Positions 1 to 64,000 of a DNA stretch of 64,000 bases are shown here, in pieces. The notes under the pieces are model-generated. The model was not told the origin of the DNA. It searched no databases and saw nothing but the letters and a program-made list of their open reading frames with translations. This DNA is from Candidatus Nomurabacteria bacterium (GTDB lineage Bacteria; Patescibacteriota; Saccharimonadia; Saccharimonadales; Saccharimonadaceae): the NCBI GenBank assembly GCA_031257295.1, contig JAIROX010000004.1, positions 1-64,000 of the forward strand, in the 5' to 3' direction. The translations under genes were made by a program, and so were the position numbers. Position 1 is the first letter of the stretch. Every line of letters begins with the position of its first letter.

Positions 1-174
1 CTCCACCTGCTTAGAACTACTGGCTCAGACGCCCAAGGCGGCTACCCCAGCCTAACCACCCCATCCGAGATATTCAATCTACCACCTTATACGTATCTGT
101 GGGCGTATAACTATGCTAATAGGAAGAATGCAGCGGTAACTACTTGGCAGGTTGGTCTACCGCCCAGACTATAG
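1..174 (+). CDS. C-terminal end of an unknown protein (cut by window edge)
   Basis: Frame 1 is open from base 1 to a TAG at 172-174, giving 57 residues rich in Tyr, Thr and Pro and ending in VGLPPRL. The start lies outside the window. I see no family motif. The extended -10 of the next gene follows about 20 bases later, so this looks like the end of a separate transcription unit. It could also be a chance open frame. Confidence 0.45.
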   Translation, partial: LHLLRTTGSDAQGGYPSLTTPSEIFNLPPYTYLWAYNYANRKNAAVTTWQVGLPPRL

Positions 175-194
175 TTTCTTCACGTAGCTGGTTA

Positions 195-203
195 TGCTAC
201 AAT
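195..203 (+). promoter_or_regulatory. Extended -10 promoter upstream of pnp
   Basis: TGCTACAAT is an extended -10 (TGn plus hexamer) about 97 bases before the pnp ATG. No good -35 is visible 17 bases upstream (TTTCTT). The same TGn pattern recurs at many promoters in this window. Confidence 0.5.
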
Positions 204-299
204 AGGCTTGTTAACATTTGCCAGAGAACAAGTGGTGGATAGGAGTACAAAGCTCTTTTGTCCTGCTACCCGTTACTTATCTCTGGACGAGGAGGATAT

Positions 300-2417
300 A
301 TGAATATTATTAACCCCGACGGTAAAAAAGTTATTACCGTCGAAAAGGACCTTTGTGGCAAAAAAATAAGCCTAGAAATCAACCGAGTTGGTTTTCGCAG
401 CACCGCCAGTGTGATAGTGCGCTATGGTGAAACAGTAGTGCTGGGCACCGCAATGGTGAGCGACAAGCCAGTTCAGCAAGATTTTTTCCCGCTTAGTATC
501 GACTATGAAGAAAAGTTTTACGCCGCTGGCAAGATTAGTGGCTCGCGCTTCATAAAGCGCGAGGGCCGGCCAAGCGATGAAGCCATCTTGATTGGCCGCT
601 TGATTGACCGCCCGATCCGCCCACTGTTCCCGAAAGGCTATCGCCGCGAGATACAAGTGGTTAGCACCGTGTTGTCGACCGATCCTAACTTCCGCCCTGA
701 CATGATTGCTATGATCGCAGCATCAAGCGCCCTAACATTAACTGGTACACCATTTGACGGCCCGGTGGCGGGCTTACGTATTGGCCGAGTGGGCGGCGAA
801 TATAAGGCATTTTTGACCCCTGAAGAACGCGCTGAAAGCGACCTAGACCTAGTGGTAGCTGGTATTGAGAGTGGTATTACTATGGTAGAGGCTGGTGCCA
901 AAGAAGTGCCAGAAGAGGTGATCGTAAAAGGCCTAGAATGGGCTCATAAGAACCTACAACCAGCTATTGAGCTGCAAAAAGAGCTGGCCAAGATTGTCAA
1001 GCCAACTCAGCAAGAGTACGAGTTGTTATTGCCTGGTGAAGAGATCCAAAAGGAAGTGGCCGAATGGGCTAAGGGTAAGCTAGGCGCCAAAGTACGCGCG
1101 CCACACCCTAAGCACACTGAGATGGTCAACGAGGTCCGCGCCGATTTCCACGCAGCGATGGAAGAGAGGTATGGTGAGGAATATGACGAAAAGCGTTCTG
1201 AATATGATGAAGCTTTCACTATGGAAGCACACAAAGACTTACGCCGCGGCATTATAGAAGAAAGTGTGCGCCCAGATGGTCGTAAGTTAACTGAAGTACG
1301 ACCACTGTCTAGCCAAGTCAGCCTGCTGCCACGAGCGCATGGCTCGAGCTTATTCACGCGCGGCGTGACCCAGGCGCTGAACGTAGTGACACTTGCTAAC
1401 TTAAGCTACGCTCAGATAGTCGACACTATGGAAGTTAGCGACGGCGAGCGCCGCTACATGCACCACTATAATGCACCCGGCTACACGGTGGGCGAAGTTA
1501 AGCGTTTGGGGTCACCAGGGCGACGCGAAATCGGCCATGGCTACCTAGCTGAGCGTGCTCTGGTGCCAGTTTTGCCACCAGAGGAAGATTTCCCGTACGC
1601 TATCCGTTCAGTCACTGAGATTATGAGCCAAAACGGCTCAACATCAATGGCGGCAACTTGCTCGAGCTGTATGGCCTTGATGGACGCTGGCGTGCCGATC
1701 AAGCGCCCAGTAAGTGGTATCGCTATGGGCTTGATGATGGATAACGGAACACCATACGTGCTGAGTGATATTGCCGACGCTGAAGACTTTGCTGGTGACA
1801 TGGACTTTAAGGTGACTGGTACAACTGAAGGCGTGACGGCTCTCCAGATGGATATGAAGGTGCATGGACTGCCGGTAGAAATATTAGAGAAGGCGATTGA
1901 GCAGAGTAAGGCTGGTCGAGCTCATATTTTGGAACATATGCTGAGCGTGATTCCGGCTTACCGCGAAAGCTTGAGCCCTTATGCACCGCAGATCGAGAAA
2001 TTAAAGATCAACCCCGAGAAGATCGGTACGATCATCGGTAAAGGTGGTGAAACCATCAATAAGATTACTAGTGAAACTGGCGCAGAGATTAACATTGCCG
2101 ACGATGGCCTAGTGACAGTCTCGAGCCCAGATGCTGAGTCAATCAAGAAAGCTATGGAGTGGATTGAGAGCCTGGTCGAGGAGCCAGAAGTGGGTAAGGT
2201 TTACACCGGTAAGGTGGTGACTATCAAGGACTTTGGCGCTTTCGTAAACATTTTGCCTGGCACCGATGGCATGTTGCACATCAGTAATATCAGCAACGAC
2301 CGTGTTGATAAGGTGACAGATGTGCTCAAAGAAGGCCAAGAAGTGAAAGTGCGCATCGACTCGATAGACGATAAGGGGCGTATTGGCCTCAACATGAAAA
2401 ATATTAAACAAGACTAG
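300..2417 (+). CDS. pnp: Polyribonucleotide nucleotidyltransferase (PNPase)
   Basis: PNPase degrades RNA 3' to 5' by phosphorolysis and is central to RNA turnover in the cytoplasm. The 705 residues carry the usual order: a first RNase PH domain, a helical linker, a second RNase PH domain with the SDGERRYMHHYN and GRREIGHG stretches, a KH domain near residue 574 (IIGKGGETI) and an S1 domain from about 630 (GKVVTIKDFGAFV). Length is normal for the family. The frame is open from a TTG at 258, but GAGGAGG at 290-296 fixes the start at ATG 300, giving MNIINPDGKK. The next gene starts 11 bases after the stop, so they probably share a transcript. Confidence 0.97.
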   Translation: MNIINPDGKKVITVEKDLCGKKISLEINRVGFRSTASVIVRYGETVVLGTAMVSDKPVQQDFFPLSIDYEEKFYAAGKISGSRFIKREGRPSDEAILIGRLIDRPIRPLFPKGYRREIQVVSTVLSTDPNFRPDMIAMIAASSALTLTGTPFDGPVAGLRIGRVGGEYKAFLTPEERAESDLDLVVAGIESGITMVEAGAKEVPEEVIVKGLEWAHKNLQPAIELQKELAKIVKPTQQEYELLLPGEEIQKEVAEWAKGKLGAKVRAPHPKHTEMVNEVRADFHAAMEERYGEEYDEKRSEYDEAFTMEAHKDLRRGIIEESVRPDGRKLTEVRPLSSQVSLLPRAHGSSLFTRGVTQALNVVTLANLSYAQIVDTMEVSDGERRYMHHYNAPGYTVGEVKRLGSPGRREIGHGYLAERALVPVLPPEEDFPYAIRSVTEIMSQNGSTSMAATCSSCMALMDAGVPIKRPVSGIAMGLMMDNGTPYVLSDIADAEDFAGDMDFKVTGTTEGVTALQMDMKVHGLPVEILEKAIEQSKAGRAHILEHMLSVIPAYRESLSPYAPQIEKLKINPEKIGTIIGKGGETINKITSETGAEINIADDGLVTVSSPDAESIKKAMEWIESLVEEPEVGKVYTGKVVTIKDFGAFVNILPGTDGMLHISNISNDRVDKVTDVLKEGQEVKVRIDSIDDKGRIGLNMKNIKQD

Positions 2418-2427
2418 GAGAGTAAGG

Positions 2428-3471
2428 GTGGCGGACCTTGATCAAAGCGAATCACTAAATAGTGCACAGTCAGGCGATAATCAGCAGGCTTCAGCGCTGC
2501 CACCTATTCAGCCCTTGGCTCAGCCTCCGCAAGAAGTGGCTGTTCCACCAGAAAACCCTGCAGGTGCAAGCTATTTCTCTGCACCGCCACCAACAGCGAT
2601 GCCGAAAGCCAAGAGCGGCAAGTCTCGCAAAACTCTAGTGATAGCACTGGTAAGTGTGGTGCTACTGGCAGGTGCTGGCTCAGCAGCCTATTTTTTCCTG
2701 CTGCCAGCGCTTAACCCAGATAAAACTACTACTAGCAGCAGGTCTGAATCGCCAAAAGAGTCTGTGTCTCAGCTAACTGTCAAGCAGGCTATCGAGAATG
2801 TTAGTGTCAACTGGAGCGGGTTTATGAAACAGTATGATAATATCTGGACGCTAGCGGCCGATCAAAGTAACCCGGGTGCTTATGAAGAATCGAAGAAGGG
2901 GTTCAGTAATATGGCAGTCTATCTGTCTGACTTTGAACAAGATGTAGTAGCGCTAGGCGAGCTGAAAGAGGTGAAAAGTGGTGCATATAAAGACAAGTTC
3001 CTAGCCTTCAAGGCAGTTTATGATGCCCAGATTGGCCGGATTAGTCAGACGGTTACCAGGGGTAAGCTCCTATATGCTGATCTATCTGTTGCTAAAGTTG
3101 AAAATATCATGAGGCAAACCTGTACGCAAGCTGATGGTGGTGCTAAGCTCACATCAGGCATGGACTCTCTTTATAAGAGCGCTTTAGAGTCTGGTGATCA
3201 AGAGTTGGTTGGTCTTGCCACTGAGCTTAAAGAGTTTTTCACGCTGGCGATATATGGCGCTTTTATAACTAAATATGGCGAGCAGAGTCAAGTGGCTGAT
3301 GAGTGCTATGGTGCTGTCGCAAATATTAACACTGGTCGGTTTAACGATGTGGGCGCGTGGACGCAAGGGATATTGAGTAAGCTTAGTAGTCTTTATCACC
3401 GTGGCGAGTTTGAACAAGCTATGACAGCGGCCGTTACAGCCTTGTCTACCGAAGTTAATTCAGCTAAATAG
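2428..3471 (+). CDS. Single-pass membrane protein of unknown function
   Basis: I do not recognise this 347-residue protein. The first 65 residues are rich in Pro, Gln and Ala and end in a Lys/Arg patch (KAKSGKSRK). One hydrophobic segment follows at about residues 70-92, then a Ser/Thr linker and a soluble domain of roughly 230 residues, probably outside the membrane. It has Cys residues that could pair (around CTQADGG and DECYG). The start is GTG 2428, 11 bases after pnp, with AGGAG just upstream. A terminator-like hairpin follows, so pnp and this gene form a unit. The function cannot be read from the sequence. Confidence 0.8.
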   Translation: MADLDQSESLNSAQSGDNQQASALPPIQPLAQPPQEVAVPPENPAGASYFSAPPPTAMPKAKSGKSRKTLVIALVSVVLLAGAGSAAYFFLLPALNPDKTTTSSRSESPKESVSQLTVKQAIENVSVNWSGFMKQYDNIWTLAADQSNPGAYEESKKGFSNMAVYLSDFEQDVVALGELKEVKSGAYKDKFLAFKAVYDAQIGRISQTVTRGKLLYADLSVAKVENIMRQTCTQADGGAKLTSGMDSLYKSALESGDQELVGLATELKEFFTLAIYGAFITKYGEQSQVADECYGAVANINTGRFNDVGAWTQGILSKLSSLYHRGEFEQAMTAAVTALSTEVNSAK

Positions 3472-3489
3472 GGTAGTTTATATCATGAG

Positions 3490-3512
3490 GCGCATGATTG
3501 CATGCGCTTTTT
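3490..3512 (+). terminator. Rho-independent terminator after the pnp unit
   Basis: GCGCATG, loop ATTG, CATGCGC, then TTTTT. It lies 18 bases after the stop of the upstream membrane protein gene. Confidence 0.8.
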
Positions 3513-3582
3513 GATTTGCCAAAACCGAACAAAAACACGAATAAAAACCGAAACACCATATGTAGTGTTGGGGAGAAATACA

Positions 3583-3596
3583 CGCTATATATAGCG
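3583..3596. promoter_or_regulatory. Perfect 14-bp palindrome upstream of ftsK promoter
   Basis: CGCTATATATAGCG is a perfect palindrome followed by TTTT, about 50 bases upstream of the ftsK -35. It could be an operator or a weak hairpin. Nothing else was recognised between 3513 and 3640. Confidence 0.3.
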
Positions 3597-3644
3597 TTTT
3601 ACACACCAGTTTTCCACAAAATCTAGCAAAAAGCATGAAAAGTA

Positions 3645-3673
3645 TTGTATTTTTAACAACTTTGTGGTATAAT
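3645..3673 (+). promoter_or_regulatory. Promoter of ftsK
   Basis: TTGTAT, a 17-base spacer, then TATAAT with a TGG extended -10. The start codon is 51 bases downstream of the -10. Confidence 0.7.
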
Positions 3674-3724
3674 CACAGAGAGTATGACTGAAAACACAAA
3701 TAATAGGATATAATCGTAAGTGGT

Positions 3725-5932
3725 ATGGCAAAAAAACGAAAGAGATCACAAAAGCTAGGCAAGTCTGCTAGTAAAGAAGTGGTGGCTGAGCACAACTTAC
3801 CAGGCGGTTTTTGGCGTCAGGTAGGGGCGTTGCTAATGATCGCGGTGGCCGTCCTGTTTGTGGTGTCGTGGTTTGGCGCCGGTGGTGCAGCGCTTAAGGT
3901 GTTGCACGATGTTACTACTTTCTTGATAGGCTACGCTACGTACCTATTGCCCGTACTGCTGGTTTACCTAGCTGTAGCTGTTTTTCGAAGCGAAAACAAC
4001 CGGATCCACGCCATGGTGATAGTGGCGTCGATGCTGTTTATATTGTGGTTCGCGGGTGTATTTGGCTTATTCAAGGGCGCAGATGGCGCACATACTGGTG
4101 GTGTGATCGGTATCGCGCTCAATAAAGGTATGCTTGCTATAGCTGACGAGACTGTGGCGGTTTTTCTCTATATTCTCCTAATCTTAATAACGGCTTTGTT
4201 CTTGTTTAGGGTGTCGCCAATTGCGATATTCAAGAAGATCTACGACATGATGAAAACTGGTAAGCTGGACGATGAGAATGATAAAAACGCTAAAATGGCC
4301 GATAAGGTTAAGGAGCTGAGCGACAAGAAACAGGTTAAACCAGTGGTAAACACGCCATTTAAAGCTAATGGCACTAAGGCTGCAGAGCCAACCGAGGCAT
4401 CGCAAAGGTCAACTTCCACCTTGACGCCGGCTGATCCAAACTGGAAGCTGCCACCGCTTAGCTTGCTGAGCCAGCACGAAACCCCGCCCGACCCGGGTGA
4501 TACTGACGCTACGATGACCACCATTGAGAACACTTTTGATGAGTTTGATATCAAGGTGGACATGCGAGATATTAATGTTGGACCGAAGGTGACGCAATAT
4601 ACACTTATGCCTCCTAGAGGTGTTAAACTGACCAAGATTACCGAGCTTGAGAACAATATTCGCTTGAACCTGGCGGCCGAGCACATCCGCATGGAGGCGC
4701 CGATTCCGGGCAAGCAGGCGGTGGGTATTGAGGTGCCGAATGTAAAATCGGCCAGCGTGGGGTTGCACAGCATGATTGAGAGCCACGAGTGGAAGAAGGC
4801 TGACAGCAAGCTAAGTTTTGCGGTTGGAATGGACATTGCTGGCAAATCAATCATTGAAGACCTGGGTGAAATGCCGCACCTCTTGATTGCCGGCCAGACC
4901 AAATCTGGTAAGTCGGTCATGATTAACACTATGCTGTGCAGCTTGCTGTATCGCAACAGTCCGAGCGATTTGAAGCTAATTATGGTTGACCCGAAGATTG
5001 TGGAGCTGAGCCGTTATAACGATATACCGCACCTGCTAACAGAGGTGATAACTGACACCGAAAAAACGGTGAGTGCGCTTAAATGGGCGGTGCGCGAGAT
5101 GGAGAAGCGTTACAAGATGCTGGCCGAAAAGCGCGTGGTGAACATTGATGGCTACAACGAGGCTGTAGATCGTGCCAGCGAAAAGAAGGCCGATGACGAC
5201 GAGGCGCTCGACTTGCCGCCCGAGGAAGGCGAGGGCAAGATGCCAAGTATTGTGATTGTGATTGACGAGATGGCCGACCTGATGATGGCGGCGCCTAAAG
5301 ATCTCGAGAGCCTGATTGTGCGCTTGGCACAAAAAGCTCGCGCCGTGGGTATTCACCTGGTGCTGGCCACGCAGAGCCCGCGCGCCGATGTGATTACGGG
5401 CTTAATTAAGGCTAACATTCCGGCTACCATCGCCTTTACGGTGCGCAATTACACTGAGTCGGGGATTATACTTGGTCAAAATGGCGCCGAAAGCTTGCTG
5501 GGCAAGGGTGACATGCTGCTCTTAACTTCCGCCATGCCAGCGCCCAAGCGTATTCAGGGTGCGCTGGTAACTAACGGCGAAGTGCAAAAGATTACCGATT
5601 ACTTGCGCGAGCAGTCACCGCCGCAATACAACGACGACGTGACGGCTCAGCCAGTACACATTGCTGGCAAAAACGGCGTGATGGCTGTGGGGCAGGTGGA
5701 CGAAGAGGACCCGTTGTTCCGCGACGCCGTGCAGCTGGGGATTGATAGTGGTGGCAAGATTAGCGCCAGCATGATTCAAACTAGGTTGCGGCTAGGCTTT
5801 TCACGGGCTAAACGCATCATCATGATGATGGAAGACAAAAACATCATTGGCCCACCCGACGGCAACCGCCCGCGTGACATCTTGATTAGCGACATTGCCG
5901 ACCTAGATGGCGGCGGAGGCGCGGAGTACTAA
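3725..5932 (+). CDS. ftsK: DNA translocase FtsK/SpoIIIE
   Basis: FtsK pumps chromosomal DNA across the division septum and helps resolve dimers through Xer recombination at dif. The 735 residues start with a Lys/Arg-rich tail, then several membrane segments between about residues 30 and 160, a short charged linker, and the motor. The motor shows Walker A GQTKSGKS near 388 and Walker B VIVIDEMADLMM near 511. The last 65 residues form the gamma winged-helix (QLGIDSGGKISASMIQTR), which reads oriented sequences on the DNA. It is close to SpoIIIE in size and lacks the long E. coli linker. A Xer recombinase at 25.7 kb is a likely partner. Confidence 0.96.
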   Translation: MAKKRKRSQKLGKSASKEVVAEHNLPGGFWRQVGALLMIAVAVLFVVSWFGAGGAALKVLHDVTTFLIGYATYLLPVLLVYLAVAVFRSENNRIHAMVIVASMLFILWFAGVFGLFKGADGAHTGGVIGIALNKGMLAIADETVAVFLYILLILITALFLFRVSPIAIFKKIYDMMKTGKLDDENDKNAKMADKVKELSDKKQVKPVVNTPFKANGTKAAEPTEASQRSTSTLTPADPNWKLPPLSLLSQHETPPDPGDTDATMTTIENTFDEFDIKVDMRDINVGPKVTQYTLMPPRGVKLTKITELENNIRLNLAAEHIRMEAPIPGKQAVGIEVPNVKSASVGLHSMIESHEWKKADSKLSFAVGMDIAGKSIIEDLGEMPHLLIAGQTKSGKSVMINTMLCSLLYRNSPSDLKLIMVDPKIVELSRYNDIPHLLTEVITDTEKTVSALKWAVREMEKRYKMLAEKRVVNIDGYNEAVDRASEKKADDDEALDLPPEEGEGKMPSIVIVIDEMADLMMAAPKDLESLIVRLAQKARAVGIHLVLATQSPRADVITGLIKANIPATIAFTVRNYTESGIILGQNGAESLLGKGDMLLLTSAMPAPKRIQGALVTNGEVQKITDYLREQSPPQYNDDVTAQPVHIAGKNGVMAVGQVDEEDPLFRDAVQLGIDSGGKISASMIQTRLRLGFSRAKRIIMMMEDKNIIGPPDGNRPRDILISDIADLDGGGGAEY

Positions 5933-5956
5933 GCTAACAGATTTATCATAACCAGT

Positions 5957-5984
5957 TTGACATCCTTTTGCGGGGGGGTATACT
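5957..5984 (+). promoter_or_regulatory. Promoter of the IPT/FISUMP surface protein gene
   Basis: TTGACA, a 16-base spacer ending in a run of seven G, then TATACT. This is one of the best -35 boxes in the window. Confidence 0.65.
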
Positions 5985-6043
5985 TACCTTGTAGAGTAAC
6001 AAACATATAACTTAGTGTGAGAGAGTTAAGGATATTGTTGTAT

Positions 6044-7324
6044 ATGTGTAGATTATCCATTGGCCTATTCATAGTTTTTTTGTCATCGCTAGCGGTTACA
6101 GCAATTGTTAGTGCCTTAGCTATTACTAATATCACTCCAAGCCAAGGTCCTGTTGCTGGCGGTCAAATAGCCACTATCACTGGCACTGGCTTTGAGCCCG
6201 ACACGCCAACTCTTCAAAACTTCGGCGCCGACAAATGCGTCAATATGACGGTTTATGACGGCAGTAACCCTGGCGCACTGCTCACGCTGACCGATCCGCG
6301 CAATGACCAGACGTATACCATCGGCAAGCTCGCAGACAACAACTGTTGGATGCTCGATAACCTGAAACTTGGTTCGACGACTGGCACGATGACGCTGACC
6401 GACGCCGACACCGACCTCCACACCAAAACCACCTTCACTCTGCCGCAACTGGTCACCTCTGGCTCCTTTAACTATGATGTCCCGGGTGCTTACGGTCCAG
6501 TCCCCGGCGATGGTAGCGGAGACCATAACTACGGTTATCTTTACAACTGGGCGGCCGCCACGGCTGGCGCGACTAGGGGGTCGATGCCTGGCACCGGTGT
6601 CAACAATAACATTGCTCCAGACTCGATCTGTCCCAGCGGTTGGCATATGCCAACCGGCGGCGCCTATAACAACCCCAGTAATGAGCTGTCCCAACTCAAT
6701 GCCAAGATGGCTGGCTTTACCGACGACCAAGACCCCGCCTACTCAAGTGGCAATGCCTTCATCACCCTCTACGCCAACTGGCAATACGCCGGCTCCTTCA
6801 GAGGCGTATTTTCTGGCAGATACTTGAGCAGCTTTGATCAACAAGGCGCGGGGGACTGGATGTGGTCGTCATCGGCCTATACCGCCAACGCCGACCGGGC
6901 TAACTATGCTTATATTCTCATGCATAGCCCATCTTTTATTAGCCCTGGCACCTATGATCCTCGCAGTAGCGGCTACGCTGTGCGGTGTTTGGCTGCTACG
7001 AGCACAGTTGACGCCAACCATTACGACCCGAAACCATATGTGACGGTGGACGGCGTGGCGGTTGACCCGGGCAATGTGGAATTGGTTTCTGATACTGAAT
7101 TGCGGATAAAAATGCCAGCGCACGTAGCCGGGGTGGTTGATGTTGTAATAACTTTGGGTGGCGTTTCGCAAACTGTCCAGTACGAATATCTTCCTAGTGC
7201 GCCGAATACTGGTGCTGGCAAAGCCACGGCTGGCAGCGCAATGGCTGAGTTTTGGGCGCTGGCCGTCGCCATCATGCTGGGCGTGAGCTTTGCCGCTCGC
7301 AAGCTGGCCCAAAAGCGCAGATAA
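6044..7324 (+). CDS. Secreted surface protein with IPT/TIG and FISUMP-like domains and a C-terminal anchor
   Basis: A likely exported cell-surface protein of about 426 residues. It has an N-terminal signal/hydrophobic segment (about 5-27), then an IPT/TIG-like immunoglobulin fold (ITPSQGPVAGGQIATITGTGF). Next is a long domain resembling the Fibrobacter succinogenes major paralogous domain, with ICPSGWHMPTGG, a YNWAAAT stretch and a closing YAVRCLA. A second short IPT-like strand set follows (VTVDGVAVDPGNV). The tail is APNTGAG, a hydrophobic stretch and RKLAQKRR, which resembles a sortase-type signal although the usual LPxTG is absent. The frame is open from GTG 6017. AAGGA at 6028-6032 favours TTG 6038 or ATG 6044. 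Third codon positions are richer in C than in neighbouring genes, which may reflect transfer. Confidence 0.75.
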   Translation: MCRLSIGLFIVFLSSLAVTAIVSALAITNITPSQGPVAGGQIATITGTGFEPDTPTLQNFGADKCVNMTVYDGSNPGALLTLTDPRNDQTYTIGKLADNNCWMLDNLKLGSTTGTMTLTDADTDLHTKTTFTLPQLVTSGSFNYDVPGAYGPVPGDGSGDHNYGYLYNWAAATAGATRGSMPGTGVNNNIAPDSICPSGWHMPTGGAYNNPSNELSQLNAKMAGFTDDQDPAYSSGNAFITLYANWQYAGSFRGVFSGRYLSSFDQQGAGDWMWSSSAYTANADRANYAYILMHSPSFISPGTYDPRSSGYAVRCLAATSTVDANHYDPKPYVTVDGVAVDPGNVELVSDTELRIKMPAHVAGVVDVVITLGGVSQTVQYEYLPSAPNTGAGKATAGSAMAEFWALAVAIMLGVSFAARKLAQKRR

Positions 7325-7326
7325 CC

Positions 7327-7355
7327 TTGTTTTACAGAGGCGAGTGTGGTATAAT
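7327..7355 (+). promoter_or_regulatory. Promoter of rpsF-ssb-rpsR
   Basis: TTGTTT, a 17-base spacer, then TATAAT with a TGG extended -10. The leader between it and rpsF contains a small GCATG/CATGC hairpin near 7374-7393, in the place where S6 leaders often carry an autoregulatory site. Confidence 0.7.
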
Positions 7356-7412
7356 TATCATAATATTAACTCGGCATGTTTTTAAGAGCATGCTTTAACC
7401 AGAGGAGTGAAG

Positions 7413-7736
7413 GTGAAGGAATACGAACTCACAACTGTGATCCATCCTGATTTAGAGATGAATCTTGAGCCGGCCACTGATAAGGTGCGCGCTATTGTAC
7501 ACGATGCAGGCGGTAAGATAGCAAAAGAAGATACTTGGGGCAAGAAAAAGTTGGCCTACCAAATTAAGGGCCAAGATTTTGGCATCTACCAGTACTTTGA
7601 AGTGCAGCTGCCAGCCGATGCGCCGCTTAAAATCAGCAATGTGCTGAATATTACGGACGAAGTTTTGCGCTACTTACTAGTCAAAAAAGACGAAAAAGCA
7701 GCCGCCAAAAAAGCTAACGACAAAGAGGAGGAATAG
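7413..7736 (+). CDS. rpsF: Ribosomal protein S6
   Basis: Small-subunit protein that binds 16S RNA as a pair with S18. The 107 residues start KEYELTTVIHPDL and contain KLAYQIKGQDFGIYQYFEVQ, both typical of S6. The acidic and lysine-rich C-terminus (AAAKKANDKEEE) is common in the family. The frame is open from GTG 7407, but GAGGAG at 7402-7407 places the start at GTG 7413. The gene heads the usual rpsF-ssb-rpsR operon; ssb starts 2 bases after the stop. Confidence 0.95.
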   Translation: MKEYELTTVIHPDLEMNLEPATDKVRAIVHDAGGKIAKEDTWGKKKLAYQIKGQDFGIYQYFEVQLPADAPLKISNVLNITDEVLRYLLVKKDEKAAAKKANDKEEE

Positions 7737-7738
7737 TC

Positions 7739-8209
7739 ATGGCTTTTAACAAAGTGATCTTGCTCGGTAACCTAACTGCCGACCCAGAAACCCGCACCAC
7801 ACCGAGTGGGCAGAGCGTGACCAGTTTTAGCCTGGCAATTAACCGCACCTGGAACGATGCGCAGGGTAACCGCCAAGAATCGACCAGCTTTATCAACTGC
7901 ACAGCGTGGGGCGCCAGGGGCGAAACTATCGCCAAGTACCTAGGCAAGGGTAGGCAAGTTTTGGTGAGCGGCCGCCTAGAGCAGCGCAGCTGGGACGACA
8001 AAGAAACCGGCAAAAAACGCAGCGCAATCGACGTGATTGTCGAAGAGTTTAGCTTTGTCAGCGATGGCCGCGGCAGTGCAGCCAGCGACGACGGTGGCTC
8101 GAGCTCACCGGCTCGCAGCAGCCGCAGCTCAGCCAAAAAGAGCGACGACGTTGTGATTGACGACATCCCAGACGATGAACCAATCGACTTAAGCGAAATA
8201 CCATTTTAA
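7739..8209 (+). CDS. ssb: Single-stranded DNA-binding protein
   Basis: SSB coats single-stranded DNA in replication and repair. The 156 residues show an OB-fold of about 105 residues (FNKVILLGNLTADPE at the start, then FINCTAWG), a Ser/Asp-rich flexible linker, and an acidic tip ending DLSEIPF that recruits partner proteins. It lies between rpsF and rpsR as in most bacteria, preceded by GAGGAGG in the end of rpsF. Confidence 0.96.
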   Translation: MAFNKVILLGNLTADPETRTTPSGQSVTSFSLAINRTWNDAQGNRQESTSFINCTAWGARGETIAKYLGKGRQVLVSGRLEQRSWDDKETGKKRSAIDVIVEEFSFVSDGRGSAASDDGGSSSPARSSRSSAKKSDDVVIDDIPDDEPIDLSEIPF

Positions 8210-8329
8210 TAATTTAATCTAGAAAGGAAGCTTTAAGGGAAAAGAGCAGACGGATGCGACGGCCTTGCCGGCGACCCGCTCGTTGAGAAAAACCGTAGGT
8301 TTGTCTCAAAAGCCCTTGGGCGAAAAACT
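8210..8329 (+). promoter_or_regulatory. Structured leader before rpsR
   Basis: These 120 bases between ssb and rpsR are unusually long for this operon and can fold. GAGA-A-AAACC, loop GTA, GGTTT-G-TCTC forms a 9-bp hairpin near 8286-8308. GCCC TT GGGC follows directly before the start region, and a GC-rich segment (GACGGCCTTGCCGGCGACC) lies upstream. No clear Shine-Dalgarno sits before rpsR. This would suit translational control by S18 or S6-S18, but I cannot match it to a known leader. The rpsR frame is open through much of it, so a longer S18 is an alternative. Confidence 0.4.
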
Positions 8330-8530
8330 ATGGCACGAAAGTATAAGAAAGACGCAAACCTACAGTTTGACTACAAAGACGTGAAAGAGTTGATGCACTA
8401 CATCGACGCTTATGGCCGAATTGAGCCGGTGAGCAAGACTGGCCTGAGTGCCAAGCAACAGCGTCGTCTAGCTGTGGCTATCAAGCGCGCCAGGCACTTG
8501 GCCTTGCTGCCGTTTGTGGCTAGTAACTAA
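8330..8530 (+). CDS. rpsR: Ribosomal protein S18
   Basis: Small-subunit protein that pairs with S6 on 16S RNA. The 66 residues contain [19 protein letters not shown] and the signature [21 protein letters not shown]. The N-terminal cysteines found in some S18 proteins are missing, so this looks like a zinc-free form. Length is normal. A terminator follows. Confidence 0.95.
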
Positions 8531-8551
8531 GAGTTTGCTTAAAATACTAAG

Positions 8552-8575
8552 ACGGGCCCTCAGGGGCTCGTTTTA
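8552..8575. terminator. Terminator between rpsR and the convergent DUF167 gene
   Basis: ACGGGCCC, loop TCAG, GGGCTCGT, then TTTT on the plus strand. It ends just before the stop of the convergent minus-strand gene. Confidence 0.7.
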
Positions 8576-8576
8576 G

Positions 8577-8798
8577 TTATCGGATAGTCTCAATAGTCTT
8601 GTGCCGATTACTGGCTCCGCTAGTGATTTTTATACTAGTTTTGGTGGTGTTGAGGTGTTTAGCTAAAACTTTAACCAGCTCAGCGTTGGCCGCACCGTCA
8701 ACGGCTTTACTGCGTAGGTAAACAGTTAGCTCATCGCCGTTCGCCACCACCAGCGGACCTTTGCTGCTGCCGGGTTTTACGAAAACGCGGACTTTCAT
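8577..8798 (-). CDS. DUF167/YggU family protein
   Basis: Small conserved protein of 73 residues with the YggU (UPF0235) pattern: VKPGSSKGP near the start, VYLRSKAVDGAANAELVKVL in the middle and SGASNRHKTI at the end. The molecular role of the family is not settled. Its ATG overlaps the TGA of the upstream arfB-like reading frame (ATGA), so the two are translationally coupled. That coupling also helps show that the upstream gene once continued to this point. Confidence 0.9.
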   Translation of the reverse strand: MKVRVFVKPGSSKGPLVVANGDELTVYLRSKAVDGAANAELVKVLAKHLNTTKTSIKITSGASNRHKTIETIR

Positions 8799-9215
8799 TC
8801 GCCGCCAAAGTCTTTACTGCGGTTGCGTTTTTTCTGGGCTTGGCGGCGTTTATCATCTAGCCGCTTGGCGACAGAACTCCTAGTGGGTTTGGTCTCAAGC
8901 CGCGGCGTTTCGGGCTGGCTGGCGCGCATAATCATGTCGGTGGCGCGCTAGTGCGGCGCCTTTGTTGGCCAGCTGGCTGCGTTGCTCGCGCGAGCGCACG
9001 CTAAAAACACCTTCTTCGGTGACATATGATGCGGGCAAGTTTTCGGCTAGCCGGGCGCGTTCATCATCGGTTAACCCTTCAATCTCATCAAGTGGCACCG
9101 AAAATCGCACGCTGGTTTCTACCTTGTTAACATTTTGCCCGCCTGGGCCACCACTGCGCGATGTGGCAAATTCGCCCTTGGCGTGCAGCTCGGCTTCTAA
9201 TTCTGAGCGTTCCAT
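8795..9215 (-). CDS. arfB: ArfB-like peptidyl-tRNA hydrolase, frameshifted in this sequence
   Basis: Family role: rescue of ribosomes stalled without a stop codon, by a GGQ domain that cleaves peptidyl-tRNA and a basic tail that sits in the empty mRNA channel. The first frame runs from ATG 9215, has SGGPGGQNVNKVET and LANKGAALA, then drifts into a random-looking end at 8895. The next frame from about 8944 encodes ATDMIMRASQPETPR followed by a Lys/Arg-rich tail ending SKDFGGE. That is just what an ArfB C-terminus should be, and its TGA overlaps the next ATG. A loss of two bases (or gain of one) in the GCGCGCC run at about 8939-8948 explains this. It may be a real mutation, a base-calling error or, less likely, programmed frameshifting. 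A TAAAAT lies 6 bases before the ATG with no ribosome site. Confidence 0.8.
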
Positions 9216-9268
9216 AGAGCAATTTTATCAGATAGCGACCTATGATAAAATGGAGCAAAGGAGATTTT

Positions 9269-9829
9269 ATGTACGGACCGACGGATTTGAAAAAAAATAC
9301 GGTTATTCAGCTTGATGGCCAGCCGTTTAAGGTGATTGATTATGCCCAAAAGGTGATGGGTCGCGGCGGCTCAATTGTGAATGTTAAGCTCAAAAACTTG
9401 ATTACGGGCGCAGTGATCCCTAAGACTTTCAAAGGCCAAGACAAGATTGAGCCAGCTGAGGTGACCAGCCAAACCGTGCAATACTTGTACGAAGACGGCG
9501 CGGATTTTCACTTTATGAACCCCGAGAGCTTTGAGCAATTTGCCTTGCCGGCCGATGTGGTCGACAGCGCTAAAGATTTTTTGCGCGAGGGCGACAACAT
9601 GCAGCTGCAGATGTTTGACGGCAAGGTGATAACCGTGGAGCTGCCCAAAAACTTGTGGCTAGCGGTAAGCTACACCGAAAACGCCGTAAAAGGCGACACT
9701 AGCAGCAGCATTGTTAAAGATGCCACGCTTGAAACTGGCCTAGTGATCAAGGTGCCGGCGTTTATTAAGGCCGGCGATGTGGTGAGTGTAGACACCTCCA
9801 CCTACGAGTATCGCGAACGGAAAAAGTAA
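9269..9829 (+). CDS. efp: Translation elongation factor P
   Basis: EF-P helps ribosomes through polyproline stretches by reaching the peptidyl-transferase centre with a loop tip. The 186 residues have the three beta-barrel domains: KOW-like N-terminus, middle part with QTVQYLYEDGADFHFMN, and the C-terminal OB domain with TLETGLVIKVPAFI. The tip is GRGGS with Arg32 where E. coli has the modified Lys34. AAGGAG at 9258-9263 fixes the start at ATG 9269; an upstream in-frame ATG at 9242 has no ribosome site. It is divergent from the arfB-like gene. Confidence 0.95.
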   Translation: MYGPTDLKKNTVIQLDGQPFKVIDYAQKVMGRGGSIVNVKLKNLITGAVIPKTFKGQDKIEPAEVTSQTVQYLYEDGADFHFMNPESFEQFALPADVVDSAKDFLREGDNMQLQMFDGKVITVELPKNLWLAVSYTENAVKGDTSSSIVKDATLETGLVIKVPAFIKAGDVVSVDTSTYEYRERKK

Positions 9830-9851
9830 CGGGCAACATCAACATCGCCCG
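9821..9851 (-). terminator. Leftward terminator (ychF, or a tiny RNA)
   Basis: Read on the minus strand: CGGGC, a 12-base loop, GCCCG, then TTACTTTTT. The U-run falls inside the last codons of efp on the other strand. It could end ychF, about 70 bases after its stop. Confidence 0.55.
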
Positions 9852-9870
9852 AATCTATTCGAATGCTTCC

Positions 9871-9899
9871 AGTATATCATAGTATAAGTATTTTGTCAA
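9871..9899 (-). promoter_or_regulatory. Orphan minus-strand promoter between ychF and efp
   Basis: On the minus strand TTGACA, a 17-base spacer, TATACT. It points at the terminator hairpin at 9821-9851, so the only product would be an RNA of about 45 bases that touches the end of efp in antisense. No gene explains it. Confidence 0.5.
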
Positions 9900-9919
9900 C
9901 TGGGTGTGTTTTGCAGGCA

Positions 9920-10996
9920 TTAAACATTAAACCGAAACTCGACAACGTCGCCGGGCTGCATGACGTAATCTTTGCCTTCGGTGCGAACTTTGCCAGCGGC
10001 ACGGACTGCTTGCTCGGAGCCGGCAGCCGCTAAGTCGTCGTAATTGATCACTTGTGCCGCTATAAAACCTTTCTGAAAATCAGTGTGAATTACACCGGCG
10101 GCTTCGGGGGCAGTAGCACCGCGGCTTACCGTCCAAGCGCGTGTTTCTTTTGGGCCGGCCGTCAGAAAACTCTGCAATCCAAGCGCAGAATAGGCTGCAT
10201 CGATCAGCTGATCAAGACCAGACTCCTTAATTCCATAACTAGCCAAAAACTCGGCCTTCTCGTCTGGACCGAGACCGGCTAGCTCTTCTTCTAGCTTGGC
10301 GGATATGAACACCGCATGGTTCGGTGCGACTAACTTGGCCAGCTCAAGTTGTTTGGGTTGGTCGGCTAAGGTGTTTTCGCTAACGTTGAAAACGTAAACC
10401 ACTGGTTTCTGGGTGAGTAACTGCAACTCGCGCAACCACTTTTTGGCGTCATCACTGTCGTTGGGCGCATCAGTGTGCCCTTGTTGTAAGCTCGACAACA
10501 TGTTCTGGAAGAAATCTAATTTTACCTTGGCGTCACCACCAGCTTTGGCCTCTTTGGCCAGGCGTGGGATGACCTTTTCGAGAGTTTCGATATCGGCCAA
10601 AACCAGCTCAGTGTTGATGGTTTCAATGTCTTCGATGGGCGATACGCGGTCGGCTACGTGCACTACATCGCCGTCGGTAAAATCGCGCACCACATGCACT
10701 ATGGCGTCGCATTCACGAATGTTGGCCAGGAACTTATTGCCCAAACCTTCACCTTTGCTAGCACCGGCTACTAGCCCGGCAATGTCGACAAACTTAACTG
10801 TAGCTGGTATGACTTTTTCAGACTTAAACATATGAGCCAGGACTTCTAGCCGCAGATCGGGCACGGGCACAATACCGGTGTTTGGCTCAATAGTGGCAAA
10901 AGGGTAATTGGCCGCCAACGCGCCAGCGTTTGTGAGCACATTAAAAAGCGTCGATTTACCGACATTAGGCATCCCAACAATTCCGATTCCAAGCAT
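9920..10996 (-). CDS. ychF: Ribosome-associated P-loop ATPase/GTPase YchF
   Basis: YchF (Obg-like ATPase family) binds ATP and ribosomes and is linked to translation and stress control. The 358 residues carry Walker A GMPNVGKST near the N-terminus, FVDIAGLVAGASKGEGLGN as switch II/G3, NVSEN in the position of the changed G4 motif, and a TGS-like C-terminus ending VVEFRFNV. An ATG also exists at 11011, but MLGIGIVGMPNVGKS from 10996 is the usual start. A TACAAT lies 6 bases before this ATG and no Shine-Dalgarno is present, so the mRNA may be leaderless. It is divergent from the pilus operon. Confidence 0.96.
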   Translation of the reverse strand: MLGIGIVGMPNVGKSTLFNVLTNAGALAANYPFATIEPNTGIVPVPDLRLEVLAHMFKSEKVIPATVKFVDIAGLVAGASKGEGLGNKFLANIRECDAIVHVVRDFTDGDVVHVADRVSPIEDIETINTELVLADIETLEKVIPRLAKEAKAGGDAKVKLDFFQNMLSSLQQGHTDAPNDSDDAKKWLRELQLLTQKPVVYVFNVSENTLADQPKQLELAKLVAPNHAVFISAKLEEELAGLGPDEKAEFLASYGIKESGLDQLIDAAYSALGLQSFLTAGPKETRAWTVSRGATAPEAAGVIHTDFQKGFIAAQVINYDDLAAAGSEQAVRAAGKVRTEGKDYVMQPGDVVEFRFNV

Positions 10997-11029
10997 GCAA
11001 CTATTGTACAAGAAAAGTGGTTAAAATGT

Positions 11030-11058
11030 TTGTAAAAATAAAAATGGTTATGTATAAT
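11030..11058 (+). promoter_or_regulatory. Promoter of the type IV pilus operon
   Basis: TTGTAA, a 17-base spacer, then TATAAT. Only 10 bases separate the -10 from the pilM ATG and there is no ribosome site, so initiation on a nearly leaderless mRNA is likely. Confidence 0.7.
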
Positions 11059-11068
11059 ACAGATTAGT

Positions 11069-12121
11069 ATGAACTTATTTAAAGGTGTGGGCGACTTCTT
11101 TGCTCTGGATGTTGGAACGAGCAGTATCCGAATAGTACAATTATCTGGCTCGGAAAAGACTGGATGGAGTTTGCAGGGCTATGGTTATGCAAGCGTAGAC
11201 CCAAAAATTGCTCAAAGTAACTCAGAAGACGGCAAAAGAAAGCTGGGAGAAGCTGTTCTGACTGTTATCGGCCAGAGTGGTATTAAGACTAAAAATGTGG
11301 CTATTAGTTTGCCAGCAAGTAAAACGTTTACCACAGTTATTGATGTGCCGAATCAGCCGCTTCCGGAAGTTCAAAAACTGATTAAGTACCAACTTGACCA
11401 GTATGTGCCGATGGCTGTTGACGATGCTAAAGTTGACTGGTCTATCATGGGACAATCGCCTAGGGACGGCGCGCAGATAGAGGTATTATTGTCGAGCGTC
11501 GCTAAAGACTATAGTGAAGAACGCATGGAGTTTGTCGAATCGCTAGGCCTAAATGTCGTAGCTATGGAACCTGATCCAATAGCGATGTCTCGCTCTCTAA
11601 ACCCAGCCGGTGTACCAGACGCTAGGTTGATTATTGATTTCGGAGAGGTTTCGACGGATTTGGTTGTAACTTATGCTGATGCGCCAAGACTAGTCCGTTC
11701 TATTCCTGGTGGTTTGCAGGCTTTAATTAAAGCTGCTGCGCAGAATTTAAATATTAAAGATGATCAGGCAAAACAATTTATTCTTAAATTCGGTTTAGCT
11801 CAAGATAAACTAGAGGGCCAGGTTGTAAAGGCGCTAGAATCAACTCTAGACAACTTCGCGGCTGAAATTGTAAAGTCGGCTAAGTTCTTCCAAACAAAAT
11901 ACTCAACTATCCCGATAGGTGGAGTCTTGTTGGCTGGTTTTGCTGGCGCCATACCCATGATGAGCCAGTACATTGAGACCAAGACATCTATACCTACTAT
12001 CCAAGGTAACCCATGGCAGCGAGTCAATGTTTCTAAGCAGTATCAAGATCAATTATTACCAGTAGCGTCAGAATTTGCAGTAGCCATAGGCTTAGCTGAG
12101 AGAGGTAATGAAAATGGTTGA
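11069..12121 (+). CDS. pilM: Type IV pilus assembly protein PilM
   Basis: PilM is a cytoplasmic actin-like ATP-binding protein that holds the inner-membrane pilus platform through the tail of PilN. The 350 residues begin with FFALDVGTSSIRIVQL, the phosphate-1 loop of the actin/FtsA fold. They continue with NVAISLPASKTFT and LIIDFGEVSTDLVVTY (phosphate 2), then GGVLLAGFAGAIPMMSQYI (adenosine loop). It is the first gene of pilMNO-x-BTC. The next gene starts inside its last codons. Confidence 0.93.
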   Translation: MNLFKGVGDFFALDVGTSSIRIVQLSGSEKTGWSLQGYGYASVDPKIAQSNSEDGKRKLGEAVLTVIGQSGIKTKNVAISLPASKTFTTVIDVPNQPLPEVQKLIKYQLDQYVPMAVDDAKVDWSIMGQSPRDGAQIEVLLSSVAKDYSEERMEFVESLGLNVVAMEPDPIAMSRSLNPAGVPDARLIIDFGEVSTDLVVTYADAPRLVRSIPGGLQALIKAAAQNLNIKDDQAKQFILKFGLAQDKLEGQVVKALESTLDNFAAEIVKSAKFFQTKYSTIPIGGVLLAGFAGAIPMMSQYIETKTSIPTIQGNPWQRVNVSKQYQDQLLPVASEFAVAIGLAERGNENG

Positions 12122-12911
12122 GATTAATCTTATACCAGACGTTAAGCGCGAATTACTAAAGGCGCAAAAATTACGTAATATGATTACTGTCATATCAATT
12201 ATGGCCAGCATTGCAGCGATTGGCGTGATAGTCGTGTTGGCTGTTATCGTATTCGCCGTGCAGGGCGTTGCTAGTATGCTTGCGGATAAAAGCATCCAAG
12301 ATGAATATAGCAAGTTCGAAAGCCATAACGGTGTTGTTGAGGCGCTAACTCTACAGAGTCAATTGACTGGCATAGAAAATCTTAAGGATAAAAAATACCT
12401 CGCTTCAAGGATTTTTGGCGTAGTTAACGAGTTGAGCGAAGCTGCAACCAATCCTGCTATAGGTATTACTGAGCTAAGGTTTGATAAAGAGGCTGGTACG
12501 TTAACAATAGATGGCCAGGCTAGTCAAGGGTTCACGGCGCTAGAAGCATTTAAGAAAACTGCCGACCGTACGGTAATTTACTACAGAGACGGTGATGGCG
12601 CTGGATATTCAAGAACCAGTAAGTGCAAGTACACGGCTGCAGATGGCAAAGGTAAGTACAGTAAGGCTAACTTGATGTCTAGCGAAATAACCACCAGTGA
12701 AGTGTCTTATGGCCAGGATGCCAGCGGCAATAAGGTGTTGCGTTTTACGATTACACTTACCCTAGACGAACACGTGCTAGCTTTCAACTCTTTTGACAGC
12801 GACGCAATCGACATTTGTGCTCCAGGTGCTCAAAATGTGACTGACTCATATATCCAGATTCCAAAGGGTATGTTCACGCAAAAAGCACAAGATATTGAGG
12901 AGGGTAAGTAA
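12114..12911 (+). CDS. pilN: Type IV pilus assembly protein PilN-like
   Basis: Inner-membrane platform protein. The N-terminal VEINLIPDVK matches the short PilN motif (INLLP) that inserts in PilM. A single membrane segment follows at about residues 25-52 and then a periplasm-side domain. At 265 residues it is longer than Gram-negative PilN (about 180). AGAGG at 12101-12105 suits ATG 12114 better than ATG 12108. It overlaps pilM by 8 bases and ends inside the start of pilO (TAATG). Confidence 0.85.
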   Translation: MVEINLIPDVKRELLKAQKLRNMITVISIMASIAAIGVIVVLAVIVFAVQGVASMLADKSIQDEYSKFESHNGVVEALTLQSQLTGIENLKDKKYLASRIFGVVNELSEAATNPAIGITELRFDKEAGTLTIDGQASQGFTALEAFKKTADRTVIYYRDGDGAGYSRTSKCKYTAADGKGKYSKANLMSSEITTSEVSYGQDASGNKVLRFTITLTLDEHVLAFNSFDSDAIDICAPGAQNVTDSYIQIPKGMFTQKAQDIEEGK

Positions 12912-13627
12912 TGGCACAAGAAGTTGCAATTAAGAAACGCCAAGCAATATCAAACGCTAGCCGTAATATGTTTATAGCTGTAGCTGGAGCGTCGGTTCTG
13001 GTGGGCTTTGCGATTGTTGGTTCAATATTCTTGATTCAGAAGATGATGTTTAACGCACGAGTAATTGGTGCCAAGCAAGACACGGCCAGTATCCTAACTG
13101 ATAACAATAAAGAGATAGTCACTCTGGAAAATAACATTAAGGCTTTAAGAAGCAATAGCGCTCTTCGTAAGGTTATGGTTGGTGATGGCAGCGACTCATT
13201 GAGGGTGCTACCCGATGCGCTACCGTCATTCTATAATCAAGAGGCCTTAGGAGCCAGCGTAATGAATGTATTGCTCGATCCCGTAATAACTGTAGATTCG
13301 TTCTCCTTTGCCAGTATAGGTGCAAGTGAGGGTGAAGCGACAGCAGGCAAGTTGCAGTCAATTGAATTTAGTTTTACTGCTCAAGGCACACCGGAAGAGG
13401 TATCGAAAGCTATTCAAAACCTAGAACATTCTATACGACAGGTCGACATAACTCAGATGTCAGTATCCTTCAGCAAGTCAGAACTCGGAGGTAGTATATT
13501 GGAGCTAAGGGCAACTGCGCGCGCGTACTACACATCGTCGGTCTCAATTAAACTAGGCGAGAAAGAGATTAGTAGCGGCGATGGTGCCAAGTCGAGCGGA
13601 AAGGAAACTAGCAGTGAAAAAAACTGA
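12911..13627 (+). CDS. pilO: Type IV pilus assembly protein PilO-like
   Basis: Partner of PilN in the inner-membrane alignment complex, assigned mainly from position. The 238 residues have one membrane segment at about 21-45, a coiled-coil-like stretch (NNKEIVTLENNIKALRSN), and a C-terminal alpha/beta domain with SIEFSFTAQGTPEEVSKAI, which fits the ferredoxin-like PilO fold. A strong ribosome site (GAGGAGGG) precedes ATG 12911. The next gene starts 14 bases before its stop. Confidence 0.78.
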   Translation: MAQEVAIKKRQAISNASRNMFIAVAGASVLVGFAIVGSIFLIQKMMFNARVIGAKQDTASILTDNNKEIVTLENNIKALRSNSALRKVMVGDGSDSLRVLPDALPSFYNQEALGASVMNVLLDPVITVDSFSFASIGASEGEATAGKLQSIEFSFTAQGTPEEVSKAIQNLEHSIRQVDITQMSVSFSKSELGGSILELRATARAYYTSSVSIKLGEKEISSGDGAKSSGKETSSEKN

Positions 13628-13955
13628 TATTGCGCTAATTGTGTTTATTGCAGGTATTAGCATAGTTATAGCTTATTTTGTTGCCAAGGCAGTGTTGGGC
13701 GATCCTAATAATCAGTCTGTCATGGTCAAAACTGCTCGGCCAATTAGCTCAAATGTGGCAAAGCCCAGCACAGATATATTCAACGATGAAGCCATAAACC
13801 CAACCGTAGAAATTTGCATTGGCGGTGGTACTTGCACCGATAACGCCACTGAAAATTCAACTCAAGACTCGAGTGACAGTAGCCAAGGGTCAGGATCTTC
13901 TTCTAGCAACACAGGTGACGAAACGAGTGGCGGTGGAGCCAGCAAACAGCCCTAA
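13614..13955 (+). CDS. Small membrane protein in the pilus operon
   Basis: A 113-residue protein with one N-terminal membrane segment (about 5-26), a short conserved-looking middle with two cysteines (EICIGGGTCT), and a disordered tail rich in Ser, Gly, Asn and Asp. The position after pilO is where pilP lies in Gram-negative operons, but I see no PilP homology. PilP tethers the platform to an outer-membrane secretin, which this lineage is thought to lack. The start is GTG 13614 with GGAAA upstream, overlapping pilO. Confidence 0.75.
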   Translation: MKKTDIALIVFIAGISIVIAYFVAKAVLGDPNNQSVMVKTARPISSNVAKPSTDIFNDEAINPTVEICIGGGTCTDNATENSTQDSSDSSQGSGSSSSNTGDETSGGGASKQP

Positions 13956-13978
13956 GGCATTAGGCGATAGGGGGTGAG

Positions 13979-15745
13979 GTGGCACTACTAACTAGAGACA
14001 TCGAAGATAAACTGGTCAGTCTATTAATTGACGAAGGTTTAGCTGATAAAAAAGCGCTTGAAGCAGCGGTTGCTGAGAGTACAAAAAACGGTCAGCCATT
14101 ATTTTCTCTACTCATCAATAAGGGTGTAACTGATAATGAAACTTTGACGCATATCACGGCTTATGTGTCTGGTGTGCCTTATGTTAATTTAACTAAATCC
14201 AACCTCGATCAAAATGTTTTAGACCTAATTCCGTTTGATATCGCGCAGCGCACTATGTCGGTGCCGATTGCCGAGGTCCAGAACCGCCTAGCAGTAGCTA
14301 TGATTGACGCCACAAACATACAGGCCGTAGATTATCTGACATCGTTAATTAAACGTCCGATAAGAGTATTCATGGCCTCCCAGGAAAGCGTGTCGCATGT
14401 GTTGGATGAGTACAAAGCCGATCTATCTAGTGTGGACCAAGCAGCCGAGATAACTGTCGAAGAAGAACAGGCTCAAGAAAACCGCGATGTTAAAACAATT
14501 GTTCAAGATTCGCCAATATCTAAGGCCCTAACGGCTATCTTGGAATATGCGGTACGCGCTAAAGCTTCGGATATTCACATAGAACCACTGGAAAAAGCCT
14601 TGAAGATTCGTGCTCGCGTTGATGGCGTGCTGCGCGAAGTCATGCAATTGCCAAAATCAATTGAACCAGCTTTGATTAGTCGTATTAAAATTATGTCCAA
14701 CCTGAAGATTGACGAGCACCGTATACCGCAAGATGGTGAATTTGTGGTTAAAGTTGGTGATAAAGAGGTTGACCTTCGTATAGCAATTAGCCCAGTAATT
14801 TGGGGCGAGCAAGTGGTTATTCGTCTCCTGGATAAGTCTGGTAGTTCATTTGATCTTGAAGATATGGGTTATGCTGGGCGATCTCTTAGGGCTATCCGTA
14901 ATGGGATTAAGCGCCCGAATGGTATGATTTTGACTTCTGGCCCGACTGGCTCCGGTAAGTCGACCAGCTTGTATGCTCTGGTAAAGGAGATAAAAGACGA
15001 ATCGATCAATATTATTACACTTGAAGATCCGGTTGAGTATAAGATGGACGGCGTAAACCAAATACAAGTAAATGAAGACGCTGGCTTAACTTTTGCATCT
15101 GGGCTACGCTCGATTCTACGTTTAGACCCAGATGTTGTGCTAGTAGGTGAGATTCGTGATAAAGAAACTGCGGCTCTGGCCGTGCAAGCAGCTTTAACTG
15201 GCCACTTGGTGCTCAGTACTTTACACACCAACTCGGCAGCTGGTATTTTGCCACGTCTTTTGGATATGGACATTGAACCATTCTTGTTGGCCAGCACGAT
15301 TAATACTGTGATTGGCCAGCGTCTGGTGCGTCGGATTGGTGAAAGACGCGAAGCGGTTGACTCAACGCCACTTGAAACCGAAGAAGTCAAGAAGGCCATC
15401 GGTGGCTTATTGCCTAAAACGGCTGCTGATGTACCTGCTGTGTCAGAAGATCTAGGCTATAAAGACTTGCCACTTGCCACCCAAAACGCTTATACTCTAG
15501 TACGGGGGATCGAAACACCCCAGCAGCCAGGTGGCTACAAAGGTCGTGCTGGTGTCTACGAGGTAATGGATATCAACGAGACTATCCAAAAGCTAATTGT
15601 AGCGCGAGCCACCAGCAGCGAAATCCAAAAAGCTGCAGTAGAAAGCGGTATGATTACCATGCGGCAAGACGGATTTTTGAAAGTATTAAACGGCGTAACT
15701 ACAATAGAAGAAGTTAACCGCGTAACAGCCGATATGGGATCATAA
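13979..15745 (+). CDS. pilB: Type IV pilus extension ATPase PilB
   Basis: Hexameric ATPase that drives pilin polymerisation. The 588 residues have a GspE N-terminal (MshEN-like) domain in about 1-150, then the motor with SGPTGSGKST near 320, the Asp box (IITLEDPVEY), the Walker B region (LRLDPDVVLVGEIRD) and the His box (GHLVLSTLHTN). The zinc-binding four-cysteine motif found in many GspE/PilB proteins is absent; residues LPLATQNAYTL fill that region. The start is GTG 13979 after GGGGTGAG. Confidence 0.95.
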   Translation: MALLTRDIEDKLVSLLIDEGLADKKALEAAVAESTKNGQPLFSLLINKGVTDNETLTHITAYVSGVPYVNLTKSNLDQNVLDLIPFDIAQRTMSVPIAEVQNRLAVAMIDATNIQAVDYLTSLIKRPIRVFMASQESVSHVLDEYKADLSSVDQAAEITVEEEQAQENRDVKTIVQDSPISKALTAILEYAVRAKASDIHIEPLEKALKIRARVDGVLREVMQLPKSIEPALISRIKIMSNLKIDEHRIPQDGEFVVKVGDKEVDLRIAISPVIWGEQVVIRLLDKSGSSFDLEDMGYAGRSLRAIRNGIKRPNGMILTSGPTGSGKSTSLYALVKEIKDESINIITLEDPVEYKMDGVNQIQVNEDAGLTFASGLRSILRLDPDVVLVGEIRDKETAALAVQAALTGHLVLSTLHTNSAAGILPRLLDMDIEPFLLASTINTVIGQRLVRRIGERREAVDSTPLETEEVKKAIGGLLPKTAADVPAVSEDLGYKDLPLATQNAYTLVRGIETPQQPGGYKGRAGVYEVMDINETIQKLIVARATSSEIQKAAVESGMITMRQDGFLKVLNGVTTIEEVNRVTADMGS

Positions 15746-15755
15746 GGGAGGGTAA

Positions 15756-16820
15756 ATGCAAGAAGTACGCATAGAATATCTACTAGAAGAGACAGTTAAA
15801 AAGAAGGCTTCCGACCTTCATATTCAGGTTGGATTACCACCGATTTTGCGTATTGACGGCGCTCTAATACCTGTGCCAAATATGCCAGTGCTCAACGAGC
15901 AGATGGTGGAGTCGCTAACTTTCACGATTTTGGATGACGACCAACAGCAAATTTTGCTAAAGGATAAAGAATTTGATTTTAGCTTTGCCTTTGGTGACCT
16001 AGGCCGGTTCCGTGTAAATGCTTTCCACGAGCGTGGTAACCTAGGCGCAGCTTTGCGCTTGATCCCGAATGTCATCCAGAGTATAGCTGAGCTTGGCCTG
16101 CCGCCAATCGTTTCGTCATTTGCAGAATATCCACGTGGCTTGGTGTTGGTGACTGGCCCGACTGGCTCCGGCAAGTCAACCACTTTAGCGGCACTGATTG
16201 ACAAAATCAACAACGAAAAAGCTCAACATATCATCACTATTGAAGACCCGATTGAGTTTACCCACAAGTCCAAAAGGTCTGTAGTGGTGCAGCGTGAAGT
16301 CCACTACGACACCTATTCGTTCTCGGTAGCACTGCGTAGTGCCTTGCGCCAGGACCCAGATGTGGTGCTAATCGGTGAGATGCGTGATCTAGAGACGATT
16401 AGTGCCGCTATCACCATTGCAGAAACGGGGCACTTGGTATTTGCTACACTACACACCAACTCGGCAGCTCAAAGTATCGACCGTATCACAGATGTCTTCC
16501 CACCACATCAACAGCCACAGATTAAATCTCAGTTGGCTAATATTTTGCAGGCAATTTGTTCGCAACGTCTAGTCCCATCTATCGGTGGTGGCCGCGTGGC
16601 TGCAGCCGAAATTTTAATAGCAAACTCAGCCGTACGCAATATTATTCGCGAAGGTAAGACCCATCAGCTTGATGCTGTCATTCAAACAGGCATAGACCAA
16701 GGTATGCAGACCATGGACCGCACATTAGTTAAGATGGTTCAGACCGGCGTTATTACGCATGATAGTGCTCGAGAGTTCGCGGTCGACTTAACGGAGTTTG
16801 AAAGGTTAATGAGGGGCTAA
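15756..16820 (+). CDS. pilT: Type IV pilus retraction ATPase PilT
   Basis: ATPase that depolymerises the pilus and powers twitching. The 354 residues have Walker A TGPTGSGKST near 132, the Asp box TIEDPIEF, Walker B DPDVVLIGEMRD, His box GHLVFATLHTN and the PilT-specific AVRNIIREGK near 291, close to the AIRNLIRE motif needed for retraction. That motif separates it from a second PilB. A strong GGGAGG precedes ATG 15756. pilC follows after 3 bases. Confidence 0.95.
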   Translation: MQEVRIEYLLEETVKKKASDLHIQVGLPPILRIDGALIPVPNMPVLNEQMVESLTFTILDDDQQQILLKDKEFDFSFAFGDLGRFRVNAFHERGNLGAALRLIPNVIQSIAELGLPPIVSSFAEYPRGLVLVTGPTGSGKSTTLAALIDKINNEKAQHIITIEDPIEFTHKSKRSVVVQREVHYDTYSFSVALRSALRQDPDVVLIGEMRDLETISAAITIAETGHLVFATLHTNSAAQSIDRITDVFPPHQQPQIKSQLANILQAICSQRLVPSIGGGRVAAAEILIANSAVRNIIREGKTHQLDAVIQTGIDQGMQTMDRTLVKMVQTGVITHDSAREFAVDLTEFERLMRG

Positions 16821-16823
16821 AGC

Positions 16824-18023
16824 ATGAAGAAGTTCGTATACAAGGCCCGTGAAACAGCGACTGATAAGATTGTTAAGTCAACGGTTCAGGCTGAAAGCGA
16901 AAGCGCGGCTGGCAAGTTGCTAATTGAGCGTGGTTTGGCGCCAATCAGCTTGCACGAAGATCAGGGTGGTTTACTCCAAAAAATAAACGGCCGTATCCCG
17001 GTTAAGGATAAGATCGTGTTTACTAGGCAGCTGGCCACGCTAATTGGCGCTGGCCTGCCACTCACTCAAAGCTTGCATACAGTGTTAGACCAAACTCAGA
17101 ACAAAGCCTTCAAGGCCATTATTGAAGACATTGTTACTACAGTGGAAAGTGGTAAGTCACTCGGTGAATCATTCGGTAAGCATCCAGATGTTTTTAATAA
17201 AGTCTACCTATCTCTGGTTGCGGCTGGTGAAGTTTCGGGTACGCTAGACGATTCCTTGAAGCGCATTGCCGCACAGCAGGAAAAAGACGCTGCTATGATG
17301 AGCAAAATTAAAGGTGCCTTAACTTATCCTATTATTGTGGTGTTCGTCATCTTTGGCGTGATGGCATTTATGCTCTTCACAGTTGTGCCACAAGTAGAGA
17401 AGCTTTATGAAGACATGGGCGAGCAATTGCCATTCTTAACTCAAATCATGGTAGGTGCAGCTAACTTCTTACTCGGTTTTTGGTGGTTGGTGCTTATTAT
17501 GGTGGTTGGCTTAGTACTTGGCTTGCGTCAATACCTAAAGACTGAAAGTGGTATTAAATTCAGTGACACCTTCAAGCTTAATGTGCCTTTGTTCGGCGGG
17601 CTGTTCAAGCGCCTTTATATGGCTCGTTTTACTCGCACGGCCCAGACCTTATTGGCCACAGGCGTGGCCATGCTGGACACCTTGCACATCAGTGGTGAGG
17701 CCACCAGCAACACTATCGTGCAGCAAAGTATCGAAAATGCTGCCGAAAAGGTCAAAGCTGGTAAACCACTATCTGTAGCCATCAAAGACCAAGATTACAT
17801 CTTACCGCTGGTGCCACAGATGGCCGGTATAGGTGAGCAATCTGGTAAGATTGACGAAATGCTCGGTAAAGCTGCTCAGGTATATGAAGACGAACTCGAC
17901 GAGATGATTCGCACAATTTCCACCATGATCGAGCCTATCTTGATGGTGCTTTTAGCAGTTATGGCCGGTGGTATGATCGGCGCTATCCTGTTCCCAATCT
18001 ACGGTTTGGTTAACTCTGTTTAA
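16824..18023 (+). CDS. pilC: Type IV pilus inner-membrane platform protein PilC
   Basis: Polytopic core protein that links the ATPases to the growing pilus. The 399 residues have two GspF domains: one with FTRQLATLIGAGLPLTQSL before a first membrane pair (about 170-240), and a second with FTRTAQTLLATGVAMLDTL before the last membrane segment. The closing FPIYGLVNSV is typical (usually PIY). Its last 14 bases overlap the end of a gene on the opposite strand. Confidence 0.95.
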   Translation: MKKFVYKARETATDKIVKSTVQAESESAAGKLLIERGLAPISLHEDQGGLLQKINGRIPVKDKIVFTRQLATLIGAGLPLTQSLHTVLDQTQNKAFKAIIEDIVTTVESGKSLGESFGKHPDVFNKVYLSLVAAGEVSGTLDDSLKRIAAQQEKDAAMMSKIKGALTYPIIVVFVIFGVMAFMLFTVVPQVEKLYEDMGEQLPFLTQIMVGAANFLLGFWWLVLIMVVGLVLGLRQYLKTESGIKFSDTFKLNVPLFGGLFKRLYMARFTRTAQTLLATGVAMLDTLHISGEATSNTIVQQSIENAAEKVKAGKPLSVAIKDQDYILPLVPQMAGIGEQSGKIDEMLGKAAQVYEDELDEMIRTISTMIEPILMVLLAVMAGGMIGAILFPIYGLVNSV

Positions 18024-19644
18024 ACCAACGCTTAAGAAACTTGTGTCGTATTGATAGGTAACTCGTCTTAATTTTATCTATGGCTCTTGGTGATAGGTTA
18101 TAGATTGCTGGGGTCGCCAGCAAGATCATGAATGGAAAATAGTTAATGATATACCTGGGGCTTGCTTCCCATATCAATAGGAACGAGGCCAGGCCGAAAA
18201 CCGCTAAATATATTGTACATAAGTCTGTTGGCTGTTTTTTAGCCAGCGCCACTGACCTGGCACAACTTATAATAAACGCTATAACTATGAGAATGTAGGC
18301 TGCCTTAATGAAATTAGACGGTGTCAACGGATACCTTTTGCTGCCAACTATCATCCGCTGCAAACTAGAGGGCCTAAACTCATCTGTCGTGAGGCCGTTA
18401 TTGTTTAATCTGTCTCTTGCTTCTAGCCACGGCCTGCCCCATGTGCCAACTATCTTATCGTAAAAGAACTCCGGCAATGACCAGCCACGCACCTTCAGCC
18501 GCTCTTTTATTTCGTTGATATTATACTGAATCGCTTTGTCGCGGGAAGAGTGCGTGTAAGTGCTATCGTCGTCGTAGCCATTGAACTGGCCGTTTTTACC
18601 GCCTAAACCCATCATTATGTAATGAGTTGGTGGCATTGTAATGTGGCCAGGTGTGGCACGGTTATGGATATACTGGTCAGAAAGGGTAGAGTAGCCAACT
18701 AGCACAGGTGTTACAAGTGATATGATAACAGCCAGTGACACTAAGGCTTGTTTTAGACTGTGGGCTTTATCGTGGCGTATAAACATATCAATTACAATAG
18801 CGATGAGCATAATCGCAGCGTTGAACTTAATTAGTACCCCGATTATAGCCACTAACATCATGGATATTAAGAGCGCTAAATACCGTTTTTTGCTTTTACT
18901 GTCACGTAACTTGAGGTACAGATAAAACATCCCGACTACAAATGGCAATGAGAGCGTATCGGTATAAAATACCGGTACGTAGAGCAAAACTAAAGGTAGC
19001 ACAGAAACTGCAATAAACAATGACAAGATGGCCTTTCTAACCCCCCATAGCTTGCGGGCTATAAAATATAAGATTAACAACGCACTGTTTATGGCTAGTA
19101 TGTTTAAAGCGGTACCAACTGCTTGAAAGTTTGTGATCCCGGCTGCAGCGGCTAGCTTAAAGGCACCCCTTAGCATCACGAATACTGGTATATTATTTTG
19201 ACATTTATGCAGATAGTCGATAACAGGTTGACTGATAGGCGCACTAACAGAGTCAATAGCTCCAGTTGTGACCATATTAAAATCCCACAGACATATTTCG
19301 CGATCACCAATGGTGTGGCATTGCAGCTTGAGGGGCATGCTTATTTGGGTAGCAAAACCTACCTGGGCTAGTATCAATACAATAAAGAAGGTGATCAAGA
19401 ACTTTTTCTCGGTTACCACCTTGATAACCTTTGCCTTGTCGAGCTTGCGCGTTATCAGGCACCAAACTAGGACCAATATCAGTGCGTATATAGCTATGCT
19501 AAGTGTTTCGGCGATGAGTACAGTAATATTCTGGGGCTCTTTGAGGGGGTTAAAATAGAAGACTATTCTAATTAACACAACGCTAAAAAACACCGCTAGT
19601 AACATAGGCAACACCTTGCAGTACAAGTACCTTAACTTATCCAC
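18010..19644 (-). CDS. Polytopic membrane protein, GT-C glycosyltransferase-like, antisense within the pilus locus
   Basis: A 544-residue protein with about 10-12 hydrophobic segments and a large loop after the first three segments holding CHTIGDREICLWDFN. The middle has DTLSLPFVVGMFYLYLKLR, like the DP/DxLxxP-type helices of GT-C enzymes (GT39/PMT-like). The C-terminal soluble loop carries HYIMMGLGG and DKAIQYNINEIKERL. Enzymes of this fold use lipid-linked sugars on the outer face of the membrane. The gene is inverted between pilC and the major pilin, so pilin or surface glycosylation is a reasonable guess, not shown. The start is GTG 19644, 7 bases after a TGC-TAAACT -10 with no ribosome site. 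Confidence 0.6.
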   Translation of the reverse strand: MDKLRYLYCKVLPMLLAVFFSVVLIRIVFYFNPLKEPQNITVLIAETLSIAIYALILVLVWCLITRKLDKAKVIKVVTEKKFLITFFIVLILAQVGFATQISMPLKLQCHTIGDREICLWDFNMVTTGAIDSVSAPISQPVIDYLHKCQNNIPVFVMLRGAFKLAAAAGITNFQAVGTALNILAINSALLILYFIARKLWGVRKAILSLFIAVSVLPLVLLYVPVFYTDTLSLPFVVGMFYLYLKLRDSKSKKRYLALLISMMLVAIIGVLIKFNAAIMLIAIVIDMFIRHDKAHSLKQALVSLAVIISLVTPVLVGYSTLSDQYIHNRATPGHITMPPTHYIMMGLGGKNGQFNGYDDDSTYTHSSRDKAIQYNINEIKERLKVRGWSLPEFFYDKIVGTWGRPWLEARDRLNNNGLTTDEFRPSSLQRMIVGSKRYPLTPSNFIKAAYILIVIAFIISCARSVALAKKQPTDLCTIYLAVFGLASFLLIWEASPRYIINYFPFMILLATPAIYNLSPRAIDKIKTSYLSIRHKFLKRWFKQS

Positions 19645-19683
19645 ACATTTTAGTTTAGCATAAACAATTTACCATAAAAACGC

Positions 19684-19712
19684 TTGTAACTTCTAAGATA
19701 ATGCTATATGAT
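19684..19712 (+). promoter_or_regulatory. Promoter of the major pilin gene
   Basis: TTGTAA, a 17-base spacer, then TATGAT. The leader carries a small AAGC-GTTA-GCTT hairpin and ends with AAGGAG before the ATG, so unlike many genes here the pilin has a full ribosome site. Confidence 0.6.
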
Positions 19713-19757
19713 TATTCATAAGCGTTAGCTTCATGTTAAAACGTAAAAAGGAGTGGT

Positions 19758-20270
19758 ATGAAACAACGAGAAATATCAACTAAAAAAGGCTTTACTATCA
19801 TCGAGGTGGTCTTGGTACTGGCTATTGCTGGTCTTATCTTCTTGATGGTGTTCCTAGCTTTGCCTGCTTTGCAGCGTAATCAACGCGATACACAGCGTAA
19901 AGATGATGTGAGCATCGTGGGTTCAGCGGTGACGAACTACACCAGTAACAATAGGGGCAGCCTACCTGCTGCTGGCACATACACCTTGAGTAGCGGTACT
20001 TGGTCAACGGTAACCGGTGGAACTGGTTTTGCTAAATACATCAAAGAGGTGTCTAGCGCAGTGTCTGATATCGCAGTCCTGAGTGGTTCTGCTGCAACAA
20101 CTGCAGCCGTATCAGGTGCAACCGAGGAAAAAGTTGTTGTTGCTACTGGCGCACAGTGTGATACTGACGTGTCAAATGGCAAATACATTAAAGGTAGCTC
20201 AGCCCGCAAGAGTGCAGTTTTCATCAAACTTGAAAACGGTGACGGTGCTTTCTACTGCCAAGACGTATAG
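19758..20270 (+). CDS. pilA: Type IV major pilin (prepilin)
   Basis: Structural subunit of the pilus. The 170 residues begin with a 11-residue leader ending in KKG, followed by FTIIEVVLVLAIAGLIFL, the class III signal and the hydrophobic helix. The peptidase should cut after Gly11, leaving Phe1 and Glu5. The C-terminal domain has one pair of cysteines (QCDTD and FYCQDV) that could form the usual D-loop. It has its own promoter and a strong terminator, so it can be made in excess over the minor pilins. Confidence 0.92.
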   Translation: MKQREISTKKGFTIIEVVLVLAIAGLIFLMVFLALPALQRNQRDTQRKDDVSIVGSAVTNYTSNNRGSLPAAGTYTLSSGTWSTVTGGTGFAKYIKEVSSAVSDIAVLSGSAATTAAVSGATEEKVVVATGAQCDTDVSNGKYIKGSSARKSAVFIKLENGDGAFYCQDV

Positions 20271-20291
20271 TCTTAAGGTAGCACAGAAAAT

Positions 20292-20322
20292 AAATAACCC
20301 CTTTGAGGGGTTATTTATTTTT
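20292..20322 (+). terminator. Strong terminator after the major pilin
   Basis: AAATAACCCC, loop TTTGA, GGGGTTATTT, then ATTTTT: a 10-bp perfect stem. Confidence 0.9.
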
Positions 20323-20380
20323 AGCACTGCCCTCTATATCGTAAATGCTGCACGCATCAACTGTGCTAATATAGATCTAT

Positions 20381-21247
20381 ATGCTAGAGGTTATGACCAG
20401 TTTATTTCTGTTCGTGGTGGGCGCATGCCTAGGCAGCTTTGCCGTAGCACAGGTGTGGCGCCTGCGCGCCCGACAACTTGAGGGACTAAAGCAGGCCCAT
20501 AAAAAATACGATAAGGCTGAATATTCAAGACTACACAAACTAGTTGGCCACACAGTCCAGCGCGACCGTTCCGTCTGCCTAGCCTGCGGCTACCAGCTGC
20601 GTTGGCTCGACCTGCTACCAGTGGTAAGCTGGGCTCTTCTGAGAGGCAAGTGCCGCAAGTGCCGCAAGCCGATAGGCCTGGCGGAATTCGCGGCCGAAAT
20701 GCTGCTAGGCGCTCTATTCGTGGTCTCGTATCTATTTTGGCCGTATCAACTGGCCACAGTGCCGAGCATTATCGCCTTAGCGGTATGGTTTGTCTTGCTC
20801 ACCGCACTGGCTGTTTTGTTCATCTACGACCTAAAATGGTCGCAGATGCCGTCAAAACTATTGTATTTTTGCGTAGTTTGTGCTATAATATTCCTAATCT
20901 GTAATATCTTGCAGGGTAGTTTTGGTGTTGCCCAGATTCCCAGCTTAGTAGTCGCCCTGGTAGTCTTGCCGGGCCTCTACTTGGCACTCAACTTGGTATC
21001 TAAAGGCAAATGGGTGGGTGACGGCGATTACATTCTTGCCATCAGCCTGGCTCTAGTTTTGGCCAACTACTTTTCGGCCGTTATGACGCTGTTTCTAAGC
21101 AATCTGCTCGGATGCTTGGTTTACGTGTTCATTGCGCTAGCTAACAGGCAAAACCGGCCCAAGCGAATACCGTTCGGGCCACTACTGATAGTCGGCTTTT
21201 TGTTAGCGTTTTTCATAAACTGGGCCAGGCTAGGCTTAACTTTATAA
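20381..21247 (+). CDS. pilD: Prepilin peptidase PilD
   Basis: Membrane aspartyl protease that cuts prepilin leaders and methylates the new N-terminus. The 288 residues have a cytoplasmic zinc site of C66-x2-C69 and C91-x2-C94, as in TFPP proteins. The aspartates sit in IYDLKWSQMP and in VGDGDYILA (GxGD-type motif). About eight hydrophobic segments are visible. A TGC-TAATAT extended -10 sits 8 bases before the ATG and there is no ribosome site. Confidence 0.95.
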   Translation: MLEVMTSLFLFVVGACLGSFAVAQVWRLRARQLEGLKQAHKKYDKAEYSRLHKLVGHTVQRDRSVCLACGYQLRWLDLLPVVSWALLRGKCRKCRKPIGLAEFAAEMLLGALFVVSYLFWPYQLATVPSIIALAVWFVLLTALAVLFIYDLKWSQMPSKLLYFCVVCAIIFLICNILQGSFGVAQIPSLVVALVVLPGLYLALNLVSKGKWVGDGDYILAISLALVLANYFSAVMTLFLSNLLGCLVYVFIALANRQNRPKRIPFGPLLIVGFLLAFFINWARLGLTL

Positions 21248-21356
21248 AAAGTCCGTTTCATCTGTTGTATTTACTACGCTTATGCTATAATTTTACTTGA
21301 AAAAGTATAAGCTTTCTTGCCGTTGGTGGGCAAAAGCGGAGTGTTTTATCAAAACT

Positions 21357-22172
21357 ATGAGGTGTAAAAACTACAAACAAGCGTTCACGATAGTAGAGGT
21401 AATCTTGTTTTTGGCGGTGACAGGCTTGCTTTTTGTGGCCTTGCTTGGCGGTACGGCAGCTTCCGTGCGAAACCAGCGCTACAACGACAGTGTGGCGACG
21501 TTTAAAAACGCTATGCAAGAACAATATAGCCTAGTGTCGAATGTCCAAAATTCTAGGGATCTTGACCAAAGAATTATATGCGAAGAAAAAGATGGTGCTA
21601 TGGTGCCGGCGCCAAATGGCACAGCTGCTCCTGGTATGTCTAACTGTCTTATCTATGGTAGGGTCGTAGAATTTACTAATGGTGGATATGACTATAGGGC
21701 CGCCAATGTTATTGGTTTAGATATCAAGACTATTGAGTCTAACGAATTAAATGGTAAGACGGAAAAGCAGATCTTTGATAGAGTTAAGGTGTCTATTGAG
21801 ACGGCAAACGGCGTACCTGTTTTAGAGACTAAGCAGTTAGAGTGGGGAGCGCACTTACGCAAGCCTAGCTCTGAAGACGCGGCGGTTGGTGGCCTTCTGA
21901 TACTTCGCTCACCGCGTAGTGGATCAGTCTGGACATTCAATTTTGAGACCGCCCGTGATGAATCTAAGAACACCCTGGTTAGCTCATTGAATAGTTCAAC
22001 TAGCACAAAAAGAGACTTATGTGTCGCGTCACCAGATAGTAGCGCAGGTTCCGTAAGGGCAGTAGTAATTGGCTTGACTGGTGGTGCTAACTCGTCCGCA
22101 GTGCAGATAGCACCTCTTGATGCAACAGTTAATGGCGTTTCGCCAGTGGTATGCAATGGCAATAACATGTAA
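21357..22172 (+). CDS. Pseudopilin (minor pilin-like)
   Basis: A 271-residue protein with a short leader MRCKNYKQA, then FTIVEVILFLAVTGLLFVALL, the prepilin helix with Glu at +5. Ala replaces the usual Gly before the cut site, which may slow processing. The soluble part has several cysteines. The frame is open from TTG 21297, only 5 bases after a TATAAT, so a longer product from a leaderless mRNA is possible; I prefer ATG 21357 because prepilin leaders are short. It is the first of four genes that look like minor pilin and priming components. Confidence 0.8.
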   Translation: MRCKNYKQAFTIVEVILFLAVTGLLFVALLGGTAASVRNQRYNDSVATFKNAMQEQYSLVSNVQNSRDLDQRIICEEKDGAMVPAPNGTAAPGMSNCLIYGRVVEFTNGGYDYRAANVIGLDIKTIESNELNGKTEKQIFDRVKVSIETANGVPVLETKQLEWGAHLRKPSSEDAAVGGLLILRSPRSGSVWTFNFETARDESKNTLVSSLNSSTSTKRDLCVASPDSSAGSVRAVVIGLTGGANSSAVQIAPLDATVNGVSPVVCNGNNM

Positions 22173-23694
22173 AAAAGGCGACACTATCATAGAAGTCATG
22201 TTCGCTACGGCGGTATTTGCGCTGGTGGCGGTGCTTGGGTTAACACTAATGAACTCTGGCGTTTCAACCGCTCAGGCTTCGCTAGAAATAACCTTAGCTC
22301 GTGAGGCCGTCGACTCTCAAGCCGAAGCGCTCAGGATGATCCACAACGCCTATGCCGCGCAGGCCGGCAAGAAAGTTGTTGATAGTGGCACGGCTGCTCG
22401 GTGGTCAACAATAGACGGCCTAATACAGCCAGGCGGCACAGATATAGGCAGCCTAAATGATGAGGCTGGAGGCTGCAGTATACCAGATACTACTAAGAAA
22501 CGTTTCGTAGTTGATGTGCGGGATGACTTAAACATTATTAGCACTGCAGATGGAATAAAGCCAGCTAGCACTTTCCCGAGGCTCGTCTATGGCAATGATA
22601 GTAATAATATTGATAAGAGCGAAAACGGCAACGCCGGCAACACTAGTGGTGTGTGGGCTGAGGGTATTTGGATTCAGGCGGTTAAGTCGGTCAAGGACAC
22701 TGCTGGTAATTACCTAGCGATAGATTTTCATATTAGAACTTGCTGGGATTCTCCTGGGCGCAGTGCCCCTTCTACGATTGGCACGATAGTGCGGCTGTAT
22801 AATGTAGGCACCGATTTTGGTAGTGGTATAATTGGCGGCGGCCCGACTGAACCCACAACCCCCGTCGACGTTAATAAAGATTTTAGTTACACTGGCTCTG
22901 TCCAAACATATCATGTCGCTAAGACCGGTAAGTATAAGCTTGAAGTTTGGGGTGCACAATTTGTCGCTGACAGCAAATATGCTACCGTTAGCGGCGGAGG
23001 TGGTTATTCGACGGGCACTGTGGCATTATCTGTTGGTCAAGCGTTAGGTGTTTATGTTGGTGGATCGTCTGGGTTCAATGGTGGCACTGGTACTACTCCT
23101 GGGGCAGGTGCCACAGACATGAGATTAGATGGGAGCACATTATACCATAGAATTATTGTAGCCGGCGGTGCTGGTCGGTGCCAAGTAGTGGCAGGCTCTG
23201 GCACGTGTTCAGATGGTGGTGCAGGAGGGGGTTTGTCTGGCCTAAATGGTAAAATAATAGGAATGAATTGCAGTACCTGCGGTGACATAGTAAACCCTAC
23301 CGGTGGTACACAGGTATCGGCTGGCTCAAGCGGAACGTTTAGCGGTCTCAATGGTTCTGGCACTTTTGGCAGTGGTGGTGGCGAAGCCTATTTTGCTAAT
23401 GGCGGTGGCGGTGGTTGGTATGGCGGTAGTGCCGGCTGTAATACTCCTCAAAATGGAGTTATGTGTTTTGCTGCTGCCGCGGGCGGATCGGGTTGGATCT
23501 ATACAGCCGGTTCGTTTGCTGTGTGGCAAGCTGGTAATTCGGTAGACGCGGCTAAGTATCAGTTGTCCAGCGCTTATTACCTAACTAATGCTACAACTGC
23601 GTCTGGCAATACTGCTTTCCCAGCCCCAGGCGGTGGTAACGAAACTGGTCATAGCGGTAACGGATTTGCGAGGATAACATGGTTGGGGGTGTAA
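22156..23694 (+). CDS. Pseudopilin fused to a glycine-rich (PF12810-like) domain
   Basis: A 512-residue minor pilin-like protein. The leader MAITCKKG is followed by DTIIEVMFATAVFALVAVLG, a prepilin helix with Glu at +5 and Asp instead of Phe at +1. Residues of about 40-225 form a pilin-type domain. From about 240 the sequence becomes a glycine-rich repeat domain: YKLEVWGAQ, GGGGYSTGTVALSVGQ, ATDMRLDGSTLYHRIIVAGG, then WYGGSAGCNT. This matches the pattern of the Gly_rich family also seen in the protein at 62 kb. At a pilus tip it could act as the adhesive part. It overlaps the previous gene by 17 bases; the next gene starts at its stop (TAATG). Confidence 0.82.
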   Translation: MAITCKKGDTIIEVMFATAVFALVAVLGLTLMNSGVSTAQASLEITLAREAVDSQAEALRMIHNAYAAQAGKKVVDSGTAARWSTIDGLIQPGGTDIGSLNDEAGGCSIPDTTKKRFVVDVRDDLNIISTADGIKPASTFPRLVYGNDSNNIDKSENGNAGNTSGVWAEGIWIQAVKSVKDTAGNYLAIDFHIRTCWDSPGRSAPSTIGTIVRLYNVGTDFGSGIIGGGPTEPTTPVDVNKDFSYTGSVQTYHVAKTGKYKLEVWGAQFVADSKYATVSGGGGYSTGTVALSVGQALGVYVGGSSGFNGGTGTTPGAGATDMRLDGSTLYHRIIVAGGAGRCQVVAGSGTCSDGGAGGGLSGLNGKIIGMNCSTCGDIVNPTGGTQVSAGSSGTFSGLNGSGTFGSGGGEAYFANGGGGGWYGGSAGCNTPQNGVMCFAAAAGGSGWIYTAGSFAVWQAGNSVDAAKYQLSSAYYLTNATTASGNTAFPAPGGGNETGHSGNGFARITWLGV

Positions 23695-24431
23695 TGAAAG
23701 CCAAAAAAGGGTTTACTATTATTGAGCTAACGCTCGCTATGACATTTGTTTCCATACTTCTTATCACGGTTTTTATCTTAGTCATGCAAATCACCAAGAT
23801 ATACACTAAGGGCACATCCATTAAAGAGGTTAACTCGGTCGGTCGGTCATTGCTCAGCGATTTTAATCAGACTATAGGTGCCTCGCCAGTTAAGCCTGGG
23901 CTAGGAACTGACGGCAATAAGTATTTTATGATAGATGCAGCTAAAGCTGGCGGACGTTTCTGTACGGGTTCATACAGCTATATATGGAATAACGGTAAGA
24001 CGCTAACTGATATAAGGGACGGTGTTGCCAACGTGAAGGCAAATATGTTTAAGACTAGTAGCAGTAATGTACCGGTTCGTTTGCTCAAGGTAAGTGATTC
24101 AAGCCGAACTTATTGTAATAGTGGTGATGACGTCGTTACTATTGACGGGAGTAAGATTAACGCAACTGAGTTAATAAGTTCTAACGAGAGCGAAGTTGCT
24201 ATATATGACCTCTTTGTCTATAAACCGATCATAGACGATAGCGCTAACGCAAGTGGTCAGGCCCTGTACACACTTAGCTTTGTGCTTGGCACCCTAGGTA
24301 ACAATGTGGGTGAGGGCGGTTTGATTGACGGTAATAACCAGTGCAAAGCACCGAGTGACGCCGGATCAGACTTTAATTATTGTGCGATTAATAAATTTGA
24401 CCTATCAACTAGAGCAATGGGGAGCAACTAA
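23694..24431 (+). CDS. Pseudopilin (PulJ/PilW-like position)
   Basis: A 245-residue protein with leader MKAKKG, then FTIIELTLAMTFVSILLITVF, the prepilin helix with Glu at +5. The rest is a soluble domain with four cysteines (CTGSYSY, YCNSGDD, QCKAPS, YCAINK). It starts at the stop of the glycine-rich pseudopilin with GGGGGTG upstream, so expression is coupled. It is probably one of the minor pilins that prime assembly. Confidence 0.8.
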   Translation: MKAKKGFTIIELTLAMTFVSILLITVFILVMQITKIYTKGTSIKEVNSVGRSLLSDFNQTIGASPVKPGLGTDGNKYFMIDAAKAGGRFCTGSYSYIWNNGKTLTDIRDGVANVKANMFKTSSSNVPVRLLKVSDSSRTYCNSGDDVVTIDGSKINATELISSNESEVAIYDLFVYKPIIDDSANASGQALYTLSFVLGTLGNNVGEGGLIDGNNQCKAPSDAGSDFNYCAINKFDLSTRAMGSN

Positions 24432-24439
24432 AGGAGGAT

Positions 24440-25693
24440 ATGAGCATGCAAAAAACTTTCACTAAGTTTAAAGACGGGGCAGTGTCTATTTATGTTGTAA
24501 TATTTACAGCACTACTTGTCAGTATCATTACTATCAGCTTTGTGCGCATCATGGTGGGTGATCAAAGACAATCGACTAACGCTGATCTATCACAGTCTGC
24601 CTATGACTCAGCTCTAGCCGGTGTTGAAGACGCTAAACTGGCTCTTCTAAAGTTTAAGAAAGATTGCCAAATGAACAAGAATGCTTCAGCGGGTTGCACT
24701 ACGCTATATAATCAGATAGTTAGTAACGAGTGCAATCAGTTTAGGGAGGTGCTTGACGGTACTCAAACTACAAACAAAGAGATCACCGTTCAAAGAGACC
24801 AGGGTGCTGATAAGGATATGGACCAAGCTTACACTTGCGTAAAGGTGGCTTTGGAAACTGAGGACTACTTGGGCACACTGGGTCAGGGTCAGCCTTACTT
24901 GATTCCGTTGGTAGCGGAAATGAACGATAGTGGAGAAAGAAAGAAAATTGATACTATCGAGGTGTCGTGGTACGTCGAGGGGGATGCTGAAGCTGGTAAA
25001 ACTGGAATAGCGTCGCCGTTGGGTGCTAGCGCTGGTGTAAATCCCACTACTGAATCTAAGCCACTCCAGCAAACAGAAGAAAAATGGAACGGTAAAGAAA
25101 GTGGTAAGACTGCTCCTTCATTACTACGCTTTCAGTTGGTCCAAGCTGATAATAGCTTTACACTAGATAACTTTAATGGTGGTAACTCTGTTAACACCGA
25201 CCGCGGTACGATATTGTTGTATCCGATCGTTAGTGACACTGTTGTAACGGATATTTATGCTCTAGGCAAGTCAGCTGTTTATGGGCAAGTAGATGCGCCA
25301 ACTTACGCTAAATGTGGAAAAGATTTTAATAAGGTGTATGCTTGCACCGCTACGCTCAAGATGCCAGGCACTGTTGGCAACCAGAGCACGTCAACTATTT
25401 TCGCTAAGTTAACTGGTTATTATCATTCCTCAACAACATATAAGGTAATTATGAAGGGCGTCGATGGTAAGGTTATCAGATTTGATAGCGTGCAGCCATC
25501 CGTGGATGCTACTGGGCGTGCTAATGACTTGTATCGCCGTGTCGACTCTCGCATCCAAATGTATGGTGACGTTGTTCTGCCGGAATTTTCGGTTGATATG
25601 AGCGAAAAAGGTACTGCTAAAGGCCTATTCTGCAAAGGGCTGACTGTGACAGATAAAACTACAGATACTGGTAACACTGGTTGCGACAGCTAG
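24440..25693 (+). CDS. PilX-like pilus assembly protein
   Basis: A 417-residue protein with an N-terminal membrane helix (GAVSIYVVIFTALLVSIITI) and, after it, QSAYDSALAGVEDAKLALLKF. The latter resembles the PilX N-terminal pattern in which the first residues after the helix contain an A-x-x-G-x-E-D-A motif. No prepilin cut site with Glu+5 is visible. The long C-terminal part is soluble and ends with two cysteines. AGGAGG directly precedes ATG 24440. It closes the minor pilin operon. Confidence 0.7.
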   Translation: MSMQKTFTKFKDGAVSIYVVIFTALLVSIITISFVRIMVGDQRQSTNADLSQSAYDSALAGVEDAKLALLKFKKDCQMNKNASAGCTTLYNQIVSNECNQFREVLDGTQTTNKEITVQRDQGADKDMDQAYTCVKVALETEDYLGTLGQGQPYLIPLVAEMNDSGERKKIDTIEVSWYVEGDAEAGKTGIASPLGASAGVNPTTESKPLQQTEEKWNGKESGKTAPSLLRFQLVQADNSFTLDNFNGGNSVNTDRGTILLYPIVSDTVVTDIYALGKSAVYGQVDAPTYAKCGKDFNKVYACTATLKMPGTVGNQSTSTIFAKLTGYYHSSTTYKVIMKGVDGKVIRFDSVQPSVDATGRANDLYRRVDSRIQMYGDVVLPEFSVDMSEKGTAKGLFCKGLTVTDKTTDTGNTGCDS

Positions 25694-25700
25694 CGGCCCG

Positions 25701-26624
25701 CTAACCATCACTATGAAACTTGGCGTGCACCTCTCGAAGGTGCGCGTCTGTTACGTGGGTGTAAATTTGTGTGGTACTAATGTCGGAGTGGCCAAGCATG
25801 CCCTGCACGCTGCGAATATCGGCGCCGTTCATTAGTAGATCAGTGGCAAAGCTGTGGCGCATGGTGTGCGGGCTAACGTGTTTGGTTATGCCAGCTAATT
25901 TGGCGTACTTTTGAATGATACGCTGGATACTGCGCGCCGTCAGGCGGCGGTAGTTGCCGTCGGTCTTCTTGGCCTCTACGGGAACATTTTTGCTGTCGTT
26001 AATAAACAGGGCAGGCAGCTCGTCTGTTCGATTGTCTAGGTAAGCCTTTAGCACTTCGGCGGCTGTGGCGCTAATGAACACCGGGCGGTCTTTATTGCCT
26101 TTGCCACGCACTACAAATTCACGTCGCTCCAGGTTGATGTGGTCACGATTGAGGTTTACTAGCTCCGAAACGCGCAGGCCACTCGAGAACAGCAGTTCTA
26201 TGAGCGCTTTGTCGCGCAGACTGGCTTGGCTACTCTTGTTTATAGCCGTGATAATCTGGGCCACCTCGCCGTTAGTTAAGAAAGTCACTTGTTTGCGCGC
26301 CAACTTGGGCATGTCAATACGGCTAGGGTCAAGCGACTCGATATCACGCCGGCTGAGGTATTTTAAGAAACCACGCAGAGCGATCAGGTGGTAAGCTTGT
26401 GTGCGCCGTGATAGCTCTTCGTCGTTGAAATTTTTGTAACGGTTCAGCCACAGGCGGTATTTACGAACTAGCTCATAGGTAATTTGCCCTGGTTTCAGCT
26501 CATCACCGGCAAATTCAACGAAACGGTTTAGATAGAGCGCGTAATTCTCGGCAGTTTTGCTGGAGCGGCCCTTTTCGACCTCCAGGTATTCTAGAAAATC
26601 CAATATCAAGTCTGATACGTACAT
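25701..26624 (-). CDS. xerD: Tyrosine recombinase XerC/XerD-like
   Basis: Site-specific recombinase, probably the single Xer that resolves chromosome dimers with FtsK. The 307 residues have an N-terminal SAM-like DNA-binding domain (FLEYLEVEKGRSSKTAENY) and a catalytic domain. The catalytic domain has Arg in SSGLRVSEL, Lys in VRGKGNKDRP, HTMRH, GHSDISTTQ with the second His, and the Tyr in IYTHV. There is no phage or integrase context, so a housekeeping role is likely. The frame begins at 26642, but ATG 26624 sits 6 bases after a TATAAT, which suggests a leaderless mRNA. It converges with the pilus operon; only 7 bases separate the stops. Confidence 0.9.
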   Translation of the reverse strand: MYVSDLILDFLEYLEVEKGRSSKTAENYALYLNRFVEFAGDELKPGQITYELVRKYRLWLNRYKNFNDEELSRRTQAYHLIALRGFLKYLSRRDIESLDPSRIDMPKLARKQVTFLTNGEVAQIITAINKSSQASLRDKALIELLFSSGLRVSELVNLNRDHINLERREFVVRGKGNKDRPVFISATAAEVLKAYLDNRTDELPALFINDSKNVPVEAKKTDGNYRRLTARSIQRIIQKYAKLAGITKHVSPHTMRHSFATDLLMNGADIRSVQGMLGHSDISTTQIYTHVTDAHLREVHAKFHSDG

Positions 26625-26646
26625 GACCTTATTATATAACATCTGA

Positions 26647-26652
26647 TATAAT
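26647..26652 (+). promoter_or_regulatory. -10 element of ndk
   Basis: TGA-TATAAT (extended -10) 21 bases before the ndk start, followed by the ribosome site AAGGGGG. It is divergent from the Xer promoter, about 11 bases away. Confidence 0.55.
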
Positions 26653-26673
26653 ACTTAAGAACTAAGGGGGAAT

Positions 26674-27198
26674 ATGTCAGAAGATAAACATTACGAAGAT
26701 CTGGTTGAGCGTTCTTTAGTGATATTTAAGCCCGATGCGGTGCAGCGTGGTATTGTAGGTGAGCTTTTGCAGCGTTTTGAGCGAGTCGGCTTGAAAATAG
26801 TGGCTACTAAAATGGTGGCACCAGATTATGATCATTTCCACCATCACTACGAGGGTATTAGCAAGATGGCTAGTCGTTGGGGTAACCAGGCGTTAGATAA
26901 CGTGGTGCAGTTCATGATGAAAGGTCCCGTAATAGTCATGGTTCTCGAAGGTGTTGAAGCAATTGCGGTGGTGCGAAAGATAACCGGCCCAACTGAGCCG
27001 GCGAAAGCCGAAATGGGCACTATTAGGGGTGATTATTCGCATGTCAGCCTTGGCTATGTGAATAGCAAAAGCCTGGGTCTGGCTAATTTAATCCATGCTT
27101 CTGGTAGTTCTGAAGAGGCCGCGGCCGAGATTAAGCACTGGTTTAGGCCAGAAGAGCTGTACGATTATTCTGTGTTGACTGAAAAATACAGCCGTTAG
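26674..27198 (+). CDS. ndk: Nucleoside diphosphate kinase
   Basis: Transfers the terminal phosphate of ATP to other NDPs through a phosphohistidine. The 174 residues contain SLVIFKPDAVQRG at the start, GPTEPAKAEMGTIRGDY in the middle and NLIHASGSSEEAAAEI with the catalytic His. It is about 30 residues longer than E. coli Ndk owing to an N-terminal extension and a longer middle segment (YEGISKMASRWGNQ). Since CPR genomes often lack de novo nucleotide synthesis, the enzyme fits scavenging. Confidence 0.93.
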   Translation: MSEDKHYEDLVERSLVIFKPDAVQRGIVGELLQRFERVGLKIVATKMVAPDYDHFHHHYEGISKMASRWGNQALDNVVQFMMKGPVIVMVLEGVEAIAVVRKITGPTEPAKAEMGTIRGDYSHVSLGYVNSKSLGLANLIHASGSSEEAAAEIKHWFRPEELYDYSVLTEKYSR

Positions 27199-27199
27199 T

Positions 27200-27228
27200 T
27201 TGACAAATTAGCATAAGTATGATAATAT
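27200..27228 (+). promoter_or_regulatory. Promoter upstream of tRNA-Arg
   Basis: TTGACA, a 17-base spacer, TAATAT. A second extended -10 (TGC-TAAAAT) at 27266-27274 lies 8 bases before the tRNA. A hairpin AGGGTC-TTA-GACCCT lies between them. Confidence 0.5.
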
Positions 27229-27282
27229 TAAAACAAGAGGGTCTTAGACCCTATTGTTAAGGGTGTGCTAAAATAACCATAT

Positions 27283-27358
27283 GGCCCGCTAGCTCAATGG
27301 ATAGAGCAGCTCCGTCCTAAGGAGAAGGTTGGACGTTCGACTCGTCTGCGGGCTACCA
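27283..27358 (+). tRNA. tRNA-Arg (CCT)
   Basis: A 76-base cloverleaf with a 7-bp acceptor (GGCCCGC with GCGGGCT), D-arm, anticodon loop GTCCTAA (anticodon CCT), T-arm, discriminator A and encoded CCA. The anticodon stem has a G/A mismatch at its outer pair. Confidence 0.95.
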
Positions 27359-27365
27359 CGATTCA

Positions 27366-27387
27366 GAGCCGTTTGGGGCTCATTTTT
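27366..27387 (+). terminator. Terminator after tRNA-Arg
   Basis: GAGCC, loop GTTTGG, GGCTC, then ATTTTT, 8 bases after the encoded CCA. Confidence 0.7.
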
Positions 27388-27421
27388 GTTATTCAGCAGA
27401 CCGTGTTAAAATATAAGGGTA

Positions 27422-27919
27422 ATGGCGCAAGCATTTTCGGGGCAAAGGCAAGGTGAAAAAGTCCTATTCGTGTTCCGGCGGCATGTATTGACGGCTCGCA
27501 AGGGGCTATATTCGTTGCTTATCTGCTTGGTTGTTGGTATGGTACCGCCGCTAATCTGGTCATCAGATAACCGGATGTTCCTGATGCCGGTGGCTGGCCT
27601 AATCATTGGCTTGTTGCTGGCTTTCTACCATTACACTTTATGGTACTTTACGATCTATATAGTCACTACTGAGCGCATCCGCCAGATATCTCAAAAAGGC
27701 TTTTTTAGAAAAACTGTTGTGGACCTAGACCTGTCTCAGATACAGAGCTTAAACTACAGCGTCCCGGGGCTATTCGGTAGTATATTTGGCTACGGTACGA
27801 TAGTGGTCCAGACTATAGTGGGCGATCTGGTAATCAGTTATGTGGCATATCCAGAGAAGATCTACAATAAATTACATAATGCGTATGAATACGCTATGAA
27901 GAAAACGAGGAAATCATGA
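27422..27919 (+). CDS. PH-domain (bPH2, YdbS-like) membrane protein
   Basis: A 165-residue protein with two membrane helices at about 30-70 and a bacterial PH-like domain after them (VTTERIRQISQKGFFRKTVVDLDLSQIQSLNY, read in parts). This is the layout of DUF304/bPH_2 proteins, whose role is unclear. The ATG follows 9 bases after TGT-TAAAAT. The gene overlaps the next by 4 bases (ATGA), so the two are coupled. Confidence 0.8.
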   Translation: MAQAFSGQRQGEKVLFVFRRHVLTARKGLYSLLICLVVGMVPPLIWSSDNRMFLMPVAGLIIGLLLAFYHYTLWYFTIYIVTTERIRQISQKGFFRKTVVDLDLSQIQSLNYSVPGLFGSIFGYGTIVVQTIVGDLVISYVAYPEKIYNKLHNAYEYAMKKTRKS

Positions 27920-28953
27920 TAAAGAGGTTTTTAAACAAGAGAAAGGCTAAGAAAACCGTTGAAGAAACTGGGGGGCGGATCACTAATGATACGGTAGAGG
28001 CTCACCGTGAGGTTATTCTGTCTAAAGGCCGAAAGTTTAAATATCCCTTGCAATACGCAAAACATAAGTTGGTCATAAATACTATCATTATCGGCGTGTT
28101 GGCTATTGGAGCAGCTTGTGTCATAGGTTGGGTACAGTATTATAAGTTGCAGAACACTGGCACAGTAGCTTATAGGTTTAGCAAGTACTTGCGTCTTCCT
28201 GTAGCGGAGGTTGATGGCCAAACTGTGTTATATAGCGATTACCTAATGCAATATCGGAGCAATACTATAGCTATAGAGCGCCAAGAGGGTAAGTTGTCTA
28301 ACAAAGACGATGCCGAGCGACAGATTAATTATTACAAGCGTATGGCAATGGATAATTCGATTTTGAACGCCTATGCCATCAAGCTTGCAAAAGAATACGA
28401 CATAGAGGTTAACAGGGGGCGTATCGATAAAGTATATGGGCAACATGTTGCGTCGGGTGATAATAAGGTAACTGAAAGTGGCTTTGAAAAACTGATTGAA
28501 GACAATTTTGGCCTTAGCATAGATGAATACAGGCGTATGTTTATAGAGCTGCCACTTTTAAGGCAGGATGTATCGGTAAGAATTGATACTAAAGCCAAAG
28601 AGTTGGTGAAGGAGGTCGAGAGTGCTCTGTCGAAAAACGGTGGTAACTTTGAGAATGTTGCCAAAAGGTTTAGTGACAAAGTATTTTTGGAGCCATCTGG
28701 AGGCTTAGTGAGTGTACAGAATTTTGATGGCGGTAGAGCAGCCGAGGCAGATAAGCTTAAGGTGGGTGGTATTTCTAAGCCATTCCTATCAACTTCAGGC
28801 GATGGGTATTATATAGTGAAATTACTAAAAAAAGAGGATCGAAAAGTTGAGTATGCGTCTTTGAGAATCCCGCTAACTGAACTGAAGAACCGTATAGAAC
28901 AACTTAAAAAAGACGGCAAGATTAAGGAATATATCACTATAAAAAATGAATAA
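27916..28953 (+). CDS. Membrane-anchored PrsA/SurA-like foldase (parvulin-type)
   Basis: A 345-residue protein with a basic cytoplasmic start, one membrane segment at about 52-75, a SurA-N-like helical part (VAEVDGQTVLYSDYLMQYR) and a weak parvulin rotamase region. The rotamase region has VAKRFSDKVFLEPSGGLVSV and GGISKPFLSTSGDGYYIVKLL. Such proteins help secreted proteins fold outside the membrane by prolyl isomerisation. The large set of exported pilins and surface proteins nearby would be clients. Catalytic activity is uncertain because the rotamase core is divergent. Confidence 0.78.
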   Translation: MIKRFLNKRKAKKTVEETGGRITNDTVEAHREVILSKGRKFKYPLQYAKHKLVINTIIIGVLAIGAACVIGWVQYYKLQNTGTVAYRFSKYLRLPVAEVDGQTVLYSDYLMQYRSNTIAIERQEGKLSNKDDAERQINYYKRMAMDNSILNAYAIKLAKEYDIEVNRGRIDKVYGQHVASGDNKVTESGFEKLIEDNFGLSIDEYRRMFIELPLLRQDVSVRIDTKAKELVKEVESALSKNGGNFENVAKRFSDKVFLEPSGGLVSVQNFDGGRAAEADKLKVGGISKPFLSTSGDGYYIVKLLKKEDRKVEYASLRIPLTELKNRIEQLKKDGKIKEYITIKNE

Positions 28954-28980
28954 CCCACCTAGGGTGAGTTATTCATTTTG
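28944..28980. terminator. Bidirectional terminator hairpin
   Basis: AAAATGAATAAC followed by CCACC-TAG-GGTG and GTTATTCATTTT gives a long near-perfect stem. It ends the foldase gene on the plus strand and touches the 3' end of tRNA-Asp on the minus strand. Confidence 0.75.
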
Positions 28981-29055
28981 GCGCGCCCGACCGGATTTGA
29001 ACCGGCGATCTTCTCCGTGACAGGGAGACGGATTAAACCACTTTCCCACGAGCGC
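28979..29055 (-). tRNA. tRNA-Asp (GTC)
   Basis: A 77-base cloverleaf on the minus strand: acceptor GCGCTCG with CGGGCGC, anticodon stem TCTCC/GGAGA with loop CTGTCAC (GTC), T-loop TTCAAAT, discriminator G and encoded CCA. Confidence 0.95.
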
Positions 29056-29183
29056 ATACGCTAATGTTGAATATGATACATGAAACATATATAATAAGCA
29101 ATACACCCGATAGAAAGACTAAGGCGGCTTAGATTTCTTTGAGGGTGTACGCTTAAGTAAGTGGCGCTGGTGAGCGCTCTTTC

Positions 29184-29259
29184 GCCGCCCTAGCTCAGCT
29201 GGTAGAGCATCGCTTTCGTAAAGCGGGGGTCAGCGGTTCGAGCCCGCTGGGCGGCTCCA
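29184..29259 (+). tRNA. tRNA-Thr (CGT)
   Basis: A 76-base cloverleaf: acceptor GCCGCCC with GGGCGGC, anticodon loop TTCGTAA (CGT), T-loop TTCGAGC, discriminator T and encoded CCA. The next ATG is only 9 bases after the CCA, so the following protein gene may be read from the tRNA transcript. Confidence 0.95.
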
Positions 29260-29268
29260 GGATTGTTT

Positions 29269-29655
29269 ATGAAAGAAGTTATAGAAGGTTTCAAAGATAT
29301 TATAGAGAACCATAAGGCGATTCTTGCGGCCATGGTATTATTGTTGATTTTGTCGTTAATAGCGGTGGCTATACTGATCATAGGAATACAGCCCAGTAAC
29401 CTGCAGGTGTGGTTCAGGTATGCTAATTTTGGCGAGTCCTTCTATAGGGAGAAGTGGACATATTTTATAGTCTTCATTGTAGGGGCGCTTACTGTAGGTG
29501 TATTAAATAACATGATTGCGGCTAAACTATATGTTTTACGTGGTCGCATACCAGCCATAGTGTTACTGCTGGTAAGTATATTTTTGGTGCTATTTATGCT
29601 ATTTGTATCTTTTAGCATCTTTGGTATCAACCGAGAAGCTGGCATATGGACCTAG
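29269..29655 (+). CDS. Small membrane protein upstream of a glycosyltransferase
   Basis: A 128-residue protein of unknown family with three hydrophobic segments (about 20-43, 65-85 and 98-118) and a short loop between the first two. The ATG at 29269 is preferred over an in-frame TTG at 29263. It overlaps the next gene by 10 bases, so it may be a partner of that glycosyltransferase, for example in export of its product. That link rests on position only. Confidence 0.7.
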   Translation: MKEVIEGFKDIIENHKAILAAMVLLLILSLIAVAILIIGIQPSNLQVWFRYANFGESFYREKWTYFIVFIVGALTVGVLNNMIAAKLYVLRGRIPAIVLLLVSIFLVLFMLFVSFSIFGINREAGIWT

Positions 29656-31307
29656 AGATACCCATCGGGAAGCGCAAACCCCTATATCGTTTTTTTGAGA
29701 TTTTACCAGCAACTTTAAGCTTTGGCGCATTTGCGCTGCTAATAGTATTGTCGATTATCAACCCTACACTAGGCGCGGTTTTCATGTTGCTCGTTATCAT
29801 AGCAATGTTAGTAAAAGCCGTGGGGATTGCTTACCATACTATTAAGGGGCAAGCCACTTTAGAGCAGGCAGGGGCTGTTGACTGGTCTAAGCGGTTATTA
29901 CACCTAGAGGACCCCGCGGACTGGTATGCCAGGTTACACAACGAGCATGATCATAGTTTTGGTTTTCAGACGCACTTAGAAAACCTGCGCTTTATTGCTG
30001 CTGCTGAGCCGGATTATTTTCCTAAACCGTCACATATTTACCATGCTGTTATTATAGCGACATATAATGAGGCAGAAGATGTGCTTAGGCCTACTATCGA
30101 ATCGGTGCTTGGCACCAATTACGATAACCAGAGGATGGTTGTAGTGTTGGCCTATGAAGAGCGTGGTGGTGAAGAGACAGATAGGCTTGCGCATAAACTA
30201 CAACAAGATTACCAAGGTAAGTTTTTTGATTTTCAGATAGTCAAACACCCAGAAGGCATAAAAAATGAAGTGACTGGCAAGGGTGGTAATATCACTTACG
30301 CAGGTAGTTTCTTAAAGGGCTATTTTGACAAGAGAGACATTAAATATAGTGATGTGATTATTACAACATTAGATAGTGACAATCGCCCTCACAAGAGTTA
30401 TTTTGACTGCGTGGCCTATGAGTATATATGTCACGAGAACCGCAAGCACCTTTCGTATCAACCGGTTTCGTTATTTATGAATAATATCTGGGATGTACCA
30501 GCGCCTATGCGTGTTATAGCAACAGGTAATTCTTTTTGGAATATTATTAGCTCGATGCGCCAGCATAGCCTGCGCAATTTTGCATCGCACTCACAATCGT
30601 TAGATGCGCTGGTAGAGATGGATTTTTGGAGTACTCGCACTATAGTAGAGGATGGGCATCAGTTCTGGCGTAGCTATTTTTACTTTGATGGCAACTACTC
30701 AGTGCTGCCCATTCATGTACCGATTTACCAAGACGCCGTGTTATCGTTTACCTACTGGAAAACTCTCAAGGCTCAGTTCGTTCAGCTGCGTCGTTGGGGG
30801 TATGGTGCATCAGATGTGCCATATGTGGCTACGCGGGTTTTTACTAAAAAGCGAAAAGTCGGGTTATTTGATGGGATTGCTAAGTTCTGGCGCTTGCTAG
30901 ATAGTCATGTCACCCTTGCTAGTGTTGCGCCCATAGTAATGTTTGGTGGTTGGATACCACTACTCGTTAACGCCGATTCAACGCGTAGTGTCGTAGCTCT
31001 GCAACTACCGGTGGTAGTTAGCTGGATTCAGCGCGTGGCTATGGTCGGGTTGTTTATAACTATTCTTTTAGCTCTCAAAACCTTACCCAAGCGCCCTACT
31101 AGGTATAAAAAGCACCGTACGGCCCTGATGGTGCTACAGTGGATATTAATGCCAATTACGTCAGTGGTCTATAACTCGATTGCATCTTTAAACGCGCAAA
31201 CGCATCTAGCTCTAGGTAGGTACCTAGACAAGTTCGATGTAACAGATAAAGCAACTCATGAATCTATCATTAAAGATAGGCGAGTTAGAAGGCGGAAAAA
31301 GCGCTGA
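29646..31307 (+). CDS. Processive family 2 glycosyltransferase, membrane-bound
   Basis: A 553-residue GT2 enzyme of the cellulose/hyaluronan synthase type. Two membrane segments near 20-70 precede the catalytic domain, which shows IIATYNEAEDVLRPTIES, the DxD motif in LDSDNRPH near 242, the acidic TIVEDGH and QLRRWGYG (QxxRW) near 380. Further membrane helices follow, and the protein ends in a very basic tail (RRVRRRKKR). Enzymes with D,D,D,QxxRW polymerise and export polysaccharide; the sugar cannot be told here. It overlaps the small membrane protein gene upstream. Confidence 0.88.
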   Translation: MDLEIPIGKRKPLYRFFEILPATLSFGAFALLIVLSIINPTLGAVFMLLVIIAMLVKAVGIAYHTIKGQATLEQAGAVDWSKRLLHLEDPADWYARLHNEHDHSFGFQTHLENLRFIAAAEPDYFPKPSHIYHAVIIATYNEAEDVLRPTIESVLGTNYDNQRMVVVLAYEERGGEETDRLAHKLQQDYQGKFFDFQIVKHPEGIKNEVTGKGGNITYAGSFLKGYFDKRDIKYSDVIITTLDSDNRPHKSYFDCVAYEYICHENRKHLSYQPVSLFMNNIWDVPAPMRVIATGNSFWNIISSMRQHSLRNFASHSQSLDALVEMDFWSTRTIVEDGHQFWRSYFYFDGNYSVLPIHVPIYQDAVLSFTYWKTLKAQFVQLRRWGYGASDVPYVATRVFTKKRKVGLFDGIAKFWRLLDSHVTLASVAPIVMFGGWIPLLVNADSTRSVVALQLPVVVSWIQRVAMVGLFITILLALKTLPKRPTRYKKHRTALMVLQWILMPITSVVYNSIASLNAQTHLALGRYLDKFDVTDKATHESIIKDRRVRRRKKR

Positions 31308-31346
31308 TTGACCGCGACTATTCTGGAGGCTGCGGAAAGACAATAG

Positions 31347-32588
31347 GTGACCCACGAGCAAAAGATTTTATCGAGAAAGTTCCTAATCTACAGATTCACA
31401 ATGAACCTGTGGTTTGTTGGGGCGATTTGGCTGTATTTTTACCGCGTTTTTATGACGGACGGCCAAGTTGGCACTCTGGACTCCATAGCGTTCTTAATTG
31501 GTTTATTGGTGGAAGTGCCGAGTGGCGCGCTGGCTGACAAGTTTGGGCGTGCCCGCATTGCGAAAATTGGCATCGCTTTGACCGCCGTTGGTATCGCCGC
31601 TCAAGCGATCGGTGGCTTCTGGGTAATCTTAGCGTTCCAAATTGGCGTAACCGCTGGACAAGCGTTAATTTCGGGCGCAGACGAAGCATTGTTTTACGAA
31701 AAACTAAAGTTCAAGGAAAACTCGCACAAATGGCGTAATTTGATGACGCGCGGCGGACAGATCGCACTAGTCGCCTCACTTTCCGCCAATGTTCTGGGTG
31801 GTTTGGTTTATGATTTCAGCCCGACATTAGTTTGGTTGCTAACTGGCTTGGCGTTTCTCTCTGGCGCAGTTGTGATTTGGGGTCTTAAAGACGAGCCGAT
31901 AAAACGAGTGAAACAAACCGTTTCGCAAAGTGTAAAGAGTTATTTTACAGATATTGCGGCAGGCTTCCATGAGTTTATTAAGCCTAAGTTTCGGCTCTAT
32001 ATTCCGTTAATTATCACTGTTCAAGGGTTATTCTATGCTTGCGGTTGGGGGCTTTTACGCTTGGTGTTAATCAGCCGTTTTGAGTTTTCGCCGTTTGCGG
32101 GCTCAATTGTGATTTCGTCCTGCGGTGTGATTTCTATCCTGGCGCTTCATTTGATGCATAAATACTCGGAAAAGCTGCACGAAAAGCGAGTTCTAACTGC
32201 CATTACGTTTATGACGATTTTTGGGCTGATTTTTTCAGTGTTTGATATCGGTTGGTGGGGCTATGTCGTAATCTTGCTTTTCTATGTTGGCGAGCATGCA
32301 CTTTACCCATTTTTAAGCGAGATATTAAATAAACAAACTAAACCAGAACAGCGTTCAACAATCTTATCACTGGCTTCTTTCTTGAAAATCTTGCCTTATG
32401 TGGCGTTAGCGCCGATCATTGGGTTTTTAAACGAGCATAACTCGTTGGAAGTCTTTTTGATTGTTTGGGTGGCGTTATCTGGTCTGGCATGGTTATATTA
32501 CTTCGTTGCCAAAAAGCGAGACTTGATTATAAAGCCGGATTTCGAGGATACGGAAGAGCCGATAGGGCCAACCGAAATAAAATTTTGA
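31347..32588 (+). CDS. Major facilitator superfamily transporter
   Basis: A 413-residue protein with about 12 hydrophobic segments and the MFS motif between helices 2 and 3 (GALADKFGRARIAKIG). It resembles drug/multidrug MFS exporters, but the substrate is unknown. The start is GTG 31347 with GGAAAG upstream. Codon choice differs somewhat from neighbours (more GCG, TTA and CGC/CGT mixture), which could point to transfer; I did not count it. No operon partner is seen; the next gene is a tRNA on the other strand. Confidence 0.87.
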   Translation: MTHEQKILSRKFLIYRFTMNLWFVGAIWLYFYRVFMTDGQVGTLDSIAFLIGLLVEVPSGALADKFGRARIAKIGIALTAVGIAAQAIGGFWVILAFQIGVTAGQALISGADEALFYEKLKFKENSHKWRNLMTRGGQIALVASLSANVLGGLVYDFSPTLVWLLTGLAFLSGAVVIWGLKDEPIKRVKQTVSQSVKSYFTDIAAGFHEFIKPKFRLYIPLIITVQGLFYACGWGLLRLVLISRFEFSPFAGSIVISSCGVISILALHLMHKYSEKLHEKRVLTAITFMTIFGLIFSVFDIGWWGYVVILLFYVGEHALYPFLSEILNKQTKPEQRSTILSLASFLKILPYVALAPIIGFLNEHNSLEVFLIVWVALSGLAWLYYFVAKKRDLIIKPDFEDTEEPIGPTEIKF

Positions 32589-32610
32589 GATCTTAAGTTT
32601 AAGTTAAGAC

Positions 32611-32632
32611 AAAAAATCCGCTCGGGGAGCGG
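32611..32632 (-). terminator. Terminator of tRNA-Val (minus strand)
   Basis: On the minus strand CCGCTC, loop CCC, GAGCGG, then ATTTTTT. It lies 24 bases past the tRNA-Val CCA. Confidence 0.75.
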
Positions 32633-32655
32633 AAAATCTGAACTTTCACCGTGTC

Positions 32656-32732
32656 TGGTGGGCGATACAGGAGTCGAACCTGTGACCTCATCTACGTCAA
32701 AGATGCGCTCTAGCCAACTGAGCTAACCGCCC
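32656..32732 (-). tRNA. tRNA-Val (GAC)
   Basis: A 77-base cloverleaf on the minus strand: acceptor GGGCGGT with ATCGCCC, anticodon stem CATCT/AGATG with loop TTGACGT (GAC), T-loop TTCGACT, discriminator A and encoded CCA. Confidence 0.96.
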
Positions 32733-32742
32733 CCGCTAGGCA

Positions 32743-32767
32743 ATTATAGCACAGAACGTGCTATAAT
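32743..32767. promoter_or_regulatory. Symmetric divergent promoter of tRNA-Val and thrS
   Basis: A perfect 10-bp inverted repeat, ATTATAGCAC-AGAAC-GTGCTATAAT. Read rightwards it ends in TGC-TATAAT, an extended -10 for thrS; read leftwards it ends in the same TGC-TATAAT, 10 bases before the tRNA-Val 5' end. Neither side has a good -35. Confidence 0.6.
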
Positions 32768-32796
32768 TATTGAGGTAAATAAGTTGGAGGACAGAT

Positions 32797-34566
32797 ATGA
32801 AAGATGCTGAATATGTCGAAAAAATGCGTCATAGCTTGAGCCACATCATGGCAGCTGCGATTAAGAGTATCTGGCCAACAACACAGTTTGGTATTGGCCC
32901 GGCGGTTGAGGATGGGTTTTATTATGATGTTATTGTAGAAAACACAACAATCTCAGATACAGATTTTGGCAAGATTGAAAAAAAGATGCGCGAGATCATC
33001 AAGCATGACCTGCCGATTATTAGCAGTGAAATGAGCCAGGCTGAAGCTACCAAGTGGGCTAAAGTTAATGGTCAACCGTATAAACTTGAGTTGATTGAAG
33101 AGTTATCCGACCAGACCATCACGTTCTATGCGATTGGCGACTTCATGGACTTGTGTCGTGGCCCGCATGTCGATAAAACTGGCGATGTTGGCGCCTTCAA
33201 GTTGTTGCGAGTGGCTGGTGCTTACTGGCGCGGCGACGAGAAACGCCCACAGATGCAGCGAGTGTATGGCTTAGCTTTTGCGACTAAGGAAGAACTTGAT
33301 GCACGCCTGGAACAAATTGAAGAAGGTAAGAAGCGTGACCACCGTAAGCTTGGTAAGGAGCTAGATCTATTTTGCTATTCAAACTTGGTGGGTTCCGGCT
33401 TGCCGATGTTTACGCCACGTGGTACGATCTTGCGTGACAAACTCAATGAATTAGCTCAGGAATACCGAGAACGCAATGGCTACCAGAAAGTTTGGATTCC
33501 ACATATTGCCACGACCGAACTCTATAAAGTGTCGGGTCACCTTGAGAAATTCCCAGAATTGCTGCACTTCACATCTCAAGAATCAGGTGACGAGTTAGCC
33601 CTCAAGCCAGTTAATTGCCCGCACCATAGCCAAATTTATGCATCATTACCGCGTAGCTACCGTGATCTACCGGTAAAATATATGGAGACCACTACGGTAT
33701 ATCGTGATGAGAAAAAAGGTGAGCTGGGTGGTCTGAGCCGAGTGCGTTCAATTACTCAAGACGATAGCCATGTGTTCTGCACCGACGAACAGGTGGAAGG
33801 CGTATTTGGTGAGCTGATCGAGTCGGCCAAAGAGATGTATGCACTGCTAAACATGAAGTTATCGCTGCGGTTGTCGTTTCGTGATGATGGCGACGGCTAC
33901 ATTGGTGATACTGCGCTGTGGGAGTCCGCGCAAGGTGCTATTCAAAAGATGGCGGATCGGTTTGATATGAACTACGAAATTGGTGTTGGAGAGGCTGCCA
34001 TGTATGGTCCCAAAATGGATTTTATGGCTGAAGACGCGATTGGGCGGCAATGGCAGGTGGCTACTGTGCAGCTTGATTACGCTCAGCCCGAACGGTTTGG
34101 GCTAGAGTATGTGGCCGAAGGTGGTGATACCAAGCGCCCTGTCATGATTCACTGTGCACTGCTTGGTTCGATTGAGCGATTTCTTAGCGTGTTTATTGAA
34201 CACACAGCTGGTAAGTTTCCAATTTGGTGTGCGCCTGAGCAGTTACGAATTATCAAAGTGAAAGACGAACCAAAGCTTGATAGGTTTGTAGCCGAAATTG
34301 TCGAGCTGGCCGCCGAACATGGTGTTAGGGTGATGGTCGATGGGTCTAACAACTCTGTCGGCAAGAAAATCCGTGCCAGTGAGACCCTTAAGGTACCGTA
34401 TTCTGTGGTGGTGGGCGAGCAAGAGATGGCTAGCGGTAAGCTGCCGCTCAGGATACGCGCTGATCTGGTAGTTGAAGAAAAGAATCCGCGTGAGTATACC
34501 CCTGAGCAACTTATAAAGTCTATCGCAAATGAGTCGAAAAGCCGAGTTAGTAAATCCTCGCTCTAA
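32797..34566 (+). CDS. thrS: Threonyl-tRNA synthetase lacking the N-terminal TGS domain
   Basis: Charges tRNA-Thr with threonine. The 589 residues begin directly with the editing domain (HSLSH at 12-16, later CRGPHV), then the class II core with the zinc ligand Cys in PVNCPHH, the motif 2 stretch RVRSITQDDSHVFC and GPKMDF, and the HGTP anticodon-binding domain. The usual 60-residue TGS domain before the editing part is missing. GGAGG precedes ATG 32797 and no in-frame extension with a ribosome site is seen. A cognate tRNA-Thr lies 3.6 kb upstream. miaA starts inside its last 38 bases. Confidence 0.96.
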   Translation: MKDAEYVEKMRHSLSHIMAAAIKSIWPTTQFGIGPAVEDGFYYDVIVENTTISDTDFGKIEKKMREIIKHDLPIISSEMSQAEATKWAKVNGQPYKLELIEELSDQTITFYAIGDFMDLCRGPHVDKTGDVGAFKLLRVAGAYWRGDEKRPQMQRVYGLAFATKEELDARLEQIEEGKKRDHRKLGKELDLFCYSNLVGSGLPMFTPRGTILRDKLNELAQEYRERNGYQKVWIPHIATTELYKVSGHLEKFPELLHFTSQESGDELALKPVNCPHHSQIYASLPRSYRDLPVKYMETTTVYRDEKKGELGGLSRVRSITQDDSHVFCTDEQVEGVFGELIESAKEMYALLNMKLSLRLSFRDDGDGYIGDTALWESAQGAIQKMADRFDMNYEIGVGEAAMYGPKMDFMAEDAIGRQWQVATVQLDYAQPERFGLEYVAEGGDTKRPVMIHCALLGSIERFLSVFIEHTAGKFPIWCAPEQLRIIKVKDEPKLDRFVAEIVELAAEHGVRVMVDGSNNSVGKKIRASETLKVPYSVVVGEQEMASGKLPLRIRADLVVEEKNPREYTPEQLIKSIANESKSRVSKSSL

Positions 34567-35278
34567 GGCACCAGTTGTCGCCATTGTAGGGCCGACTGCA
34601 AGCGGCAAGACCTCCTTGGCTATAGATCTGGCATCTCAATTTAATGGTGAGATTATATCGGCTGACTCACGGGCAATCTACAGGTATATGGACATTGGTA
34701 CGGCTAAGCCGACTCCAGAGGAGCAGGCTAGGGTCAAGCACTGGGGCATCGACTTGGTTGAACCGGGCGAGCGGTTCACTGTGCATGATTTCAAGGAATA
34801 TGCATTGGGTAAGATAGCGGACATTCGGGCTCGCGGCAAGCAGCCTTTTGTGGTTGGCGGCACGGGGCTATATGTTGATGCGTTGATCTATGACTATCAA
34901 TTTGGTAAAAACTACAACGATCGGTTAAGGGTTGTGCCGGGCTATATTGTTGTGGGAATTACAATGGATAGGGACGAGCTGAGAAACAGAATCCAGAAAC
35001 GGGCCGATCAGATGTTTGGTGATAGTATTGTAAAAGAAACAACATGTCTGGCGGAGAAGTACGGTTGGGGCAACGAGGCCATGAAGTCAAATATTTACCC
35101 CGTAGTGCAAGAGATGATTGATGGTGAGCTTACGCTAGAAGAGGCTAAACAAAAAATTTTTTTTGAGGACTGGCACCTGGCTCGTCGTCAGATGACATGG
35201 TTCAGGCGTAATAAAAGTATACAATGGCTAACTCTAGAGGACGCCAAGCGATACATATCTGATACACTTGTGGTATAA
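34529..35278 (+). CDS. miaA: tRNA dimethylallyltransferase (short form)
   Basis: Adds a dimethylallyl group to A37 of tRNAs that read UNN codons. The 249 residues carry the P-loop GPTASGKTSLA, the conserved ISADSRAIYRYMDIGTAKPT, VGGTGLYVDALI and a C-terminal RQMTWFRRNKSIQWL. The family is usually near 300 residues; about 50 are missing from the helical insert after GGTGLY, so this is a compact form. It overlaps thrS by 38 bases, which suggests coupled translation. Confidence 0.92.
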   Translation: MSRKAELVNPRSKAPVVAIVGPTASGKTSLAIDLASQFNGEIISADSRAIYRYMDIGTAKPTPEEQARVKHWGIDLVEPGERFTVHDFKEYALGKIADIRARGKQPFVVGGTGLYVDALIYDYQFGKNYNDRLRVVPGYIVVGITMDRDELRNRIQKRADQMFGDSIVKETTCLAEKYGWGNEAMKSNIYPVVQEMIDGELTLEEAKQKIFFEDWHLARRQMTWFRRNKSIQWLTLEDAKRYISDTLVV

Positions 35279-35279
35279 T
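35274..35279 (+). promoter_or_regulatory. Promoter -10 of the wHTH-MBL gene pair
   Basis: TGG-TATAAT lies at the very end of miaA, overlapping its stop, and 9 bases before the ATG at 35289. No ribosome site is present. Confidence 0.5.
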
Positions 35280-35288
35280 ACTAGTGTC

Positions 35289-35906
35289 ATGTCAAAGAAG
35301 GCAGAGTCAAATATAGATAAACTCTTCGGCTCTAAAACTAGAACCAAGTTACTTAAGTTGTTCTTAACAAACGAGAAGAAATCATTCTATGTGCGCGAAA
35401 TCACTAGGCTGATTGATGAGCAGGTTAACTCTGTACGCAGAGAGTTGGCCAATCTTTATGGCCTGGGTGTTGTAAAAAGTGATACATACGACAACAAGCT
35501 GTATTATATGATTAACAGAAATTATGCACACTTTAGTGCCTTAAAATCCATATTCATAGCAGATGAAAGCAGGGCTGCTCAAATTAAGCCAGCTACTAAT
35601 AGTGATAAATGGGAGATGGCCACTAAACCAGTGCGCGAACTGCTTAGTTTATTCTTGGTTGCTGATCCTCTGGGCGCTGGCAGCGAAGTAGATATGCTGG
35701 TTGTCGGAAATGACTACGATGGCCAACTATCCAAATGGGCTAGTTTAATCGAGAAAAAACATGACCAGCCGCTTAATTATATGATATTATCTGCCGAGGA
35801 CTTCTACTATCGTCTTAGCGTAAAAGATAGACTGATAACTGATGTAGTAGCGTCTGGCATGAAGGTTATTATTGACGATAGTAGTATATTAAAGAAAGGA
35901 GAATAG
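35289..35906 (+). CDS. Winged-helix protein, putative transcriptional regulator
   Basis: A 205-residue protein with an N-terminal winged helix (LFGSKTRTKLLKLFLTNEKKSFYVREI, read in parts; then VNSVRRELANLYGLGVV) and a C-terminal domain that resembles the nucleotidyltransferase-like part of some regulators (FLVADPLGAGSEVDMLVVGNDY). No metal triad is certain. The frame starts at GTG 35268, but ATG 35289 fits the promoter and family. The next gene follows directly after its stop with AAAGGAG, so they form a pair. Confidence 0.72.
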   Translation: MSKKAESNIDKLFGSKTRTKLLKLFLTNEKKSFYVREITRLIDEQVNSVRRELANLYGLGVVKSDTYDNKLYYMINRNYAHFSALKSIFIADESRAAQIKPATNSDKWEMATKPVRELLSLFLVADPLGAGSEVDMLVVGNDYDGQLSKWASLIEKKHDQPLNYMILSAEDFYYRLSVKDRLITDVVASGMKVIIDDSSILKKGE

Positions 35907-36545
35907 GTGTTCGATATTGAGTACAAAGGCGGTAATGCCGTAGTATTGGCGACGAAAAAGGTTAGTTTGGCGATTGACCCTAACCGTTCAGAATTTGGGT
36001 TGAAAGACGTTACTATTAAGGGTGGCGCTGAGCTGGCTACAGAAAGACGTTTTTTAACTAACTCTTCAGATTATGCCGTTAGTCTCGAGGGGCCGGGCGA
36101 ATACGAAATATCAGACTTATTGATAAAAGGATTTCCGGCCTACAGACACCTAGATGATCGTGGTGCTTCTGGGATGGATACGACTATATATAGAATAGAG
36201 GTCGGCAATATACAAGTTGGAGTCCTGGGTAATATAGATGGAAAGCTAGACGACGACCAGCTCGAAGAGCTAGGTGTTATTGACATTCTGATACTGCCAG
36301 TTGGTGGGAATGGCTACACGATGGATGCTGTATCTGCTTCTGAGCTAACGAACAAGATCGGGCCAAAAGTTGTTATACCGGTGCATTTTGCAGATGCCAA
36401 GCTAAAGTATGCAGTCACTCAAGATAACATTGACCAGTATATTGAGACTATGAAACTACCTGTAAAAGAAGAGAAGAAACTAAAAATAAAATCTCCAGCG
36501 AGCCTACCTGAGTCGATGGAGATTTACAAGCTGTCGATTGATTGA
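35907..36545 (+). CDS. Metallo-beta-lactamase-fold protein with lost metal motif (UlaG-like)
   Basis: A 212-residue protein with the fold of Lactamase_B_3/UlaG-like proteins: LAIDPNRSEFGLK at the first strands, SLEGPGEYEISDLLIKG, LGNIDGKLDDDQLEELG, PVGGNGYTMDAVSA and VVIPVHFAD. The HxHxDH metal motif is absent (the second strand reads LTNSSDYAVS) and the His after GG has become Asn. It is probably not a standard hydrolase and may be structural or regulatory. The start is GTG 35907 after AAAGGAG. Confidence 0.72.
   Translation: MFDIEYKGGNAVVLATKKVSLAIDPNRSEFGLKDVTIKGGAELATERRFLTNSSDYAVSLEGPGEYEISDLLIKGFPAYRHLDDRGASGMDTTIYRIEVGNIQVGVLGNIDGKLDDDQLEELGVIDILILPVGGNGYTMDAVSASELTNKIGPKVVIPVHFADAKLKYAVTQDNIDQYIETMKLPVKEEKKLKIKSPASLPESMEIYKLSID
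36489..36525 (-). terminator. rpmB terminator inside the end of the convergent gene
   Basis: On the minus strand AAATCTCCA, a 19-base loop, TGGAGATTT, then TATTTTTA. It lies in the last codons of the MBL-fold gene. Confidence 0.55.
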
Positions 36546-36548
36546 GCT

Positions 36549-36737
36549 CTAAATAGCGCCCTTTTTCTTGAGGGTACGAATAGCTTGAGTGCTCAAGTTC
36601 ATCTTAACTTTTTTGCCGTTTATGGATACTGTTTTCTTCTGGATATTTGGTTTAAAAACTCGGTTAGTGCGGCGCAAAGAAAAGCTAACATTATGACCAT
36701 GCTGCTTGCTCTTACCAGTTAAATCACACTTTGCCAT
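36549..36737 (-). CDS. rpmB: Ribosomal protein L28
   Basis: Large-subunit protein. The 62 residues start [19 protein letters not shown] and continue with [14 protein letters not shown] and [13 protein letters not shown], all typical of L28. A single cysteine remains, so no four-cysteine zinc site. It stands alone and converges on the MBL-fold gene, with 3 bases between the two stops. Confidence 0.95.
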
Positions 36738-36841
36738 ACCTTGAATCTTCCTATGGTTTATTTATTATTACAACTTGGTTGATTATACAGGTCACGTTCC
36801 CAGATGTCAACCAGGGGTAGGTAAGAGAGCGCTATCCATAG

Positions 36842-36847
36842 TATAAT
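36842..36847 (+). promoter_or_regulatory. Promoter -10 of the M50 protease gene
   Basis: TATAAT whose last bases overlap an in-frame ATG at 36846. The ATG at 36855, 7 bases after the -10, is the better start for a leaderless mRNA. Confidence 0.5.
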
Positions 36848-36854
36848 GGTAGAA

Positions 36855-37475
36855 ATGCTAACCATATTGATAGTTTTAGCAGTAATTGTCATTTCGATGA
36901 CTTTACATGAACTAGCCCACGGCTACGTGGCCTATTGGTTGGGCGATGACACTGCTAAAGCACAGGGAAGACTAACCCCTAACCCTATTAAACATCTCGA
37001 CCCCATTCTATCATTGGCATTGCCACTGATGATGGCGATTACCGGAGGGCCGATTTTTGGTGGCGCTAAGCCTGTCCCATTAAATTTTTCTCGTATAAAG
37101 TGGGGCGAGGTTGGTGTAGCCTGTGTCGCCATGGCTGGGCCACTCACTAATCTATTATTGGCCTATATACTTTTTGTGATAGCTTACTATAGTGGGGCTA
37201 GCGCTGATAGCCTCGGTGGTTTGGTTTTGGCCATAGGCTTTCAGGTTAACCTTGGTTTTTGCATATTTAATTTAATACCAATACCACCGCTAGATGGCTC
37301 ACGGGTTATATATGCCTTAGCACCGGATTTTGTCAGACGGTTTATGGACCATATAGAACGGTACGGTTTTATCATGATATTACTCCTTATCTTATTGTTT
37401 GGGGCTTTATTGTCTAAGTATATGTCTAGCGCGGTGTCGTTTATCATAGATATATTCACGCGCCTAGTGATATAA
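36855..37475 (+). CDS. Site-2 protease family (M50) membrane metalloprotease
   Basis: Intramembrane zinc protease of about 206 residues. HELAH at residues 18-22 lies in the first helix, and NLIPIPPLDGSRV supplies the third zinc ligand (Asp) in a later helix. AMAGPLTNLLLAY is the usual third conserved helix. There is no PDZ domain, so it belongs to the small SpoIVFB/Rip3-like group, whose substrates are often membrane-bound regulators. Its substrate here is unknown. Confidence 0.9.
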   Translation: MLTILIVLAVIVISMTLHELAHGYVAYWLGDDTAKAQGRLTPNPIKHLDPILSLALPLMMAITGGPIFGGAKPVPLNFSRIKWGEVGVACVAMAGPLTNLLLAYILFVIAYYSGASADSLGGLVLAIGFQVNLGFCIFNLIPIPPLDGSRVIYALAPDFVRRFMDHIERYGFIMILLLILLFGALLSKYMSSAVSFIIDIFTRLVI

Positions 37476-37476
37476 T
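37471..37476 (+). promoter_or_regulatory. Promoter -10 of the Nudix-RNase H leader
   Basis: TGA-TATAAT, an extended -10 that overlaps the stop of the M50 gene. Transcription should start near 37483. Confidence 0.5.
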
Positions 37477-37481
37477 TAGGA

Positions 37482-37642
37482 TGTCCCTACGCGGACGTTC
37501 ATGATTTTCCTGAACAATCATGAACGGGAACTCAAGTGCAGCTACCTCGTGGGGTAGCTCCAAGAGTACACCCACCTTGCACATAACAGCAGGGATATCT
37601 GCGTCTGCTAGGGGCACTTTGGTATATAAAGGTGGTTTGATA
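37482..37642 (+). ncRNA. Candidate structured leader RNA before the Nudix-RNase H gene
   Basis: About 160 bases with strong folding signs. GTTCATGATT, loop of 9, AATCATGAAC is a perfect 10-bp hairpin near 37498-37526. AGCTACC, loop, GGGTAGCT follows near 37540-37558 and is enclosed by GTGCA/TGCAC. A CAGCAG/CTGCT pair lies further on. A seven-codon ORF, ATG at 37481 to TGA at 37504, sits at the expected transcript start. It ends with AAGGTGG before the gene. I do not recognise a known riboswitch or SRP RNA in it. Confidence 0.45.
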
Positions 37643-38521
37643 ATGAAACAAAGAATAAGAATAGTAGCGATAGTTCGAGATGACGATCGGATTTTACTAT
37701 TAGAGCACTCGGGTGATAGGCAAGAGTTGGAGCATAGCCCACTTGAGTTGCTAAGCGGTAAGCTAGAATATGGTGAGCAGCCAGAGGACGCAGTTACTAG
37801 ATTGGTTCATGACCACCTCGGTAAATCTATTAAGAATATTAAGCTAACAGATGTTGTAACTTTAACTGACGCAGCCGATAGCCATGAAGCCAGCAGTCTT
37901 TATGTCGTTTATTCTGTATCTCTATCTGGGCACAAGTTGCACTTGAATGGGGATCGTTACAGCGCTTTTAAATGGGCTAGTCTACAGGAAACTAAGAGCT
38001 TGCATCTTGACAGCGTATCATCTTATGTCCTTGGCGTAGCGCATCAGAGTACCCATACTGGTAGCCAAGACATCCTTGAAGGCGGTGGGGGCGAGCTGTC
38101 TGGTTATGCGATAGTTCATACCGACGGTGGATCACGCGGTAACCCTGGTTTGTCGGCCGCTGGTTACTATATAACTAGTTCCGATGGCACGGTGCTGGCA
38201 AGGGGCGGTGAGTTTATTGGTGTTACTAATAGCCGTCAGGCAGAATACGTGGCTCTTAGGGTGGGTATAGAAAAAGTGTTGGAGCTGGGGCTTAAAAAGG
38301 TGGTCTTTAAGCTGGATAATCTGATGGTGGTAGGGCACATGAATGGCCTTTACAAAATAAAAAATCGTGAGCTGTGGCCAATATATGATGAGATAGCAGA
38401 GTTGCTTAAGAAATTAGAGTCTTACTCATTTATACATGTTAAGCGGGAGCTTAACGCCGAGGCTGATTCTGAAGTAAACCGCATTCTCGACGAGAAAGTA
38501 TCCAAGACTAGTGTAAGTTGA
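37643..38521 (+). CDS. Nudix-like domain fused to RNase HI-like domain
   Basis: A 292-residue fusion. Residues 1-135 form a Nudix fold (RIRIVAIVRDDDRILLLEH, then GKLEYGEQPEDAVTRLVHDH), but the Nudix box lacks the REUxEE core: RLVHDH replaces it, so hydrolysis is doubtful. Residues of about 155-290 are RNase H-like with Asp in HTDGGSRGNPG, Glu in SRQAEYVAL, Asp in FKLDNLMVVG and Asp in NAEADSEVNRIL, so this half may be active on RNA/DNA hybrids. The frame is open from 37520, but AAGGTGG fixes ATG 37643. rnpB follows. Confidence 0.85.
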   Translation: MKQRIRIVAIVRDDDRILLLEHSGDRQELEHSPLELLSGKLEYGEQPEDAVTRLVHDHLGKSIKNIKLTDVVTLTDAADSHEASSLYVVYSVSLSGHKLHLNGDRYSAFKWASLQETKSLHLDSVSSYVLGVAHQSTHTGSQDILEGGGGELSGYAIVHTDGGSRGNPGLSAAGYYITSSDGTVLARGGEFIGVTNSRQAEYVALRVGIEKVLELGLKKVVFKLDNLMVVGHMNGLYKIKNRELWPIYDEIAELLKKLESYSFIHVKRELNAEADSEVNRILDEKVSKTSVS

Positions 38522-38549
38522 ATTTATTCGCTATTAATGATATAGTTAG

Positions 38550-38888
38550 CTTGAGCCCGCTGAGTAGTCGCTTGGCTTTTTGAGCTGAGAGGAAAGTCCG
38601 GGCAGCATAGGATACGACAGTTGTTAACGACAACCGGGGGAAACCCTAGGGAAAGTGCCACAGAAACTTAAACTACTCGTCGCTTGCGATGGGAAAAGGT
38701 GAAAAGAGTGAGGTAAGAGCTCACAGCTGGGCATGGTGACATGTCTAGGAGGTAAACCCTGTCGGCTGCAAGGAGGTTCGCGCAAAATGACGATCCGTTA
38801 GCGAATCGATCACCGCTTGATCGTGCGGGCAACCGCATGGCTAGATAGATGACTACTTAAACAAAACCCGGCTTATAGGCGGACTTAA
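38550..38888 (+). ncRNA. rnpB: RNase P RNA (class A)
   Basis: Catalytic RNA that cuts tRNA 5' leaders. Conserved parts are visible: GAGGAAAGTCCGGGC near the 5' end, CAGAAACTTAAA, GGTAAACCC in the middle, and the closing ACAAAACCCGGCTTATAGGC. The 5' and 3' ends can pair. About 340 bases. The exact ends are estimated to within a few bases. Confidence 0.93.
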
Positions 38889-38890
38889 TT

Positions 38891-38923
38891 AAAACAAGCA
38901 ACCAATTTGGCTGCTTGTTTTAT
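38891..38923. terminator. Bidirectional terminator between rnpB and rplT
   Basis: AAAACAAGC, loop, GCTTGTTTT gives a 9-bp stem with A and T tracts on both sides, so it can serve rnpB and the convergent infC-rpmI-rplT operon. Confidence 0.75.
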
Positions 38924-38936
38924 ATTGCCGTTAATA

Positions 38937-39278
38937 TTATTTTACGGAATCAACCACTGCCTTGAAGGCGGCGGGTTCGTTAACGGCCATCTCTGCCAAG
39001 ATTTTGCGGTCTAACTCGACACCCTTTTCTTTCATAGCGGCTATTAGTTTACTATATGATGTGTCGTTTTCGCGGGCTGCATTATTAATGCGCGTGATCC
39101 ATATACCACGCAGATCGCGCTTTTTATTGCGACGATCACGATACGCATAACGCAAAGCCTTTATAACACCCTGTTTGGCCATTCTGTACGACCTTGTACG
39201 GTCGTGTTGCATACCTTTGGCCTGCTTTAAGATCTTCTTATGTTTAGCTCGTGCAGTAACGCCTCTTTTAACTCGCAT
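38937..39278 (-). CDS. rplT: Ribosomal protein L20
   Basis: Large-subunit assembly protein and usual autoregulator of this operon. The 113 residues show [40 protein letters not shown] and [20 protein letters not shown]. It is the last gene of infC-rpmI-rplT, 2 bases after rpmI. Confidence 0.97.
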
Positions 39279-39280
39279 AT

Positions 39281-39475
39281 CTATACTCCTAGGGCTTTCT
39301 TAATATTTTTAACGGCACCACCGGTCAACTCGGCTGGGGTATTGATATTGCGTTTGCGAGCTTTACTTTTTTTAGCCAAAATATGGTTACCAAAAGCACG
39401 CTCACGCGTAATTTTACCGGTTGGCGTAATCTTAACTCGCTTAGCGGTGCCCTTATGGGTCTTTAGTTTAGGCAT
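39281..39475 (-). CDS. rpmI: Ribosomal protein L35
   Basis: Large-subunit protein of 64 residues, starting [20 protein letters not shown] and containing [13 protein letters not shown]. Its ATG overlaps the infC stop region and its stop is 2 bases before rplT, the standard infC-rpmI-rplT order. Confidence 0.96.
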
Positions 39476-39972
39476 TACTTTCTCCTTATATTAATACTTA
39501 AGTTCCGACCAGCCATTTGTGGCTTCTGATCGGCTGCTAGGGCAACATCACTTAGCATATCTAGAACCTTATCCATCAGTTCGAATCCGAGTTCCTTGTG
39601 AGCCATTTCACGGCCCCTAAACACGATCATGATTTTCACACGGTTGCCGTCTTCAAGGAACTTTTTAATTTTGCGGATTTTGATAGCTAGATCGTTAGAC
39701 CCGATTTTTAGACCAAGTCGCATCTGTTTCAGCTCACTGCTTTTCGACTTTTTTTGCTCTTTAACTTTGTGGTATTGATATTTACCCCAGTCGATAATTT
39801 TCACAACAGGCGGGTTGGCACTAGGTGATATCTCAACCAGATCGACACCAGCCTCCTCGGCTAGTTCGCGTGCCTTCGTGGTTGACATTACACCAAGCTG
39901 CTTGCCATCACTATCAACAACACGCACTTCACTGGAGCGAATCTCTCCATTAATCCGGGTTTGGCTACCTAT
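39475..39972 (-). CDS. infC: Translation initiation factor IF-3, possible AUA start
   Basis: IF-3 keeps the subunits apart and checks the start codon. The protein has [19 protein letters not shown] (N-domain), [16 protein letters not shown] linker and the C-domain with [11 protein letters not shown] and [17 protein letters not shown]. The frame is open from GTG 39999, which has no ribosome site. GGAAAGG lies downstream of that GTG and 8-9 bases before an in-frame ATA at 39970-39972, giving (M)[11 protein letters not shown], the right length before RINGEIR. Rare start codons are typical of infC autocontrol, so I use ATA; GTG 39999 is the alternative. A TTGTTT-N17-TAGTAT promoter lies upstream. 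Confidence 0.88.
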
Positions 39973-40068
39973 TGTTGAATCCCTTTCCGCTGACCACACA
40001 TAACTTGACTTTGTCTTAAGACATACTACCAGTTACGACTAGAAAAAACAAGAGGTGAAGCGGTTTTT

Positions 40069-41577
40069 TTACTTCATGCGATACTGAAGGGCTTCGCTGA
40101 CATGTCCACCTCCTATGGTAGGGGAGGCCTCCATATCAGCAATTGTTTGAGCAACTTTTAAGACTTTGAAATAAGATCGAGCACTAAGGTTTAGCTTGTC
40201 GGAAGCGGCTTGAAGTAATAGCTTGGCTTTATCAGATATGGCTAAGGTATTTGTGACGTCGTGGCTGGATAGGGAGCTGTTGTAAGTACTACAATCATCA
40301 AAACGCCTACGCTGTTGTTTAATTGACAACGTTATATCTGTTAAAGCCTGCTCGTGTTGTATGTTTGATGACGAAACTTTGGCATGAAGGTCTTTGTTGG
40401 GGACTTTAGAAACCGAAACGACCAGGTCGATCCTATCTAAAAGTGGCCCCGAAATGCGCTTTTGGTAGGCAAGAATTTGGGTTTGGGAACAAACACATTC
40501 TTTATCTGGGTCTCCTAGGTACCCGCAGGGGCAAGGATTCATTGTAGCTATTAACATAAAGTCGGCCGGGTACTGCACTTTGTAGTTGGTCCTGCTAACA
40601 GTAATGACCTTATCTTCAAGCGGCTGCCGCAAAGCTTCGAGCACCGATCGTGGATATTCTGGCATTTCGTCCATAAACAAAACGCCTAAGTTAGCTAAAC
40701 TTATGTCACCAGGCTTGGGCCGACTCCCTCCGCCAATAATAGACACCATGCTCGAGCTGTGGTGTGGTGACCTAAATGGGCGTTCGTGAATAGTCTCTTT
40801 AATTTCTCCGGTCACACTGTGCATTTTGGTAACGGACAACTTTTCTTCGTTGGACATCGGTGGCAGCAAGTTTACGGCGGCTTTAGCAAGCATAGTTTTG
40901 CCAACTCCTGGCGGACCACTAATCAAGATATTATGCCGTCCAGCCATAGCTATTGTTAGGGCACGCTTGGCCTGTTCTTGGCCATAGATATGATCTAACA
41001 TAACAGGGTTTTTATTGGGGCGACTCTTTTCGAGTGATTGGTCCGCGCTATTGCTATCGAGTTTAAGCTCACCCTTAAGATACAAAAATAACTCCTTAAG
41101 GTTTTTGACACCCACTAGTTCAACACCCTTAATTAATGTTGCCTGAGGCAGGTTCGCCACTGGTAATACAACAGTTGGAATGCCATGCTCTTTGGCAACC
41201 TCAACCATATGGATTATGCCGTGTACTGGACGAATTGAACCGTCTAGCGCTAGCTCGCCAACGAACAACTTACTTTGTACGTCTTGTTGCAGGAGCTGGT
41301 TGCTTAGAATAAGCACTGAGAGCGCTATTGGTAGATCAAAGTGCGTGCCGTCTTTATGAAGGTCGGCTGGTGCAAGGTTTATGGTTATCTTTTTGTCAGG
41401 GAAACTAAGACAAGAATTATTTATGGCGCTTCTAACGCGCTCTTTAGCCTCATCAATCATTTTGTTGCCCATGCCAACTATCTGAAAACCGGGCAAGCCA
41501 CGATTGGAGTCGCCCTCAACTTCTATTAGTTCGCCGCTATAGCCTACTGGCGTGGCTGACATGACCTTATTAACCAT
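40069..41577 (-). CDS. comM: ComM/YifB family Mg-chelatase-like AAA+ ATPase
   Basis: ComM is a hexameric helicase that widens branch migration when natural-transformation DNA recombines. The 502 residues have the ChlI-like N-terminal domain (IVGMGNKMIDEAKERVRSA, INLAPADLHKDGTHFDL), the AAA+ domain with GPPGVGKTMLA near 220 and LFMDEMPEYPRSVLEALRQP, and the C-terminal domain (NLSARSYFKVLKVAQTIADM). With type IV pili in the same window, competence is possible. A TATAAT lies 7 bases before the ATG and no ribosome site is seen. Confidence 0.94.
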   Translation of the reverse strand: MVNKVMSATPVGYSGELIEVEGDSNRGLPGFQIVGMGNKMIDEAKERVRSAINNSCLSFPDKKITINLAPADLHKDGTHFDLPIALSVLILSNQLLQQDVQSKLFVGELALDGSIRPVHGIIHMVEVAKEHGIPTVVLPVANLPQATLIKGVELVGVKNLKELFLYLKGELKLDSNSADQSLEKSRPNKNPVMLDHIYGQEQAKRALTIAMAGRHNILISGPPGVGKTMLAKAAVNLLPPMSNEEKLSVTKMHSVTGEIKETIHERPFRSPHHSSSMVSIIGGGSRPKPGDISLANLGVLFMDEMPEYPRSVLEALRQPLEDKVITVSRTNYKVQYPADFMLIATMNPCPCGYLGDPDKECVCSQTQILAYQKRISGPLLDRIDLVVSVSKVPNKDLHAKVSSSNIQHEQALTDITLSIKQQRRRFDDCSTYNSSLSSHDVTNTLAISDKAKLLLQAASDKLNLSARSYFKVLKVAQTIADMEASPTIGGGHVSEALQYRMK

Positions 41578-41655
41578 TAGCGTAATTATATCACGCTAAT
41601 GCATGGCTATGTCGAGCTATGATTATTGATTAAAATGTTGTATAGTAGTATGGTT

Positions 41656-42041
41656 GGGGCTGAAATAGCTTTAGACGTAAGATTAACAAACTATTTTGCA
41701 GGTCGTTTATACACGTAAAGTATTTTTTAAACGCAAATACATTTGCTAAAGCAAAGGCTGCTGTCGCTAACTTGTTTAGCGCTCCTGCTTTTGCGCCAGC
41801 TCTGGCTTAAGCTAGGGCCGTCTCCCTGCCCGGTTCGGCACGGGGTGGGCGAGATGTCATATTTTGTCGATACCTTATAGATGCGCAGTGACGTTTATAA
41901 CGGAAATTTTTATCACGCGATTGTTGTGACGTTTTGTTAGTTTTAAAATCACAGTTTTTCGTAATTAAAAGACTAACTATGCCTGTAGACGAATAGTAGG
42001 TTATTTTGCGGACCCGAGGGCAGTACTCGGCAGCTCCACCA
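41656..42041 (+). ncRNA. ssrA: tmRNA (transfer-messenger RNA)
   Basis: Rescues stalled ribosomes and tags the peptide for proteolysis. The tRNA-like ends pair (GGGGCTG with CAGCTCC), followed by discriminator A and encoded CCA. The 5' part GGGGCTGAAATAGCTTTAGA and the 3' part GCGGACCCGAG are typical. The tag frame is GCA 41733 to TAA 41808-41810: 25 codons, Ala-rich, starting ANTF and ending APALA, longer than usual. Pseudoknot-like GC-rich segments follow. The T-loop reads GGCAGTA instead of a TTC-type loop. Confidence 0.93.
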
Positions 42042-42059
42042 ACTTGATATTACAAAATG

Positions 42060-42097
42060 AAAACGACCCATTGCGAGAGAATAGTGGGTCGTTTTCT
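42060..42097 (+). terminator. tmRNA terminator
   Basis: AAAACGACCCA, loop of 14, TGGGTCGTTTT, then CTTGT: an 11-bp perfect stem. Confidence 0.8.
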
Positions 42098-42800
42098 TGT
42101 GTGTTTGTGTAGAGTGTGGAGTTATTTTGACCAGTTTTTGTTTTTAGCCCTTGTATAATTATTTTATTCAAGAACTACTCCTATAATATGCGCTTATAAA
42201 GCTAATGTCAATATAATTAGATACGTTTTTTGATATAAAATATCATGAGTTTTCCACAGTATGAGTAAGTTTTCAAACACAACGGCTAATGGGCACACGA
42301 GGCATCTAGTATTGTTTGCTAAAACTGGCATTAAATTAGGACAGTAGTTGGGGCACGTAGCAGAATAATTTTTCGTAGCGCACACGCTACTGCTATGGGC
42401 TTGATGCTGAACTTTTGATTCACGTATTAACACTACGACGACGCACGAAGATTCGTCATTAGTGACCACCTGATTTATGTGGTTTGTATTATGCACTGTG
42501 TATAGAGCTGGTAAAGTTTTAATAATGATATGCTAGCTACGCTATGTGGCAAGATTTTGGTGTTATAAGCCGCGGCCTTAATTATTCGGTCTTAGGCTAG
42601 GTTCGCGTATCCTATAGTTTCTTGTAAATGACCGGACAAACTAGTTTTAGGTGACACACTAGAGCATTTTTATTATACAAATGAATAAAATTGTAGTTAT
42701 AAATACAACATTGTATAAAATACAATAACATAAGAATGACAGATATAAAATACAGGGGGACTTGTTACGGTTGTAATAAATACATTATAAATTGGGTAAA
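42098..42800. other. Gene-free AT-rich stretch with small hairpins
   Basis: No convincing protein gene in about 700 bases. Several hairpins stand out: GTAGCG-CACA-CGCTAC at 42374-42390 enclosed by TAGCA/TGCTA, GTCA-TTAG-TGAC near 42455-42466 and CCAC/GTGG near 42467-42483. A TATAAT with a TTGT start lies near 42151. A minus-strand frame at 42194-42496 has unlikely amino-acid content. It may hold a second RNA or be a decayed region. Confidence 0.35.
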
Positions 42801-42806
42801 ACCATA

Positions 42807-42835
42807 TTGACTTTTTCCATTTGGTATGCTAGTAT
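42807..42835 (+). promoter_or_regulatory. Strong promoter in front of an RNA candidate
   Basis: TTGACT, a 17-base spacer, TAGTAT with a TGC extended -10. No protein gene follows for more than 400 bases. Confidence 0.65.
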
Positions 42836-42841
42836 CTTACT

Positions 42842-43225
42842 AAGCTTTTATTAAAAACAAAAAAGCGAAACAAAAACAAAACAACGAGAGAGCGGTGGAA
42901 GATAGATTAGCGAAGAGACTGGTAGCTTTTCGTACGTTTTTGCCGCAATAGGGCGGTTTATATGAGCTACCTAAGCTCCGCTAACTTTAAGCGTAGAGCG
43001 CGCATCTTATCTTTGCACATAATAAATAAAAATAAGATAAGTGGTGCAAGGACTATGCCCCTCTTAGGAGGAGCGGTCAACATCGCCCGGGGCGATGAAA
43101 GGCTGTAGTTATTTTTACAGCAAGAACTGAACAGAACAAGATTGGGCTACACTTATATTTATAGAGTCTACAATCCTGCTCAGTGATTGTAATTCAACTA
43201 TAACAACAGAGAGATTCGCCCTGAG
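42842..43225 (+). ncRNA. Candidate structured non-coding RNA
   Basis: About 380 bases downstream of a strong promoter, without an open frame. Hairpins in order: CCGC-AATAGG-GCGG (about 42943-42956), GAGCT/AGCTC (42964-42978), CTTATCTT pairing with AAGATAAG (43005-43012 with 43033-43040), CCTC-TTAG-GAGG (43060-43071), CATCGCC-CGG-GGCGATG (43081-43097) and CTGTA/TACAG (43103-43120). TGCAC inside the CTTATCTT loop can pair with GTGCA just after that stem, making an H-type pseudoknot. I cannot match it to 6S, SRP or other known RNAs. The 3' end is uncertain. Confidence 0.45.
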
Positions 43226-43266
43226 CTTCAAACTAACACCTGCGCGTAGTATAATATAAATTACTT

Positions 43267-43647
43267 ATGTTGAGCAGGGTATTAACATTGGTCTCTATGA
43301 TATCTGCTATGTTAGTGGCGGTTTTGTTAGTGGTGACAACGCCATCTGAAGTCGGTCCGTTCGGTGTACTGGCTTTTTTTGTTTTGATCTATCTGTTCTC
43401 GTTAGGGGTGTGTACTGGCTTTATGAGGATGTTCTCTATATTACTATCAAAGGTTACGAAGGGTTTTGTAATGGCGCGTCCAATCCAACCGATGAGTATA
43501 AAAAAAGCTTATTATATGAGCACTGTTATATCGCTGGCGCCAGTATTAATACTTGCTATGCAGTCGTTTGGCAGCATTGGGTTTTTAGAGCTTGGCCTAA
43601 TAGCTCTCTTTATAGCAATAGGGTGCTTTCTGATTAGTAAACGTTAG
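43267..43647 (+). CDS. Small polytopic membrane protein
   Basis: A 126-residue protein with four hydrophobic segments (about 5-24, 30-60, 78-98 and 102-122) and a basic end (SKR). No family is recognised. A TATAAT lies 11 bases before the ATG, no ribosome site is present. The next gene has its own -10 in the gap, so it may be monocistronic. Confidence 0.65.
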   Translation: MLSRVLTLVSMISAMLVAVLLVVTTPSEVGPFGVLAFFVLIYLFSLGVCTGFMRMFSILLSKVTKGFVMARPIQPMSIKKAYYMSTVISLAPVLILAMQSFGSIGFLELGLIALFIAIGCFLISKR

Positions 43648-43680
43648 CATTAAAAACAACGGTTATGGTATAATTTTTGT

Positions 43681-44094
43681 ATGAATTCAGAGCAAAATTT
43701 GGTGTCGCCGGAAGCGATAAAAGGGCCGGAGCAATTTAGCTTGCCGCCAGAAGCTCGCGCCGTTCCTGAACAAGGAGTTTTCGAAAATAGCGCGGAAAGG
43801 TTTGAGCAACGATCTGAGGGCGCGTCTAGTAATGCGGCGCCAGTGGTGTTGCCGCAAGTTATTGTGAATAACACAACACAGCCGACAGATACTAGCTCGC
43901 AAGGCACCGTGGCATCATCTAACCCAACTGCTGCTAAAGACAGTGACTCTATAGAAAAAGAATGGATTAGCCGCATAAAACAGGTCCTGAAAGATACAAA
44001 AGACGATCCATACAAAAAGGAAGAAGAGGTTAAGGACTTAAAGGCAGATTATCTGGACAAGCGTTACGGCCGCAAAATAGGGAGTGAGAGCTGA
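43681..44094 (+). CDS. Unknown soluble protein upstream of the TraG-like ATPase
   Basis: A 137-residue protein. Residues 1-80 are low-complexity, rich in Glu, Pro, Ser and Ala, and likely disordered. The last 50 are charged and helical (EKEWISRIKQVLKDTKDD, YKKEEEVKDLKADYLDKRYG). TGG-TATAAT ends 6 bases before the ATG, so the mRNA is probably leaderless. Six bases separate it from the ATPase gene, so it may be a small partner of that protein. Confidence 0.7.
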   Translation: MNSEQNLVSPEAIKGPEQFSLPPEARAVPEQGVFENSAERFEQRSEGASSNAAPVVLPQVIVNNTTQPTDTSSQGTVASSNPTAAKDSDSIEKEWISRIKQVLKDTKDDPYKKEEEVKDLKADYLDKRYGRKIGSES

Positions 44095-44099
44095 ACTAA

Positions 44100-46877
44100 A
44101 TGGGTGGTGTAATCATAACATTTTTCATTATAGTGATTATCGGCATAAGTGTAGTGGCCTTTGTGTGGTCACAGTATAGCCGCACTGCTAGAGAATCGAA
44201 AAATTATGAACGTGGCTTAAAAATGGTCCCGATGCTTATACACCTACCTCCGAGTAGCGATGATGTGGAGGGGGGTAGTCGTGATGAGCGTGATATTACG
44301 GATGAAGTGTTGTCACAAGCTCAGGTAATGTACAATATCATATCGTCAACAGTTATTAAGGGCTTTAAGAGTAAGGTTTATGGTCAGCGGCACATATCGT
44401 TTGAGATTTTGGCTAGTAGCGGGCTGATTCACTATTATGCTGTTGTGCCAGCTGTGCTGACTGAGGCCATAAAGCAAGCGATTTCTGCAGCTTATCCATC
44501 TGCAAGACTTGAAGAGGTCGAAGGGCACAACATATTTAGCCAACAGGGAAAAATAAGTGGTACGATAGGCGGCGAGTTTACGCTAAAAAAGGAATATGTA
44601 TATCCGCTGGCCACATATCAGGACACAAAACAAGATGCATCTAGGGCGCTTCTGAATGCTTTATCTGCGGCTTCCAAAGACGACGGTGTGGCTGTGCAGG
44701 TTATGTTTAGGCCAGCTAACGAAAACTGGACTAAGAAGGCGACTGACAAAGTCGATAAGATTAAGAAGGGTAAAAAGACAAATTCTGGCTTACCGGGCGG
44801 AGCCTTTCTGGGTGATTTAGCCGAAATACTTTGGAAACCGCCAGAATCTCGTGAAACCAAAGCAGATGAAAAACCATTAACTAACCTAGAATTAGCAGAG
44901 ATAGAGGCTATTGAAGGTAAGACTAAATATCCTGGTTACGAAACATTGATTAGGGTGGTCGTGTCGTCACCGACGGCCGCGCGTTCGCAGGCGCTATTGC
45001 AAAATATCATAGCTTCTTTTTCTATGTTTGATTCACCTAGTTATAACGGATTTCGGTTCGAAATGGCTCGTGATATAGAAAAATTAACCACCGATTATGT
45101 TTTTCGATTCTTCCCTCAAACATCCAATGATAGCTTGCTAAATAGTGTAGAGCTGGCTTCGATATTTCACCTGCCGGATCAGAAATCTATACCTTCTTCA
45201 CAAGTTAAGCGCCAGATGGCCAAGCAGGTTGATGGCCCAACAGAGTCTATGGAAGAAGGTCTGTTGCTTGGCTATAACGAGTTCCGTGGTGTCAAAAAAC
45301 CGATCCGCTTAAACGAGACGGATCGCCGTCGTCACACCTACATTATTGGTGGAACTGGCATGGGCAAGTCGGTTTTGCTTAAGAACTTAGCTTATCAGGA
45401 TATGACTAACGGTAAAGGGTTTGCCTTTGTTGATCCTCACGGTGATGCTGTTGAAGATCTGTTAGGAATGGTTCCTCCAGAAAGAGTGGATGATATCATC
45501 TATTTCAATCCGAGCGACCTTGAAGCACCTGTAGGTTTAAACTTGTTTGAATTTGAAACACAGGATCAGCGTGATTTCCTGATTCAAGAAGCGATTGCTA
45601 TGCTATATAAGCTTTATGATCCTGGCCATACGGGCATTATCGGTCCGCGCTATGAACACTGGTTCCGCAACGCTGCACTTACAATTATGAGCGACCCTAA
45701 TGGTTCAACATTTATCGACGTGCCTCAGGTTTTCAACGATCAAGGGTTTACTAATGAGAAGCTTAAATACGTAAAAGATCAAACGGTGTTGGATTTTTGG
45801 TATAAAGAAATGGCGCAGACTAGTGAAGCGAATAAATCAGAGGTGCTTGGTTGGTTTGTCAGTAAATTTGGTGCATTTCTTAGTAACGAGATGATGCGTA
45901 ATATAATCGGGCAGACTAAAAGTGGTTTTAACCTGCGCCAGATCATGGATGAAGGTAAGATTTTGCTTGTTAATCTTTCGAAAGGCACAACCGGTGAGTT
46001 AAATTCACAACTGCTGGGTATGATCTTTGTTATGAAATTTCAAACCGCAGCTATGAGCCGTGCCAATATGCCAGAGGATCAACGACGAGACTTTTGTCTT
46101 TACGTAGACGAGTTTCAGAATTTTGCAACCGATAGCTTCGAGTCAATATTATCCGAAGCCAGAAAATATCGATTAAACCTAATAGTAGTCAACCAGTTTA
46201 TGACTCAGCTAACTGACAAAATTCGTGAAGGTATTTTGGGTAACGTTGGCACAATTATGTCTGGACGCTTGGGTATAACAGACGCAGAGGTTCTTTACAA
46301 AAAGTTTGCACCTACGTTTGATGCTGAAGATCTTACTAAGCTACCGAATTTTCAAGCCATTGCCTCGGTTATGATTCATGATGTACCATCAGCACCGTTC
46401 AGCATGTCGTTAATTCCGGCAATGGGCAAGACTAACCCAGAGCTTCGCGACTCTCTAAAGCAATACTCGGCTGTTAAATATGGACGTTCGCGTAAGGAGA
46501 TTGACGCAGAAATTAGGAGGCGCCTGGGGGCTGGCGATGAGGCCAAAAAACGTCGCCAAGAAGATGGCCTAAAGAAGCCTCAGCCAAGCGCTGTTCCTAC
46601 TGGCGCTAGACAGCCTTCTGCTGGTATGGCCCCGGTATCTTCCTCGGCGCCAAGCTTTCTGGATAGCTGGATAGAAAAAAAGAGGCAATTACAACAGGCG
46701 AAAGAGACTAGCGCGGCCAGTAGTACGGCAGGGCCTACTAATAAACCTAGCGTATCATCACCGCAGACTGCGTCAGCTCCAGTTTCTCAACCAGTCCCAA
46801 CACCAACGCAACAGGCAGACAGAGCTAGTGTGGGCGGTAGTGATGACGAAGATGAAACGATCTTGAGAATTCGTTAA
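44100..46877 (+). CDS. VirD4/TraG-like (DUF87/TraM-recognition) membrane ATPase
   Basis: A 925-residue protein with one N-terminal membrane segment (about 3-25), a domain of about 350 residues, then a HerA/TraG-type motor. The motor has Walker A GGTGMGKSVLLKNL near 417, FVDPHGDAVEDLL, and Walker B LYVDEFQNFATDSF near 667, followed by VNQFMTQL and a TraD-like end. The last 120 residues are Pro/Ser/Gln-rich and disordered. Such ATPases move DNA or protein across membranes. No VirB-type genes lie nearby, so its partner channel is unknown; it could also be a DNA-handling pump tied to uptake or transfer. gyrB follows. Confidence 0.85.
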   Translation: MGGVIITFFIIVIIGISVVAFVWSQYSRTARESKNYERGLKMVPMLIHLPPSSDDVEGGSRDERDITDEVLSQAQVMYNIISSTVIKGFKSKVYGQRHISFEILASSGLIHYYAVVPAVLTEAIKQAISAAYPSARLEEVEGHNIFSQQGKISGTIGGEFTLKKEYVYPLATYQDTKQDASRALLNALSAASKDDGVAVQVMFRPANENWTKKATDKVDKIKKGKKTNSGLPGGAFLGDLAEILWKPPESRETKADEKPLTNLELAEIEAIEGKTKYPGYETLIRVVVSSPTAARSQALLQNIIASFSMFDSPSYNGFRFEMARDIEKLTTDYVFRFFPQTSNDSLLNSVELASIFHLPDQKSIPSSQVKRQMAKQVDGPTESMEEGLLLGYNEFRGVKKPIRLNETDRRRHTYIIGGTGMGKSVLLKNLAYQDMTNGKGFAFVDPHGDAVEDLLGMVPPERVDDIIYFNPSDLEAPVGLNLFEFETQDQRDFLIQEAIAMLYKLYDPGHTGIIGPRYEHWFRNAALTIMSDPNGSTFIDVPQVFNDQGFTNEKLKYVKDQTVLDFWYKEMAQTSEANKSEVLGWFVSKFGAFLSNEMMRNIIGQTKSGFNLRQIMDEGKILLVNLSKGTTGELNSQLLGMIFVMKFQTAAMSRANMPEDQRRDFCLYVDEFQNFATDSFESILSEARKYRLNLIVVNQFMTQLTDKIREGILGNVGTIMSGRLGITDAEVLYKKFAPTFDAEDLTKLPNFQAIASVMIHDVPSAPFSMSLIPAMGKTNPELRDSLKQYSAVKYGRSRKEIDAEIRRRLGAGDEAKKRRQEDGLKKPQPSAVPTGARQPSAGMAPVSSSAPSFLDSWIEKKRQLQQAKETSAASSTAGPTNKPSVSSPQTASAPVSQPVPTPTQQADRASVGGSDDEDETILRIR

Positions 46878-46891
46878 CACCGCATCAGGCC

Positions 46892-46920
46892 TTGAGAAAA
46901 AACTCAGAATGATATATAAT
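46892..46920 (+). promoter_or_regulatory. Promoter of gyrB-gyrA
   Basis: TTGAGA, a 17-base spacer, TATAAT. The leader then carries GTGAGGTG as the ribosome site of gyrB. Confidence 0.7.
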
Positions 46921-46957
46921 TAAGCAGTATTGTTTCTATTATTTAAGTGAGGTGTAA

Positions 46958-48943
<1,986 letters not shown>

Positions 48944-48952
48944 GAGATGATG

Positions 48953-51505
48953 ATGGACGACAAAGATAATAAGATAAACCAAATTCCAAAAGAAACTCCG
49001 AATGAGCAACCATTAGAAGGCGAATTATTGGAGAAAGATCAAGAAGTGCCAGAGGGGATTGAGCTACGTACGGTTGAAAATGTCATGGAAGATAGCTTTT
49101 TCCGCTATTCAATGAGCGTTATAATCGACCGCGCCCTGCCAGACGTACGAGACGGCCTGAAGCCAGTGCACCGTCGTATTCTGTACACAATGGAGCGCAA
49201 CGGTTGGCGTCCGGGCACTAAGTTTGTAAAGTCGGCTCGTATCGTCGGTGACGTAATGGGTAAGTATCATCCGCACGGCGACTCCGCAATTTATGACGCT
49301 ATGGTGCGCCTAGCTCAAGACTGGTCTTTAAGATATTGCCTGGTTGAGGGCCAGGGTAACTTTGGATCGATGGATGGTGACCCAGCGGCTGCTAATCGCT
49401 ATACTGAGGCGCGCATGCATAAAGTTGGTGCTGAAATGCTGGCTGATCTTGATAAAGAAACGGTTGATTTTCATGACAACTACGATGGGTCTCTGCAAGA
49501 ACCGATCGTATTACCGTCAGCTATACCGAATATCTTGCTAAATGGCCAAATGGGTATTGCTGTAGGAATGGCGACTAATATCCCGCCGCACAACCTAAAC
49601 GAAGTAGTAGATGCCACGATAGCCCAGATTGATAATCCCGACATTTCAGTTGACGAGCTCCTAAAACACGTTAAGGGACCAGACTTTCCGACCGGTGCTG
49701 TAGTTTACGGTGGTGCGCCGATGAAACAGGCTTATCAGACCGGCCGTGGCAGTGTGATGATCCGTGCTGTAGCTGATATTGAAGAAACAAAAAAAGGCCG
49801 ATTCCAGATTGTAGTAACAGAAGTGCCATATGGTATCAATAAAGCCACAATGATTGAGAAAATTGCCGAACTGGTTAAAGAGAAAAAACTTAACACCATC
49901 TCTGATCTGCGCGATGAAAGCTCACGTGGTAAGGTCCGTATTGTGATCGAGCTCAAAAAAGACTCGTACCCGAAAAAAGTTTTAAATCAGCTTTATAAGC
50001 TAACGCAGTTGCAAACTAGCTTCCACTATAACATGCTGGCGTTAGTAGACGGCATCCAGCCCAAGGTGCTTGGCTTAAAGGAAATCTTGCATGAGTTTAT
50101 TAAGCACCGTCAATCAGTAGTGCGGCGCCGTACTGAATATGAACTACGCAAGGCCAAGGAGCGTGCTCATATACTAGAAGGTTACAAAATAGCTCTTGAT
50201 CATATCGACGAAGTAATCGCCACTATTCGTTCTAGCCAGACCACGGAAGAGGCTGAGCGGAACTTGATCGCTAAATTTAAGCTTTCAGAGATTCAGGCAA
50301 AAGCCATTTTGGCAATGCAGCTACGCCGCCTGACTGGTCTTGAGAGAGATGCCATTGAAAACGAGCTCAAAGAGTTACAAGATTTGATAAAGAAATTGGA
50401 AGGTATTTTGGCCGATGAGAGCTTAATATTAGGACTGGTCAAGAGCGAATTGCTTGATGTCAAAAAACGTTACGGCGATGAGCGGCGCAGTAAGATGATG
50501 GGCCATGAGCTTGGTAAAATGAGCGATGAAGACCTAGTCCCGGAGGAAGAGAGTGTTGTAATATTAACAACAGAAAATTATATAAAGCGTACCAGTATTA
50601 ATGATTATCGCCGTCAAAATCGTGGTGGTAAGGGTAAGCGTGGCATGAGTACTAAAGAAGAGGACGTTATTGATCAGCTGATTCCGGCGAATACTCATGA
50701 CTGGCTGTCGTTCTTCACTAATCGCGGTCGCGTGTTCCGTTTGCGGGCTTATGAAGTGCCAGCGGCTAGCCTATCCGCTAAAGGTGTAGCGGCGGTTAAT
50801 CTGCTCCAGCTCCAGCCAGATGAAAAAATAACTTCCATCATAAAACATGAAAAGGATGCCACTCCAGAAGGTTTTCTGTTTATGACGACGGTTAACGGTA
50901 CTATCAAGAAAACTGAAGTCGCAGCTTATGCAAATGTCCGTTCCAATGGTCTTATTGCTATTAAGTTAGATGACGGTGATGAGCTAAGATGGATTAAGCA
51001 AACCAGTGGTAACGACGATGTTATCATTTCAACTTCAGCTGGCCAGGCCACGCGTTTCAATGAGAAGGATGTTCGACCAATGGGCCGTACGGCACGTGGC
51101 GTGCGCGGCATACGCCTGCGCTCAAGTGACACTGTAGTCGGTATGGACTTGGTAATTGATAACGAACAGAAACTGCTAGTTATTAGCCAGAATGGTTTCG
51201 GCAAGATGACTAAGGCGTCTAATTTCCCGCCTCATAAGCGTGGTGGTGTTGGTATGAAGGTTGCAGCGGTAACTGAGAAGACTGGTCCAATAGCAGCCGT
51301 CCATTCAATTGAGGCTGATGCAGATGAAATAATAATTATTTCGACTGGCGGACAGGCAATCCGCGTAGCGCTCAAAGATATACCAACCCTGGGTCGCACT
51401 ACTCAAGGTGTACGTATTATGCGACTAGGTGATGACGACAGTGTTGCTTCACTTGGTATCATGCCAGCTAAGGAGCAGGAAGAAATAGCCGATGGAGAGT
51501 CCTAG
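48953..51505 (+). CDS. gyrA: DNA gyrase subunit A
   Basis: DNA-cutting subunit of gyrase. The 850 residues show [18 protein letters not shown], the active-site Tyr in [10 protein letters not shown] near 150, the coiled coil, and a six-bladed C-terminal DNA-wrapping domain with the GyrA box [10 protein letters not shown] near 555. This box separates GyrA from ParC. Three ATG codons occur in a row at 48947, 48950 and 48953; AGGAG at 48942-48946 suits the third. The gyrB stop lies in this ribosome site. The next gene starts 14 bases before the gyrA stop. Confidence 0.97.
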
Positions 51506-51914
51506 ATATCTTATAGCGTTGGCTGTCACATGCGCCGTTGCATATATGACCAAAGTCTTAGTTAGCACAGTTAAAGCTAAAAAATTTTGTATTAAGTCTG
51601 GCCTTGAAACTGGTGGCATGCCAAGTGCACATACGGCCTTCATAGTATCTGTGACTATTATGATAGGCTTGGAGCAAGGGTTTTTGTCACCTTTATTCGC
51701 CTTGGCGACCGCTATAACGGCCATAGTCATGCATGATTCGGTTAAAGTTCGCTACGCTGTGGGTGAATATGGCGAAGCCTTAAACAGCCTCATCAAAGAA
51801 CGAAAATCAAATGTACGCCAAGTTAAGATTGTTAAAGGCCATAAGTCGGCTGAAGTTGCAGCTGGAACTTTACTTGGCATGGTTGTCGCGCTAGCTGTTT
51901 TTTATTATATCTAA
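51492..51914 (+). CDS. DUF212 family (divergent PAP2) membrane protein
   Basis: A 140-residue integral membrane protein with the DUF212 signature: [22 protein letters not shown] (read in parts), [18 protein letters not shown] and a final hydrophobic helix. GGMPSAH resembles the PAP2 phosphatase core, but activity is not established for the family. It starts inside the end of gyrA, so it is the last gene of the gyr operon. The 16S promoter begins just after its stop. Confidence 0.88.
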
Positions 51915-51922
51915 AATTAACC

Positions 51923-51951
51923 TTGACACTCAGATTGCTGTCTGATAAGAT
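51923..51951 (+). promoter_or_regulatory. 16S rRNA promoter
   Basis: TTGACA (consensus -35), a 17-base spacer, TAAGAT. It is the best promoter in the window and lies about 210 bases before mature 16S. Confidence 0.85.
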
Positions 51952-52031
51952 AGTTAAAGTCTTATTGTGGAGCGAGGGCCAACAGATATAATTCTTGGCT
52001 AGCCTAGATATAATAACCGACGCAGCAAATT

Positions 52032-52051
52032 AACAATTTAGTTGTGCAATT
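52032..52051 (+). other. Left arm of the 16S processing stem
   Basis: These 20 bases (AACAATTTAG TTGTGCAATT) pair with 53788-53807 along their full length with one G-U pair. This is the usual double-stranded substrate for RNase III around 16S and closes before the 16S terminator. Confidence 0.85.
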
Positions 52052-52161
52052 TGAGATGCTCCTTTCGGGGCGTCTTATGGTGTAATTTATTACACTATCA
52101 TCGTCAGTTTAATTTTTTAATTGAGTTTTCAAATTCAAGATAGTTTCGCGCAAGTGAAACA

Positions 52162-53662
<1,501 letters not shown>

Positions 53663-53787
53663 AGGGAGAATGATGCGCAGATGTCAGCAATGGTATCTGT
53701 AGCTAGGTCGGTCTTGTTATTGTGACAAGCTTACACAATAACTTTATCTGTTCACAGATAAGACAAAGCTAAACACGAGCTGAGATG

Positions 53788-53807
53788 AATTGCACAACTA
53801 AGTTGTT
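53788..53807 (+). other. Right arm of the 16S processing stem
   Basis: AATTGCACAA CTAAGTTGTT pairs with 52032-52051. It ends 3 bases before the terminator. Confidence 0.85.
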
Positions 53808-53810
53808 AAT

Positions 53811-53838
53811 AAAAACAGCCCTTCGGGGCTGTTTTTTT
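53811..53838 (+). terminator. 16S transcript terminator
   Basis: CAGCCC, tetraloop TTCG, GGGCTG, then seven T, with an A-tract in front. A strong Rho-independent terminator directly after the 16S processing stem means the 16S is not co-transcribed with 23S. Confidence 0.92.
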
Positions 53839-53880
53839 GGCGTATCCATTTGGCAAACTTAGGCGTGTTATTATAGAGGT

Positions 53881-54795
53881 ATGGCGTTTTCTGAGAAATT
53901 AAAATTAGAAGTGAAGAAAAAGGCAGCCTTTCGTTGCGTGATTTGTCATGAGCCGTTCGTAGAAGTACATCATATTGTGCCGAAGAAGGAGGGTGGCACG
54001 GATGCCGCAGATAATGCTGCACCGTTATGTGCCACGCATCACGATCTATTCGGCGATAACCCGTCAAAACGCAAGCAGATTCGCGAAATGCGCGACCATT
54101 GGTACAGGGTAATTGAATCGTACGTGCGTGATGGTAAGCTTGAGCCAATTCAACCCTTAGACAGAAGAGAGATTGGGACCAGAGTGCGTTCGTGCGGTAG
54201 TATTGCTATTTACCACTATGTGTTTGAAGATGAAGACTTCGAAACTTCAGCGCAAATCTTATTTAAGCTAGTGCAGGCTGCCCAAAAACAACAACCCGGT
54301 GCTAATCGTGTACTATACTTGGATATAGAGGGACACAGAAACAAGCAAGGCGGCTACGATCACGATATGTACGAATTGCAGACAGAATTCATGTTGGGGC
54401 TTCTTATGAACTATATATCAGAGGTGTATATGCCATTGAACCATTGCTTGAATAGCGGTCCACAAGACGATGATATCCCAGGTACCTTAGCGATTGGGGC
54501 TGCGCCGTCATACCGGACGGCGAAGAATGATCTGCGCTCTAGTATTGCGCCCAGGACCACTTTCAAACTACTTGGCGTGCCCATAGGTGCAGAGCTAGTA
54601 TTTATGCCAGATCAAAGCATCAAGTGTACAGTTGTTAGCCTAAAGAATCAGGTTGAATATGAAGGGCTGATCACCACGTTATCGCGCATGGCCAACAATA
54701 TACTGGGTGGTCATTTGAACGGTTTTAATTATTTTATGTATAAGGGTCAGAAGTTGGCGGATTTGCGTCGGAGATTAGATGAAAGCTATCAATAA
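53881..54795 (+). CDS. HNH endonuclease-domain protein with unknown C-terminal domain
   Basis: A 304-residue protein. Residues 15-58 form an HNH unit: C19-x2-C22, H30-H31 in VEVHHIVPKKEGG, N45, C50 and H53. The remaining 240 residues are not recognised; they include YLDIEGHRNKQGGYDHDMYE and EAEL-type helices, with ALAIG-like and LGVPIGAELVF strands. HNH units of this type cut DNA, for example in restriction of foreign DNA, but the target is unknown. TGT-TATTAT lies 6 bases before the ATG. Its stop overlaps the methyltransferase-like gene that follows, suggesting a joint role in DNA defence or repair. Confidence 0.8.
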   Translation: MAFSEKLKLEVKKKAAFRCVICHEPFVEVHHIVPKKEGGTDAADNAAPLCATHHDLFGDNPSKRKQIREMRDHWYRVIESYVRDGKLEPIQPLDRREIGTRVRSCGSIAIYHYVFEDEDFETSAQILFKLVQAAQKQQPGANRVLYLDIEGHRNKQGGYDHDMYELQTEFMLGLLMNYISEVYMPLNHCLNSGPQDDDIPGTLAIGAAPSYRTAKNDLRSSIAPRTTFKLLGVPIGAELVFMPDQSIKCTVVSLKNQVEYEGLITTLSRMANNILGGHLNGFNYFMYKGQKLADLRRRLDESYQ

Positions 54796-55156
54796 AACAT
54801 TAGACGAGTATCTAGCTGGCTATCCGCTTGATTGGCGGCAGCAAGTGCAGGAATACCTGGCAGGTAAAAGGCGCAATTTTGATGTAGGTTTAACAACGTT
54901 GCCAGGTACGGAGTTCCAGCAAGCAGTTTGGCGGGCGATGTTAAAAATACAATATAGCCAAACCAAGAGTTACAAACAGATTGCCAAAGATATCGGTCGG
55001 CCCAAGGCCTTTCGCGCTGTGGCTAATGCTTGCGGTGCTAACCCCTATCCGATAATTATTCCTTGTCACCGAGTGGTGGCTAGCCACGGCCTAGGTGGGT
55101 TCTCGTTGGGTCTAGATCTTAAGAAGAAGTTACTTAGGCTCGAAAGCACTCTTTAG
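54779..55156 (+). CDS. ogt: Methylated-DNA-protein cysteine methyltransferase (Ogt/MGMT, catalytic domain)
   Basis: Removes alkyl groups from O6-guanine onto its own cysteine. The 125 residues hold only the catalytic domain: PGTEFQQAVWRAMLKI, SYKQIAKDIGRPKAFRAVANACG and IPCHRVV with the acceptor Cys96, then GLGGFSLGLDLKKKLL. The N-terminal domain of full-length Ogt is reduced to about 35 residues. The usual Asn in GxNP becomes GANP, which is normal. It starts 17 bases before the stop of the HNH gene. Confidence 0.93.
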   Translation: MKAINKTLDEYLAGYPLDWRQQVQEYLAGKRRNFDVGLTTLPGTEFQQAVWRAMLKIQYSQTKSYKQIAKDIGRPKAFRAVANACGANPYPIIIPCHRVVASHGLGGFSLGLDLKKKLLRLESTL

Positions 55157-55683
55157 TGTTCTTCGTTTAGTTTGCCAGCTCGCCAATCTTTAATAAAGCC
55201 AACCATGGCGAACACCGTTAGCCCGATCTCAAGAATGATGCCAAAAATAGAGCCAATATAGAGGTTGTAAATAGTCCACAGGGTTCCGACTGGTAACCCG
55301 CAGAGCTTATATACTGCTGGTTTTTTCTGCCAGATAGAGTAACGATAAAGGCTGGTGGCAAAAACACTCATTAGGCTGAGGAACCCATCATAGGTGAAGG
55401 CAGCTAGCAAAGCTATGGCTGAGAAGGTGAGTGCCAACATGGGTAGGCTAGTACCGAACTTAGGCCATTTATACTTAACTAGGTTAGCGATGAGCGCAAC
55501 TACACAAGTAGCCACACCGGACCAGCCTCCCAGCAAAATAAAGGCTATAGCATTTAGAAATACTGCTACCCCCCCCACAACCAAGATGCTCTTTTGGGTC
55601 TTGAGCAAGTAGCTGTAGGCAAACAAGCCGTAAAAGATCACAGTTACAATCTGAGAAATAATATACGTGATATTCCAATCCAT
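55153..55683 (-). CDS. YgjV-like inner-membrane protein
   Basis: A 176-residue polytopic protein with about six helices. The pattern (FLLLKTQKSILVVGGVAVFLNAIAF-like start, GGWSGVATCVVALIANL, then SLYRYSIWQKKPAVYKLCGLP) resembles the Imp-YgjV family (PF10688). Its function is unknown. A TATAAT lies 6 bases before the ATG with no ribosome site. Its stop overlaps the end of ogt by 4 bases on the opposite strand. Confidence 0.7.
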   Translation of the reverse strand: MDWNITYIISQIVTVIFYGLFAYSYLLKTQKSILVVGGVAVFLNAIAFILLGGWSGVATCVVALIANLVKYKWPKFGTSLPMLALTFSAIALLAAFTYDGFLSLMSVFATSLYRYSIWQKKPAVYKLCGLPVGTLWTIYNLYIGSIFGIILEIGLTVFAMVGFIKDWRAGKLNEEH

Positions 55684-55722
55684 TGGTTTATTATATCATA
55701 AAATCCAGGAATAAAAGGTGTT

Positions 55723-55749
55723 GTTTTTTTCAAAAAACACTGATATACT
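55723..55749 (+). promoter_or_regulatory. Promoter and possible operator of the TrmB-like gene
   Basis: GTTTTTT-TC-AAAAAAC is an inverted repeat at 55723-55738, followed by TATACT at 55744-55749. The repeat would sit at the -35 region, so it may be an autoregulatory site. Confidence 0.45.
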
Positions 55750-55788
55750 CTGTAACTAGAGGTGGTGTTTTAGGAAAGTGAAACAAGC

Positions 55789-56607
55789 ATGATAGACATT
55801 AAGCAGATATCAGCACAGCTAGCGAGTTATGGGCTGAGTGAGAATGAATCAAAGATCTATCTGTTTCTCCTAAGGCAGGCAGGCGAACTTTCAGTGGTAC
55901 AAATTGCGAGAACACTGAAACTCGGTCGCACGCCAGTCTATAACGCACTCGATAAGCTAGAGAGCAAGGGGTTGGTGTCTAGGGCTATTGCTGATAGTGG
56001 CAGTAATTATATGGCAGCGAGCCCAGACCACTTGGGGCAGTACTGGCGCAAAAAGATTCATGGTGCACAGCGTTTGGGATCTAAGTTGCCCGATCTGGTG
56101 AATGTGTTGGAGGGGCTCACTGTTACTTCTGGGTACAAGTCCAAAGTGGACTATTTCACTGGTCGGCGTGGGCTAGAGCAGATTACTTATAATTCGCTAC
56201 GAGCAGATGGCGATCTTTACATCTATGAAGTCGCAACCGATATGACGGTGTTTACTAGCCAAGACACTGCCGAAGGGTTCCGTCAGGTGCTGGTGGAAAG
56301 GGGTGTAACCACGCATCAGCTGACAAACCACACTAGTTTTGAAGATTACACAGCAGTAGAAAAAATGATTACCGACCTCTGGGACGTTCGCTATATTGAC
56401 CCGGCGTTGTTAAAAATACAATTTGAAATGCTCATCTATAACGATACTTGTGCATTATATTCGGTAGAGGGACATGATGCTTTTGGGGTCGAGATTCATA
56501 ATGCTAATCTGGCACAAATGCAAAAACAGATATTTAAGGCTATGCAACGCTTGGCGAAGCCACTCGTGAAAGATGATATACGTGGCGCTGCTCATGTAGA
56601 TGCTTAG
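55789..56607 (+). CDS. TrmB-family transcriptional regulator
   Basis: A 272-residue regulator. Residues of about 5-75 form a TrmB winged helix (YGLSENESKIYLFLLRQAGELSVVQIA, read in parts; TPVYNALDKLESKGLV). Residues of about 110-260 form the effector-like domain related to phospholipase-D folds (KVDYFTGRRGLEQITYNSL, DLYIYEVATDM). Members often sense sugars or lipids. The neighbouring membrane genes (YgjV-like, VTT-domain) are candidate targets. It overlaps the VTT-domain gene by 4 bases at the stops. Confidence 0.82.
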   Translation: MIDIKQISAQLASYGLSENESKIYLFLLRQAGELSVVQIARTLKLGRTPVYNALDKLESKGLVSRAIADSGSNYMAASPDHLGQYWRKKIHGAQRLGSKLPDLVNVLEGLTVTSGYKSKVDYFTGRRGLEQITYNSLRADGDLYIYEVATDMTVFTSQDTAEGFRQVLVERGVTTHQLTNHTSFEDYTAVEKMITDLWDVRYIDPALLKIQFEMLIYNDTCALYSVEGHDAFGVEIHNANLAQMQKQIFKAMQRLAKPLVKDDIRGAAHVDA

Positions 56608-57293
56608 CTGTTCAGTTTGGCGCTAATCTTGCCCTTGAAGACAAAAGCGGCGCCCGCTAAGGCTAATATTGCTACCAAGGCTGCTACCGCCACACCCCAA
56701 TTACCATTTGCTAAGCTGCCACCGGCTACTACGCAGAGGATAATACCTGGCACTTGTGCTAGAGTGACGCTTGCAAGGTATCGCCAAAAGGCTATGTTGG
56801 TCTTGGCGAATAGGTAAGGCACGATAATATTTGGTATCCCCGGGACCAGATAGGCTAAAAAGGCAATTGTTTCAGGGTGCCTCATTTTATCTAACTTATT
56901 GGCGCTCGGTAGGGATTTATTGTTTTTACTGACTAGTGATCGCATGGCGTGGTGGAAGCGCCGGAATAATATAAAGATCAAACTGTTGCCTATAGCCTGG
57001 CCAACGACACAAATGAGGCTACCCAACACCAATCCATAACATAGGCCACTAAGCATATGTACAGGATCGGCCGGTACGACGGTGAGCATGGCTAATAGTG
57101 CTTCTAATGCTATCAAGATTGGCACGCCCTTGACGCCGTAAGATTCCATGTAGCCAACAGTCTTGTTCTCGTTGCTATGGTTAACGATCATTTCGTGCGC
57201 TAATGGATAAAGGTCAACCACTAGAGTATAAACCAAGAGAGCGGCGATGATTGTTCCGGCAATTAATAATAGATATTTTGCAAACTTGGGCAT
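56604..57293 (-). CDS. VTT-domain (TVP38/DedA-like) membrane protein
   Basis: A 229-residue membrane protein of the SNARE-associated/VTT family. The core has VPADPVHMLSGLCYGLVLGSL, GNSLIFILFRRF and PGIPNIIVPYLFAKTN, the re-entrant-loop pattern of DedA/TVP38 proteins that act as lipid scramblases or flippases. It shares a divergent promoter with the small zinc-ribbon gene; a TATACT on the minus strand ends 6 bases before its ATG. Confidence 0.88.
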   Translation of the reverse strand: MPKFAKYLLLIAGTIIAALLVYTLVVDLYPLAHEMIVNHSNENKTVGYMESYGVKGVPILIALEALLAMLTVVPADPVHMLSGLCYGLVLGSLICVVGQAIGNSLIFILFRRFHHAMRSLVSKNNKSLPSANKLDKMRHPETIAFLAYLVPGIPNIIVPYLFAKTNIAFWRYLASVTLAQVPGIILCVVAGGSLANGNWGVAVAALVAILALAGAAFVFKGKISAKLNS

Positions 57294-57299
57294 AATCCT

Positions 57300-57307
57300 A
57301 GTATACT
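57300..57307. promoter_or_regulatory. Palindromic shared -10 between two divergent genes
   Basis: AGTATACT reads TATACT in both directions. It lies 6 bases before the minus-strand ATG (57293) and 9 bases before the plus-strand ATG (57317). The whole gap is only 23 bases. Confidence 0.55.
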
Positions 57308-57316
57308 ACGCGTTGT

Positions 57317-57502
57317 ATGAGTAGTAAAAAATGCCCGTTCTGCGGTAAAAACAGCTATAGATCTGAGACAGAAGCCAAGAGAGCCGCCGAAGAGCAAGAG
57401 TCGCTCAAGATGTTCCAGATCAAGCTAAAGACCTACCAATGTCCCTATGGTAGAGGATGGCACCTATCGAGTAAAAAGCCTAATAATGATAAATATCGGT
57501 AG
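57317..57502 (+). CDS. Small zinc-ribbon-like protein
   Basis: A 61-residue protein with C6-x2-C9, a helical EAKRAAEEQ stretch and C42...H49 in QCPYGRGWHL, which could bind one zinc. Such small proteins (Y-x-C-P-x-x-x-x-WHL ending) are widespread in bacteria and phages, with unknown role. The second CxxC is replaced by C-x6-H. Confidence 0.75.
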   Translation: MSSKKCPFCGKNSYRSETEAKRAAEEQESLKMFQIKLKTYQCPYGRGWHLSSKKPNNDKYR

Positions 57503-57739
57503 TTACTTATTTGGCACAATAAGGCTAGTAATAAATGTTAGAACTAGTATATGTAGGTTGAGCATGATCAATATACCTACGACAACGGTTATGACAGCCA
57601 CTAGTTTGTACCTATCGTAGCTGACTACGCCTGCGCCAAAGTTATCGGCTATTTCCTTATAGAATCTTGCCAATAGAATACCAGCAATAACAATAACTAT
57701 ACCGAAGAAAAACCAACCAAAGCTAAACGTAAAATCCAT
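57503..57739 (-). CDS. Small two-helix membrane protein
   Basis: A 78-residue protein with hydrophobic segments at about 5-25 and 44-72 and a short polar loop between them. No family is recognised. A TAAAAT lies 7 bases before the ATG. It converges tightly with the zinc-ribbon gene (stops adjoin). Confidence 0.6.
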   Translation of the reverse strand: MDFTFSFGWFFFGIVIVIAGILLARFYKEIADNFGAGVVSYDRYKLVAVITVVVGILIMLNLHILVLTFITSLIVPNK

Positions 57740-57758
57740 ACAGATAATTTTAACATAC

Positions 57759-57787
57759 TTGCCGGTCGAACGAATCTAAGTTAAAAT
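57759..57787 (+). promoter_or_regulatory. Promoter of tRNA-Ala/tRNA-Ile
   Basis: TTGCCG, a 17-base spacer, TAAAAT, 36 bases before tRNA-Ala. Confidence 0.55.
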
Positions 57788-57823
57788 GGTGAAGCACACT
57801 TTTCGTGTAGTGTTTTTAGATAT

Positions 57824-57900
57824 GGGGATATAGCTCAGTTGGCTAGAGCACCTGCTTTGCAAGCAGGGGGTCAAGGGTTCGAGTCCCTTTATCTCCACCA
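57824..57900 (+). tRNA. tRNA-Ala (TGC)
   Basis: A 77-base cloverleaf: acceptor GGGGATA with TATCTCC, anticodon stem CCTGC/GCAGG with loop TTTGCAA (TGC), T-loop TTCGAGT, discriminator A and encoded CCA. Confidence 0.97.
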
Positions 57901-57940
57901 CATGGGGTGAGGCGGGGTTATCTCCGCAGCACTCCACCAA

Positions 57941-58017
57941 GGGCGATTAGCTCAGCTGGTTAGAGCGCGTCACTGATAATGACGAGGTCGGGAGTTCAAG
58001 TCTCTCATCGCCCACCA
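57941..58017 (+). tRNA. tRNA-Ile (GAT)
   Basis: A 77-base cloverleaf: acceptor GGGCGAT with ATCGCCC, anticodon loop CTGATAA (GAT), T-loop TTCAAGT, discriminator A and encoded CCA. The Ala-Ile order is the reverse of the usual 16S-Ile-Ala-23S spacer order. Confidence 0.97.
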
Positions 58018-58021
58018 AGAT

Positions 58022-58053
58022 AAATATTCACCAAAAGGTGAATATTTATTTTT
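58022..58053 (+). terminator. Terminator after tRNA-Ile
   Basis: AAATATTCACC, loop AAAA, GGTGAATATTT, then ATTTTT: an 11-bp perfect stem separating the tRNAs from 23S. Confidence 0.88.
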
Positions 58054-58064
58054 GCTAAAAACTC

Positions 58065-58093
58065 TTGCATTTTGTGCATGCATCGTGTACAAT
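58065..58093 (+). promoter_or_regulatory. 23S-5S rRNA promoter
   Basis: TTGCAT, a 17-base spacer, TACAAT, about 240 bases before mature 23S. It lies 12 bases after the tRNA terminator. Confidence 0.8.
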
Positions 58094-58332
58094 ACACCAT
58101 TAGCTAATCAAGTTGCAGGTGGCAACCTCTGGTATTAGTGCGAGAAACACAAAGCGGGGCTGTTTTAGTTTGCTCCGAGATTTTTACAAACTTGAGATCA
58201 GATAGTGCGATGAAACGTATCATTGTGCTCTCAAGAGAGCTCAGAAACTTAACAATTTAGATGAAATAAGAAAATTTTATAGATTGACGGCAGTAGTTAC
58301 GATTTAAATTGTCAATTACTGGTTAAGTCAAT

Positions 58333-61566
<3,234 letters not shown>

Positions 61567-61719
61567 CCTTGTCACTGAGGTTAAGTTTACTTAACGTGCG
61601 GTGATAAGGTAGACTTAGCTAGTAATTGGTGATTTAAACCACCAAAGTCAATCTATTAAAATCTGCATCAATACGGTGGATTTCGGGTGGTGCTCATGCG
61701 TTTCGGCGCGTGCGCGCCA

Positions 61720-61828
61720 CTCGGTGTCCATGGCGTAGGGGAAACACCTGTTCTCATCCCGAACACAGAAGTTAAGCCCTATAGCGGCGATTATACTGCG
61801 TAAGCGGGAAACTAGCACGATGCCGAAA
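61720..61828 (+). rRNA. rrf: 5S ribosomal RNA
   Basis: About 110 bases with GGGGAAACACCTG, CTCATCCCGAACACAGAAGT and TTAAGCCC, the 5S core. TCGGTGT at the start pairs with ATGCCGA at the end (helix I). A longer pairing TTTCGGC/GCCGAAA lies just outside. Confidence 0.93.
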
Positions 61829-61832
61829 TTTG

Positions 61833-61861
61833 AAAAAGCACTCCGAAAGGGGTGTTTTTTT
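61833..61861 (+). terminator. Terminator of the 23S-5S unit
   Basis: AAAAAGCACTCC, tetraloop GAAA, GGGGTG, then seven T. Confidence 0.85.
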
Positions 61862-61936
61862 CAGCTAAGAACCGTATTCTTGTAGTATTTTTTACAATAA
61901 TTGTTAAAAACACACGGTAGAGGCATAGTTTGACTA

Positions 61937-61966
61937 TTGACAAACACTTTACGATATCTGTATTAT
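61937..61966 (+). promoter_or_regulatory. Promoter of the glycine-rich surface protein gene
   Basis: TTGACA, an 18-base spacer, TATTAT. The leader of about 75 bases lacks a clear ribosome site before ATG 62049. Confidence 0.6.
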
Positions 61967-62048
61967 AAAATTATACAGATAAGCATAAGCTTACTGGTTG
62001 TCTTGGCGTGTAGAGCCGTGGCAAAAACAAAAAATAACAGATACAAAT

Positions 62049-64000
62049 ATGAGCGAGAAACTAAAACTGGCTTTTAGCAATAAAAGGGTGTCAGTACCCG
62101 TATTAGTGCTGTTTATTCTGCTTTTTTGCCTGCTAACGTCATTGATTTATTCATATTTTTCAGACGTGATTAGCAAAAAGTTTAAAGTTGGTGTTGCTGA
62201 ATTTACCTGCACACAAACCGTTAATGAGTATGTAGCGCAAGTATCTGGAACATATCGTCTAGAGACATGGGGCGCTCAGGGTGGAAATAACGGAGCTGCC
62301 AATACTGGTGGCCACGGTGGTTACTCGGTTGGTAAAGTTAGCTTGAAAAAGGATGACAGATTGTATGTGCGTGTTGGTTGCCAAGGGCAAACTACTATTG
62401 GCAGCTATGCTCCAGGGGGTTGGAATGGTGGCGGACAAGGTGGTAGGTATAGTGGGGGTTATGCCACTGGTGGCGGTGGTGGTGCAACTGACATTCGTCT
62501 GGGTACAGATAGCCTTTACAATCGTTTGATCGTGGCCGGCGGTGGTGGTGGCTCAGGATCAAACAATGGCACGGATACGCTAAATAACAAAGGTGGTGCA
62601 GGCGGCGGGCCTGTCGGCTCCAACGGCGCGGCTGACGCGGCTTACATTGGTGGTGGTGCTACGCTGACGCAAGGTGGTACAACGGGCTCGGACAGTCGTC
62701 GAGATGCTGTTAATGGCCCAGGGACTTTTGGACAGGGTGGTAGCATGCTTGCCGGTACGACAAATGGGTCTACCACTGGTGGTGGTGGTGGTGGTGGCTG
62801 GTACGGTGGTGGCGCAGGTGTCTGGGAAGGCGCGGGCGGTGGTGGTGGTTGGACCTTTACCCAAGGCAATGTTGCGTCTGGTCTGACAAACTCATCTTAT
62901 ACCGGTGGTGTTTGGGGTATTACTGATAGTTTTTACTACTTACGTGATTCTCAGACATTATCAGGCGCACTCATCGGTGTCATACCATCCACTAGCGGTA
63001 GCGGCACGATAGATGGCAAAACCGGTGATGGTTTCGCTCGTATAGAGCTGATTTCGAATGCTCCGGTTATCACACTTAACGGTGATAACCCGTTAGAAAT
63101 AATAGCTGGTACACCATACTCAGAGCCAGGTTACAGTGCCCAAGACGTAGAGGACGGTGATTTGACAAGCCAAGTTGTCGTAGACAGTTCGGCCGTCGAC
63201 CACAACACGGTGGGCGACTATGAGGTAAAGTACGAAGTTATAGATAGCGACGGCTATAAAACTACAGCCATACGTGCGGTACATGTTGTTCCGGCTGACT
63301 ACCTAAATACTGAGGTCCGCAACCAAGCTGGTTGTGCCGATGATGGCAGCGAGTGCTGGTATCCAGACTATCAGAACACCAATTACGTTTGGTATAGTGG
63401 TTATCTGTGGCAAGTTATCAAGGTAAACGAGAACACCAACACTACCAAGCTCGAAATGGTCGATGCTGCTACTTCAATCAGCGGCTATGCGAACTCTGGT
63501 ACGCCCTACGCTAACAGTTATTATCGCAGTTGGCTTAACCAAGACTTTTGGAGCACACTTTACAACGGTGGTCACTATGTGGCGAACGAGGATTTCTGTG
63601 TGGGCAACGAGAATGATGAATGTGGTGTAGTGGTTGGTGATAACGTGGGGCTAATTACCTATAACGAGTATATTAATCTTTCTAATATACTTGACCAGTC
63701 TAGTAGTAGGGCTATTGGTACGGCGTATGCTAGTAATACTAATAATCGCTGGATCGTATCATCGTGGAACAATTCTCCGAATAGTTCCAACTACAACGAG
63801 GTAATAGGTGTTCATCCCACCATAAATATTAATGCTAGCATACCCATCAGCGGTGGCATAGGCGACTTCAGCGATCCGTATATATTGTATGGTGATCGGC
63901 CAGCAATTAACGGTGATGCGTTAACTGGTCGTCGTTCTGGTGAATATGTAGAGTTTGCAGGTATGACCTGGCGAATCGTAAACGCCGGTACTGATGCAAA
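62049..64000 (+). CDS. Large glycine-rich surface protein (cut by window end)
   Basis: The frame stays open from ATG 62049 to the window end (650 codons so far). A short basic start is followed by one membrane segment at about 16-37. A glycine-rich domain of about 280 residues comes next: RLETWGAQGG, GGYSVGKVSLKKDDRLYVRV, ATDIRLGTDSLYNRLIVAGGG and GGGGGWYGGGAG, ending DGFARIELIS. This is the PF12810-like pattern seen in the pseudopilin at 22 kb. Then follows an Ig-like DUF5011 domain (VITLNGDNPLEIIAGTPYSEPG, EDGDLTSQVVVDSS, VGDYEVKYEVIDSDGY). After it comes a domain like those of DUF6273 proteins (YVWYSGYLWQVIKV), which begins again at the edge (YVEFAGMTWRIV). Probably an anchored adhesin or surface-layer type protein. 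Confidence 0.85.
   Translation, partial: MSEKLKLAFSNKRVSVPVLVLFILLFCLLTSLIYSYFSDVISKKFKVGVAEFTCTQTVNEYVAQVSGTYRLETWGAQGGNNGAANTGGHGGYSVGKVSLKKDDRLYVRVGCQGQTTIGSYAPGGWNGGGQGGRYSGGYATGGGGGATDIRLGTDSLYNRLIVAGGGGGSGSNNGTDTLNNKGGAGGGPVGSNGAADAAYIGGGATLTQGGTTGSDSRRDAVNGPGTFGQGGSMLAGTTNGSTTGGGGGGGWYGGGAGVWEGAGGGGGWTFTQGNVASGLTNSSYTGGVWGITDSFYYLRDSQTLSGALIGVIPSTSGSGTIDGKTGDGFARIELISNAPVITLNGDNPLEIIAGTPYSEPGYSAQDVEDGDLTSQVVVDSSAVDHNTVGDYEVKYEVIDSDGYKTTAIRAVHVVPADYLNTEVRNQAGCADDGSECWYPDYQNTNYVWYSGYLWQVIKVNENTNTTKLEMVDAATSISGYANSGTPYANSYYRSWLNQDFWSTLYNGGHYVANEDFCVGNENDECGVVVGDNVGLITYNEYINLSNILDQSSSRAIGTAYASNTNNRWIVSSWNNSPNSSNYNEVIGVHPTININASIPISGGIGDFSDPYILYGDRPAINGDALTGRRSGEYVEFAGMTWRIVNAGTDA

What the first reader, a model, noticed from the sequence alone, without database searches (positions are those of the whole stretch)
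22156..23694. Minor pilin carrying a glycine-rich adhesin-like domain
A prepilin helix with Glu+5 is fused to about 270 residues of glycine-rich repeats. The stretches EVWGAQ, ATDMRLDG and RIIVAGG are shared with the large surface protein at 62 kb (ETWGAQGG, ATDIRLG, RLIVAGGG). Placing such a domain at a pilus tip would give a natural host-binding device for an epibiont. I know of no described pilus tip protein of this kind in this lineage.
Basis: partly seen in the sequence, partly recalled or inferred. Interest (0 to 1): 0.75.

Follow-up and report, generated by a model that had tools for sequence, protein, structure and literature searches.

The report
Pilus-tip pilin carrying ALK-type glycine-rich domain
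A tiny epibiotic bacterium has fused a folded glycine-rich domain, of the family found outside cells in the animal receptor ALK, onto a minor pilin of its type IV pilus, probably to grip other cells; relatives carry other domains at the same spot, so this pilin looks like a socket for exchangeable binding modules.

Summary
Window 22156-23694 encodes a 512-aa type IV prepilin (KKG|DTIIEV, Glu+5). Residues 256-510 match PF12810 (ALK/LTK glycine-rich domain, GRD; E 1.3e-28). The match is not a composition effect: 154 bits against shuffles of at most -5. A model of the domain is confident (pLDDT 92), and its best PDB matches are all ALK/LTK domains.

The gene is the PilV/GspI member of a complete HIJK minor-pilin set in the T4P-1-type pil operon. 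That pilin is conserved in 140 of 151 family genomes, normally as ~200-280 aa ending right after the pilin fold. The genus-mate lacks the domain. The fusion recurs in all three sampled species of a distant genus, and a different pilin carries a GRD in a fourth genome. Other PilVs carry InlB-like, Fib_succ_major or unidentified modules at the same point.

The pilin tree rejects a single clade of GRD-bearing pilins. Between genera the GRDs (45-48%) are more alike than the pilins that carry them (28-29%). Both point to repeated grafting or exchange.

Best reading: a modular minor pilin that displays a binding domain near the pilus tip, for contact with host cells. The fusion is shown; tip display and binding are inferred. 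New variant of a known kind (modular pilins; TM7x PilX1/PilX2).

The parts
22156..23694 (+). PilV/GspI-type minor prepilin fused to a PF12810 glycine-rich domain (512 aa)
   Evidence: translation, 87 families; orthologues
22156..22179 (+). Prepilin leader MAITCKKG; inferred PilD cleavage after Gly8, Glu at +5
   Evidence: G8, D9, T10 and E13 invariant in 26 PilV orthologues
22180..22806 (+). Pilin module (residues 9-217): long alpha-1 helix and antiparallel sheet ending ..TIVRLYN
   Evidence: full-length model, blocks mostly pLDDT 75-97 over this part; alignment A5
22807..22920 (+). Linker (residues 218-255), predicted disordered at 221-247
   Evidence: pLDDT below 50 at 221-247 in the full-length model
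22921..23685 (+). ALK/LTK-type glycine-rich domain PF12810 (residues 256-510)
19758..20270 (+). PilA-like pilin (probable major pilin)
   Evidence: N_methyl and TIGR02532 above cut-off
20381..21247 (+). Prepilin peptidase PilD
   Evidence: A24_N_bact 5.9e-21
21297..22172 (+). GspH/FimU-position minor pilin, overlaps the PilV-GRD gene by 17 nt
   Evidence: 43% identical to the G001 orthologue
23694..24431 (+). GspJ/PilW-position minor pilin, start codon overlaps the PilV-GRD stop (TAATG)
   Evidence: 42% identical to the G001 orthologue
24440..25693 (+). GspK/PilX-position protein, hydrophobic N-terminus without the consensus prepilin site
   Evidence: no family match; inferred from operon order
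11069..18023 (+). Pilus assembly genes pilM, pilN/O-like, pilB, pilT, pilC of the same cluster
   Evidence: PF11104, PF00437 twice, PF00482; the two genes at 12108 and 12911 have no informative Pfam match and are inferred from position
61998..64000 (+). Start of a 2653-aa surface protein with several GRDs and Ig-like domains (continues to contig position 69959); same domain family

Best explanation
It is a modular type IV pilin: the conserved I-subunit (GspI/PilV) of the minor-pilin complex that starts and caps the retractable T4P-1 pilus, with an ALK/LTK-type glycine-rich domain joined to its C-terminus by a flexible linker. PilD cleaves the leader, the I-J-K set primes the filament, and the bulky domain ends up at or near the pilus tip (inferred). 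There it acts as a binding head that contacts a surface molecule of the bacterial cell on which this epibiont lives, and PilT-driven retraction pulls the two cells together (inferred). The domain comes from the same family as the GRDs on this genome's large surface proteins. The acceptor pilin takes different modules in different lineages, which fits diversification of the binding target. Shown: fusion, domain identity, operon context, recurrence, modular evolution. Inferred: tip position, binding, the ligand and its nature.
For: PF12810 E 1.3e-28 with shuffle control. GRD model pLDDT 92, pTM 0.92; the first 21 PDB matches are all ALK/LTK GRDs, best E 2.5e-6; profile-to-PDB sequence match to ALK, E 4.1e-16. 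GspI model (TIGR01707) matched at E up to 0.1 by 25 of 26 PilV orthologues, best 3.6e-7. H-V-W-X gene order with overlapping genes after pilD, as in the HIJK/FimU-PilV-PilW-PilX sets (PMC7248040), which sit at the tip (PMC9934059). Orthologues in 140 of 151 family genomes, nearly all plain. Same fusion in three of three g21 genomes; another pilin with a GRD in G147. Other modules at the same joint. One clade of GRD-bearing pilins rejected, p-AU 5e-98. Pilins 28-29% but GRDs 45-48% identical between genera; pilins 65-69% but GRDs 48-53% within g21. In TM7x, deleting pilX2 (added beta-propeller) roughly halves host binding (PMC12206443). In S. sanguinis, modules on PilB and PilC bind host ligands.
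Against: No ligand, expression or localisation data. In structures the I subunit lies just below K, so a module on I may be subterminal. GspI scores stay far below the curated cut-off for the window protein (21.7 bits against 44.35), and a fold search with the full-length model found no solved pilin at E <= 0.001. Foldseek TM-scores to ALK are only 0.32-0.44, so the inner arrangement differs from ALK. GRDs elsewhere are not all adhesins: in ALK the domain receives a protein ligand.
Confidence: 0.6

Rival explanations
1. The tip GRD does not bind the bacterial host but kin cells or the animal gut surface: it sticks to other GRD proteins (this genome encodes 14 more GRD matches on large proteins) or to mucus or cuticle, giving aggregation or gut retention.
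For: 15 GRD matches in the genome, many on multi-domain surface proteins; named carriers of GRDs and PilV modules come largely from termite and ruminant guts.
Against: No evidence of GRD-GRD contacts; Saccharibacteria depend on a bacterial host, so host contact is the primary need (PMC12206443).
Confidence: 0.17
2. The GRD is mainly structural: a bulky cap that keeps the minor-pilin complex at the tip or gates assembly, with no specific ligand.
For: Bulky extra domains on GspK and PilB are argued to force tip location.
Against: Most relatives assemble the same operon with a plain PilV (70 of 86 orthologues end within 17 aa of the pilin fold). Unlike modules replace it, and the GRD diverges faster than the pilin within g21, which does not fit a conserved structural role.
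Confidence: 0.12
3. The protein is not built into pili: the prepilin-like N-terminus only anchors a surface GRD in the membrane.
For: N_methyl scores below cut-off in the window protein; the +1 residue is Asp rather than Phe/Met.
Against: The motif GDT-x-x-E is invariant across 26 orthologues; the gene sits inside, and overlaps with, a pilD-minor-pilin operon; the pilV1 counterpart could not be deleted in TM7x.
Confidence: 0.07
4. The domain serves DNA uptake or another non-adhesive cargo role at the pilus tip.
For: Some tip minor pilins bind DNA (ComP, ComZ; PMC7248040).
Against: No DNA-binding precedent for PF12810 known to me; nothing in the sequence suggests it.
Confidence: 0.03

Closest known systems
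Streptococcus sanguinis modular pilins PilB (vWA) and PilC (lectin) (PMC8179133, PMC9934059)
   Same: Class III signal peptide with Glu5, pilin module, short linker, bulky C-terminal functional module; part of a minor-pilin tip set.
   Different: Different module family; here it sits on the GspI/PilV-type subunit of a full HIJK-type operon; binding not tested.
TM7x (Nanosynbacter lyticus) PilX1 and PilX2 (PMC12206443)
   Same: Same class of bacteria; minor pilins with added C-terminal domains; PilX2 contributes to host binding.
   Different: Those modules are a beta-jelly roll and a beta-propeller on the K-position protein, and PilX2 belongs to the second pilus; the paper describes TM7x PilV1 as elongated by variable loops, with no extra C-terminal domain named.
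ALK/LTK glycine-rich domain (PF12810; PDB 7NX1, 7LRZ, 7NWZ and others)
   Same: Same Pfam family; profile match E 4e-16 and Foldseek E 2.5e-6.
   Different: Shorter, only ~16% identical, TM-score about 0.4; not attached to a kinase.
Phage tail-fibre tip adhesin gp38 of S16/PP01 (PMC12892980)
   Same: Works like it, by analogy: glycine-rich fold at the end of a fibre that recognises a bacterial cell.
   Different: Not shown to be homologous; no gp38 structure appears among the 50 PDB rows listed. Other phage GRD proteins do match the model (TM 0.69-0.77).
GspI / PilV / XcpI core minor pilins
   Same: Operon position, alpha-1 helix, HMM match by 25 of 26 orthologues.
   Different: Large C-terminal module absent from those families.

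Membership tests
Type IV pilins (class III signal peptide) | Short leader ending in Gly/Ala, Glu at +5, about 20 hydrophobic residues | tested here: met
   invariant in 26 orthologues. N_methyl model below cut-off for this sequence, above it for P0002-P0005.
Type IV pilins (class III signal peptide) | Lollipop fold: long alpha-1 helix and antiparallel beta sheet | tested here: met
   Helix 10-68 and strands 166-169, 171-180, 186-197, 206-215, blocks mostly above pLDDT 75; no solved pilin matched at E <= 0.001 by fold search.
Type IV pilins (class III signal peptide) | Cleavage by PilD and assembly into a filament | not testable with these tools
   pilD lies in the operon.
GspI/PilV core minor pilins | Sequence match to the family model and I position in an H-I-J-K gene order | tested here: inconclusive
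   Position met. TIGR01707 matched by 25 of 26 members at E <= 0.1 (best 3.6e-7), but the window protein scores 21.7 bits against a curated cut-off of 44.35.
PF12810 ALK_LTK_GRD | Score above the curated cut-off over the domain | tested here: met
   101 bits against 24.5, profile positions 6-243 of 243; shuffle control.
PF12810 ALK_LTK_GRD | Fold resembling solved ALK/LTK GRDs | tested here: met
   Top 21 PDB matches all ALK/LTK, best E 2.5e-6, though TM-scores only 0.32-0.44.
Modular pilins (Raynaud et al. 2021) | Pilin module joined to a domain not specific to type IV pili | tested here: met
   the same domain family occurs on non-pilin proteins.
Modular pilins (Raynaud et al. 2021) | The added module has a direct role in a pilus function | not testable with these tools
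   Needs mutants or binding assays.

The most novel reading that the evidence does not exclude
In host-associated Saccharibacteria, PilV is a general socket at the pilus tip: the pilin part is inherited vertically while the C-terminal recognition module (GRD, InlB-like repeats, Fib_succ_major, others) is exchanged from the pool of cell-surface protein domains, and the module sets which host cell the epibiont can catch.
Probability: 0.35. Interest if true: 0.8.

Novelty: new variant of a known kind. Interest (0 to 1): 0.62.

Why it matters
How Patescibacteria choose and catch their host is largely unknown. This gives a concrete candidate recognition domain on a pilus subunit whose TM7x counterpart could not be deleted, with a comparative pattern (same pilin, many interchangeable modules) that can be tested across lineages. 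It also places the fold of an animal receptor's ligand-binding region in a bacterial cell-contact device.

Tried and rejected
(1) Composition artefact: rejected by shuffle and reversal controls. (2) Special kinship with the 62-kb protein: rejected as the closest source; nearest by BLAST are a Tannerellaceae GRD (41.5% over 289 columns) and a GRD on the genome's own contig C6 (44.6% over 278), and the tree joins it to the Tannerellaceae GRD (SH-aLRT 91). (3) Origin of the module from the GRD tree: unresolved; one clade of the four PilV GRDs is not rejected (p 0.57), so a single GRD source moved between pilins is as possible as several grafts. (4) Shufflon-like exchange: no notable inverted or direct repeats around the gene. 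(5) Recent foreign DNA by composition: GRD GC 0.51 and GC3 0.37 are like the genome's other GRD at 62 kb (0.54, 0.39), not diagnostic. (6) A mixed pilin/GRD alignment misaligned the two parts and was not used; the full-length model is good for the pilin only. (7) Other GRD proteins of intermediate length in relatives (G004, G076, G227, G329, G352, G360, G379 and others) gave no prepilin N-terminus by my pattern. (8) Second pilus locus: a second PilB exists on C2 but with no pilins beside it.

Full report
Observation. The gene at 22156-23694 is intact and starts with a class III signal peptide, MAITCKKG|DTIIEV, with Glu at +5. Pfam finds ALK_LTK_GRD over residues 256-510 at 1.3e-28. Because glycine-rich sequence invites chance matches, I built a model from GRDs of other phyla only: the real domain scores 154 bits, the best of 1000 shuffled versions -5 and the reversed sequence -19.

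Structure. With 48 GRD sequences AlphaFold2 gives a confident domain (mean pLDDT 92, pTM 0.92). Its 21 best PDB matches are all ALK or LTK glycine-rich domains, from E 2.5e-6, although TM-scores of 0.32-0.44 mean that the inner arrangement is not superposable as a whole. A sequence profile matches ALK at 4.1e-16. Predicted phage proteins match much more closely (TM 0.69-0.77 for the best three), so the fold is also used on phages. In the full-length model the pilin part shows the long helix and the sheet, and residues 221-247 form a disordered linker; the GRD part of that model is poor and I rely on the separate model.

Context. The window carries pilM, pilB, pilT, pilC, a PilA-like pilin, pilD and then four overlapping or abutting genes in the order of the core minor pilins H-I-J-K. 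The gene in question holds the I position. The GspI model is matched weakly by the window protein, but by 25 of 26 orthologues at E <= 0.1, best 3.6e-7. HIJK sets prime the filament and lie at its tip (PMC7248040; PMC9934059). In TM7x this locus corresponds to locus one, whose pilA1, pilV1 and pilW1 could not be deleted (PMC12206443); that correspondence is my inference from gene order and naming.

Distribution. Orthologues of the pilin part are found in 140 of 151 family genomes, with open frames of roughly 190-300 aa in nearly all. The one sampled genus-mate, G001 (JAIRRY010000008.1), has a 231-aa PilV without the domain and no GRD anywhere in an 86%-complete genome. GRDs of any kind occur in 34 of 394 sampled genomes of the family, 16 of 295 of the class and 4 of 380 of the phylum, counting the window genome. 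The PilV-GRD fusion recurs in all three sampled genomes of genus g21 (L067, L098, L099), and a GFTIVELL-type pilin carries a GRD in G147 (L086). The pilins nearest to those of g21 in other genera are plain.

A socket for modules. Of 86 distinct PilV orthologues collected besides the window's, 70 end within 17 residues of the pilin fold and 16 continue for 121-540 residues. The additions are GRDs (3), InlB-like repeats (8, some of them weak matches) and five others, one with Fib_succ_major. They start just after the last pilin strand. The window also encodes a surface protein with Fib_succ_major and IPT domains at 6017-7324, so the same kinds of domain occur on surface proteins and on pilins. 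The clearly named hosts of modular PilVs are ruminant gut and termite samples; this is an observation, confounded by phylogeny and sampling. Reading the termite origin from isolate names such as Th196 and Ct408 rests on my own knowledge of those sample codes, not on a tool result.

Evolution. On the pilin tree the four GRD-bearing PilVs cannot be one clade (p-AU 5e-98), and 13 changes of module state are needed (quick tree, some long branches). The GRD tree is too poorly resolved to say whether there were several grafts or one source moved around (p 0.57 for one clade). Identities point the same way: between window and g21 the pilins are 28-29% and the GRDs 45-48% identical; within g21 the pilins are 65-69% and the GRDs 48-53%. 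Either the module is replaced or it evolves faster than its carrier.

Mechanism. The most likely account is a modular minor pilin that shows a binding domain at or near the tip of the retractable pilus, so that the epibiont can catch its host and pull itself in. Precedents are S. sanguinis PilB/PilC and TM7x PilX2. The glycine-rich tip protein gp38 of T-even phages is an analogy of function only. Tip position, ligand and binding are not shown here.

Novelty. Modular pilins and Saccharibacteria minor pilins with extra domains are known. I found no paper describing a PF12810 domain on a pilin, or PilV of Saccharibacteria as an acceptor of several module types, but the searchable library is open-access only and the supplementary list of 264 modular architectures could not be read. 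I therefore file it as a new variant of a known kind.

Noticed in passing
window 61998-64000, contig C4 61998-69959 (L055): A 2653-aa surface protein with several PF12810 and Ig-like domains starts about 170 bases downstream of a 23S-5S rRNA cluster (58336-61828).
   Followed up: partly
window 6017-7324: Surface protein with IPT/TIG and Fib_succ_major domains; the latter also occurs as a C-terminal module on a PilV of another Saccharibacterium (L162).
   Followed up: partly
L064 (PilV 634 aa), L062 (378 aa), L069 (323 aa), L144 (441 aa): PilV pilins with C-terminal extensions that match no Pfam family above cut-off; possibly undescribed binding modules.
   Followed up: no
G092 contig C4 about 309852-322727: A single open frame of 7672 aa with nine PF12810 domains in a Saccharibacterium genome of about 1.0 Mb.
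   Followed up: no
G000 contig C2 13475-14647 (L218): A second PilB-type ATPase gene with no pilin genes next to it.
   Followed up: partly
window 24440-25693: PilX/GspK-position protein without a consensus prepilin site, as reported for TM7x PilX1/PilX2; 417 aa with no Pfam match.
   Followed up: no
viral matches: Several phage proteins annotated 'receptor protein-tyrosine kinase' match the GRD model, so that annotation is probably carried over from the ALK domain name.
   Followed up: no
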